Shown piece after piece: positions 1 to 64,000 of a stretch of DNA of 64,000 nucleotides (position 1 is its first letter; each line of letters opens with the position of its first letter). This DNA is from Cinnamomum chago. Lineage: Eukaryota; Streptophyta; Magnoliopsida; Laurales; Lauraceae. A program made the position numbers and the translations under genes. The stretch is taken from the NCBI GenBank assembly GCA_038049695.1, contig CP142461.1:26171001-26235000 (forward strand). Direction: 5' to 3'. The notes beneath the pieces were generated by a model, which saw only the letters and a list, made by a program, of their open reading frames with translations, had not been told where the DNA came from and did no database searches.

Positions 1-2907
1 TTGAAACCCTATTTCCTATTAAAGCTCGATCCTTGAGTTTTCTAGAAGGAGTATTTCCACCGAGGGTCGCATGAAACACATAGTAGAGTCAACAGTTTCG
101 CATATATACATTGATTGTGTTTTCGTGCAGAGGTTTCGTACAACGCGCCTGAAGTTCGGGTTTTAGCGTTTTCAGACGTAAAACTTCATGAAGTGTTTAC
201 CAAACCCAAGATTCACCCGACACCAGTTTCAAACCGAAAAGAATCTCGAAATAACCTACAGTGCGCATCTCAGCCCAGAATCTCTTCAATTGGATTTCGA
301 GGCGTAAGACTAGAGTACGACACTTGAAACCCTTTTTTCTTTTAAAAATGGATCCCGTAGTTTTCTAGAAGGAGTATTTGGACCAAGAGTCGCATGAAAC
401 ACATTGTAGAGTCAACAACTTCGTAAAGCTACATTCTTTGAGTTTTCATACAAACGTTCCGTATGACGCATCCGAAGTTCGACTTTTAGCCTTTTCAGTC
501 ACAGAACTCCCTGAAGTGTTTACAAAACCCAAGATTCACCCGAAACCCGTTTTAAAACGAAAAGAATCTCGAAATAACCTACAATGCGCAACTCAGCCCC
601 GAGTCCTTTCAATTGGATTTCGAGGCGTAAGACTAGAGTACGACACTTGAAATCTTATTTCCTATTAAAGCCCGATCCTAGAGTTTTCTAGAAGGAGTAT
701 TTTTACCGAGGGTCGTATGAAACACATAGTATAGTCAACAATTTCGCTTAGATACAATGATTGTGTTTTCGTGCAGAGGTTTCGTACAACGCGCCCGAAG
801 TTCGGGTTTTAGCCTTTTTACACGTAAAACTTCCTAAAGCGTTTACCAAACCCAAGATTCACCCGAAACCCGTTTCCAACCGAAAAGAATGTCGAAATAA
901 CCTACAGTGCGCATCCCAGCCCAGAATCTCTTCAATTGGATTTCAAGGCGTAAGACTAGACTACGACACTTAAAACCCTTTTTTCTTTTAAAACTCGATC
1001 CCGGAGTTTTCTAGAAGGAGTATTTGGACCGAGAGTCGCTTGAAACACATAGTTGAGTCAACAACTTCGTAAAGCTCCATTGATTGAGTTTTCGTACAGA
1101 AGTTCCGTACGACTCTTCCGAAGTTCGACCTTTAGCCTTTTTAGTCGCAGAACTCCCTGAAGTGTTTACCAAACCCAAGATTCACCCGAAACCCGTTTCA
1201 AACCGAAAAGAATGCCGAAATAACCTACAATGCGCAACTCAGCGCAGAATCCTTTCAATTGGATTTCGAGGCGTAAGACTAGAGAACGACACTTGAATCC
1301 TTATTTTCTATTAAAGCTCGATCCTGGAGTTTTCTAGATGGAGTATTTGCACCGAGAGTCGAATGAAACACATAGTATAGTCAGCAATTTAACATAATTA
1401 CATTGATTGTGTTTTCGTGCAGAGGTTTCGTACAACTCGCTGAAGTTCGGGTTTTAGCCTTTTCAGACGTAAAACTTCCTGAAGTGTTTACCAAACCCAA
1501 GATTCACCCGAAACCCGTTTCAAACCGAAAAGAATATCGAATTAACCAACAATGCGCATCTCAGCCCAGAATCTTTTCAATTGGATTTCGAGACGTAAGA
1601 CTAGAGTACGACACTTGAAACCCTTTTTTCTTTTAAAACTCGATCCCGGAGTTTTCTAGAAGAGGAATTTGGACCGAGAGTCGCAAGAAACACATACTAG
1701 AGTTAACAACTTCGTAAAGCTACATTGATTGAGTTTTCGTACAGAAGTTCCGTACGACGCTTCCGAAGTTCGACTTTTTAGCCTTTTCAGTCCCAAAATT
1801 CCCTGAAGTGTTTACCAAACCCAAGATTCACCCGAAAGCATTTTCAAACTGAAAAGAATCTCGAAATAACCTACAAGGCGCAACTCAGCCCAGAATCATT
1901 TCAATTGGATTTCGGGGCGTAAAACTAGAGTACAACACTTGAAACCTTATTTTCTATTAAAGCTCGATCCTAGAGTTCTCTAAAAGGAGTATTTGCACCG
2001 AGGGTCGCATGAAACACATAGTATAGTCAACAATTTCGCATAGATACATTGATTGTGTTTTCGTGCAGAGGTTTCGTACAACGCGCTCGAAGTTCTAGTT
2101 TTAGCCGTTTCAATCGTAAAACTTCCTACAGTATTTCCCAAACCCAAGATTCACCCGAAACCCATTTCAAGCCGAAAAGAATCTCGAAATAACCTATAAT
2201 GCGCAACGCAGCCCAGAATCTCTTCAATTGGATTTCGAGGCGTAAGACTAGAGTACGACACTTGAAACCGTTTTTTCTTTTAAAACTCGATCGCGGAGTT
2301 TTCTAGAAGGAGTATTTGGACTGAGGGTCGCATGAAACACATAGTAGAGTCAAAAACTTCGTAAAGCTACATTGATTGAGTTTTCATACAGAAGTTCTGT
2401 ACGATGCTTCCGAAGTTCGACTTTTAGCGTTTTCTAGAGGCAGAACTCCCTGAAGTGTTTACCAAACCCAAGATTCACCCGAAACCCGTTTCAAACCGAA
2501 ATGAATCTCGAAATAACCTACAATGCGCAACTCAGACCACAGTCCTTTCAATAGAATTTCGAGGCGTAAGACTAGAGTACGGCACTTGAAACTTTATTTT
2601 CTATTAAAGCTCGATCCTTGAGTTTTCTAGAAGGAGTATTTGCACCGAGGGTCGTATGAAACATATAGTATAGTGAACAATTTCGCATAGATACATTGAT
2701 TGTGTTTTCGTGCAGAGGTTTCGTACAACGCCCCCGAAGTTCGGGTTTTAGCCTTTTCAGACGTAAGACATCCTGAAGTGTTTACCAAACCCAAGATTCA
2801 CATGAAACCCGTTTCAAACCGAAAAGAATCTCGAAATAACCTACAACGCGCATCTCAGCCAGAATCTCTTCAATTGGATTTCGACGCGTAAGACTAGAGT
2901 ACGGCAC
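1..2907 (+). repeat. HOR unit 1, nine-mer lacking A2
   Basis: Order A1-B1-A3-B2-A4-B3-A5-B4-A6, with monomer starts at 1, 324, 647, 970, 1293, 1615, 1939, 2262 and 2586. Monomer A2 (322 bp) is absent, which accounts exactly for 3,229 minus 2,907. It carries the left-block variants: B2 'cagcgcag', A4 'gtcagcaa', B3 'agaggaat' and B4 'caatagaattt'. Its B3 reads 'ttttcgtac' where all later B3 copies read 'ttttcctac', so this unit keeps a base shared with other type-B monomers. Confidence 0.95.
598..652 (+). other. Deletion junction B1/A3 (loss of A2)
   Basis: B1 passes directly into A3. To the left the sequence is B1-like ('cagcccc'); to the right it is A3 (head 'ttgaaatcttatttcc' at 647). In ten-mers the tails of B1 and A2 share the run from 'cctttcaattgg' to the monomer end, so exchange anywhere in that identity removes exactly one monomer. 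The junction copy has G at 603 where ten-mer B1 copies have A. The same G occurs at the equivalent place in unit 3. Confidence 0.85.
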
Positions 2908-5900
2908 TTGAAACCCTATTTCCTATTAAAGCTCGATCCTTGAGTTTTCTAGAAGGAGTATTTCCACCGAGGGTCGCATGAAACACATAGTAGAGTCAAC
3001 AGTTTCGCATATATACATTGATTGTGTTTTCGTGCAGAGGTTTCGTACAACGCGCCTGAAGTTCGGGTTTTAGCGTTTTCAGACGTAAAACTTCATGAAG
3101 TGTTTACCAAACCCAAGATTCACCCGACACCAGTTTCAAACCGAAAAGAATCTCGAAATAACCTACAGTGCGCATCTCAGCCCAGAATCTCTTCAATTGG
3201 ATTTCGAGGCGTAAGACTAGAGTACGACACTTGAAACCCTTTTTTCTTTTAAAAATGGATCCCGTAGTTTTCTAGAAGGAGTATTTGGACCAAGAGTCGC
3301 ATGAAACACATTGTAGAGTCAACAACTTCGTAAAGCTACATTCTTTGAGTTTTCATACAAACGTTCCGTATGACGCATCCGAAGTTCGACTTTTAGCCTT
3401 TTCAGTCACAGAACTCCCTGAAGTGTTTACAAAACCCAAGATTCACCCGAAACCCGTTTTAAAACGAAAAGAATCTCGAAATAACCTACAATGCGCAACT
3501 CAGCCCCGAATCCTTTCAATTGGATTTCGAGGCGTAAGACTAGAGTACGACACTTGAAACCTTATTTTATATTAAAGCTCAATCCTAGAGTTTTCTAGAA
3601 GGAGTTTTTGCACCGAGGGTTGCGTGAAACACTTATTATAGTCAACAATTTCGCATAGATACATTGATTGTGTTTTCAGGCAAAGGTTTCGTACAACGCG
3701 CCCGAAGTTCGGGTTTAGCCTTTTCAGACGTAAAACTTCCTGAAGTGTTTACCAAACCCAAGATTCACATGTAACCCGTTTCAAACCGAAAAGAATCTCG
3801 AAATAACCTACAATGCGCAACTCAGTCCAGAATCCTTTCAATTGGATTTCGAGGCGTAAGACTAGAGTACGACACTTGAAATCTTATTTCCTATTAAAGC
3901 CCGATCCTAGAGTTTTCTAGAAGGAGTATTTTTACCGAGGGTCGTATGAAACACATAGTATAGTCAACAATTTCGCTTAGATACAATGATTGTGTTTTCG
4001 TGCAGAGGTTTCGTACAACGCGCCCGAAGTTCGGGTTTTAGCCTTTTTACACGTAAAACTTCCTAAAGCGTTTACCAAACCCAAGATTCACCCGAAACCC
4101 GTTTCCAACCGAAAAGAATGTCGAAATAACCTACAGTGCGCATCCCAGCCCAGAATCTCTTCAATTGGATTTCAAGGCGTAAGACTAGACTACGACACTT
4201 AAAACCCTTTTTTCTTTTAAAACTCGATCCCGGAGTTTTCTAGAAGGAGTATTTGGACCGAGAGTCGCTTGAAACACATAGTTGAGTCAACAACTTCGTA
4301 AAGCTCCATTGATTGAGTTTTCGTACAGAAGTTCCGTACGACTCTTCCGAAGTTCGACCTTTAGCCTTTTTAGTCGCAGAACTCCCTGAAGTGTTTACCA
4401 AACCCAAGATTCACCCGAAACCCGTTTCAAACCGAAAAGAATGCCGAAATAACCTACAATGCGCAACTCAGCGCAGAATCCTTTCAATTGGATTTCGAGG
4501 CGTAAGACTAGAGAACGACACTTGAATCCTTATTTTCTATTAAAGCTCGATCCTGGAGTTTTCTAGATGGAGTATTTGCACCGAGAGTCGAATGAAACAC
4601 ATAGTATAGTCAGCAATTTAACATAATTACATTGATTGTGTTTTCGTGCAGAGGTTTCGTACAACTCGCTGAAGTTCGGGTTTTAGCCTTTTCAGACGTA
4701 AAACTTCCTGAAGTGTTTACCAAACCCAAGATTCACCCGAAACCCGTTTCAAACCGAAAAGAATATCGAATTAACCAACAATGCGCATCTCAGCCCAGAA
4801 TCTTTTCAATTGGATTTCGAGACGTAAGACTAGAGTACGACACTTGAAACCCTTTTTTCTTTTAAAACTCGATCCCGGAGTTTTCTAGAAGAGGAATTTG
4901 GACCGAGAGTCGCAAGAAACACATACTAGAGTTAACAACTTCGTAAAGCTACATTGATTGAGTTTTCCTACAGAAGTTCCGTACGACGCTTCCGAAGTTC
5001 GACTTTTTAGCCTTTTCAGTCCCAAAATTCCCTGAAGTGTTTACCAAACCCAAGATTCACCCGAAAGCATTTTCAAACTGAAAAGAATCTCGAAATAACC
5101 TACAAGGCGCAACTCAGCCCAGAATCATTTCAATTGGATTTCGGGGCGTAAAACTAGAGTACAACACTTGAAACCTTATTTTCTATTAAAGCTCGATCCT
5201 AGAGTTCTCTAAAAGGAGTATTTGCACCGAGGGTCGCATGAAACACATAGTATAGTCAACAATTTCGCATAGATACATTGATTGTGTTTTCGTGCAGAGG
5301 TTTCGTACAACGCGCTCGAAGTTCTAGTTTTAGCCGTTTCAATCGTAAAACTTCCTACAGTATTTCCCAAACCCAAGATTCACCCGAAACCCATTTCAAG
5401 CCGAAAAGAATCTCGAAATAACCTATAATGCGCAACGCAGCCCAGAATCTCTTCAATTGGATTTCGAGGCGTAAGACTAGAGTACGACACTTGAAACCCT
5501 TTTTTCTTTTAAAACTCGATCGCGGAGTTTTCTAGAAGGAGTATTTGGACTGAGGGTCGCATGAAACACATAGTAGAGTCAAAAACTTCGTAAAGCTACA
5601 TTGATTGAGTTTTCATACAGAAGTTCTGTACGATGCTTCCGAAGTTCGACTTTTAGCGTTTTCTAGAGGCAGAACTCCCTGAAGTGTTTACCAAACCCAA
5701 GATTCACCCGAAACCCGTTTCAAACCGAAATGAATCTCGAAATAAGCTACAATGCGCAACTCAGACCACAGTCCTTTCAATAGAATTTCGAGGCGTAAGA
5801 CTAGAGTACGGCACTTGAAACTTTATTTTCTATTAAAGCTCGATCCTTGAGTTTTCTAGAAGGAGTATTTGCACCGAGGGTCGTATGAAACATATAGTAT

Positions 5901-6136
5901 AGTGAACAATTTCGCATAGATACATTGATTGTGTTTTCGTGCAGAGGTTTCGTACAACGCCCCCGAAGTTCGGGTTTTAGCCTTTTCAGACGTAAGACAT
6001 CCTGAAGTGTTTACCAAACCCAAGATTCACATGAAACCCGTTTCAAACCGAAAAGAATCTCGAAATAACCTACAACGCGCATCTCAGCCAGAATCTCTTC
6101 AATTGGATTTCGACGCGTAAGACTAGAGTACGGCAC
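2908..6136 (+). repeat. HOR unit 2, ten-mer
   Basis: Complete A1-B1-A2-A3-B2-A4-B3-A5-B4-A6 unit with the left-block variants. Its B4 has 'accctttttt' at the head, unlike units 1, 3 and 4 ('accgtttttt'). It also has 'aaataagctac', a C-to-G change near 5746 that I find again only in unit 5. Confidence 0.95.
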
Positions 6137-9043
6137 TTGAAACCCTATTTCCTATTAAAGCTCGATCCTTGAGTTTTCTAGAAGGAGTATTTCCACCGAG
6201 GGTCGCATGAAACACATAGTAGAGTCAACAGTTTCGCATATATACATTGATTGTGTTTTCGTGCAGAGGTTTCGTACAACGCGCCTGAAGTTCGGGTTTT
6301 AGCGTTTTCAGACGTAAAACTTCATGAAGTGTTTACCAAACCCAAGATTCACCCGACACCAGTTTCAAACCGAAAAGAATCTCGAAATAACCTACAGTGC
6401 GCATCTCAGCCCAGAATCTCTTCAATTGGATTTCGAGGCGTAAGACTAGAGTACGACACTTGAAACCCTTTTTTCTTTTAAAAATGGATCCCGTAGTTTT
6501 CTAGAAGGAGTATTTGGACCAAGAGTCGCATGAAACACATTGTAGAGTCAACAACTTCGTAAAGCTACATTCTTTGAGTTTTCATACAAACGTTCCGTAT
6601 GACGCATCCGAAGTTCGACTTTTAGCCTTTTCAGTCACAGAACTCCCTGAAGTGTTTACAAAACCCAAGATTCACCCGAAACCCGTTTTAAAACGAAAAG
6701 AATCTCGAAATAACCTACAATGCGCAACTCAGCCCCGAGTCCTTTCAATTGGATTTCGAGGCGTAAGACTAGAGTACGACACTTGAAATCTTATTTCCTA
6801 TTAAAGCCCGATCCTAGAGTTTTCTAGAAGGAGTATTTTTACCGAGGGTCGTATGAAACACATAGTATAGTCAACAATTTCGCTTAGATACAATGATTGT
6901 GTTTTCGTGCAGAGGTTTCGTACAACGCGCCCGAAGTTCGGGTTTTAGCCTTTTTACACGTAAAACTTCCTAAAGCGTTTACCAAACCCAAGATTCACCC
7001 GAAACCCGTTTCCAACCGAAAAGAATGTCGAAATAACCTACAGTGCGCATCCCAGCCCAGAATCTCTTCAATTGGATTTCAAGGCGTAAGACTAGACTAC
7101 GACACTTAAAACCCTTTTTTCTTTTAAAACTCGATCCCGGAGTTTTCTAGAAGGAGTATTTGGACCGAGAGTCGCTTGAAACACATAGTTGAGTCAACAA
7201 CTTCGTAAAGCTCCATTGATTGAGTTTTCGTACAGAAGTTCCGTACGACTCTTCCGAAGTTCGACCTTTAGCCTTTTTAGTCGCAGAACTCCCTGAAGTG
7301 TTTACCAAACCCAAGATTCACCCGAAACCCGTTTCAAACCGAAAAGAATGCCGAAATAACCTACAATGCGCAACTCAGCGCAGAATCCTTTCAATTGGAT
7401 TTCGAGGCGTAAGACTAGAGAACGACACTTGAATCCTTATTTTCTATTAAAGCTCGATCCTGGAGTTTTCTAGATGGAGTATTTGCACCGAGAGTCGAAT
7501 GAAACACATAGTATAGTCAGCAATTTAACATAATTACATTGATTGTGTTTTCGTGCAGAGGTTTCGTACAACTCGCTGAAGTTCGGGTTTTAGCCTTTTC
7601 AGACGTAAAACTTCCTGAAGTGTTTACCAAACCCAAGATTCACCCGAAACCCGTTTCAAACCGAAAAGAATATCGAATTAACCAACAATGCGCATCTCAG
7701 CCCAGAATCTTTTCAATTGGATTTCGAGACGTAAGACTAGAGTACGACACTTGAAACCCTTTTTTCTTTTAAAACTCGATCCCGGAGTTTTCTAGAAGAG
7801 GAATTTGGACCGAGAGTCGCAAGAAACACATACTAGAGTTAACAACTTCGTAAAGCTACATTGATTGAGTTTTCCTACAGAAGTTCCGTACGACGCTTCC
7901 GAAGTTCGACTTTTTAGCCTTTTCAGTCCCAAAATTCCCTGAAGTGTTTACCAAACCCAAGATTCACCCGAAAGCATTTTCAAACTGAAAAGAATCTCGA
8001 AATAACCTACAAGGCGCAACTCAGCCCAGAATCATTTCAATTGGATTTCGGGGCGTAAAACTAGAGTACAACACTTGAAACCTTATTTTCTATTAAAGCT
8101 CGATCCTAGAGTTCTCTAAAAGGAGTATTTGCACCGAGGGTCGCATGAAACACATAGTATAGTCAACAATTTCGCATAGATACATTGATTGTGTTTTCGT
8201 GCAGAGGTTTCGTACAACGCGCTCGAAGTTCTAGTTTTAGCCGTTTCAATCGTAAAACTTCCTACAGTATTTCCCAAACCCAAGATTCACCCGAAACCCA
8301 TTTCAAGCCGAAAAGAATCTCGAAATAACCTATAATGCGCAACGCAGCCCAGAATCTCTTCAATTGGATTTCGAGGCGTAAGACTAGAGTACGACACTTG
8401 AAACCGTTTTTTCTTTTAAAACTCGATCGCGGAGTTTTCTAGAAGGAGTATTTGGACTGAGGGTCGCATGAAACACATAGTAGAGTCAAAAACTTCGTAA
8501 AGCTACATTGATTGAGTTTTCATACAGAAGTTCTGTACGATGCTTCCGAAGTTCGACTTTTAGCGTTTTCTAGAGGCAGAACTCCCTGAAGTGTTTACCA
8601 AACCCAAGATTCACCCGAAACCCGTTTCAAACCGAAATGAATCTCGAAATAACCTACAATGCGCAACTCAGACCACAGTCCTTTCAATAGAATTTCGAGG
8701 CGTAAGACTAGAGTACGGCACTTGAAACTTTATTTTCTATTAAAGCTCGATCCTTGAGTTTTCTAGAAGGAGTATTTGCACCGAGGGTCGTATGAAACAT
8801 ATAGTATAGTGAACAATTTCGCATAGATACATTGATTGTGTTTTCGTGCAGAGGTTTCGTACAACGCCCCCGAAGTTCGGGTTTTAGCCTTTTCAGACGT
8901 AAGACATCCTGAAGTGTTTACCAAACCCAAGATTCACATGAAACCCGTTTCAAACCGAAAAGAATCTCGAAATAACCTACAACGCGCATCTCAGCCAGAA
9001 TCTCTTCAATTGGATTTCGACGCGTAAGACTAGAGTACGGCAC
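6137..9043 (+). repeat. HOR unit 3, nine-mer lacking A2
   Basis: Second 2,907-bp unit with the same A2 deletion as unit 1, including the same G in 'ccccgagtcc'. The two nine-mers therefore derive from one deletion event rather than two. Its B3 has the common 'ttttcctac', unlike unit 1, and its B4 head is 'accgtttttt', like units 1 and 4. Confidence 0.95.
6734..6788 (+). other. Deletion junction B1/A3 (second copy)
   Basis: Same B1-to-A3 transition as at 598-652, with B1 ending at 6782 and A3 starting at 6783, and the same diagnostic G at 6739. Shared ancestry with the unit 1 junction is inferred from that base. Confidence 0.85.
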
Positions 9044-12000
9044 TTGAAACCCTATTTCCTATTAAAGCTCGATCCTTGAGTTTTCTAGAAGGAGTATTTC
9101 CACCGAGGGTCGCATGAAACACATAGTAGAGTCAACAGTTTCGCATATATACATTGATTGTGTTTTCGTGCAGAGGTTTCGTACAACGCGCCTGAAGTTC
9201 GGGTTTTAGCGTTTTCAGACGTAAAACTTCATGAAGTGTTTACCAAACCCAAGATTCACCCGACACCAGTTTCAAACCGAAAAGAATCTCGAAATAACCT
9301 ACAGTGCGCATCTCAGCCCAGAATCTCTTCAATTGGATTTCGAGGCGTAAGACTAGAGTACGACACTTGAAACCCTTTTTTCTTTTAAAAATGGATCCCG
9401 TAGTTTTCTAGAAGGAGTATTTGGACCAAGAGTCGCATGAAACACATTGTAGAGTCAACAACTTCGTAAAGCTACATTCTTTGAGTTTTCATACAAACGT
9501 TCCGTATGACGCATCCGAAGTTCGACTTTTAGCCTTTTCAGTCACAGAACTCCCTGAAGTGTTTACAAAACCCAAGATTCACCCGAAACCCGTTTTAAAA
9601 CGAAAAGAATCTCGAAATAACCTACAATGCGCAACTCAGCCCCGAATCCTTTCAATTGGATTTCGAGGCGTAAGACTAGAGTACGACACTTGAAACCTTA
9701 TTTTATATTAAAGCTCAATCCTAGAGTTTTCTAGAAGGAGTTTTTGCACCGAGGGTTGCGTGAAACACTTATTATAGTCAACAATTTCGCATAGATACAT
9801 TGATTGTGTTTTCAGGCAAAGGTTTCGTACAACGCGCCCGAAGTTCGGGTTTAGCCTTTTCAGACGTAAAACTTCCTGAAGTGTTTACCAAACCCAAGAT
9901 TCACATGTAACCCGTTTCAAACCGAAAAGAATCTCGAAATAACCTACAATGCGCAACTCAGTCCAGAATCCTTTCAATTGGATTTCGAGGCGTAAGACTA
10001 GAGTACGACACTTGAAATCTTATTTCCTATTAAAGCCCGATCCTAGAGTTTTCTAGAAGGAGTATTTTTACCGAGGGTCGTATGAAACACATAGTATAGT
10101 CAACAATTTCGCTTAGATACAATGATTGTGTTTTCGTGCAGAGGTTTCGTACAACGCGCCCGAAGTTCGGGTTTTAGCCTTTTTACACGTAAAACTTCCT
10201 AAAGCGTTTACCAAACCCAAGATTCACCCGAAACCCGTTTCCAACCGAAAAGAATGTCGAAATAACCTACAGTGCGCATCCCAGCCCAGAATCTCTTCAA
10301 TTGGATTTCAAGGCGTAAGACTAGACTACGACACTTAAAACCCTTTTTTCTTTTAAAACTCGATCCCGGAGTTTTCTAGAAGGAGTATTTGGACCGAGAG
10401 TCGCTTGAAACACATAGTTGAGTCAACAACTTCGTAAAGCTCCATTGATTGAGTTTTCGTACAGAAGTTCCGTACGACTCTTCCGAAGTTCGACCTTTAG
10501 CCTTTTTAGTCGCAGAACTCCCTGAAGTGTTTACCAAACCCAAGATTCACCCGAAACCCGTTTCAAACCGAAAAGAATGCCGAAATAACCTACAATGCGC
10601 AACTCAGCGCAGAATCCTTTCAATTGGATTTCGAGGCGTAAGACTAGAGAACGACACTTGAATCCTTATTTTCTATTAAAGCTCGATCCTGGAGTTTTCT
10701 AGATGGAGTATTTGCACCGAGAGTCGAATGAAACACATAGTATAGTCAGCAATTTAACATAATTACATTGATTGTGTTTTCGTGCAGAGGTTTCGTACAA
10801 CTCGCTGAAGTTCGGGTTTTAGCCTTTTCAGACGTAAAACTTCCTGAAGTGTTTACCAAACCCAAGATTCACCCGAAACCCGTTTCAAACCGAAAAGAAT
10901 ATCGAATTAACCAACAATGCGCATCTCAGCCCAGAATCTTTTCAATTGGATTTCGAGACGTAAGACTAGAGTACGACACTTGAAACCCTTTTTTCTTTTA
11001 AAACTCGATCCCGGAGTTTTCTAGAAGAGGAATTTGGACCGAGAGTCGCAAGAAACACATACTAGAGTTAACAACTTCGTAAAGCTACATTGATTGAGTT
11101 TTCCTACAGAAGTTCCGTACGACGCTTCCGAAGTTCGACTTTTTAGCCTTTTCAGTCCCAAAATTCCCTGAAGTGTTTACCAAACCCAAGATTCACCCGA
11201 AAGCATTTTCAAACTGAAAAGAATCTCGAAATAACCTACAAGGCGCAACTCAGCCCAGAATCATTTCAATTGGATTTCGGGGCGTAAAACTAGAGTACAA
11301 CACTTGAAACCTTATTTTCTATTAAAGCTCGATCCTAGAGTTCTCTAAAAGGAGTATTTGCACCGAGGGTCGCATGAAACACATAGTATAGTCAACAATT
11401 TCGCATAGATACATTGATTGTGTTTTCGTGCAGAGGTTTCGTACAACGCGCTCGAAGTTCTAGTTTTAGCCGTTTCAATCGTAAAACTTCCTACAGTATT
11501 TCCCAAACCCAAGATTCACCCGAAACCCATTTCAAGCCGAAAAGAATCTCGAAATAACCTATAATGCGCAACGCAGCCCAGAATCTCTTCAATTGGATTT
11601 CGAGGCGTAAGACTAGAGTACGACACTTGAAACCGTTTTTTCTTTTAAAACTCGATCGCGGAGTTTTCTAGAAGGAGTATTTGGACTGAGGGTCGCATGA
11701 AACACATAGTAGAGTCAAAAACTTCGTAAAGCTACATTGATTGAGTTTTCATACAGAAGTTCTGTACGATGCTTCCGAAGTTCGACTTTTAGCGTTTTCT
11801 AGAGGCAGAACTCCCTGAAGTGTTTACCAAACCCAAGATTCACCCGAAACCCGTTTCAAACCGAAATGAATCTCGAAATAACCTACAATGCGCAACTCAG
11901 ACCACAGTCCTTTCAATAGAATTTCGAGGCGTAAGACTAGAGTACGGCACTTGAAACTTTATTTTCTATTAAAGCTCGATCCTTGAGTTTTCTAGAAGGA

Positions 12001-12272
12001 GTATTTGCACCGAGGGTCGTATGAAACATATAGTATAGTGAACAATTTCGCATAGATACATTGATTGTGTTTTCGTGCAGAGGTTTCGTACAACGCCCCC
12101 GAAGTTCGGGTTTTAGCCTTTTCAGACGTAAGACATCCTGAAGTGTTTACCAAACCCAAGATTCACATGAAACCCGTTTCAAACCGAAAAGAATCTCGAA
12201 ATAACCTACAACGCGCATCTCAGCCAGAATCTCTTCAATTGGATTTCGACGCGTAAGACTAGAGTACGGCAC
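9044..12272 (+). repeat. HOR unit 4, ten-mer
   Basis: Complete ten-mer with the left-block variants (B2 'cagcgcag', A4 'gtcagcaa', B3 'agaggaat', B4 'caatagaattt'). The B4 head 'accgtttttt' groups it with units 1 and 3. Confidence 0.95.
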
Positions 12273-15200
12273 TTGAAACCCTATTTCCTATTAAAGCTCG
12301 ATCCTTGAGTTTTCTAGAAGGAGTATTTCCACCGAGGGTCGCATGAAACACATAGTAGAGTCAACAGTTTCGCATATATACATTGATTGTGTTTTCGTGC
12401 AGAGGTTTCGTACAACGCGCCTGAAGTTCGGGTTTTAGCGTTTTCAGACGTAAAACTTCATGAAGTGTTTACCAAACCCAAGATTCACCCGACACCAGTT
12501 TCAAACCGAAAAGAATCTCGAAATAACCTACAGTGCGCATCTCAGCCCAGAATCTCTTCAATTGGATTTCGAGGCGTAAGACTAGAGTACGACACTTGAA
12601 ACCCTTTTTTCTTTTAAAAATGGATCCCGTAGTTTTCTAGAAGGAGTATTTGGACCAAGAGTCGCATGAAACACATTGTAGAGTCAACAACTTCGTAAAG
12701 CTACATTCTTTGAGTTTTCATACAAACGTTCCGTATGACGCATCCGAAGTTCGACTTTTAGCCTTTTCAGTCACAGAACTCCCTGAAGTGTTTACAAAAC
12801 CCAAGATTCACCCGAAACCCGTTTTAAAACGAAAAGAATCTCGAAATAACCTACAATGCGCAACTCAGCCCCGAATCCTTTCAATTGGATTTCGAGGCGT
12901 AAGACTAGAGTACGACACTTGAAACCTTATTTTATATTAAAGCTCAATCCTAGAGTTTTCTAGAAGGAGTTTTTGCACCGAGGGTTGCGTGAAACACTTA
13001 TTATAGTCAACAATTTCGCATAGATACATTGATTGTGTTTTCAGGCAAAGGTTTCGTACAACGCGCCCGAAGTTCGGGTTTAGCCTTTTCAGACGTAAAA
13101 CTTCCTGAAGTGTTTACCAAACCCAAGATTCACATGTAACCCGTTTCAAACCGAAAAGAATCTCGAAATAACCTACAATGCGCAACTCAGTCCAGAATCC
13201 TTTCAATTGGATTTCGAGGCGTAAGACTAGAGTACGACACTTGAAATCTTATTTCCTATTAAAGCCCGATCCTAGAGTTTTCTAGAAGGAGTATTTTTAC
13301 CGAGGGTCGTATGAAACACATAGTATAGTCAACAATTTCGCTTAGATACAATGATTGTGTTTTCGTGCAGAGGTTTCGTACAACGCGCCCGAAGTTCGGG
13401 TTTTAGCCTTTTTACACGTAAAACTTCCTAAAGCGTTTACCAAACCCAAGATTCACCCGAAACCCGTTTCCAACCGAAAAGAATGTCGAAATAACCTACA
13501 GTGCGCATCCCAGCCCAGAATCTCTTCAATTGGATTTCAAGGCGTAAGACTAGACTACGACACTTAAAACCCTTTTTTCTTTTAAAACTCGATCCCGGAG
13601 TTTTCTAGAAGGAGTATTTGGACCGAGAGTCGCTTGAAACACATAGTTGAGTCAACAACTTCGTAAAGCTCCATTGATTGAGTTTTCGTACAGAAGTTCC
13701 GTACGACTCTTCCGAAGTTCGACCTTTAGCCTTTTTAGTCGCAGAACTCCCTGAAGTGTTTACCAAACCCAAGATTCACCCGAAACCCGTTTCAAACCGA
13801 AAAGAATGCCGAAATAACCTACAATGCGCAACTCAGCGCAGAATCCTTTCAATTGGATTTCGAGGCGTAAGACTAGAGAACGACACTTGAATCCTTATTT
13901 TCTATTAAAGCTCGATCCTGGAGTTTTCTAGATGGAGTATTTGCACCGAGAGTCGAATGAAACACATAGTATAGTCAGCAATTTAACATAATTACATTGA
14001 TTGTGTTTTCGTGCAGAGGTTTCGTACAACTCGCTGAAGTTCGGGTTTTAGCCTTTTCAGACGTAAAACTTCCTGAAGTGTTTACCAAACCCAAGATTCA
14101 CCCGAAACCCGTTTCAAACCGAAAAGAATATCGAATTAACCAACAATGCGCATCTCAGCCCAGAATCTTTTCAATTGGATTTCGAGACGTAAGACTAGAG
14201 TACGACACTTGAAACCCTTTTTTCTTTTAAAACTCGATCCCGGAGTTTTCTAGAAGAGGAATTTGGACCGAGAGTCGCAAGAAACACATACTAGAGTTAA
14301 CAACTTCGTAAAGCTACATTGATTGAGTTTTCCTACAGAAGTTCCGTACGACGCTTCCGAAGTTCGACTTTTTAGCCTTTTCAGTCCCAAAATTCCCTGA
14401 AGTGTTTACCAAACCCAAGATTCACCCGAAAGCATTTTCAAACTGAAAAGAATCTCGAAATAACCTACAAGGCGCAACTCAGCCCAGAATCATTTCAATT
14501 GGATTTCGGGGCGTAAAACTAGAGTACAACACTTGAAACCTTATTTTCTATTAAAGCTCGATCCTAGAGTTCTCTAAAAGGAGTATTTGCACCGAGGGTC
14601 GCATGAAACACATAGTATAGTCAACAATTTCGCATAGATACATTGATTGTGTTTTCGTGCAGAGGTTTCGTACAACGCGCTCGAAGTTCTAGTTTTAGCC
14701 GTTTCAATCGTAAAACTTCCTACAGTATTTCCCAAACCCAAGATTCACCCGAAACCCATTTCAAGCCGAAAAGAATCTCGAAATAACCTATAATGCGCAA
14801 CGCAGCCCAGAATCTCTTCAATTGGATTTCGAGGCGTAAGACTAGAGTACGACACTTGAAACCCTTTTTTCTTTTAAAACTCGATCGCGGAGTTTTCTAG
14901 AAGGAGTATTTGGACTGAGGGTCGCATGAAACACATAGTAGAGTCAAAAACTTCGTAAAGCTACATTGATTGAGTTTTCATACAGAAGTTCTGTACGATG
15001 CTTCCGAAGTTCGACTTTTAGCGTTTTCTAGAGGCAGAACTCCCTGAAGTGTTTACCAAACCCAAGATTCACCCGAAACCCGTTTCAAACCGAAATGAAT
15101 CTCGAAATAAGCTACAATGCGCAACTCAGACCACAGTCCTTTCAATAGAATTTCGAGGCGTAAGACTAGAGTACGGCACTTGAAACTTTATTTTCTATTA

Positions 15201-15501
15201 AAGCTCGATCCTTGAGTTTTCTAGAAGGAGTATTTGCACCGAGGGTCGTATGAAACATATAGTATAGTGAACAATTTCGCATAGATACATTGATTGTGTT
15301 TTCGTGCAGAGGTTTCGTACAACGCCCCCGAAGTTCGGGTTTTAGCCTTTTCAGACGTAAGACATCCTGAAGTGTTTACCAAACCCAAGATTCACATGAA
15401 ACCCGTTTCAAACCGAAAAGAATCTCGAAATAACCTACAACGCGCATCTCAGCCAGAATCTCTTCAATTGGATTTCGACGCGTAAGACTAGAGTACGGCA
15501 C
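12273..15501 (+). repeat. HOR unit 5, ten-mer
   Basis: Complete ten-mer with the left-block variants. B4 has 'accctttttt' and the 'aaataagctac' variant near 15111, which it shares only with unit 2, three units upstream. Confidence 0.95.
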
Positions 15502-18500
15502 TTGAAACCCTATTTCCTATTAAAGCTCGATCCTTGAGTTTTCTAGAAGGAGTATTTCCACCGAGGGTCGCATGAAACACATAGTAGAGTCAACAGTTTC
15601 GCATATATACATTGATTGTGTTTTCGTGCAGAGGTTTCGTACAACGCGCCTGAAGTTCGGGTTTTAGCGTTTTCAGACGTAAAACTTCATGAAGTGTTTA
15701 CCAAACCCAAGATTCACCCGACACCAGTTTCAAACCGAAAAGAATCTCGAAATAACCTACAGTGCGCATCTCAGCCCAGAATCTCTTCAATTGGATTTTG
15801 AGGCGTAAGACTAGAGTACGACACTTGAAACCCTTTTTTCTTTTAAAAATGGATCCCGTAGTTTTCTAGAAGGAGTATTTGGACCAAGAGTCGCATGAAA
15901 CACATTGTAGAGTCAACAACTTCGTAAAGCTACATTCTTTGAGTTTTCATACAAACGTTCCGTATGACGCATCCGAAGTTCGACTTTTAGCCTTTTCAGT
16001 CACAGAACTCCCTGAAGTGTTTACAAAACCCAAGATTCACCCGAAACCCGTTTTAAAACGAAAAGAATCTCGAAATAACCTACAATGCGCAACTCAGCCC
16101 CGAATCCTTTCAATTGGATTTCGAGGCGTAAGACTAGAGTACGACACTTGAAACCTTATTTTATATTAAAGCTCAATCCTAGAGTTTTCTAGAAGGAGTT
16201 TTTGCACCGAGGGTTGCGTGAAACACTTATTATAGTCAACAATTTCGCATAGATACATTGATTGTGTTTTCAGGCAAAGGTTTCGTACAACGCGCCCGAA
16301 GTTCGGGTTTAGCCTTTTCAGACGTAAAACTTCCTGAAGTGTTTACCAAACCCAAGATTCACATGTAACCCGTTTCAAACCGAAAAGAATCTCGAAATAA
16401 CCTACAATGCGCAACTCAGTCCAGAATCCTTTCAATTGGATTTCGAGGCGTAAGACTAGAGTACGACACTTGAAATCTTATTTCCTATTAAAGCCCGATC
16501 CTAGAGTTTTCTAGAAGGAGTATTTTTACCGAGGGTCGTATGAAACACATAGTATAGTCAACAATTTCGCTTAGATACAATGATTGTGTTTTCGTGCAGA
16601 GGTTTCGTACAACGCGCCCGAAGTTCGGGTTTTAGCCTTTTTACACGTAAAACTTCCTAAAGCGTTTACCAAACCCAAGATTCACCCGAAACCCGTTTCC
16701 AACCGAAAAGAATGTCGAAATAACCTACAGTGCGCATCCCAGCCCAGAATCTCTTCAATTGGATTTCAAGGCGTAAGACTAGACTACGACACTTAAAACC
16801 CTTTTTTCTTTTAAAACTCGATCCCGGAGTTTTCTAGAAGGAGTATTTGGACCGAGAGTCGCTTGAAACACATAGTTGAGTCAACAACTTCGTAAAGCTC
16901 CATTGATTGAGTTTTCGTACAGAAGTTCCGTACGACTCTTCCGAAGTTCGACCTTTAGCCTTTTTAGTCGCAGAACTCCCTGAAGTGTTTACCAAACCCA
17001 AGATTCACCCGAAACCCGTTTCAAACCGAAAAGAATGCCGAAATAACCTACAATGCGCAACTCAGCGCAGAATCCTTTCAATTGGATTTCGAGGCGTAAG
17101 ACTAGAGAACGACACTTGAATCCTTATTTTCTATTAAAGCTCGATCCTGGAGTTTTCTAGATGGAGTATTTGCACCGAGAGTCGAATGAAACACATAGTA
17201 TAGTCAGCAATTTAACATAATTACATTGATTGTGTTTTCGTGCAGAGGTTTCGTACAACTCGCTGAAGTTCGGGTTTTAGCCTTTTCAGACGTAAAACTT
17301 CCTGAAGTGTTTACCAAACCCAAGATTCACCCGAAACCCGTTTCAAACCGAAAAGAATATCGAATTAACCAACAATGCGCATCTCAGCCCAGAATCTTTT
17401 CAATTGGATTTCGAGACGTAAGACTAGAGTACGACACTTGAAACCCTTTTTTCTTTTAAAACTCGATCCCGGAGTTTTCTAGAAGAGGAATTTGGACCGA
17501 GAGTCGCAAGAAACACATACTAGAGTTAACAACTTCGTAAAGCTACATTGATTGAGTTTTCCTACAGAAGTTCCGTACGACGCTTCCGAAGTTCGACTTT
17601 TTAGCCTTTTCAGTCCCAAAATTCCCTGAAGTGTTTACCAAACCCAAGATTCACCCGAAAGCATTTTCAAACTGAAAAGAATCTCGAAATAACCTACAAG
17701 GCGCAACTCAGCCCAGAATCATTTCAATTGGATTTCGGGGCGTAAAACTAGAGTACAACACTTGAAACCTTATTTTCTATTAAAGCTCGATCCTAGAGTT
17801 CTCTAAAAGGAGTATTTGCACCGAGGGTCGCATGAAACACATAGTATAGTCAACAATTTCGCATAGATACATTGATTGTGTTTTCGTGCAGAGGTTTCGT
17901 ACAACGCGCTCGAAGTTCTAGTTTTAGCCGTTTCAATCGTAAAACTTCCTACAGTATTTCCCAAACCCAAGATTCACCCGAAACCCATTTCAAGCCGAAA
18001 AGAATCTCGAAATAACCTATAATGCGCAACGCAGCCCAGAATCTCTTCAATTGGATTTCGAGGCGTAAGACTAGAGTACGACACTTGAAACCCTTTTTTC
18101 TTTTAAAACTCGATCGCGGAGTTTTCTAGAAGGAGTATTTGGACTGAGGGTCGCATGAAACACATAGTAGAGTCAAAAACTTCGTAAAGCTACATTGATT
18201 GAGTTTTCATACAGAAGTTCTGTACGATGCTTCCGAAGTTCGACTTTTAGCGTTTTCTAGAGGCAGAACTCCCTGAAGTGTTTACCAAACCCAAGATTCA
18301 CCCGAAACCCGTTTCAAACCGAAATGAATCTCGAAATAACCTACAATGCGCAACTCAGACCACAGTCCTTTCAATAGGATTTCGAGGCGTAAGACTAGAG
18401 TACGGCACTTGAAACTTTATTTTCTATTAAAGCTCGATCCTTGAGTTTTCTAGAAGGAGTATTTGCACCGAGGGTCGTATGAAACATATAGTATTGTGAA

Positions 18501-18730
18501 CAATTTCACATAGATACATTGATTGTGTTTTCGTGCAGAGGTTTCGTACAACGCCCCCGAAGTTCGGGTTTTAGCCTTTTCAGACGTAAGACATCCTGAA
18601 GTGTTTACCAAACCCAAGATTCACATGAAACCCGTTTCAAACCGAAAAGAATCTCGAAATAACCTACAACGCGCATCTCAGCCAGAATCTCTTCAATTGG
18701 ATTTCGACGCGTAAGACTAGAGTACGGCAC
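15502..18730 (+). repeat. HOR unit 6, ten-mer, transitional
   Basis: Monomers A1 to B3 carry the left-block variants, but B4 already has the right-hand form 'caataggattt' near 18376. The block boundary therefore lies inside this unit. Private changes: C-to-T at 15799 in A1 (TCGA to TTGA), and in A6 'gtattgtgaac' plus G-to-A at 18508 ('tttcaca' for 'tttcgca'). Confidence 0.95.
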
Positions 18731-21700
18731 TTGAAACCCTATTTCCTATTAAAGCTCGATCCTTGAGTTTTCTAGAAGGAGTATTTCCACCGAGGGTCGC
18801 ATGAAACACATAGTAGAGTCAACAGTTTCGCATATATACATTGATTGTGTTTTCGTGCAGAGGTTTCGTACAACGCGCCTGAAGTTCGGGTTTTAGCGTT
18901 TTCAGACGTAAAACTTCATGAAGTGTTTACCAAACCCAAGATTCACCCGACACCAGTTTCAAACCGAAAAGAATCTCGAAATAACCTACAGTGCGCATCT
19001 CAGCCCAGAATCTCTTCAATTGGATTTCGAGGCGTAAGACTAGAGTACGACACTTGAAACCCTTTTTTCTTTTAAAAATGGATCCCGTAGTTTTCTAGAA
19101 GGAGTATTTGGACCAAGAGTCGCATGAAACACATTGTAGAGTCAACAACTTCGTAAAGCTACATTCTTTGAGTTTTCATACAAACGTTCCGTATGACGCA
19201 TCCGAAGTTCGACTTTTAGCCTTTTCAGTCACAGAACTCCCTGAAGTGTTTACAAAACCCAAGATTCACCCGAAACCCGTTTTAAAACGAAAAGAATCTC
19301 GAAATAACCTACAATGCGCAACTCAGCCCCGAATCCTTTCAATTGGATTTCGAGGCGTAAGACTAGAGTACGACACTTGAAACCTTATTTTATATTAAAG
19401 CTCAATCCTAGAGTTTTCTAGAAGGAGTTTTTGCACCGAGGGTTGCGTGAAACACTTATTATAGTCAACAATTTCGCATAGATACATTGATTGTGTTTTC
19501 AGGCAAAGGTTTCGTACAACGCGCCCGAAGTTCGGGTTTAGCCTTTTCAGACGTAAAACTTCCTGAAGTGTTTACCAAACCCAAGATTCACATGTAACCC
19601 GTTTCAAACCGAAAAGAATCTCGAAATAACCTACAATGCGCAACTCAGTCCAGAATCCTTTCAATTGGATTTCGAGGCGTAAGACTAGAGTACGACACTT
19701 GAAATCTTATTTCCTATTAAAGCCCGATCCTAGAGTTTTCTAGAAGGAGTATTTTTACCGAGGGTCGTATGAAACACATAGTATAGTCAACAATTTCGCT
19801 TAGATACAATGATTGTGTTTTCGTGCAGAGGTTTCGTACAACGCGCCCGAAGTTCGGGTTTTAGCCTTTTTACACGTAAAACTTCCTAAAGCGTTTACCA
19901 AACCCAAGATTCACCCGAAACCCGTTTCCAACCGAAAAGAATGTCGAAATAACCTACAGTGCGCATCCCAGCCCAGAATCTCTTCAATTGGATTTCAAGG
20001 CGTAAGACTAGACTACGACACTTAAAACCCTTTTTTCTTTTAAAACTCGATCCCGGAGTTTTCTAGAAGGAGTATTTGGACCGAGAGTCGCTTGAAACAC
20101 ATAGTTGAGTCAACAACTTCGTAAAGCTCCATTGATTGAGTTTTCGTACAGAAGTTCCGTACGACTCTTCCGAAGTTCGACCTTTAGCCTTTTTAGTCGC
20201 AGAACTCCCTGAAGTGTTTACCAAACCCAAGATTCACCCGAAACCCGTTTCAAACCGAAAAGAATGCCGAAATAACCTACAATGCGCAACTCAGCCCAGA
20301 ATCCTTTCAATTGGATTTCGAGGCGTAAGACTAGAGAACGACACTTGAATCCTTATTTTCTATTAAAGCTCGATCCTGGAGTTTTCTAGATGGAGTATTT
20401 GCACCGAGAGTCGAATGAAACACATAGTATAGTCAACAATTTAACATAATTACATTGATTGTGTTTTCGTGCAGAGGTTTCGTACAACTCGCTGAAGTTC
20501 GGGTTTTAGCCTTTTCAGACGTAAAACTTCCTGAAGTGTTTACCAAACCCAAGATTCACCCGAAACCCGTTTCAAACCGAAAAGAATATCGAATTAACCA
20601 ACAATGCGCATCTCAGCCCAGAATCTTTTCAATTGGATTTCGAGACGTAAGACTAGAGTACGACACTTGAAACCCTTTTTTCTTTTAAAACTCGATCCCG
20701 GAGTTTTCTAGAAGAGGTATTTGGACCGAGAGTCGCAAGAAACACATACTAGAGTTAACAACTTCGTAAAGCTACATTGATTGAGTTTTCCTACAGAAGT
20801 TCCGTACGACGCTTCCGAAGTTCGACTTTTTAGCCTTTTCAGTCCCAAAATTCCCTGAAGTGTTTACCAAACCCAAGATTCACCCGAAAGCATTTTCAAA
20901 CTGAAAAGAATCTCGAAATAACCTACAAGGCGCAACTCAGCCCAGAATCATTTCAATTGGATTTCGGGGCGTAAAACTAGAGTACAACACTTGAAACCTT
21001 ATTTTCTATTAAAGCTCGATCCTAGAGTTCTCTAAAAGGAGTATTTGCACCGAGGGTCGCATGAAACACATAGTATAGTCAACAATTTCGCATAGATACA
21101 TTGATTGTGTTTTCGTGCAGAGGTTTCGTACAACGCGCTCGAAGTTCTAGTTTTAGCCGTTTCAATCGTAAAACTTCCTACAGTATTTCCCAAACCCAAG
21201 ATTCACCCGAAACCCATTTCAAGCCGAAAAGAATCTCGAAATAACCTATAATGCGCAACGCAGCCCAGAATCTCTTCAATTGGATTTCGAGGCGTAAGAC
21301 TAGAGTACGACACTTGAAACCCTTTTTTCTTTTAAAACTCGATCGCGGAGTTTTCTAGAAGGAGTATTTGGACTGAGGGTCGCATGAAACACATAGTAGA
21401 GTCAAAAACTTCGTAAAGCTACATTGATTGAGTTTTCATACAGAAGTTCTGTACGATGCTTCCGAAGTTCGACTTTTAGCGTTTTCTAGAGGCAGAACTC
21501 CCTGAAGTGTTTACCAAACCCAAGATTCACCCGAAACCCGTTTCAAACCGAAATGAATCTCGAAATAACCTACAATGCGCAACTCAGACCACAGTCCTTT
21601 CAATAGGATTTCGAGGCGTAAGACTAGAGTACGGCACTTGAAACTTTATTTTCTATTAAAGCTCGATCCTTGAGTTTTCTAGAAGGAGTATTTGCACCGA

Positions 21701-21959
21701 GGGTCGTATGAAACATATAGTATAGTGAACAATTTCGCATAGATACATTGATTGTGTTTTCGTGCAGAGGTTTCGTACAACGCCCCCGAAGTTCGGGTTT
21801 TAGCCTTTTCAGACGTAAGACATCCTGAAGTGTTTACCAAACCCAAGATTCACATGAAACCCGTTTCAAACCGAAAAGAATCTCGAAATAACCTACAACG
21901 CGCATCTCAGCCAGAATCTCTTCAATTGGATTTCGACGCGTAAGACTAGAGTACGGCAC
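18731..21959 (+). repeat. HOR unit 7, ten-mer
   Basis: First unit of the homogeneous central block. It switches to B2 'cagcccag', A4 'gtcaacaa', B3 'agaggtat' and B4 'caataggattt'. I noticed no private change. Confidence 0.95.
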
Positions 21960-21993
21960 TTGAAACCCTATTTCCTATTAAAGCTCGATCCTT

Positions 21994-22006
21994 GAGTTTT
22001 CTAGAA
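21994..22006 (+). promoter_or_regulatory. Heat-shock-element-like site (example)
   Basis: GAG-tt-TTC-ta-GAA matches three alternating HSE half-sites (GAA/TTC with 2-bp spacers) with one mismatch. A fourth weak half-site TCC lies two bases upstream. The TTCTAGAA core recurs in eight of the ten monomers; A4 and A5 have lost it. Binding by HSF is a hypothesis from pattern only. Confidence 0.3.
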
Positions 22007-22061
22007 GGAGTATTTCCACCGAGGGTCGCATGAAACACATAGTAGAGTCAACAGTTTCGCA

Positions 22062-22067
22062 TATATA
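22062..22067 (+). promoter_or_regulatory. TATATA run in A1 (example)
   Basis: A1 is the only monomer with TATATA, about 56 bp downstream of its HSE-like site. A promoter-like arrangement is conceivable, but nothing else in the sequence supports one. Confidence 0.15.
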
Positions 22068-22282
22068 CATTGATTGTGTTTTCGTGCAGAGGTTTCGTAC
22101 AACGCGCCTGAAGTTCGGGTTTTAGCGTTTTCAGACGTAAAACTTCATGAAGTGTTTACCAAACCCAAGATTCACCCGACACCAGTTTCAAACCGAAAAG
22201 AATCTCGAAATAACCTACAGTGCGCATCTCAGCCCAGAATCTCTTCAATTGGATTTCGAGGCGTAAGACTAGAGTACGACAC

Positions 22283-22605
22283 TTGAAACCCTTTTTTCTT
22301 TTAAAAATGGATCCCGTAGTTTTCTAGAAGGAGTATTTGGACCAAGAGTCGCATGAAACACATTGTAGAGTCAACAACTTCGTAAAGCTACATTCTTTGA
22401 GTTTTCATACAAACGTTCCGTATGACGCATCCGAAGTTCGACTTTTAGCCTTTTCAGTCACAGAACTCCCTGAAGTGTTTACAAAACCCAAGATTCACCC
22501 GAAACCCGTTTTAAAACGAAAAGAATCTCGAAATAACCTACAATGCGCAACTCAGCCCCGAATCCTTTCAATTGGATTTCGAGGCGTAAGACTAGAGTAC
22601 GACAC
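22283..22605 (+). repeat. Monomer B1 (reference copy, 323 bp)
   Basis: Type B. Diagnostics: 'aaaaatggatcccgtag', 'ggaccaagag', 'cattctttgag', 'acaaacgttccgtatg' and 'cgttttaaaacg', which is a perfect 12-bp palindrome. It carries TTCTAGAA, but with 'tag' instead of 'gag' upstream. Confidence 0.93.
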
Positions 22606-22927
22606 TTGAAACCTTATTTTATATTAAAGCTCAATCCTAGAGTTTTCTAGAAGGAGTTTTTGCACCGAGGGTTGCGTGAAACACTTATTATAGTCAACAA
22701 TTTCGCATAGATACATTGATTGTGTTTTCAGGCAAAGGTTTCGTACAACGCGCCCGAAGTTCGGGTTTAGCCTTTTCAGACGTAAAACTTCCTGAAGTGT
22801 TTACCAAACCCAAGATTCACATGTAACCCGTTTCAAACCGAAAAGAATCTCGAAATAACCTACAATGCGCAACTCAGTCCAGAATCCTTTCAATTGGATT
22901 TCGAGGCGTAAGACTAGAGTACGACAC
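22606..22927 (+). repeat. Monomer A2 (reference copy, 322 bp)
   Basis: Type A. Diagnostics: 'ttttatattaaagctcaatcc', 'gagtttttgc', 'gttgcgtgaaacacttattat' and 'caggcaaagg'. One T is missing in 'cgggtttagcc', which gives the 322-bp length, and 'cacatgtaaccc' adds an in-frame stop to the frame that is open in other monomers. It is followed directly by A3, the second A-A junction of the HOR. It is the monomer deleted in units 1 and 3. Confidence 0.93.
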
Positions 22928-23074
22928 TTGAAATCTTATTTCCTATTAAAGCCCGATCCTAGAGTTTTCTAGAAGGAGTATTTTTACCGAGGGTCGTATG
23001 AAACACATAGTATAGTCAACAATTTCGCTTAGATACAATGATTGTGTTTTCGTGCAGAGGTTTCGTACAACGCG

Positions 23075-23087
23075 CCCGAAGTTCGGG
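23075..23087 (+). other. Palindrome CCCGAAGTTCGGG (example)
   Basis: Six-base arms around a single G, perfect in A2, A3 and A6. Type-B monomers keep the inner CGAAGTTCG. A1, A4 and A5 have a mutated left arm (A5 also the right). It may be a protein-binding or cruciform-prone site; the function is unknown. Confidence 0.45.
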
Positions 23088-23149
23088 TTTTAGCCTTTTT
23101 ACACGTAAAACTTCCTAAAGCGTTTACCAAACCCAAGATTCACCCGAAA

Positions 23150-23165
23150 CCCGTTTCCAACCGAA
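23150..23165 (-). other. CENP-B-box-like site with one extra base (example)
   Basis: CCCG-TT-T-CCAAC-CGAA resembles the reverse complement of the mammalian CENP-B box (CCCGNNTNNNNCGAA), except that the spacer before CGAA is five bases rather than four. The motif recurs in eight of ten monomers and is missing from B3 and A5. The extra base makes true CENP-B recognition doubtful. Confidence 0.25.
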
Positions 23166-23250
23166 AAGAATGTCGAAATAACCTACAGTGCGCATCCCAG
23201 CCCAGAATCTCTTCAATTGGATTTCAAGGCGTAAGACTAGACTACGACAC

Positions 23251-23573
23251 TTAAAACCCTTTTTTCTTTTAAAACTCGATCCCGGAGTTTTCTAGAAGGA
23301 GTATTTGGACCGAGAGTCGCTTGAAACACATAGTTGAGTCAACAACTTCGTAAAGCTCCATTGATTGAGTTTTCGTACAGAAGTTCCGTACGACTCTTCC
23401 GAAGTTCGACCTTTAGCCTTTTTAGTCGCAGAACTCCCTGAAGTGTTTACCAAACCCAAGATTCACCCGAAACCCGTTTCAAACCGAAAAGAATGCCGAA
23501 ATAACCTACAATGCGCAACTCAGCCCAGAATCCTTTCAATTGGATTTCGAGGCGTAAGACTAGAGAACGACAC
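23251..23573 (+). repeat. Monomer B2 (reference copy, 323 bp)
   Basis: Type B. Diagnostics: head 'ttaaaaccc', 'gtcgcttgaaac', 'tagttgagtc', 'gctccattg', 'acgactcttcc', 'gaatgccg' and 'agagaacgacac'. The left block has 'cagcgcag' where this copy has 'cagcccag'. Confidence 0.93.
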
Positions 23574-23895
23574 TTGAATCCTTATTTTCTATTAAAGCTC
23601 GATCCTGGAGTTTTCTAGATGGAGTATTTGCACCGAGAGTCGAATGAAACACATAGTATAGTCAACAATTTAACATAATTACATTGATTGTGTTTTCGTG
23701 CAGAGGTTTCGTACAACTCGCTGAAGTTCGGGTTTTAGCCTTTTCAGACGTAAAACTTCCTGAAGTGTTTACCAAACCCAAGATTCACCCGAAACCCGTT
23801 TCAAACCGAAAAGAATATCGAATTAACCAACAATGCGCATCTCAGCCCAGAATCTTTTCAATTGGATTTCGAGACGTAAGACTAGAGTACGACAC
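23574..23895 (+). repeat. Monomer A4 (reference copy, 322 bp)
   Basis: Type A. Diagnostics: head 'ttgaatcc', 'tctagatgg' (breaks the TTCTAGAA palindrome), 'gtcgaatgaaac', 'caatttaacataattac', 'caactcgctgaag' (one base shorter than other A monomers), 'gaatatcgaattaacc' and 'tcgagacg'. In units 17-19 it gains 'cacctgaaac' and a GAATTC. Confidence 0.93.
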
Positions 23896-24219
23896 TTGAA
23901 ACCCTTTTTTCTTTTAAAACTCGATCCCGGAGTTTTCTAGAAGAGGTATTTGGACCGAGAGTCGCAAGAAACACATACTAGAGTTAACAACTTCGTAAAG
24001 CTACATTGATTGAGTTTTCCTACAGAAGTTCCGTACGACGCTTCCGAAGTTCGACTTTTTAGCCTTTTCAGTCCCAAAATTCCCTGAAGTGTTTACCAAA
24101 CCCAAGATTCACCCGAAAGCATTTTCAAACTGAAAAGAATCTCGAAATAACCTACAAGGCGCAACTCAGCCCAGAATCATTTCAATTGGATTTCGGGGCG
24201 TAAAACTAGAGTACAACAC
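23896..24219 (+). repeat. Monomer B3 (reference copy, 324 bp)
   Basis: Type B, first half of the dimer that later amplifies. Diagnostics: 'ctagaagaggtattt', 'gtcgcaagaaac', 'actagagttaac', extra T in 'gactttttagcc', 'cccaaaattcc', 'gaaagcattttcaaactg', 'tacaaggcg', 'tttcggggcg' and 'tacaacac'. The 'agcatttt' removes the CENP-B-box-like site found in most monomers. Confidence 0.93.
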
Positions 24220-24542
24220 TTGAAACCTTATTTTCTATTAAAGCTCGATCCTAGAGTTCTCTAAAAGGAGTATTTGCACCGAGGGTCGCATGAAACACAT
24301 AGTATAGTCAACAATTTCGCATAGATACATTGATTGTGTTTTCGTGCAGAGGTTTCGTACAACGCGCTCGAAGTTCTAGTTTTAGCCGTTTCAATCGTAA
24401 AACTTCCTACAGTATTTCCCAAACCCAAGATTCACCCGAAACCCATTTCAAGCCGAAAAGAATCTCGAAATAACCTATAATGCGCAACGCAGCCCAGAAT
24501 CTCTTCAATTGGATTTCGAGGCGTAAGACTAGAGTACGACAC
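24220..24542 (+). repeat. Monomer A5 (reference copy, 323 bp)
   Basis: Type A, second half of the amplified dimer. Diagnostics: 'gagttctctaaaagg' (TTCTAGAA lost), 'gcgctcgaagttctag', 'gccgtttcaatcg', 'ctacagtatttccc', 'acccatttcaagcc', 'cctataatgcg' and 'aacgcagcc'. 'cccattt' in place of 'cccgttt' removes the CENP-B-box-like site here too. Confidence 0.93.
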
Positions 24543-24866
24543 TTGAAACCCTTTTTTCTTTTAAAACTCGATCGCGGAGTTTTCTAGAAGGAGTATTTGG
24601 ACTGAGGGTCGCATGAAACACATAGTAGAGTCAAAAACTTCGTAAAGCTACATTGATTGAGTTTTCATACAGAAGTTCTGTACGATGCTTCCGAAGTTCG
24701 ACTTTTAGCGTTTTCTAGAGGCAGAACTCCCTGAAGTGTTTACCAAACCCAAGATTCACCCGAAACCCGTTTCAAACCGAAATGAATCTCGAAATAACCT
24801 ACAATGCGCAACTCAGACCACAGTCCTTTCAATAGGATTTCGAGGCGTAAGACTAGAGTACGGCAC
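24543..24866 (+). repeat. Monomer B4 (reference copy, 324 bp)
   Basis: Type B. Diagnostics: 'ctcgatcgcgg', 'ggactgaggg', 'gtcaaaaac', 'agttctgtacgatgc', 'ccgaaatgaatc', 'cagaccacagtcc' and 'tacggcac'. Internally 'gcgttttctagaggcag' replaces the usual 'ccttttcagtcgcag' and adds one base. It resembles a second copy of the TTTTCTAGAAGG element. Confidence 0.93.
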
Positions 24867-25188
24867 TTGAAACTTTATTTTCTATTAAAGCTCGATCCTT
24901 GAGTTTTCTAGAAGGAGTATTTGCACCGAGGGTCGTATGAAACATATAGTATAGTGAACAATTTCGCATAGATACATTGATTGTGTTTTCGTGCAGAGGT
25001 TTCGTACAACGCCCCCGAAGTTCGGGTTTTAGCCTTTTCAGACGTAAGACATCCTGAAGTGTTTACCAAACCCAAGATTCACATGAAACCCGTTTCAAAC
25101 CGAAAAGAATCTCGAAATAACCTACAACGCGCATCTCAGCCAGAATCTCTTCAATTGGATTTCGACGCGTAAGACTAGAGTACGGCAC
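24867..25188 (+). repeat. Monomer A6 (reference copy, 322 bp)
   Basis: Type A. Diagnostics: head 'ttgaaactttatt', 'gtatgaaacatatagtatag', 'tagtgaac', 'gtaagacatcc', 'cacatgaaaccc', 'cagccagaat' (one C short, giving 322 bp), 'tcgacgcg' and 'tacggcac'. It ends the HOR and is followed by A1. Confidence 0.93.
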
Positions 25189-28100
25189 TTGAAACCCTAT
25201 TTCCTATTAAAGCTCGATCCTTGAGTTTTCTAGAAGGAGTATTTCCACCGAGGGTCGCATGAAACACATAGTAGAGTCAACAGTTTCGCATATATACATT
25301 GATTGTGTTTTCGTGCAGAGGTTTCGTACAACGCGCCTGAAGTTCGGGTTTTAGCGTTTTCAGACGTAAAACTTCATGAAGTGTTTACCAAACCCAAGAT
25401 TCACCCGACACCAGTTTCAAACCGAAAAGAATCTCGAAATAACCTACAGTGCGCATCTCAGCCCAGAATCTCTTCAATTGGATTTCGAGGCGTAAGACTA
25501 GAGTACGACACTTGAAACCCTTTTTTCTTTTAAAAATGGATCCCGTAGTTTTCTAGAAGGAGTATTTGGACCAAGAGTCGCATGAAACACATTGTAGAGT
25601 CAACAACTTCGTAAAGCTACATTCTTTGAGTTTTCATACAAACGTTCCGTATGACGCATCTGAAGTTCGACTTTTAGCCTTTTCAGTCACAGAACTCCCT
25701 GAAGTGTTTACAAAACCCAAGATTCACCCGAAACCCGTTTTAAAACGAAAAGAATCTCGAAATAACCTACAATGCGCAACTCAGCCCCGAATCCTTTCAA
25801 TTGGATTTCGAGGCGTAAGACTAGAGTACGACACTTGAAACCTTATTTTATATTAAAGCTCAATCCTAGAGTTTTCTAGAAGGAGTTTTTGCACCGAGGG
25901 TTGCGTGAAACACTTATTATAGTCAACAATTTCGCATAGATACATTGATTGTGTTTTCAGGCAAAGGTTTCGTACAACGCGCCCGAAGTTCGGGTTTAGC
26001 CTTTTCAGACGTAAAACTTCCTGAAGTGTTTACCAAACCCAAGATTCACATGTAACCCGTTTCAAACCGAAAAGAATCTCGAAATAACCTACAATGCGCA
26101 ACTCAGTCCAGAATCCTTTCAATTGGATTTCGAGGCGTAAGACTAGAGTACGACACTTGAAATCTTATTTCCTATTAAAGCCCGATCCTAGAGTTTTCTA
26201 GAAGGAGTATTTTTACCGAGGGTCGTATGAAACACATAGTATAGTCAACAATTTCGCTTAGATACAATGATTGTGTTTTCGTGCAGAGGTTTCGTACAAC
26301 GCGCCCGAAGTTCGGGTTTTAGCCTTTTTACACGTAAAACTTCCTAAAGCGTTTACCAAACCCAAGATTCACCCGAAACCCGTTTCCAACCGAAAAGAAT
26401 GTCGAAATAACCTACAGTGCGCATCCCAGCCCAGAATCTCTTCAATTGGATTTCAAGGCGTAAGACTAGACTACGACACTTAAAACCCTTTTTTCTTTTA
26501 AAACTCGATCCCGGAGTTTTCTAGAAGGAGTATTTGGACCGAGAGTCGCTTGAAACACATAGTTGAGTCAACAACTTCGTAAAGCTCCATTGATTGAGTT
26601 TTCGTACAGAAGTTCCGTACGACTCTTCCGAAGTTCGACCTTTAGCCTTTTTAGTCGCAGAACTCCCTGAAGTGTTTACCAAACCCAAGATTCACCCGAA
26701 ACCCGTTTCAAACCGAAAAGAATGCCGAAATAACCTACAATGCGCAACTCAGCCCAGAATCCTTTCAATTGGATTTCGAGGCGTAAGACTAGAGAACGAC
26801 ACTTGAATCCTTATTTTCTATTAAAGCTCGATCCTGGAGTTTTCTAGATGGAGTATTTGCACCGAGAGTCGAATGAAACACATAGTATAGTCAACAATTT
26901 AACATAATTACATTGATTGTGTTTTCGTGCAGAGGTTTCGTACAACTCGCTGAAGTTCGGGTTTTAGCCTTTTCAGACGTAAAACTTCCTGAAGTGTTTA
27001 CCAAACCCAAGATTCACCCGAAACCCGTTTCAAACCGAAAAGAATATCGAATTAACCAACAATGCGCATCTCAGCCCAGAATCTTTTCAATTGGATTTCG
27101 AGACGTAAGACTAGAGTACGACACTTGAAACCCTTTTTTCTTTTAAAACTCGATCCCGGAGTTTTCTAGAAGAGGTATTTGGACCGAGAGTCGCAAGAAA
27201 CACATACTAGAGTTAACAACTTCGTAAAGCTACATTGATTGAGTTTTCCTACAGAAGTTCCGTACGACGCTTCCGAAGTTCGACTTTTTAGCCTTTTCAG
27301 TCCCAAAATTCCCTGAAGTGTTTACCAAACCCAAGATTCACCCGAAAGCATTTTCAAACTGAAAAGAATCTCGAAATAACCTACAAGGCGCAACTCAGCC
27401 CAGAATCATTTCAATTGGATTTCGGGGCGTAAAACTAGAGTACAACACTTGAAACCTTATTTTCTATTAAAGCTCGATCCTAGAGTTCTCTAAAAGGAGT
27501 ATTTGCACCGAGGGTCGCATGAAACACATAGTATAGTCAACAATTTCGCATAGATACATTGATTGTGTTTTCGTGCAGAGGTTTCGTACAACGCGCTCGA
27601 AGTTCTAGTTTTAGCCGTTTCAATCGTAAAACTTCCTACAGTATTTCCCAAACCCAAGATTCACCCGAAACCCATTTCAAGCCGAAAAGAATCTCGAAAT
27701 AACCTATAATGCGCAACGCAGCCCAGAATCTCTTCAATTGGATTTCGAGGCGTAAGACTAGAGTACGACACTTGAAACCCTTTTTTCTTTTAAAACTCGA
27801 TCGCGGAGTTTTCTAGAAGGAGTATTTGGACTGAGGGTCGCATGAAACACATAGTAGAGTCAAAAACTTCGTAAAGCTACATTGATTGAGTTTTCATACA
27901 GAAGTTCTGTACGATGCTTCCGAAGTTCGACTTTTAGCGTTTTCTAGAGGCAGAACTCCCTGAAGTGTTTACCAAACCCAAGATTCACCCGAAACCCGTT
28001 TCAAACCGAAATGAATCTCGAAATAACCTACAATGCGCAACTCAGACCACAGTCCTTTCAATAGGATTTCGAGGCGTAAGACTAGAGTACGGCACTTGAA

Positions 28101-28417
28101 ACTTTATTTTCTATTAAAGCTCGATCCTTGAGTTTTCTAGAAGGAGTATTTGCACCGAGGGTCGTATGAAACATATAGTATAGTGAACAATTTCGCATAG
28201 ATACATTGATTGTGTTTTCGTGCAGAGGTTTCGTACAACGCCCCCGAAGTTCGGGTTTTAGCCTTTTCAGACGTAAGACATCCTGAAGTGTTTACCAAAC
28301 CCAAGATTCACATGAAACCCGTTTCAAACCGAAAAGAATCTCGAAATAACCTACAACGCGCATCTCAGCCAGAATCTCTTCAATTGGATTTCGACGCGTA
28401 AGACTAGAGTACGGCAC
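25189..28417 (+). repeat. HOR unit 9, ten-mer
   Basis: Central-block ten-mer. One private change noticed: C-to-T at 25661 in B1 ('gcatctgaag' for 'gcatccgaag'), at a CpG. Confidence 0.95.
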
Positions 28418-31400
28418 TTGAAACCCTATTTCCTATTAAAGCTCGATCCTTGAGTTTTCTAGAAGGAGTATTTCCACCGAGGGTCGCATGAAACACATAG
28501 TAGAGTCAACAGTTTCGCATATATACATTGATTGTGTTTTCGTGCAGAGGTTTCGTACAACGCGCCTGAAGTTCGGGTTTTAGCGTTTTCAGACGTAAAA
28601 CTTCATGAAGTGTTTACCAAACCCAAGATTCACCCGACACCAGTTTCAAACCGAAAAGAATCTCGAAATAACCTACAGTGCGCATCTCAGCCCAGAATCT
28701 CTTCAATTGGATTTCGAGGCGTAAGACTAGAGTACGACACTTGAAACCCTTTTTTCTTTTAAAAATGGATCCCGTAGTTTTCTAGAAGGAGTATTTGGAC
28801 CAAGAGTCGCATGAAACACATTGTAGAGTCAACAACTTCGTAAAGCTACATTCTTTGAGTTTTCATACAAACGTTCCGTATGACGCATCCGAAGTTCGAC
28901 TTTTAGCCTTTTCAGTCACAGAACTCCCTGAAGTGTTTACAAAACCCAAGATTCACCCGAAACCCGTTTTAAAACGAAAAGAATCTCGAAATAACCTACA
29001 ATGCGCAACTCAGCCCCGAATCCTTTCAATTGGATTTCGAGGCGTAAGACTAGAGTACGACACTTGAAACCTTATTTTATATTAAAGCTCAATCCTAGAG
29101 TTTTCTAGAAGGAGTTTTTGCACCGAGGGTTGCGTGAAACACTTATTATAGTCAACAATTTCGCATAGATACATTGATTGTGTTTTCAGGCAAAGGTTTC
29201 GTACAACGCGCCCGAAGTTCGGGTTTAGCCTTTTCAGACGTAAAACTTCCTGAAGTGTTTACCAAACCCAAGATTCACATGTAACCCGTTTCAAACCGAA
29301 AAGAATCTCGAAATAACCTACAATGCGCAACTCAGTCCAGAATCCTTTCAATTGGATTTCGAGGCGTAAGACTAGAGTACGACACTTGAAATCTTATTTC
29401 CTATTAAAGCCCGATCCTAGAGTTTTCTAGAAGGAGTATTTTTACCGAGGGTCGTATGAAACACATAGTATAGTCAACAATTTCGCTTAGATACAATGAT
29501 TGTGTTTTCGTGCAGAGGTTTCGTACAACGCGCCCGAAGTTCGGGTTTTAGCCTTTTTACACGTAAAACTTCCTAAAGCGTTTACCAAACCCAAGATTCA
29601 CCCGAAACCCGTTTCCAACCGAAAAGAATGTCGAAATAACCTACAGTGCGCATCCCAGCCCAGAATCTCTTCAATTGGATTTCAAGGCGTAAGACTAGAC
29701 TACGACACTTAAAACCCTTTTTTCTTTTAAAACTCGATCCCGGAGTTTTCTAGAAGGAGTATTTGGACCGAGAGTCGCTTGAAACACATAGTTGAGTCAA
29801 CAACTTCGTAAAGCTCCATTGATTGAGTTTTCGTACAGAAGTTCCGTACGACTCTTCCGAAGTTCGACCTTTAGCCTTTTTAGTCGCAGAACTCCCTGAA
29901 GTGTTTACCAAACCCAAGATTCACCCGAAACCCGTTTCAAACCGAAAAGAATGCCGAAATAACCTACAATGCGCAACTCAGCCCAGAATCCTTTCAATTG
30001 GATTTCGAGGCGTAAGACTAGAGAACGACACTTGAATCCTTATTTTCTATTAAAGCTCGATCCTGGAGTTTTCTAGATGGAGTATTTGCACCGAGAGTCG
30101 AATGAAACACATAGTATAGTCAACAATTTAACATAATTACATTGATTGTGTTTTCGTGCAGAGGTTTCGTACAACTCGCTGAAGTTCGGGTTTTAGCCTT
30201 TTCAGACGTAAAACTTCCTGAAGTGTTTACCAAACCCAAGATTCACCCGAAACCCGTTTCAAACCGAAAAGAATATCGAATTAACCAACAATGCGCATCT
30301 CAGCCCAGAATCTTTTCAATTGGATTTCGAGACGTAAGACTAGAGTACGACACTTGAAACCCTTTTTTCTTTTAAAACTCGATCCCGGAGTTTTCTAGAA
30401 GAGGTATTTGGACCGAGAGTCGCAAGAAACACATACTAGAGTTAACAACTTCGTAAAGCTACATTGATTGAGTTTTCCTACAGAAGTTCCGTACGACGCT
30501 TCCGAAGTTCGACTTTTTAGCCTTTTCAGTCCCAAAATTCCCTGAAGTGTTTACCAAACCCAAGATTCACCCGAAAGCATTTTCAAACTGAAAAGAATCT
30601 CGAAATAACCTACAAGGCGCAACTCAGCCCAGAATCATTTCAATTGGATTTCGGGGCGTAAAACTAGAGTACAACACTTGAAACCTTATTTTCTATTAAA
30701 GCTCGATCCTAGAGTTCTCTAAAAGGAGTATTTGCACCGAGGGTCGCATGAAACACATAGTATAGTCAACAATTTCGCATAGATACATTGATTGTGTTTT
30801 CGTGCAGAGGTTTCGTACAACGCGCTCGAAGTTCTAGTTTTAGCCGTTTCAATCGTAAAACTTCCTACAGTATTTCCCAAACCCAAGATTCACCCGAAAC
30901 CCATTTCAAGCCGAAAAGAATCTCGAAATAACCTATAATGCGCAACGCAGCCCAGAATCTCTTCAATTGGATTTCGAGGCGTAAGACTAGAGTACGACAC
31001 TTGAAACCCTTTTTTCTTTTAAAACTCGATCGCGGAGTTTTCTAGAAGGAGTATTTGGACTGAGGGTCGCATGAAACACATAGTAGAGTCAAAAACTTCG
31101 TAAAGCTACATTGATTGAGTTTTCATACAGAAGTTCTGTACGATGCTTCCGAAGTTCGACTTTTAGCGTTTTCTAGAGGCAGAACTCCCTGAAGTGTTTA
31201 CCAAACCCAAGATTCACCCGAAACCCGTTTCAAACCGAAATGAATCTCGAAATAACCTACAATGCGCAACTCAGACCACAGTCCTTTCAATAGGATTTCG
31301 AGGCGTAAGACTAGAGTACGGCACTTGAAACTTTATTTTCTATTAAAGCTCGATCCTTGAGTTTTCTAGAAGGAGTATTTGCACCGAGGGTCGTATGAAA

Positions 31401-31646
31401 CATATAGTATAGTGAACAATTTCGCATAGATACATTGATTGTGTTTTCGTGCAGAGGTTTCGTACAACGCCCCCGAAGTTCGGGTTTTAGCCTTTTCAGA
31501 CGTAAGACATCCTGAAGTGTTTACCAAACCCAAGATTCACATGAAACCCGTTTCAAACCGAAAAGAATCTCGAAATAACCTACAACGCGCATCTCAGCCA
31601 GAATCTCTTCAATTGGATTTCGACGCGTAAGACTAGAGTACGGCAC
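28418..31646 (+). repeat. HOR unit 10, ten-mer
   Basis: Central-block ten-mer; no private change noticed against unit 8. Confidence 0.95.
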
Positions 31647-34600
31647 TTGAAACCCTATTTCCTATTAAAGCTCGATCCTTGAGTTTTCTAGAAGGAGTAT
31701 TTCCACCGAGGGTCGCATGAAACACATAGTAGAGTCAACAGTTTCGCATATATACATTGATTGTGTTTTCGTGCAGAGGTTTCGTACAACGCGCCTGAAG
31801 TTCGGGTTTTAGCGTTTTCAGACGTAAAACTTCATGAAGTGTTTACCAAACCCAAGATTCACCCGACACCAGTTTCAAACCGAAAAGAATCTCGAAATAA
31901 CCTACAGTGCGCATCTCAGCCCAGAATCTCTTCAATTGGATTTCGAGGCGTAAGACTAGAGTACGACACTTGAAACCCTTTTTTCTTTTAAAAATGGATC
32001 CCGTAGTTTTCTAGAAGGAGTATTTGGACCAAGAGTCGCATGAAACACATTGTAGAGTCAACAACTTCGTAAAGCTACATTCTTTGAGTTTTCATACAAA
32101 CGTTCCGTATGACGCATCCGAAGTTCGACTTTTAGCCTTTTCAGTCACAGAACTCCCTGAAGTGTTTACAAAACCCAAGATTCACCCGAAACCCGTTTTA
32201 AAACGAAAAGAATCTCGAAATAACCTACAATGCGCAACTCAGCCCCGAATCCTTTCAATTGGATTTCGAGGCGTAAGACTAGAGTACGACACTTGAAACC
32301 TTATTTTATATTAAAGCTCAATCCTAGAGTTTTCTAGAAGGAGTTTTTGCACCGAGGGTTGCGTGAAACACTTATTATAGTCAACAATTTCGCATAGATA
32401 CATTGATTGTGTTTTCAGGCAAAGGTTTCGTACAACGCGCCCGAAGTTCGGGTTTAGCCTTTTCAGACGTAAAACTTCCTGAAGTGTTTACCAAACCCAA
32501 GATTCACATGTAACCCGTTTCAAACCGAAAAGAATCTCGAAATAACCTACAATGCGCAACTCAGTCCAGAATCCTTTCAATTGGATTTCGAGGCGTAAGA
32601 CTAGAGTACGACACTTGAAATCTTATTTCCTATTAAAGCCCGATCCTAGAGTTTTCTAGAAGGAGTATTTTTACCGAGGGTCGTATGAAACACATAGTAT
32701 AGTCAACAATTTCGCTTAGATACAATGATTGTGTTTTCGTGCAGAGGTTTCGTACAACGCGCCCGAAGTTCGGGTTTTAGCCTTTTTACACGTAAAACTT
32801 CCTAAAGCGTTTACCAAACCCAAGATTCACCCGAAACCCGTTTCCAACCGAAAAGAATGTCGAAATAACCTACAGTGCGCATCCCAGCCCAGAATCTCTT
32901 CAATTGGATTTCAAGGCGTAAGACTAGACTACGACACTTAAAACCCTTTTTTCTTTTAAAACTCGATCCCGGAGTTTTCTAGAAGGAGTATTTGGACCGA
33001 GAGTCGCTTGAAACACATAGTTGAGTCAACAACTTCGTAAAGCTCCATTGATTGAGTTTTCGTACAGAAGTTCCGTACGACTCTTCCGAAGTTCGACCTT
33101 TAGCCTTTTTAGTCGCAGAACTCCCTGAAGTGTTTACCAAACCCAAGATTCACCCGAAACCCGTTTCAAACCGAAAAGAATGCCGAAATAACCTACAATG
33201 CGCAACTCAGCCCAGAATCCTTTCAATTGGATTTCGAGGCGTAAGACTAGAGAACGACACTTGAATCCTTATTTTCTATTAAAGCTCGATCCTGGAGTTT
33301 TCTAGATGGAGTATTTGCACCGAGAGTCGAATGAAACACATAGTATAGTCAACAATTTAACATAATTACATTGATTGTGTTTTCGTGCAGAGGTTTCGTA
33401 CAACTCGCTGAAGTTCGGGTTTTAGCCTTTTCAGACGTAAAACTTCCTGAAGTGTTTACCAAACCCAAGATTCACCCGAAACCCGTTTCAAACCGAAAAG
33501 AATATCGAATTAACCAACAATGCGCATCTCAGCCCAGAATCTTTTCAATTGGATTTCGAGACGTAAGACTAGAGTACGACACTTGAAACCCTTTTTTCTT
33601 TTAAAACTCGATCCCGGAGTTTTCTAGAAGAGGTATTTGGACCGAGAGTCGCAAGAAACACATACTAGAGTTAACAACTTCGTAAAGCTACATTGATTGA
33701 GTTTTCCTACAGAAGTTCCGTACGACGCTTCCGAAGTTCGACTTTTTAGCCTTTTCAGTCCCAAAATTCCCTGAAGTGTTTACCAAACCCAAGATTCACC
33801 CGAAAGCATTTTCAAACTGAAAAGAATCTCGAAATAACCTACAAGGCGCAACTCAGCCCAGAATCATTTCAATTGGATTTCGGGGCGTAAAACTAGAGTA
33901 CAACACTTGAAACCTTATTTTCTATTAAAGCTCGATCCTAGAGTTCTCTAAAAGGAGTATTTGCACCGAGGGTCGCATGAAACACATAGTATAGTCAACA
34001 ATTTCGCATAGATACATTGATTGTGTTTTCGTGCAGAGGTTTCGTACAACGCGCTCGAAGTTCTAGTTTTAGCCGTTTCAATCGTAAAACTTCCTACAGT
34101 ATTTCCCAAACCCAAGATTCACCCGAAACCCATTTCAAGCCGAAAAGAATCTCGAAATAACCTATAATGCGCAACGCAGCCCAGAATCTCTTCAATTGGA
34201 TTTCGAGGCGTAAGACTAGAGTACGACACTTGAAACCCTTTTTTCTTTTAAAACTCGATCGCGGAGTTTTCTAGAAGGAGTATTTGGACTGAGGGTCGCA
34301 TGAAACACATAGTAGAGTCAAAAACTTCGTAAAGCTACATTGATTGAGTTTTCATACAGAAGTTCTGTACGATGCTTCCGAAGTTCGACTTTTAGCGTTT
34401 TCTAGAGGCAGAACTCCCTGAAGTGTTTACCAAACCCAAGATTCACCCGAAACCCGTTTCAAACCGAAATGAATCTCGAAATAACCTACAATGCGCAACT
34501 CAGACCACAGTCCTTTCAATAGGATTTCGAGGCGTAAGACTAGAGTACGGCACTTGAAACTTTATTTTCTATTAAAGCTCGATCCTTGAGTTTTCTAGAA

Positions 34601-34875
34601 GGAGTATTTGCACCGAGGGTCGTATGAAACATATAGTATAGTGAACAATTTCGCATAGATACATTGATTGTGTTTTCGTGCAGAGGTTTCGTACAACGCC
34701 CCCGAAGTTCGGGTTTTAGCCTTTTCAGACGTAAGACATCCTGAAGTGTTTACCAAACCCAAGATTCACATGAAACCCGTTTCAAACCGAAAAGAATCTC
34801 GAAATAACCTACAACGCGCATCTCAGCCAGAATCTCTTCAATTGGATTTCGACGCGTAAGACTAGAGTACGGCAC
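31647..34875 (+). repeat. HOR unit 11, ten-mer
   Basis: Central-block ten-mer; no private change noticed against unit 8. Confidence 0.95.
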
Positions 34876-37800
34876 TTGAAACCCTATTTCCTATTAAAGC
34901 TCGATCCTTGAGTTTTCTAGAAGGAGTATTTCCACCGAGGGTCGCATGAAACACATAGTAGAGTCAACAGTTTCGCATATATACATTGATTGTGTTTTCG
35001 TGCAGAGGTTTCGTACAACGCGCCTGAAGTTCGGGTTTTAGCGTTTTCAGACGTAAAACTTCATGAAGTGTTTACCAAACCCAAGATTCACCCGACACCA
35101 GTTTCAAACCGAAAAGAATCTCGAAATAACCTACAGTGCGCATCTCAGCCCAGAATCTCTTCAATTGGATTTCGAGGCGTAAGACTAGAGTACGACACTT
35201 GAAACCCTTTTTTCTTTTAAAAATGGATCCCGTAGTTTTCTAGAAGGAGTATTTGGACCAAGAGTCGCATGAAACACATTGTAGAGTCAACAACTTCGTA
35301 AAGCTACATTCTTTGAGTTTTCATACAAACGTTCCGTATGACGCATCCGAAGTTCGACTTTTAGCCTTTTCAGTCACAGAACTCCCTGAAGTGTTTACAA
35401 AACCCAAGATTCACCCGAAACCCGTTTTAAAACGAAAAGAATCTCGAAATAACCTACAATGCGCAACTCAGCCCCGAATCCTTTCAATTGGATTTCGAGG
35501 CGTAAGACTAGAGTACGACACTTGAAACCTTATTTTATATTAAAGCTCAATCCTAGAGTTTTCTAGAAGGAGTTTTTGCACCGAGGGTTGCGTGAAACAC
35601 TTATTATAGTCAACAATTTCGCATAGATACATTGATTGTGTTTTCAGGCAAAGGTTTCGTACAACGCGCCCGAAGTTCGGGTTTAGCCTTTTCAGACGTA
35701 AAACTTCCTGAAGTGTTTACCAAACCCAAGATTCACATGTAACCCGTTTCAAACCGAAAAGAATCTCGAAATAACCTACAATGCGCAACTCAGTCCAGAA
35801 TCCTTTCAATTGGATTTCGAGGCGTAAGACTAGAGTACGACACTTGAAATCTTATTTCCTATTAAAGCCCGATCCTAGAGTTTTCTAGAAGGAGTATTTT
35901 TACCGAGGGTCGTATGAAACACATAGTATAGTCAACAATTTCGCTTAGATACAATGATTGTGTTTTCGTGCAGAGGTTTCGTACAACGCGCCCGAAGTTC
36001 GGGTTTTAGCCTTTTTACACGTAAAACTTCCTAAAGCGTTTACCAAACCCAAGATTCACCCGAAACCCGTTTCCAACCGAAAAGAATGTCGAAATAACCT
36101 ACAGTGCGCATCCCAGCCCAGAATCTCTTCAATTGGATTTCAAGGCGTAAGACTAGACTACGACACTTAAAACCCTTTTTTCTTTTAAAACTCGATCCCG
36201 GAGTTTTCTAGAAGGAGTATTTGGACCGAGAGTCGCTTGAAACACATAGTTGAGTCAACAACTTCGTAAAGCTCCATTGATTGAGTTTTCGTACAGAAGT
36301 TCCGTACGACTCTTCCGAAGTTCGACCTTTAGCCTTTTTAGTCGCAGAACTCCCTGAAGTGTTTACCAAACCCAAGATTCACCCGAAACCCGTTTCAAAC
36401 CGAAAAGAATGCCGAAATAACCTACAATGCGCAACTCAGCCCAGAATCCTTTCAATTGGATTTCGAGGCGTAAGACTAGAGAACGACACTTGAATCCTTA
36501 TTTTCTATTAAAGCTCGATCCTGGAGTTTTCTAGATGGAGTATTTGCACCGAGAGTCGAATGAAACACATAGTATAGTCAACAATTTAACATAATTACAT
36601 TGATTGTGTTTTCGTGCAGAGGTTTCGTACAACTCGCTGAAGTTCGGGTTTTAGCCTTTTCAGACGTAAAACTTCCTGAAGTGTTTACCAAACCCAAGAT
36701 TCACCCGAAACCCGTTTCAAACCGAAAAGAATATCGAATTAACCAACAATGCGCATCTCAGCCCAGAATCTTTTCAATTGGATTTCGAGACGTAAGACTA
36801 GAGTACGACACTTGAAACCCTTTTTTCTTTTAAAACTCGATCCCGGAGTTTTCTAGAAGAGGTATTTGGACCGAGAGTCGCAAGAAACACATACTAGAGT
36901 TAACAACTTCGTAAAGCTACATTGATTGAGTTTTCCTACAGAAGTTCCGTACGACGCTTCCGAAGTTCGACTTTTTAGCCTTTTCAGTCCCAAAATTCCC
37001 TGAAGTGTTTACCAAACCCAAGATTCACCCGAAAGCATTTTCAAACTGAAAAGAATCTCGAAATAACCTACAAGGCGCAACTCAGCCCAGAATCATTTCA
37101 ATTGGATTTCGGGGCGTAAAACTAGAGTACAACACTTGAAACCTTATTTTCTATTAAAGCTCGATCCTAGAGTTCTCTAAAAGGAGTATTTGCACCGAGG
37201 GTCGCATGAAACACATAGTATAGTCAACAATTTCGCATAGATACATTGATTGTGTTTTCGTGCAGAGGTTTCGTACAACGCGCTCGAAGTTCTAGTTTTA
37301 GCCGTTTCAATCGTAAAACTTCCTACAGTATTTCCCAAACCCAAGATTCACCCGAAACCCATTTCAAGCCGAAAAGAATCTCGAAATAACCTATAATGCG
37401 CAACGCAGCCCAGAATCTCTTCAATTGGATTTCGAGGCGTAAGACTAGAGTACGACACTTGAAACCCTTTTTTCTTTTAAAACTCGATCGCGGAGTTTTC
37501 TAGAAGGAGTATTTGGACTGAGGGTCGCATGAAACACATAGTAGAGTCAAAAACTTCGTAAAGCTACATTGATTGAGTTTTCATACAGAAGTTCTGTACG
37601 ATGCTTCCGAAGTTCGACTTTTAGCGTTTTCTAGAGGCAGAACTCCCTGAAGTGTTTACCAAACCCAAGATTCACCCGAAACCCGTTTCAAACCGAAATG
37701 AATCTCGAAATAACCTACAATGCGCAACTCAGACCACAGTCCTTTCAATAGGATTTCGAGGCGTAAGACTAGAGTACGGCACTTGAAACTTTATTTTCTA

Positions 37801-38104
37801 TTAAAGCTCGATCCTTGAGTTTTCTAGAAGGAGTATTTGCACCGAGGGTCGTATGAAACATATAGTATAGTGAACAATTTCGCATAGATACATTGATTGT
37901 GTTTTCGTGCAGAGGTTTCGTACAACGCCCCCGAAGTTCGGGTTTTAGCCTTTTCAGACGTAAGACATCCTGAAGTGTTTACCAAACCCAAGATTCACAT
38001 GAAACCCGTTTCAAACCGAAAAGAATCTCGAAATAACCTACAACGCGCATCTCAGCCAGAATCTCTTCAATTGGATTTCGACGCGTAAGACTAGAGTACG
38101 GCAC
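34876..38104 (+). repeat. HOR unit 12, ten-mer
   Basis: Central-block ten-mer; no private change noticed against unit 8. Confidence 0.95.
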
Positions 38105-41100
38105 TTGAAACCCTATTTCCTATTAAAGCTCGATCCTTGAGTTTTCTAGAAGGAGTATTTCCACCGAGGGTCGCATGAAACACATAGTAGAGTCAACAGT
38201 TTCGCATATATACATTGATTGTGTTTTCGTGCAGAGGTTTCGTACAACGCGCCTGAAGTTCGGGTTTTAGCGTTTTCAGACGTAAAACTTCATGAAGTGT
38301 TTACCAAACCCAAGATTCACCCGACACCAGTTTCAAACCGAAAAGAATCTCGAAATAACCTACAGTGCGCATCTCAGCCCAGAATCTCTTCAATTGGATT
38401 TCGAGGCGTAAGACTAGAGTACGACACTTGAAACCCTTTTTTCTTTTAAAAATGGATCCCGTAGTTTTCTAGAAGGAGTATTTGGACCAAGAGTCGCATG
38501 AAACACATTGTAGAGTCAACAACTTCGTAAAGCTACATTCTTTGAGTTTTCATACAAACGTTCCGTATGACGCATCCGAAGTTCGACTTTTAGCCTTTTC
38601 AGTCACAGAACTCCCTGAAGTGTTTACAAAACCCAAGATTCACCCGAAACCCGTTTTAAAACGAAAAGAATCTCGAAATAACCTACAATGCGCAACTCAG
38701 CCCCGAATCCTTTCAATTGGATTTCGAGGCGTAAGACTAGAGTACGACACTTGAAACCTTATTTTATATTAAAGCTCAATCCTAGAGTTTTCTAGAAGGA
38801 GTTTTTGCACCGAGGGTTGCGTGAAACACTTATTATAGTCAACAATTTCGCATAGATACATTGATTGTGTTTTCAGGCAAAGGTTTCGTACAACGCGCCC
38901 GAAGTTCGGGTTTAGCCTTTTCAGACGTAAAACTTCCTGAAGTGTTTACCAAACCCAAGATTCACATGTAACCCGTTTCAAACCGAAAAGAATCTCGAAA
39001 TAACCTACAATGCGCAACTCAGTCCAGAATCCTTTCAATTGGATTTCGAGGCGTAAGACTAGAGTACGACACTTGAAATCTTATTTCCTATTAAAGCCCG
39101 ATCCTAGAGTTTTCTAGAAGGAGTATTTTTACCGAGGGTCGTATGAAACACATAGTATAGTCAACAATTTCGCTTAGATACAATGATTGTGTTTTCGTGC
39201 AGAGGTTTCGTACAACGCGCCCGAAGTTCGGGTTTTAGCCTTTTTACACGTAAAACTTCCTAAAGCGTTTACCAAACCCAAGATTCACCCGAAACCCGTT
39301 TGCAACCGAAAAGAATGTCGAAATAACCTACAGTGCGCATCCCAGCCCAGAATCTCTTCAATTGGATTTCAAGGCGTAAGACTAGACTACGACACTTAAA
39401 ACCCTTTTTTCTTTTAAAACTCGATCCCGGAGTTTTCTAGAAGGAGTATTTGGACCGAGAGTCGCTTGAAACACATAGTTGAGTCAACAACTTCGTAAAG
39501 CTCCATTGATTGAGTTTTCGTACAGAAGTTCCGTACGACTCTTCCGAAGTTCGACCTTTAGCCTTTTTAGTCGCAGAACTCCCTGAAGTGTTTACCAAAC
39601 CCAAGATTCACCCGAAACCCGTTTCAAACCGAAAAGAATGCCGAAATAACCTACAATGCGCAACTCAGCCCAGAATCCTTTCAACTGGATTTCGAGGCGT
39701 AAGACTAGAGAACGACACTTGAATCCTTATTTTCTATTAAAGCTCGATCCTGGAGTTTTCTAGATGGAGTATTTGCACCGAGAGTCGAATGAAACACATA
39801 GTATAGTCAACAATTTAACATAATTACATTGATTGTGTTTTCGTGCAGAGGTTTCGTACAACTCGCTGAAGTTCGGGTTTTAGCCTTTTCAGACGTAAAA
39901 CTTCCTGAAGTGTTTACCAAACCCAAGATTCACCCGAAACCCGTTTCAAACCGAAAAGAATATCGAATTAACCAACAATGCGCATCTCAGCCCAGAATCT
40001 TTTCAATTGGATTTCGAGACGTAAGACTAGAGTACGACACTTGAAACCCTTTTTTCTTTTAAAACTCGATCCCGGAGTTTTCTAGAAGAGGTATTTGGAC
40101 CGAGAGTCGCAAGAAACACATACTAGAGTTAACAACTTCGTAAAGCTACATTGATTGAGTTTTCCTACAGAAGTTCCGTACGACGCTTCCGAAGTTCGAC
40201 TTTTTAGCCTTTTCAGTCCCAAAATTCCCTGAAGTGTTTACCAAACCCAAGATTCACCCGAAAGCATTTTCAAACTGAAAAGAATCTCGAAATAACCTAC
40301 AAGGCGCAACTCAGCCCAGAATCATTTCAATTGGATTTCGGGGCGTAAAACTAGAGTACAACACTTGAAACCTTATTTTCTATTAAAGCTCGATCCTAGA
40401 GTTCTCTAAAAGGAGTATTTGCACCGAGGGTCGCATGAAACACATAGTATAGTCAACAATTTCGCATAGATACATTGATTGTGTTTTCGTGCAGAGGTTT
40501 CGTACAACGCGCTCGAAGTTCTAGTTTTAGCCGTTTCAATCGTAAAACTTCCTACAGTATTTCCCAAACAAAAGATTCACCCGAAACCCATTTCAAGCCG
40601 AAAAGAATCTCGAAATAACCTATAATGCGCAACGCAGCCCAGAATCTCTTCAATTGGATTTCGAGGCGTAAGACTAGAGTACGACACTTGAAACCCTTTT
40701 TTCTTTTAAAACTCGATCGCGGAGTTTTCTAGAAGGAGTATTTGGACTGAGGGTCGCATGAAACACATAGTAGAGTCAAAAACTTCGTAAAGCTACATTG
40801 ATTGAGTTTTCATACAGAAGTTCTGTACGATGCTTCCGAAGTTCGACTTTTAGCGTTTTCTAGAGGCAGAACTCCCTGAAGTGTTTACCAAACCCAAGAT
40901 TCACCCGAAACCCGTTTCAAACCGAAATGAATCTCGAAATAACCTACAATGCGCAACTCAGACCACAGTCCTTTCAATAGGATTTCGAGGCGTAAGACTA
41001 GAGTACGGCACTTGAAACTTTATTTTCTATTAAAGCTCGATCCTTGAGTTTTCTAGAAGGAGTATTTGCACCGAGGGTCGTATGAAACATATAGTATAGT

Positions 41101-41333
41101 GAACAATTTCGCATAGATACATTGACTGTGTTTTCGTGCAGAGGTTTCGTACAACGCGCCCGAAGTTCGGGTTTTAGCCTTTTCAGACGTAAGACATCCT
41201 GAAGTGTTTACCAAACCCAAGATTCACATGAAACCCGTTTCAAACCGAAAAGAATCTCGAAATAACCTACAATGCGCATCTCAGCCAGAATCTCTTCAAT
41301 TGGATTTCGACGCGTAAGACTAGAGTACGACAC
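38105..41333 (+). repeat. HOR unit 13, ten-mer, transitional to right block
   Basis: A1 to B4 are central-block type with private changes: A3 'gtttgcaacc', B2 'tcaactgg', and a double CC-to-AA at 40570-40571 in A5, which breaks the otherwise invariant 'aaacccaagattcac' core. Its A6 (from 41012) is the first right-block form: 'ttgactgtg', 'acgcgccc', 'acaatgcg' and 'tacgacac'. Confidence 0.94.
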
Positions 41334-44300
41334 TTGAAACCCTATTTCCTATTAAAGCCTGATCCTAGAGTTTTCTAGAAGGAGTATTTCCACCGAGGGT
41401 CGCATGAAACACATAGTAGAGTCAACAGTTTCGCATATATACATTGATTGTGTTTTCGTGCAAAGGTTTCGTACAACGCGCCTGAAGTTCGGGTTTTAGC
41501 GTTTTCAGACGTAAAACTTCATGAAGTGTTTACCAAACCCAAGATTCACCCGACACCAGTTTCAAACCGAAAAGAATCTCGAAATAACCTACAGTGCGCA
41601 TCTCAGCCCAGAATCTCTTCAATTGGATTTCGAGGCGTAAGACTAGAGTACGACACTTGAAACCCTTTTTTCTTTTAAAAATGGATCCCGTAGTTTTCTA
41701 GAAGGAGTATTTGGACCAAGAGTCGCATGAAACACATTGTAGAGTCAACAACTTCGTAAAGCTACATTCTTTGAGTTTTCATACAAACGTTCCGTATGAC
41801 GCATCCGAAGTTCGACTTTTAGCCTTTTCAGTCACAGAACTCCCTGAAGTGTTTACAAAACCCAAGATTCACCCGAAACCCGTTTTAAAACGAAAAGAAT
41901 CTCGAAATAACCTACAATGCGCAACTCAGCCCCGAATCCTTTCAATTGGATTTCGAGGCGTAAGACTAGAGTACGACACTTGAAACCTTATTTTATATTA
42001 AAGCTCAATCCTAGAGTTTTCTAGAAGGAGTTTTTGCACCGAGGGTTGCGTGAAACACTTATTATAGTCAACAATTTCGCATAGATACATTGATTGTGTT
42101 TTCAGGCAAAGGTTTCGTACAACGCGCCCGAAGTTCGGGTTTAGCCTTTTCAGACGTAAAACTTCCTGAAGTGTTTACCAAACCCAAGATTCACATGTAA
42201 CCCGTTTCAAACCGAAAAGAATCTCGAAATAACCTACAATGCGCAACTCAGTCCAGAAACCTTTCAATTGGATTTCGAGGCGTAAGACTAGAGTACGACA
42301 CTTGAAATCTTATTTCCTATTAAAGCCCGATCCTAGAGTTTTCTAGAAGGAGTATTTTTACCGAGGGTCGTATGAAACACATAGTATAGTCAACAATTTC
42401 GCTTAGATACAATGATTGTGTTTTCGTGCAGAGGTTTCGTACAACGCGCCCGAAGTTCGGGTTTTAGCCTTTTTACACGTAAAACTTCCTAAAGCGTTTA
42501 CCAAACCCAAGATTCACCCGAAACCCGTTTCCAACCGAAAAGAATGTCGAAATAACCTACAGTGCGCATCCCAGCCCAGAATCTCTTCAATTGGATTTCA
42601 AGGCGTAAGACTAGACTACGACACTTAAAACCCTTTTTTCTTTTAAAACTCGATCCCGGAGTTTTCTAGAAGGAGTATTTGGACCGAGAGTCGCTTGAAA
42701 CACATAGTTGAGTCAACAACTTCGTAAAGCTCCATTGATTGAGTTTTCGTACAGAAGTTCCGTACGAGTCTTCCGAAGTTCGACCTTTAGCCTTTTTAGT
42801 CGCAGAACTCCCTGAAGTGTTTACCAAACCCAAGATTCACCCGAAACCCGTTTCAAACCGAAAAGAATGCCGAAATAACCTGCAATGCACAACTCAGCCC
42901 AGAATCCTTTCAATTGGATTTCGAGGCGTAAGACTAGAGAACGACACTTGAATCCTTATTTTCTATTAAAGCTCGATCCTGGAGTTTTCTAGATGGAGTA
43001 TTTGCACCGAGAGTCGAATGAAACACATAGTATAGTCAACAATTTAACATAATTACATTGATTGTGTTTTCGTGCAGAGGTTTCGTACAACTCGCTGAAG
43101 TTCGGGTTTTAGCCTTTTCAGACGTAAAACTTCCTGAAGTGTTTACCAAACCCAAGATTCACCCGAAACCCGTTTCAAACCGAAAAGAATATCGAATTAA
43201 CCAACAATGCGCATCTCAGCCCAGAATCTTTTCAATTGGATTTCGAGACGTAAGACTAGAGTACGACACTTGAAACCCTTTTTTCTTTTAAAACTCGATC
43301 CCGGAGTTTTCTAGAAGAGGTATTTGGACCGAGAGTCGCAAGAAACACATAGTAGAGTTAACAACTTCGTAAAGCTACATTGATTGAGTTTTCCTACAGA
43401 AGTTCCGTACGACGCTTCCGAAGTTCGACTTTTTAGCCTTTTCAGTCCCAAAATTCCCTGAAGTGTTTACCAAACCCAAGATTCACCCGAAAGCATTTTC
43501 AAACTGAAAAGAATCTCGAAATAACCTACAAGGCGCAACTCAGCCCAGAATCATTTCAATTGGATTTCGGGGCGTAAAACTAGAGTACAACACTTGAAAC
43601 CTTATTTTCTATTAAAGCTCGATCCTAGAGTTCTCTAAAAGGAGTATTTGCACCGAGGGTCGCATGAAACACATAGTATAGTCAACAATTTCGCATAGAT
43701 ACATTGATTGTGTTTTCGTGCAGAGGTTTCGTACAACGCGCTCGAAGTTCTAGTTTTAGCCGTTTCAATCGTAAAACTTCCTACAGTATTTCCCAAACCC
43801 AAGATTCACCCGAAACCCATTTCAAGCCGAAAAGAATCTCGAAATAACCTATAATGCGCAACGCAGCCCAGAATCTCTTCAATTGGATTTCGAGGCGTAA
43901 GACTAGAGTACGACACTTGAAACCCTTTTTTCTTTTAAAACTCGATCGCGGAGTTTTCTAGAAGGAGTATTTGGACTGAGGGTCGCATGAAACACATAGT
44001 AGAGTCAAAAACTTCGTAAAGCTACATTGATTGAGTTTTCATACAGAAGTTCTGTACGATGCTTCCGAAGTTCGACTTTTAGCGTTTTCTAGAGGCAGAA
44101 CTCCCTGAAGTGTTTACCAAACCCAAGATTCACCCGAAACCCGTTTCAAACCGAAATGAATCTCGAAATAACCTACAATGCGCAACTCAGACCACAGTCC
44201 TTTCAATAGGATTTCGAGGCGTAAGACTAGAGTACGGCACTTGAAACTTTATTTTCTATTAAAGCTCGATCCTTGAGTTTTCTAGAAGGAGTATTTGCAC

Positions 44301-44562
44301 CGAGGGTCGTATGAAACATATAGTATAGTGAACAATTTCGCATAGATACATTGACTGTGTTTTCGTGCAGAGGTTTCGTACAACGCCCCCGAAGTTCGGG
44401 TTTTAGCCTTTTCAGACGTAAGACATCCTGAAGTGTTTACCAAACCCAAGATTCACATGAAACCCGTTTCAAACCGAAAAGAATCTCGAAATAACCTACA
44501 ATGCGCATCTCAGCCAGAATCTCTTCAATTGGATTTCGACGCGTAAGACTAGAGTACGGCAC
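41334..44562 (+). repeat. HOR unit 14, ten-mer
   Basis: First unit with the A1 head 'gcctgatcctag' and A1 'gtgcaaagg'. B3 reads 'acatagtagagtt' in place of 'acatactagagtt'. Units 17-19 share the last two features, while units 15-16 do not. Private changes: A2 'agaaacctttc', B2 'acgagtcttcc' and B2 'aatgcacaac' (G-to-A at 42889). Confidence 0.94.
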
Positions 44563-47500
44563 TTGAAACCCTATTTCCTATTAAAGCCTGATCCTAGAGT
44601 TTTCTAGAAGGAGTATTTCCACCGAGGGTCGCATGAAACACATAGTAGAGTCAACAGTTTCGCATATATACATTGATTGTGTTTTCGTGCAGAGGTTTCG
44701 TACAACGCGCCTGAAGTTCGGGTTTTAGCGTTTTCAGACGTAAAACTTCATGAAGTGTTTACCAAACCCAAGATTCACCCGACACCAGTTTCAAACCGAA
44801 AAGAATCTCGAAATAACCTACAGTGCGCATCTCAGCCCAGAATCTCTTCAATTGGATTTCGAGGCGTAAGACTAGAGTACGACACTTGAAACCCTTTTTT
44901 CTTTTAAAAATGGATCCCGTAGTTTTCTAGAAGGAGTATTTGGACCAAGAGTCGCATGAAACACATTGTAGAGTCAACAACTTCGTAAAGCTACATTCTT
45001 TGAGTTTTCATACAAACGTTCCGTATGACGCATCCGAAGTTCGACTTTTAGCCTTTTCAGTCACAGAACTCCCTGAAGTGTTTACAAAACCCAAGATTCA
45101 CCCGAAACCCGTTTTAAAACGAAAAGAATCTCGAAATAACCTACAATGCGCAACTCAGCCCCGAATCCTTTCAATTGGATTTCGAGGCGTAAGACTAGAG
45201 TACGACACTTGAAACCTTATTTTATATTAAAGCTCAATCCTAGAGTTTTCTAGAAGGAGTTTTTGCACCGAGGGTTGCGTGAAACACTTATTATAGTCAA
45301 CAATTTCGCATAGATACATTGATTGTGTTTTCAGGCAAAGGTTTCGTACAACGCGCCCGAAGTTCGGGTTTAGCCTTTTCAGACGTAAAACTTCTTGAAG
45401 TGTTTACCAAACCCAAGATTCACATGTTACCCGTTTCAAACCGAAAAGAATCTCGAAATAACCTACAATGCGCAACTCAGTCCAGAATCCTTTCAATTGG
45501 ATTTCGAGGCGTAAGACTAGAGTACGACACTTGAAATCTTATTTCCTATTAAAGCCCGATCCTAGAGTTTTCTAGAAGGAGTATTTTTACCGAGGGTCGT
45601 ATGAAACACATAGTATAGTCAACAATTTCGCTTAGATACAATGATTGTGTTTTCGTGCAGAGGTTTCGTACAACGCGCCCGAAGTTCGGGTTTTAGCCTT
45701 TTTACACGTAAAACTTCCTAAAGCGTTTACCAAACCCAAGATTCACCCGAAACCCGTTTCCAACCGAAAAGAATGTCGAAATAACCTACAGTGCGCATCC
45801 CAGCCCAGAATCTCTTCAATTGGATTTCAAGGCGTAAGACTAGACTACGACACTTAAAACCCTTTTTTCTTTTAAAACTCGATCCCGGAGTTTTCTAGAA
45901 GGAGTATTTGGACCGAGAGTCGCTTGAAACACATAGTTGAGTCAACAACTTCGTAAAGCTCCATTGATTGAGTTTTCGTACAGAAGTTCCGTACGACTCT
46001 TCCGAAGTTCGACCTTTAGCCTTTTTAGTCGCAGAACTCCCTGAAGTGTTTACCAAACCCAAGATTCACCCGAAACCCGTTTCAAACCGAAAAGAATGCC
46101 GAAATAACCTGCAATGCGCAACTCAGCCCAGAATCCTTTCAATTGGATTTCGAGGCGTAAGACTAGAGAACGACACTTGAATCCTTATTTTCTATTAAAG
46201 CTCGATCCTGGAGTTTTCTAGATGGAGTATTTGCACCGAGAGTCGAATGAAACACATAGTATAGTCAACAATTTAACATAATTACATTGATTGTGTTTTC
46301 GTGCAGAGGTTTCGTACAACTCGCTGAAGTTCGGGTTTTAGCCTTTTCAGACGTAAAACTTCCTGAAGTGTTTACCAAACCCAAGATTCACCCGAAACCC
46401 GTTTCAAACCGAAAAGAATATCGAATTAACCAACAATGCGCATCTCAGCCCAGAATCTCTTCAATTGGATTTCGAGGCGTAACACTAGAGTACGACACTT
46501 GAAACCCTTTTTTCTTTTAAAACTCGATCGCGGAGTTTTCTAGAAGAGGAATTTGGACCGAGAGTCGCAAGAAACACATACTAGAGTTAACAACTTCGTA
46601 AAGCTACATTGATTGAGTTTTCCTACAGAAGTTCCGTACGACGCTTCCGAAGTTCGACTTTTTAGCCTTTTCAGTCCCAAAATTCCCTGAAGAGTTTACC
46701 AAACCCAAGATTCACCCGAAAGCATTTTCAAACTGAAAAGAATCTCGAAATAACCTACAAGGCGCAACTCAGCCCAGAATCATTTCAATTGGATTTCGAG
46801 GCGTAAGACTAGAGTACGACACTTGAAACCTTATTTTCTATTAAAGCTCGATCCTAGAGTTCTCTAAAAGGAGTATTTGCACCGAGGGTCGCATGAAACA
46901 CATAGTATAGTCAACAATTTCGCATAGATACATTGATTGTGTTTTCGTGCAGAGGTTTCGTACAACGCGCTCGAAGTTCTAGTTTTAGCCGTTTCAATCG
47001 TAAAACTTCCTACAGTATTTCCCAAACCCAAGATTCACCCGAAACCCATTTCAAGCCGAAAAGAATCTCGAAATAACCTATAATGCGCAACGCAGCCCAG
47101 AATCTCTTCAATTGGATTTCGAGGCGTAAGACTAGAGTACGACACTTGAAACCCTTTTTTCTTTTAAAACTCGATCGCGGAGTTTTCTAGAAGGAGTATT
47201 TGGACTGAGGGTCGCATGAAACACATAGTAGAGTCAAAAACTTCGTAAAGCTACATTGATTGAGTTTTCATACAGAAGTTCTGTACGATGCTTCCGAAGT
47301 TCGACTTTTAGCGTTTTCTAGAGGCAGAACTCCCTGAAGTGTTTACCAAACCCAAGATTCACCCGAAACCCGTTTCAAACCGAAATGAATCTCGAAATAA
47401 CCTACAATGCGCAACTCAGACCACAGTCCTTTCAATAGGATTTCGAGGCGTAAGACTAGAGTACGGCACTTGAAACTTTATTTTCTATTAAAGTTCGATC

Positions 47501-47791
47501 CTTGAGTTTTCTAGAAGGAGTATTTGCACCGAGGGTCGTATGAAACATATAGTATAGTGAACAATTTCGCATAGATACATTGATTGTGTTTTCGTGCAGA
47601 GGTTTCGTACAACGCGCCCGAAGTTCGGGTTTTAGCCTTTTCAGACGTAAGACATCCTGAAGTGTTTACCAAACCCAAGATTCACATGAAACCCGTTTCA
47701 AACCGAAAAGAATCTCGAAATAACCTACAATGCGCATCTCAGCCAGAATCTCTTCAATTGGATTTCGACGCGTAAGACTAGAGTACGACAC
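44563..47791 (+). repeat. HOR unit 15, ten-mer with hybrid A4/A5 and B4/B3 monomers
   Basis: The end of A4 is A5-like ('agaatctcttc' and 'tcgaggcg', diagnostic bases 46459 and 46477). The next monomer begins as B4 ('cgatcgcgg', 46530) and continues as B3 ('agaggaat'). Its B3 tail is also replaced ('tcgaggcgtaagactagagtacgacac' split over 46797-46823, where B3 has 'ggggcgtaaaactag' and 'tacaacac'). Other private changes: A2 'cttcttgaag' and 'catgttaccc' (which removes the A2 stop), B3 'gaagagttt' and A6 'aaagttcg'. Confidence 0.93.
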
Positions 47792-50700
47792 TTGAAACCC
47801 TATTTCCTATTAAAGCCTGATCCTAGAGTTTTCTAGAAGGAGTATTTCCACCGAGGGTCGCATGAAACACATAGTAGAGTCAACAGTTTCGCATATATAC
47901 ATTGATTGTGTTTTCGTGCAGAGGTTTCGTACAACGCGCCTGAAGTTCGGGTTTTAGCGTTTTCAGACGTAAAACTTCATGAAGTGTTTACCAAACCCAA
48001 GATTCACCCGACACCAGTTTCAAACCGAAAAGAATCTCGAAATAACCTACAGTGCGCATCTCAGCCCAGAATCTCTTCAATTGGATTTCGAGGCGTAAGA
48101 CTAGAGTACGACACTTGAAACCCTTTTTTCTTTTAAAAATGGATCCCGTAGTTTTCTAGAAGGAGTATTTGGACCAAGAGTCGCATGAAACACATTGTAG
48201 AGTCAACAACTTCGTAAAGCTACATTCTTTGAGTTTTCATACAAACGTTCCGTATGACGCATCCGAAGTTCGACTTTTAGCCTTTTCAGTCACAGAACTC
48301 CCTGAAGTGTTTACAAAACCCAAGATTCACCCGAAACCCGTTTTAAAACGAAAAGAATCTCGAAATAACCTACAATGCGCAACTCAGCCCCGAATCCTTT
48401 CAATTGGATTTCGAGGCGTAAGACTAGAGTACGACACTTGAAACCTTATTTTATATTAAAGCTCAATCCTAGAGTTTTCTAGAAGGAGTTTTTGCACCGA
48501 GGGTTGCGTGAAACACTTATTATAGTCAACAATTTCGCATAGATACATTGATTGTGTTTTCAGGCAAAGGTTTCGTACAACGCGCCCGAAGTTCGGGTTT
48601 AGCCTTTTCAGACGTAAAACTTCCTGAAGTGTTTACCAAACCCAAGATTCACATGTAACCTGTTTCAAACCGAAAAGAATCTCGAAATAACCTACAATGC
48701 GCAACTCAGTCCAGAATCCTTTCAATTGGATTTCGAGGCGTAAGACTAGAGTACGACACTTGAAATCTTATTTCCTATTAAAGCCCGATCCTAGAGTTTT
48801 CTAGAAGGAGTATTTTTACCGAGGGTCGTATGAAACACATAGTATAGTCAACAATTTCGCTTAGATACAATGATTGTGTTTTCGTGCAGAGGTTTCGTAC
48901 AACGCGCCCGAAGTTCGGGTTTTAGCCTTTTTACACGTAAAACTTCCTAAAGCGTTTACCAAACCCAAGATTCACCCGAAACCCGTTTCCAACCGAAAAG
49001 AATGTCGAAATAACCTACAGTGCGCATCCCAGCCCAGAATCTCTTCAATTGGATTTCAAGGCGTAAGACTAGACTACGACACTTAAAACCCTTTTTTCTT
49101 TTAAAACTCGATCCCGGAGTTTTCTAGAAGGAGTATTTGGACCGAGAGTCGCTTGAAACACATAGTTGAGTCAACAACTTCGTAAAGCTCCATTGATTGA
49201 GTTTTCGTACAGAAGTTCCGTACGACTCTTCCGAAGTTCGACCTTTAGCCTTTTTAGTCGCAGAACTCCCTGAAGTGTTTACCAAACCCAAGATTCACCC
49301 GAAACCCGTTTCAAACCGAAAAGAATGCCGAAATAACCTACAATGCGCAACTCAGCCCAGAATCCTTTCAATTGGATTTCGAGGCGTAAGACTAGAGAAC
49401 GACACGTGAATCCTTATTTTCTATTAAAGCTCGATCCTGGAGTTTTCTAGATGGAGTATTTGCACCGAGAGTCGAATGAAACACATAGTATAGTCAACAA
49501 TTTAACATAATTACATTGATTGTGTTTTCGTGCAGAGGTTTCGTACAACTCGCTGAAGTTCGGGTTTTAGCCTTTTCAGACGTAAAACTTCCTGAAGTGT
49601 TTACCAAACCCAAGATTCACCCGAAACCCGTTTCAAACCGAAAAGAATATCGAATTAACCAACAATGCGCATCTCAGCCCAGAATCTCTTCAATTGGATT
49701 TCGAGACGTAAGACTAGAGTACGACACTTGAAACCCTTTTTTCTTTTAAAACTCGATCGCGGAGTTTTCTAGAAGAGGAATTTGGACCGAGAGTCGCAAG
49801 AAACACATACTAGAGTTAACAACTTCGTAAAGCTACATTGATTGAGTTTTCCTACAGAAGTTCCGTACGACGCTTCCGAAGTTCGACTTTTTAGCCTTTT
49901 CAGTCCCAAAATTCCCTGAAGTGTTTACCAAACCCAAGATTCACCCGAAAGCATTTTCAAACTGAAAAGAATATCGAAATAACCTACAAGGCGCAACTCA
50001 GCCCAGAATCATTTCAATTGGATTTCGGGGCGTAAAACTAGAGTACAACACTTGAAACCTTATTTTCTATTAAAGCTCGATCCTAGAGTTCTCTAAAAGG
50101 AGTATTTGCACCGAGGGTCGCATGAAACACATAGTATAGTCAACAATTTCGCATAGATACATTGATTGTGTTTTCGTGCAGAGGTTTCGTACAACGCGCT
50201 CGAAGTTCTAGTTTTAGCCGTTTCAATCGTAAAACTTCCTACAGTATTTCCCAAACCCAAGATTCACCCGAAACCCATTTCAAGCCGAAAAGAATCTCGA
50301 AATAACCTATAATGCGCAACGCAGCCCAGAATCTCTTCAATTGGATTTCGAGGCGTAAGACTAGAGTACGACACTTGAAACCCTTTTTTCTTTTAAAACT
50401 CGATCGCGGAGTTTTCTAGAAGGAGTATTTGGACTGAGGGTCGCATGAAACACATAGTAGAGTCAAAAACTTCGTAAAGCTACATTGATTGAGTTTTCAT
50501 ACAGAAGTTCTGTACGATGCTTCCGAAGTTCGACTTTTAGCGTTTTCTAGAGGCAGAACTCCCTGAAGTGTTTACCAAACCCAAGATTCACCCGAAACCC
50601 GTATCAAACCGAAATGAATCTCGAAATAACCTACAATGCGCAACTCAGACCACAGTCCTTTCAATAGGATTTCGAGGCGTAAGACTAGAGTACGGCACTT

Positions 50701-51020
50701 GAAACTTTATTTTCTATTAAAGCTCGATCCTTGAGTTTTCTAGAAGGAGTATTTGCACCGAGGGTCGTATGAAACATATAGTATAGTGAACAATTTCGCA
50801 TAGATACATTGACTGTGTTTTCGTGCAGAGGTTTCGTACAACGCGCCCGAAGTTCGGGTTTTAGCCTTTTCAGACGTAAGACATCCTGAAGTGTTTACCA
50901 AACCCAAGATTCACATGAAACCCGTTTCAAACCGAAAAGAATCTCGAAATAACCTACAATGCGCATCTCAGCCAGAATCTCTTCAATTGGATTTCGACGC
51001 GTAAGACTAGAGTACGACAC
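47792..51020 (+). repeat. HOR unit 16, ten-mer with B4/B3 hybrid
   Basis: B3 again starts B4-like ('cgatcgcgg') and continues 'agaggaat'. The A4 tail has A5-like 'tctctt' but A4-like 'gagacg', so the exchanged tract is patchy. Private changes: C-to-T at 48661 in A2, 'gacacgtgaatcc' at the B2/A4 junction, 'gaatatcgaaat' in B3 and 'ccgtatcaaacc' in B4. Confidence 0.93.
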
Positions 51021-53603
51021 TTGAAACCCTATTTCCTATTAAAGCCTGATCCTAGAGTTTTCTAGAAGGAGTATTTCCACCGAGGGTCGCATGAAACACA
51101 TAGTAGAGTCAACAGTTTCGCATATATACATTGATTGTGTTTTCGTGCAAAGGTTTCGTACAACGCGCCTGAAGTTCGGGTTTTAGCGTTTTCAGACGTA
51201 AAACTTCATGAAGTGTTTACCAAACCCAAGATTCACCCGACACCAGTTTCAAACCGAAAAGAATCTCGAAATAACCTACAGTGCGCATCTCAGCCCAGAA
51301 TCTCTTCAATTGGATTTCGAGGCGTAAGACTAGAGTACGACACTTGAAACCCTTTTTTCTTTTAAAAATGGATCCCGTAGTTTTCTAGAAGGAGTATTTG
51401 GACCAAGAGTCGCATGAAACACATTGTAGAGTCAACAACTTCGTAAAGCTACATTCTTTGAGTTTTCATACAAACGTTCCGTATGACGCATCCGAAGTTC
51501 GACTTTTAGCCTTTTCAGTCACAGAACTCCCTGAAGTGTTTACAAAACCCAAGATTCACCCGAAACCCGTTTTAAAACGAAAAGAATCTCGAAATAACCT
51601 ACAATGCGCAACTCAGCCCCGAATCCTTTCAATTGGATTTCGAGGCGTAAGACTAGAGTACGACACTTGAAACCTTATTTTATATTAAAGCTCAATCCTA
51701 GAGTTTTCTAGAAGGAGTTTTTGCACCGAGGGTTGCGTGAAACACTTATTATAGTCAACAATTTCGCATAGATACATTGATTGTGTTTTCAGGCAAAGGT
51801 TTCGTACAACGCGCCCGAAGTTCGGGTTTAGCCTTTTCAGACGTAAAACTTCCTGAAGTGTTTACCAAACCCAAGATTCACATGTAACCCGTTTCAAACC
51901 GAAAAGAATCTCGAAATAACCTACAATGCGCAACTCAGTCCAGAATCCTTTCAATTGGATTTCGAGGCGTAAGACTAGAGTACGACACTTGAAATCTTAT
52001 TTCCTATTAAAGCCCGATCCTAGAGTTTTCTAGAAGGAGTATTTTTACCGAGGGTCGTATGAAACACATAGTATAGTCAACAATTTCGCTTAGATACAAT
52101 GATTGTGTTTTCGTGCAGAGGTTTCGTACAACGCGCCCGAAGTTCGGGTTTTAGCCTTTTTACACGTAAAACTTCCTAAAGCGTTTACCAAACCCAAGAT
52201 TCACCCGAAACCCGTTTCCAACCGAAAAGAATGTCGAAATAACCTACAGTGCGCATCCCAGCCCAGAATCTCTTCAATTGGATTTCAAGGCGTAAGACTA
52301 GACTACGACACTTAAAACCCTTTTTTCTTTTAAAACTCGATCCCGGAGTTTTCTAGAAGGAGTATTTGGACCGAGAGTCGCTTGAAACACATAGTTGAGT
52401 CAACAACTTCGTAAAGCTCCATTGATTGAGTTTTCGTACAGAAGTTCCGTACGACTCTTCCGAAGTTCGACCTTTAGCCTTTTTAGTCGCAGAACTCCCT
52501 GAAGTGTTTACCAAACCCAAGATTCACCCGAAACCCGTTTCAAACCGAAAAGAATGCCGAAATAACCTACAATGCGCAACTCAGCCCAGAATCCTTTCAA
52601 TTGGATTTCGAGGCGTAAGACTAGAGAACGACACTTGAATCCTTATTTTCTATTAAAGCTCGATCCTGGAGTTTTCTAGATGGAGTATTTGCACCGAGAG
52701 TCGAATGAAACACATAGTATAGTCAACAATTTAACATAATTACATTGATTGTGTTTTCGTGCAGAGGTTTCGTACAACTCGCTGAAGTTCGGGTTTTAGC
52801 CTTTTCAGACGTAAAACTTCCTGAAGTGTTTACCAAACCCAAGATTCACCTGAAACCCGTTTCAAACCGAAAAGAATATCGAATTAACCAACAATGCGCA
52901 TCTCAGCCCAGAATCTTTTCAATTGGAATTCGAGACGTAAGACTAGAGTACGACACTTGAAACCCTTTTTTCTTTTAAAACTCGATCCCGGAGTTTTCTA
53001 GAAGAGGTATTTGGACCGAGAGTCGCAAGAAACACATAGTAGAGTTAACAACTTCGTAAAGCTACATTGATTGAGTTTTCCTACAGAAGTTCCGTACGAC
53101 GCTTCCGAAGTTCGACTTTTTAGCCTTTTCAGTCCCAAAATTCCCTGAAGTGTTTACCAAACCCAAGATTCACCCGAAAGCATTTTCAAACTGAAAAGAA
53201 TCTCGAAATAACCTACAAGGCGCAACTCAGCCCAGAATCATTTCAATTGGATTTCGGGGCGTAAAACTAGAGTACAACACTTGAAACCTTATTTTCTATT
53301 AAAGCTCGATCCTAGAGTTCTCTAAAAGGAGTATTTGCACCGAGGGTCGCATGAAACACATAGTATAGTCAACAATTTCGCATAGATACATTGATTGTGT
53401 TTTCGTGCAGAGGTTTCGTACAACGCGCTCGAAGTTCTAGTTTTAGCCGTTTCAATCGTAAAACTTCCTACAGTATTTCCCAAACCCAAGATTCACCCGA
53501 AACCCATTTCAAACCGAAAAGAATCTCGAAATAACCTATAATGCGCAACGCAGCCCAGAATCTCTTCAATTGGATTTCGAGGCGTAAGACTAGAGTACGA
53601 CAC

Positions 53604-54250
53604 TTGAAACCCTTTTTTCTTTTAAAACTCGATCGCGGAGTTTTCTAGAAGAGGAATTTGGACCGAGAGTCGCAAGAAACACATACTAGAGTTAACAACT
53701 TCGTAAAGCTACATTGATTGAGTTTTCCTACAGAAGTTCCGTACGACGCTTCCGAAGTTCGACTTTTTAGCCTTTTCAGTCCCAAAATTCCCTGAAGTGT
53801 TTACCAAACCCAAGATTCACCCGAAAGCATTTTCAAACTGAAAAGAATCTCGAAATAACCTACAAGGCGCAACTCAGCCCAGAATCATTTCAATTGGATT
53901 TCGGGGCGTAAAACTAGAGTACAACACTTGAAACCTTATTTTCTATTAAAGCTCGATCCTAGAGTTCTCTAAAAGGAGTATTTGCACCGAGGGTCGCATG
54001 AAACACATAGTATAGTCAACAATTTCGCATAGATACATTGATTGTGTTTTCGTGCAGAGGTTTCGTACAACGCGCTCGAAGTTCTAGTTTTAGCCGTTTC
54101 AATCGTAAAACTTCCTACAGTATTTCCCAAACCCAAGATTCACCCGAAACCCATTTCAAGCCGAAAAGAATCTCGAAATAACCTATAATGCGCAACGCAG
54201 CCCAGAATCTCTTCAATTGGATTTCGAGGCGTAAGACTAGAGTACGACAC
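53604..54250 (+). repeat. Extra B3'-A5 dimer (647 bp) in unit 17
   Basis: Inserted dimer whose first monomer is a hybrid. Its head is B4 ('cgatcgcgg', G at 53635) and its body is B3 ('agaggaat', 'gcaagaaac', 'actagagttaac'). This is the product expected from one unequal crossover between B4 and B3 in the shared stretch at 53636-53651. Confidence 0.92.
53636..53651 (+). other. B4/B3 exchange interval containing TTCTAGAA
   Basis: Sixteen bases (CGGAGTTTTCTAGAAG) are identical in B4 and B3. They are flanked by a B4-specific G on the left and B3-specific 'aggaat' on the right, so the switch occurred inside them. The same hybrid head occurs in every extra dimer of units 17-19 and in units 15-16. 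Confidence 0.8.
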
Positions 54251-54896
54251 TTGAAACCCTTTTTTCTTTTAAAACTCGATCGCGGAGTTTTCTAGAAGGA
54301 GTATTTGGACTGAGGGTCGCATGAAACACATAGTAGAGTCAAAAACTTCGTAAAGCTACATTGATTGAGTTTTCATACAGAAGTTCTGTACGATGCTTCC
54401 GAAGTTCGACTTTTAGCGTTTTCTAGAGGCAGAACTCCCTGAAGTGTTTACCAAACCCAAGATTCACCCGAAACCCGTTTCAAACCGAAATGAATCTCGA
54501 AATAACCTACAATGCGCAACTCAGACCACAGTCCTTTCAATAGGATTTCGAGGCGTAAGACTAGAGTACGGCACTTGAAACTTTATTTTCTATTAAAGCT
54601 CGATCCTTGAGTTTTCTAGAAGGAGTATTTGCACCGAGGGTCGTATGAAACATATAGTATAGTGAACAATTTCGCATAGATACATTGACTGTGTTTTCGT
54701 GCAGAGGTTTCGTACAACGCGCCCGAAGTTTGGGTTTTAGCCTTTTCAGACGTAAGACATCCTGAAGTGTTTACCAAACCCAAGATTCACATGAAACCCG
54801 TTTCAAACCGAAAAGAATCTCGAAATAACCTACAATGCGCATCTCAGCCAGAATCTCTTCAATTGGATTTCGACGCGTAAGACTAGAGTACGACAC

Positions 54897-57800
54897 TTGA
54901 AACCCTATTTCCTATTAAAGCCTGATCCTAGAGTTTTCTAGAAGGAGTATTTCCACCGAGGGTCGCATGAAACACATAGTAGAGTCAACAGTTTCGCATA
55001 TATACATTGATTGTGTTTTCGTGCAAAGGTTTCGTACAACGCGCCTGAAGTTCGGGTTTTAGCGTTTTCAGACGTAAAACTTCATGAAGTGTTTACCAAA
55101 CCCAAGATTCACCCGACACCAGTTTCAAACCGAAAAGAATCTCGAAATAACCTACAGTGCGCATCTCAGCCCAGAATCTCTTCAATTGGATTTCGAGGCG
55201 TAAGACTAGAGTACGACACTTGAAACCCTTTTTTCTTTTAAAAATGGATCCCGTAGTTTTCTAGAAGGAGTATTTGGACCAAGAGTCGCATGAAACACAT
55301 TGTAGAGTCAACAACTTCGTAAAGCTACATTCTTTGAGTTTTCATACAAACGTTCCGTATGACGCATCCGAAGTTCGACTTTTAGCCTTTTCAGTCACAG
55401 AACTCCCTGAAGTGTTTACAAAACCCAAGATTCACCCGAAACCCGTTTTAAAACGAAAAGAATCTCGAAATAACCTACAATGCGCAACTCAGCCCCGAAT
55501 CCTTTCAATTGGATTTCGAGGCGTAAGACTAGAGTACGACACTTGAAACCTTATTTTATATTAAAGCTCAATCCTAGAGTTTTCTAGAAGGAGTTTTTGC
55601 ACCGAGGGTTGCGTGAAACACTTATTATAGTCAACAATTTCGCATAGATACATTGATTGTGTTTTCAGGCAAAGGTTTCGTACAACGCGCCCGAAGTTCG
55701 GGTTTAGCCTTTTCAGACGTAAAACTTCCTGAAGTGTTTACCAAACCCAAGATTCACATGTAACCCGTTTCAAACCGAAAAGAATCTCGAAATAACCTAC
55801 AATGCGCAACTCAGTCCAGAATCCTTTCAATTGGATTTCGAGGCGTAAGACTAGAGTACGACACTTGAAATCTTATTTCCTATTAAAGCCCGATCCTAGA
55901 GTTTTCTAGAAGGAGTATTTTTACCGAGGGTCGTATGAAACACATAGTATAGTCAACAATTTCGCTTAGATACAATGATTGTGTTTTCGTGCAGAGGTTT
56001 CGTACAACGCGCCCGAAGTTCGGGTTTTAGCCTTTTTACACGTAAAACTTCCTAAAGCGTTTACCAAACCCAAGATTCACCCGAAACCCGTTTCCAACCG
56101 AAAAGAATGTCGAAATAACCTACAGTGCGCATCCCAGCCCAGAATCTCTTCAATTGGATTTCAAGGCGTAAGACTAGACTACGACACTTAAAACCCTTTT
56201 TTCTTTTAAAACTCGATCCCGGAGTTTTCTAGAAGGAGTATTTGGACCGAGAGTCGCTTGAAACACATAGTTGAGTCAACAACTTCGTAAAGCTCCATTG
56301 ATTGAGTTTTCGTACAGAAGTTCCGTACGACTCTTCCGAAGTTCGACCTTTAGCCTTTTTAGTCGCAGAACTCCCTGAAGTGTTTACCAAACCCAAGATT
56401 CACCCGAAACCCGTTTCAAACCGAAAAGAATGCCGAAATAACCTACAATGCGCAACTCAGCCCAGAATCCTTTCAATTGGATTTCGAGGCGTAAGACTAG
56501 AGAACGACACTTGAATCCTTATTTTCTATTAAAGCTCGATCCTGGAGTTTTCTAGATGGAGTATTTGCACCGAGAGTCGAATGAAACACATAGTATAGTC
56601 AACAATTTAACATAATTACATTGATTGTGTTTTCGTGCAGAGGTTTCGTACAACTCGCTGAAGTTCGGGTTTTAGCCTTTTCAGACGTAAAACTTCCTGA
56701 AGTGTTTACCAAACCCAAGATTCACCTGAAACCCGTTTCAAACCGAAAAGAATATCGAATTAACCAACAATGCGCATCTCAGCCCAGAATCTTTTCAATT
56801 GGAATTCGAGACGTAAGACTAGAGTACGACACTTGAAACCCTTTTTTCTTTTAAAACTCGATCCCGGAGTTTTCTAGAAGAGGTATTTGGACCGAGAGTC
56901 GCAAGAAACACATAGTAGAGTTAACAACTTCGTAAAGCTACATTGATTGAGTTTTCCTACAGAAGTTCCGTACGACGCTTCCGAAGTTCGACTTTTTAGC
57001 CTTTTCAGTCCCAAAATTCCCTGAAGTGTTTACCAAACCCAAGATTCACCCGAAAGCATTTTCAAACTGAAAAGAATCTCGAAATAACCTACAAGGCGCA
57101 ACTCAGCCCAGAATCATTTCAATTGGATTTCGGGGCGTAAAACTAGAGTACAACACTTGAAACCTTATTTTCTATTAAAGCTCGATCCTAGAGTTCTCTA
57201 AAAGGAGTATTTGCACCGAGGGTCGCATGAAACACATAGTATAGTCAACAATTTCGCATAGATACATTGATTGTGTTTTCGTGCAGAGGTTTCGTACAAC
57301 GCGCTCGAAGTTCTAGTTTTAGCCGTTTCAATCGTAAAACTTCCTACAGTATTTCCCAAACCCAAGATTCACCCGAAACCCATTTCAAACCGAAAAGAAT
57401 CTCGAAATAACCTATAATGCGCAACGCAGCCCAGAATCTCTTCAATTGGATTTCTAGGCGTAAGACTAGAGTACGACACTTGAAACCCTTTTTTCTTTTA
57501 AAACTCGATCGCGGAGTTTTCTAGAAGAGGAATTTGGACCGAGAGTCGCAAGAAACACATACTAGAGTTAACAACTTCGTAAAGCTACATTGATTGAGTT
57601 TTCCTACAGAAGTTCCGTACGACGCTTCCGAAGTTCGACTTTTTAGCCTTTTCAGTCCCAAAATTCCCTGAAGTGTTTACCAAACCCAAGATTCACCCGA
57701 AAGCATTTTCAAACTGAAAAGAATCTCGAAATAACCTACAAGGCGCAACTCAGCCCAGAATCATTTCAATTGGATTTCGGGGCGTAAAACTAGAGTACAA

Positions 57801-60066
57801 CACTTGAAACCTTATTTTCTATTAAAGCTCGATCCTAGAGTTCTCTAAAAGGAGTATTTGCACCGAGGGTCGCATGAAACACATAGTATAGTCAACAATT
57901 TCGCATAGATACATTGATTGTGTTTTCGTGCAGAGGTTTCGTACAACGCGCTCGAAGTTCTAGTTTTAGCCGTTTCAATCGTAAAACTTCCTACAGTATT
58001 TCCCAAACCCAAGATTCACCCGAAACCCATTTCAAACCGAAAAGAATCTCGAAATAACCTATAATGCGCAACGCAGCCCAGAATCTCTTCAATTGGATTT
58101 CGAGGCGTAAGACTAGAGTACGACACTTGAAACCCTTTTTTCTTTTAAAACTCGATCGCGGAGTTTTCTAGAAGTGGAATTTGGACCGAGAGTCGCAAGA
58201 AACACATACTAGAGTTAACAACTTCGTAAAGCTACATTGATTGAGTTTTCCTACAGAAGTTCCGTACGACGCTTCCGAAGTTCGACTTTTTAGCCTTTTC
58301 AGTCCCAAAATTCCCTGAAGTGTTTACCAAACCCAAGATTCACCCGAAAGCATTTTCAAACTGAAAAGAATCTCAAAATAACCTACAAGGCGCAACTCAG
58401 CCCAGAATCATTTCAATTGGATTTCGGGGCGTAAAACTAGAGTACAACACTTGAAACCTTATTTTCTATTAAAGCTCGATCCTAGAGTTCTCTAAAAGGA
58501 GTATTTGCACCGAGGGTCGCATGAAACACATAGTATAGTCAACAATTTCGCATAGATACATTGATTGTGTTTTCGTGCAGAGGTTTCGTACAACGCGCTC
58601 GAAGTTCTAGTTTTAGCCGTTTCAATCGTAAAACTTCCTACAGTATTTCCCAAACCCAAGATTCACCCGAAACCCATTTCAAGCCGAAAAGAATCTCGAA
58701 ATAACCTATAATGCGCAACGCAGCCCAGAATCTCTTCAATTGGATTTCGAGGCGTAAGACTAGAGTACGACACTTGAAACCCTTTTTTCTTTTAAAACTC
58801 GATCGCGGAGTTTTCTAGAAGAGGAATTTGGACCGAGAGTCGCAAGAAACACATACTAGAGTTAACAACTTCGTAAAGCTACATTGATTGAGTTTTCCTA
58901 CAGAAGTTCCGTACGACGCTTCCGAAGTTCGACTTTTTAGCCTTTTCAGTCCCAAAATTCCCTGAAGTGTTTACCAAACCCAAGATTCACCCGAAAGCAT
59001 TTTCAAACTGAAAAGAATCTCGAAATAACCTACAAGGCGCAACTCAGCCCAGAATCATTTCAATTGGATTTCGGGGCGTAAAACTAGAGTACAACACTTG
59101 AAACCTTATTTTCTATTAAAGCTCGATCCTAGAGTTCTCTAAAAGGAGTATTTGCACCGAGGGTCGCATGAAACACATAGTATAGTCAACAATTTCGCAT
59201 AGATACATTGATTGTGTTTTCGTGCAGAGGTTTCGTACAACGCGCTCGAAGTTCTAGTTTTAGCCGTTTCAATCGTAAAACTTCCTACAGTATTTCCCAA
59301 ACCCAAGATTCACCCGAAACCCATTTCAAGCCGAAAAGAATCTCGAAATAACCTATAATGCGCAACGCAGCCCAGAATCTCTTCAATTGGATTTCGAGGC
59401 GTAAGACTAGAGTACGACACTTGAAACCCTTTTTTCTTTTAAAACTCGATCGCGGAGTTTTCTAGAAGGAGTATTTGGACTGAGGGTCGCATGAAACACA
59501 TAGTAGAGTCAAAAACTTCGTAAAGCTACATTGATTGAGTTTTCATACAGAAGTTCTGTACGATGCTTCCGAAGTTCGACTTTTAGCGTTTTCTAGAGGC
59601 AGAACTCCCTGAAGTGTTTACCAAACCCAAGATTCACCCGAAACCCGTTTCAAACCGAAATGAATCTCGAAATAACCTACAATGCGCAACTCAGACCACA
59701 GTCCTTTCAATAGGATTTCGAGGCGTAAGACTAGAGTACGGCACTTGAAACTTTATTTTCTATTAAAGCTCGATCCTTGAGTTTTCTAGAAGGAGTATTT
59801 GCACCGAGCGTCGTATGAAACATATAGTATAGTGAACAATTTCGCATAGATACATTGACTGTGTTTTCGTGCAGAGGTTTCGTACAACGCGCCCGAAGTT
59901 CGGGTTTTAGCCTTTTCAGACGTAAGACATCCTGAAGTGTTTACCAAACCCAAGATTCACATGAAACCCGTTTCAAACCGAAAAGAATCTCGAAATAACC
60001 TACAATGCGCATCTCAGCCAGAATCTCTTCAATTGGATTTCGACGCGTAAGACTAGAGTACGACAC
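54897..60066 (+). repeat. HOR unit 18, sixteen-mer with four B3-A5 dimers
   Basis: Length 5,170 bp, the ten-mer plus three times 647. Order: A1-B1-A2-A3-B2-A4-[B3-A5]-[B3'-A5]x3-B4-A6, with B3/B3' starts at 56833, 57480, 58127 and 58774, B4 at 59421 and A6 at 59745. A4 shares 'cacctgaaac' and GAATTC with units 17 and 19. A6 has 'gagcgtcg' in place of 'gagggtcg'. Confidence 0.95.
57480..59420 (+). repeat. Three extra B3'-A5 dimers in unit 18
   Basis: Three consecutive 647-bp dimers, each opening with the B4/B3 hybrid head. A5 copies 1 and 2 of the unit have 'ttcaaaccg' and copies 3 and 4 have 'ttcaagccg', so the expansion copied both A5 alleles of unit 17. Private marks: 'tttctaggcg' in the first A5, 'gaagtggaat' and 'tctcaaaat' (A at 58375) in the third dimer's B3'. 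Confidence 0.93.
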
Positions 60067-63000
60067 TTGAAACCCTATTTCCTATTAAAGCCTGATCCTA
60101 GAGTTTTCTAGAAGGAGTATTTCCACCGAGGGTCGCATGAAACACATAGTAGAGTCAACAGTTTCGCATATATACATTGATTGTGTTTTCGTGCAAAGGT
60201 TTCGTACAACGCGCCTGAAGTTCGGGTTTTAGCGTTTTCAGACGTAAAACTTCATGAAGTGTTTACCAAACCCAAGATTCACCCGACACCAGTTTCAAAC
60301 CGAAAAGAATCTCGAAATAACCTACAGTGCGCATCTCAGCCCAGAATCTCTTCAATTGGATTTCGAGGCGTAAGACTAGAGTACGACACTTGAAACCCTT
60401 TTTTCTTTTAAAAATGGATCCCGTAGTTTTCTAGAAGGAGTATTTGGACCAAGAGTCGCATGAAACACATTGTAGAGTCAACAACTTCGTAAAGCTACAT
60501 TCTTTGAGTTTTCATACAAACGTTCCGTATGACGCATCCGAAGTTCGACTTTTAGCCTTTTCAGTCACAGAACTCCCTGAAGTGTTTACAAAACCCAAGA
60601 TTCACCCGAAACCCGTTTTAAAACGAAAAGAATCTCGAAATAACCTACAATGCGCAACTCAGCCCCGAATCCTTTCAATTGGATTTCGAGGCGTAAGACT
60701 AGAGTACGACACTTGAAACCTTATTTTATATTAAAGCTCAATCCTAGAGTTTTCTAGAAGGAGTTTTTGCACCGAGGGTTGCGTGAAACACTTATTATAG
60801 TCAACAATTTCGCATAGATACATTGATTGTGTTTTCAGGCAAAGGTTTCGTACAACGCGCCCGAAGTTCGGGTTTAGCCTTTTCAGACGTAAAACTTCCT
60901 GAAGTGTTTACCAAACCCAAGATTCACATGTAACCCGTTTCAAACCGAAAAGAATCTCGAAATAACCTACAATGCGCAACTCAGTCCAGAATCCTTTCAA
61001 TTGGATTTCGAGGCGTAAGACTAGAGTACGACACTTGAAATCTTATTTCCTATTAAAGCCCGATCCTAGAGTTTTCTAGAAGGAGTATTTTTACCGAGGG
61101 TCGTATGAAACACATAGTATAGTCAACAATTTCGCTTAGATACAATGATTGTGTTTTCGTGCAGAGGTTTCGTACAACGCGCCCGAAGTTCGGGTTTTAG
61201 CCTTTTTACACGTAAAACTTCCTAAAGCGTTTACCAAACCCAAGATTCACCCGAAACCCGTTTCCAACCGAAAAGAATGTCGAAATAACCTACAGTGCGC
61301 ATCCCAGCCCAGAATCTCTTCAATTGGATTTCAAGGCGTAAGACTAGACTACGACACTTAAAACCCTTTTTTCTTTTAAAACTCGATCCCGGAGTTTTCT
61401 AGAAGGAGTATTTGGACCGAGAGTCGCTTGAAACACATAGTTGAGTCAACAACTTCGTAAAGCTCCATTGATTGAGTTTTCGTACAGAAGTTCCGTACGA
61501 CTCTTCCGAAGTTCGACCTTTAGCCTTTTTAGTCGCAGAACTCCCTGAAGTGTTTACCAAACCCAAGATTCACCCGAAACCCGTTTCAAACCGAAAAGAA
61601 TGCCGAAATAACCTGCAATGCGCAACTCAGCCCAGAATCCTTTCAATTGGATTTCGAGGCGTAAGACTAGAGAACGACACTTGAATCCTTATTTTCTATT
61701 AAAGCTCGATCCTGGAGTTTTCTAGATGGAGTATTTGCACCGAGAGTCGAATGAAACACATAGTATAGTCAACAATTTAACATAATTACATTGATTGTGT
61801 TTTCGTGCAGAGGTTTCGTACAACTCGCTGAAGTTCGGGTTTTAGCCTTTTCAGACGTAAAACTTCCTGAAGTGTTTACCAAACCCAAGATTCACCTGAA
61901 ACCCGTTTCAAACCGAAAAGAATATCGAATTAACCAACAATGCGCATCTCAGCCCAGAATCTTTTCAATTGGAATTCGAGACGTAAGACTAGAGTACGAC
62001 ACTTGAAACCCTTTTTTCTTTTAAAACTCGATCCCGGAGTTTTCTAGAAGAGGTATTTGGACCGAGAGTCGCAAGAAACACATAGTAGAGTTAACAACTT
62101 CGTAAAGCTACATTGATTGAGTTTTCCTACAGAAGTTCCGTACGACGCTTCCGAAGTTCGACTTTTTAGCCTTTTCAGTCCCAAAATTCCCTGAAGTGTT
62201 TACCAAACCCAAGATTCACCCGAAAGCATTTTCAAACTGAAAAGAATCTCGAAATAACCTACAAGGCGCAACTCAGCCCAGAATCATTTCAATTGGATTT
62301 CGGGGCGTAAAACTAGAGTACAACACTTGAAACCTTATTTTCTATTAAAGCTCGATCCTAGAGTTCTCTAAAAGGAGTATTTGCACCGAGGGTCGCATGA
62401 AACACATAGTATAGTCAACAATTTCGCATAGATACATTGATTGTGTTTTCGTGCAGAGGTTTCGTACAACGCGCTCGAAGTTCTAGTTTTAGCCGTTTCA
62501 ATCGTAAAACTTCCTACAGTATTTCCCAAACCCAAGATTCACCCGAAACCCATTTCAAACCGAAAAGAATCTCGAAATAACCTATAATGCGCAACGCAGC
62601 CCAGAATCTCTTCAATTGGATTTCGAGGCGTAAGACTAGAGTACGACACTTGAAACCCTTTTTTCTTTTAAAACTCGATCGCGGAGTTTTCTAGAAGAGG
62701 AATTTGGACCGAGAGTCGCAAGAAACACATACTAGAGTTAACAACTTCGTAAAGCTACATTGATTGAGTTTTCCTACAGAAGTTCCGTACGACGCTTCCG
62801 AAGTTCGACTTTTTAGCCTTTTCAGTCCCAAAATTCCCTGAAGTGTTTACCAAACCCAAGATTCACCCGAAAGCATTTTCAAACTGAAAAGAATCTCGAA
62901 ATAACCTAGAAGGCGCAACTCAGCCCAGAATCATTTCAATTGGATTTCGGGGCGTAAAACTAGAGTACAACACTTGAAACCTTATTTTCTATTAAAGCTC

Positions 63001-64000
63001 GATCCTAGAGTTCTCTAAAAGGAGTATTTGCACCGAGGGTCGCATGAAACACATAGTATAGTCAACAATTTCGCATAGATACATTGATTGTGTTTTCGTG
63101 CAGAGGTTTCGTACAACGCGCTCGAAGTTCTAGTTTTAGCCGTTTCAATCGTAAAACTTCCTACAGTATTTCCCAAACCCAAGATTCACCCGAAACCCAT
63201 TTCAAACCGAAAAGAATCTCGAAATAACCTATAATGCGCAACGCAGCCCAGAATCTCTTCAATTGGATTTCGAGGCGTAAGACTAGAGTACGACACTTGA
63301 AACCCTTTTTTCTTTTAAAACTCGATCGCGGAGTTTTCTAGAAGAGGAATTTGGACCGAGAGTCGCAAGAAACACATACTAGAGTTAACAACTTCGTAAA
63401 GCTACATTGATTGAGTTTTCCTACAGAAGTTCCGTACGACGCTTCCGAAGTTCGACTTTTTAGCCTTTTCAGTCCCAAAATTCCCTGAAGTGTTTACCAA
63501 ACCCAAGATTCACCCGAAAGCATTTTCAAACTGAAAAGAATCTCGAAATAACCTACAAGGCGCAACTCAGCCCAGAATCATTTCAATTGGATTTCGGGGC
63601 GTAAAACTAGAGTACAACACTTGAAACCTTATTTTCTATTAAAGCTCGATCCTAGAGTTCTCTAAAAGGAGTATTTGCACCGAGGGTCGCATGAAACACA
63701 TAGTATAGTCAACAATTTCGCATAGATACATTGATTGTGTTTTCGTGCAGAGGTTTCGTACAACGCGCTCGAAGTTCTAGTTTTAGCCGTTTCAATCGTA
63801 AAACTTCCTACAGTATTTCCCAAACCCAAGATTCACCCGAAACCCATTTCAAACCGAAAAGAATCTCGAAATAACCTATAATGCGCAACGCAGCCCAGAA
63901 TCTCTTCAATTGGATTTCGAGGCGTAAGACTAGAGTACGACACTTGAAACCCTTTTTTCTTTTAAAACTCGATCGCGGAGTTTTCTAGAAGAGGAATTTG
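60067..64000 (+). repeat. HOR unit 19, partial, with at least three B3-A5 dimers
   Basis: A1-B1-A2-A3-B2-A4 are followed by B3-A5 (62003-62649), two complete B3'-A5 dimers and 57 bp of another B3'. The unit is cut by the window end. All three complete A5 copies have 'ttcaaaccg'. B2 has 'ctgcaatgcg' as in units 14 and 15, and the first B3' has 'cctagaagg' (C-to-G near 62910). Confidence 0.94.
62650..64000 (+). repeat. Extra B3'-A5 dimers running off the window
   Basis: Dimers start at 62650 and 63297, and a third extra dimer begins at 63944. Each has the B4/B3 hybrid head. Because the run continues to the last base, the true number of dimers in this unit is unknown, and the array beyond may be a pure B3-A5 dimer array. 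Confidence 0.92.

Follow-up and report, generated by a model that had tools for sequence, protein, structure and literature searches.

The question raised by this locus is whether a satellite array has been caught in the act of acquiring a new repeat period. The window (the whole stretch of DNA analysed, 64,000 nucleotides; C11:26171001-26235000) is occupied throughout by a single tandem array (TRF period 323, positions 1-63991). An earlier note had counted one, two, four and at least three copies of a 647-bp dimer in successive HOR units at its right end, and had taken this series for the birth of a new period, in progress, inside an existing ten-mer HOR. The results described below make it probable that the extra dimers form a local-nested HOR (LN-HOR) seeded by a hybrid monomer, and they do not support the recent start and steady rise first proposed.

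The window belongs to a 1.06-Gb genome of 14 contigs, and C11 measures 56.58 Mb. Exact searches with a 22-base core of the satellite gave 4175 forward matches and 1 reverse match genome-wide; among the matches listed, in contig order, one is on C2, three are on C7, one is on C8 and the others are on C11. For exact matches among those listed, the satellite appears to be nearly specific to C11 among C1-C11, such a query being blind to diverged copies elsewhere. A 36-base tag from monomer c, searched as an exact match, gave 449 forward and 0 reverse matches genome-wide; the 100 matches listed fall within 25.42-25.90 Mb of C11. Assuming one c tag per 3.2-kb unit, the array is estimated at approximately 1.45 Mb; it extends from about 25.24 to at least 26.43 Mb of C11, a position that is only suggestive of a candidate active centromere array. 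Near the left edge of the array, at C11:25.36-25.42 Mb, the 22-base core recurs at spacings of approximately 6058 bp and then approximately 2514 bp, which suggests that further HOR periods occur there. No match to the window sequence was found among plasmid records.

The window was joined to the next 200 kb on its right (264 kb in all; positions beyond 64000 continue the numbering of the window) and cut into monomers. This gave 816 monomers of 319-324 bp, 150 of them distinct, which fall into ten types by average-linkage clustering and into two classes (a, c, e and g versus b, d, f, h, i and j). At this monomer length the array is not an alpha satellite HOR, the primate monomers of which are 171 bp. 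The ten types follow one another in the order a-j-b-c-d-e-f-g-h-i to form a HOR of 3229 bp, and 76 such units were identified in the 264 kb, the last of them truncated. Monomers e and g are approximately 89% identical. To the left of the expanded region, units 2 and 4-16 are ten-mers. Units 1 and 3 (202-3108 and 6338-9244) are nine-mers lacking j, the b monomer of which fits a two-part j/b hybrid with 1 mismatch, versus 8 for b alone. The i monomers at 173958, 183645 and 186874 of the extended sequence (units 48, 51 and 52) lie 10-11 sites away from the modal i sequence and fit an i/h hybrid poorly, with 7-8 mismatches. The features of the window on which the argument turns are collected in Table 1.

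Table 1. Units, dimers and monomers at the right end of the array (positions in the window)
Feature	Positions	Strand	Remarks
Flanking array: partial stretch, then units 1-16 from 202	1..51221	+	single e-f dimer per unit
e monomer of unit 16 with 174A, candidate right-hand parent type	49606..49929	+	
Unit 17, twelve-mer a-j-b-c-d-e-f-E-f-g-h-i, 3876 bp, two f-type dimers	51222..55097	+	
First hybrid monomer E, with g sequence on the left and e sequence on the right	53482..53805	+	breakpoint at columns 154-170, or 101-170 with unit 16 e as parent
Unit 18, sixteen-mer, four f-type dimers (e-f-E-f-E-f-E-f), 5170 bp	55098..60267	+	
Three E-f dimers of unit 18 (E at 57358, 58005 and 58652)	57358..59298	+	
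Unit 19, left part, to the end of the window	60268..64000	+	full unit 60268-67378, 7111 bp, seven f-type dimers

Monomer decomposition reproduced exactly the dimer counts first reported for units 16 to 19 (1, 2, 4 and at least 3): unit 19 has three complete f monomers in the window, which ends inside the next E. The monomers labelled B3 and A5 in the earlier note are most likely the f and E of this analysis. The 647-bp length of the dimer was likewise borne out, both by the length of E-f in 32 of 33 cases and by the spacing of identical copies: a 661-bp query recovered copies at 100% identity lying 647 bp apart (e.g., C11:26245527 and 26246174), which excludes chance as the source of the repeat counts. 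The expanded zone covers 51222-112285, i.e. 61 kb, about 48 kb of which is beyond the window. Against a single f-type dimer in each of units 1-16, units 17-29 have 2, 4, 7, 4, 4, 4, 4, 4+3, 1, 1, 0, 2 and 3, unit 24 (4+3) having two dimer blocks with g-h between them. A subunit is therefore tandemly amplified inside the HOR, as e-f-E-f and so on, in units 17-24, 28 and 29, and its copy number is variable (2, 3, 4 or 7 in units 17-29), often exceeding two. Single dimers return in units 30-37 and 39-76. Unit 38 (138122-141996 of the extended sequence; C11:26309122-26312996) reads e-f-g-f-g and is a separate, independent dimer insertion; its second f is g-like in the first 61-68 columns, and a single simple exchange does not explain the unit.

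These counts bear on the proposal that dimer number grows directionally along the array, from one to two to four and on, in an expansion that has only just begun. Within the window the series does rise up to the cut unit, which reaches seven dimers when completed beyond position 64000. Further right it levels off and falls, with later counts of 4, 4, 4, 4, 4+3, 1, 1, 0, 2, 3 and 1, and a steady gradient of growth was rejected on the 200-kb rightward extension. The divergence of the dimers also stands against a recent start. The mean difference among E-f dimers is 0.374%, versus 0.286% among the canonical e-f dimers of ten-mers flanking the zone (32 of 33 and 58 of 59 compared, one of unequal length being dropped from each set). 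By this measure the E-f family is no younger than the array around it, and a young age for it was rejected. When gaps and all rows were counted, the values were 0.463% (33 E-f) versus 0.398% (73 e-f). In four sub-stretches the canonical difference was 0.340, 0.259, 0.151 and 0.122%; the backbone of the zone (units 17-24) differs by 0.196% and that of other stretches by 0.058-0.361%. Exchange with g could have inflated the diversity of E-f. On these grounds a birth in progress is very improbable. What stands of that claim is the appearance inside the ten-mer HOR of a new dimer with a hybrid monomer, together with a 16-mer that recurs in tandem.

Satellite arrays are prone to assembly error, and the extra dimers might be ascribed to mis-assembly of a collapsed or mis-joined repeat. 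The flanks do contain long exact repeats, of 10411 bp in window positions 1-51000 and of 17452 bp in 115600-264000 of the extended sequence. The longest exact repeat in the zone itself (51001-115600) is 6479 bp, a length that long reads generally exceed. Moreover, eight of the thirteen units 17-29 (18, 19, 21-24, 28 and 29) carry a variant that is unique among the 76 units, and the exact E junction described below recurs in twelve of the thirteen. Judged from these sequence features, an artefact in the zone is unlikely.

The monomer that distinguishes the added dimers is a hybrid. E was defined as the A-type monomer that comes after the first e-f in the expanded units, and 33 copies were identified, units 25 and 26 contributing one each. 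The modal sequences of e and g differ at 34 sites, at which the hybrid nature of modal E is directly visible: it agrees with g at the first 10 (columns 25, 44, 50, 56, 58, 67, 69, 83, 101 and 154) and with e at all of the other 24 (columns 171 to 307), that is, g on the left and e on the right without exception. One further site, column 174, differs in modal E from both e and g. The base found there (174A) is present in 33/33 E and in 8/73 e monomers (units 1-6, 15 and 16), and a two-part g/e fit of E has 0 mismatches when an e allele with 174A is taken as the right parent, which accounts for the odd site. The breakpoint interval can also be read off directly, and it depends on the parent: of the two e alleles tried, that of unit 2 (174A type, as in units 2-6) shares an identity tract of 16 bp at the breakpoint, and that of unit 16 shares 69 bp. 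Units 15 and 16, whose e monomers have 174A, adjoin the zone. The g/e junction is kept in 32 of the 33 E; the remaining copy, at 92907 in unit 24, has lost its g portion, and modelling it as an i/E hybrid leaves 3 mismatches, versus 11 for E alone.

E appears to have arisen locally. A 76-bp sequence across its junction has 27 exact matches genome-wide, all of them in C11:26224580-26281843; the reverse strand and a reversed control gave none. The 264 kb likewise contains 27. Confinement of the exact junction to the zone is thus a direct observation, and it indicates one local founding exchange, so that a single founding event is the probable origin of E. As an exact pattern, the 76-bp sequence skips 6 of the 33 E, which have variants inside it, and diverged E elsewhere would be equally invisible; a looser two-part pattern matched 31 of the 33 in the 264 kb. 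Searches with the 661-bp dimer gave matches of 99-100% identity in C11:26224200-26282048, among those listed.

The alleles within the e half point to the parents. This half has 174A in 33/33 E and 205C in 32/33, the exception being one of the six E of unit 19, which has 205G like the local e. Ten units contain both e and E. In nine of them (17-24 and 28) the e has 174T and 205G, and in the tenth, unit 29, it has 174T and 205C. As modal E (174A, 205C) does not agree with the e of its own unit (174T, 205G), the two parents were most likely contributed by different HOR units. This bears on simple replication slippage, or tandem duplication, inside one HOR unit. Slippage would also produce the order e-f-E-f with a hybrid junction; however, modal E differs from the e of its own unit at columns 174 and 205 in nine of ten units, and at 174 in all ten, so that later conversion would be required in addition. 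Slippage within one unit is accordingly regarded as unlikely.

The reading preferred here, an LN-HOR seeded by a hybrid, would begin with off-register recombination joining the g monomer of one HOR unit to the e monomer of another, inside the 16- or 69-bp identity tract. The resulting g/e junction would yield the hybrid E together with a unit having an extra dimer. The near-identical dimers would then permit shifted exchange or replication restart, by which dimers could be gained and lost (0 to 7 per unit), and a four-dimer version would be copied en bloc as a 16-mer. The route of recombination may have been unequal sister exchange, exchange between homologs or break-induced replication. Long homology tracts were considered as a sign of mechanism and were rejected: at six junction fits, a fraction of 0.16 to 0.58 of the columns lies in tracts at least as long, so the lengths are unexceptional and lend no statistical support to homology-driven exchange.

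The founding step might also be drawn in the opposite direction, as an intrachromatid deletion of eight monomers (approximately 2.58 kb), from g to the e of the next unit, by which two ten-mers would become a twelve-mer. This is a version of the preferred explanation from which it differs in direction alone, and the junction would be the same for deletion and duplication. In its favour, the e retained in the unit (205G) belongs to another unit type than the one that supplied the e half of E (174A), and such alleles neighbour each other to the left of the zone (205G in unit 14, 174A in units 15 and 16). However, in the dimer units 205G is found together with 94A, which unit 14 does not have, and a gain by exchange between offset units looks alike, the two being inseparable in one haplotype. 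A deletion founder is a serious possibility, if rather less than an even one.

Once formed, the dimers seem to have been propagated in blocks. Position-specific variants are directly visible in the three-E blocks: 171T in the second E, 47A in the f that follows it and 32G in the third E occur together in five of seven such blocks (18, 22, 23, 24a and 24b). Dimers two and three of unit 18 share these variants with units 22-24, and units 20 and 21 are without them. Among the seven blocks, dimers at the same position differ by 2.76 bases, those at different positions by 3.83 and those within a block by 4.00; the same-position likeness was reached by 39 of 10000 order shuffles. When units 20 and 21 were omitted, a choice made after the variants had been seen, the corresponding values were 2.27, 5.07 and 5.07, and 8 of 10000 shuffles reached the likeness. 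This pattern in the sequence indicates that the four-dimer block was copied whole, as a 16-mer of 5170 bp. Because the variants link units 18, 22, 23 and 24 only, and not 17, 19, 20 or 21, they contradict a reading of the spatial order 1-2-4 as an arrow of time, which was rejected.

Two forms of E occur at column 32, with A or G, and each fits a different g parent with 0 mismatches, so that a second g x E exchange, or conversion, is needed. One might go further and suppose that g-type and e-type monomers exchanged repeatedly off register at one preferred tract, each g x E event adding a dimer at the right end; in favour of this, the final E is one with 32G, an allele of the local g, in five of the seven blocks with three E. 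If true, repeated exchange would act as a ratchet, driven by recombination in one direction and making HOR units longer, but this reading is unlikely.

Dimers also appear to have been lost. Over the backbone compared, units 25 and 26 do not differ; both are of ten-mer length, with E in the place of e, as is expected from loss of a dimer; the boundaries d|e and f|E have 26 identical bases. Unit 27 is a five-monomer remnant, the d of which fits a d/i hybrid with 0 mismatches versus 1, a difference of a single site. The variant 309A in d is common to units 25-27, and units 25 and 26 are without the d/i junction. Units 25-27 are therefore interpreted as probable contractions.

Altered unit lengths occur elsewhere in the array as well. 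The 100 c tags listed define 99 intervals, 73 of which are of ten-mer length; a c tag lost by mutation would also lengthen an interval. In a further 40 kb to the left (30 kb at 25.64-25.70 Mb and 10 kb beside the window), a twelve-mer, a thirteen-mer and a shortened unit were seen. These show that nested variants are not restricted to the zone, whereas the exact E junction is. At C11:25676001-25696000, a twelve-mer of the form a-j-b-g*-b-c-d..., with an inserted hybrid-like g plus b, alternates with ten-mers to give a composite of approximately 7110 bp.

New satellite periods are usually inferred from end states. This locus is unusual in that much of the history of an expansion is legible at one place: the hybrid, its breakpoint interval, the likely parental alleles, the cassette and the apparent contractions all lie within well under 100 kb. 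Unequal exchange and break-induced replication have both been put forward as models (PMC8997354), and given other haplotypes or reads they could be compared here at a single locus.

The arrangement is of a kind already known, an LN-HOR containing hybrid monomers, for which human CEN1 and CEN5 provide precedents. The HiCAT paper (PMC10053651) describes the LN-HOR as a subunit tandemly amplified within a HOR, and notes that deletion can mimic a two-copy expansion. In the dimer amplification that it describes for CEN1 (D1Z7), as here, a dimer is tandemly amplified with variable copy number in an otherwise fixed HOR, and four copies are the most frequent state in both, the expanded units of this locus ranging from 2 to 7. 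Unlike the human LN-HORs of that account, which are built of 171-bp alpha satellite, this one has monomers of 319-324 bp, and its E dimers are contained within 61 kb between ordinary ten-mers. Hybrid monomers are reported to be abundant in human alpha satellite, with length roughly conserved (PMC9549924), and the nested units described for CEN5 hold such hybrids (e.g., S1C1/5/19H1L.6/4; PMC10053651). Like those, E fuses parts of two HOR monomers at unchanged length within nested units; unlike those, as described there, it has candidate parental alleles adjoining the zone and an exact junction found in the zone alone. For human chromosome 5, monomer deletions in an ancestral ten-monomer HOR have been invoked to explain the new HOR lengths that derive from it (PMC11062924). 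A ten-monomer HOR is the starting point in both cases, and here a single haplotype and 61 kb are involved. The same source describes new HORs intermixed with the relic on chromosomes 11 and 12, over more than 1 Mb and compared across haplotypes, and at this locus too new HOR units occur alongside those of the ten-mer.
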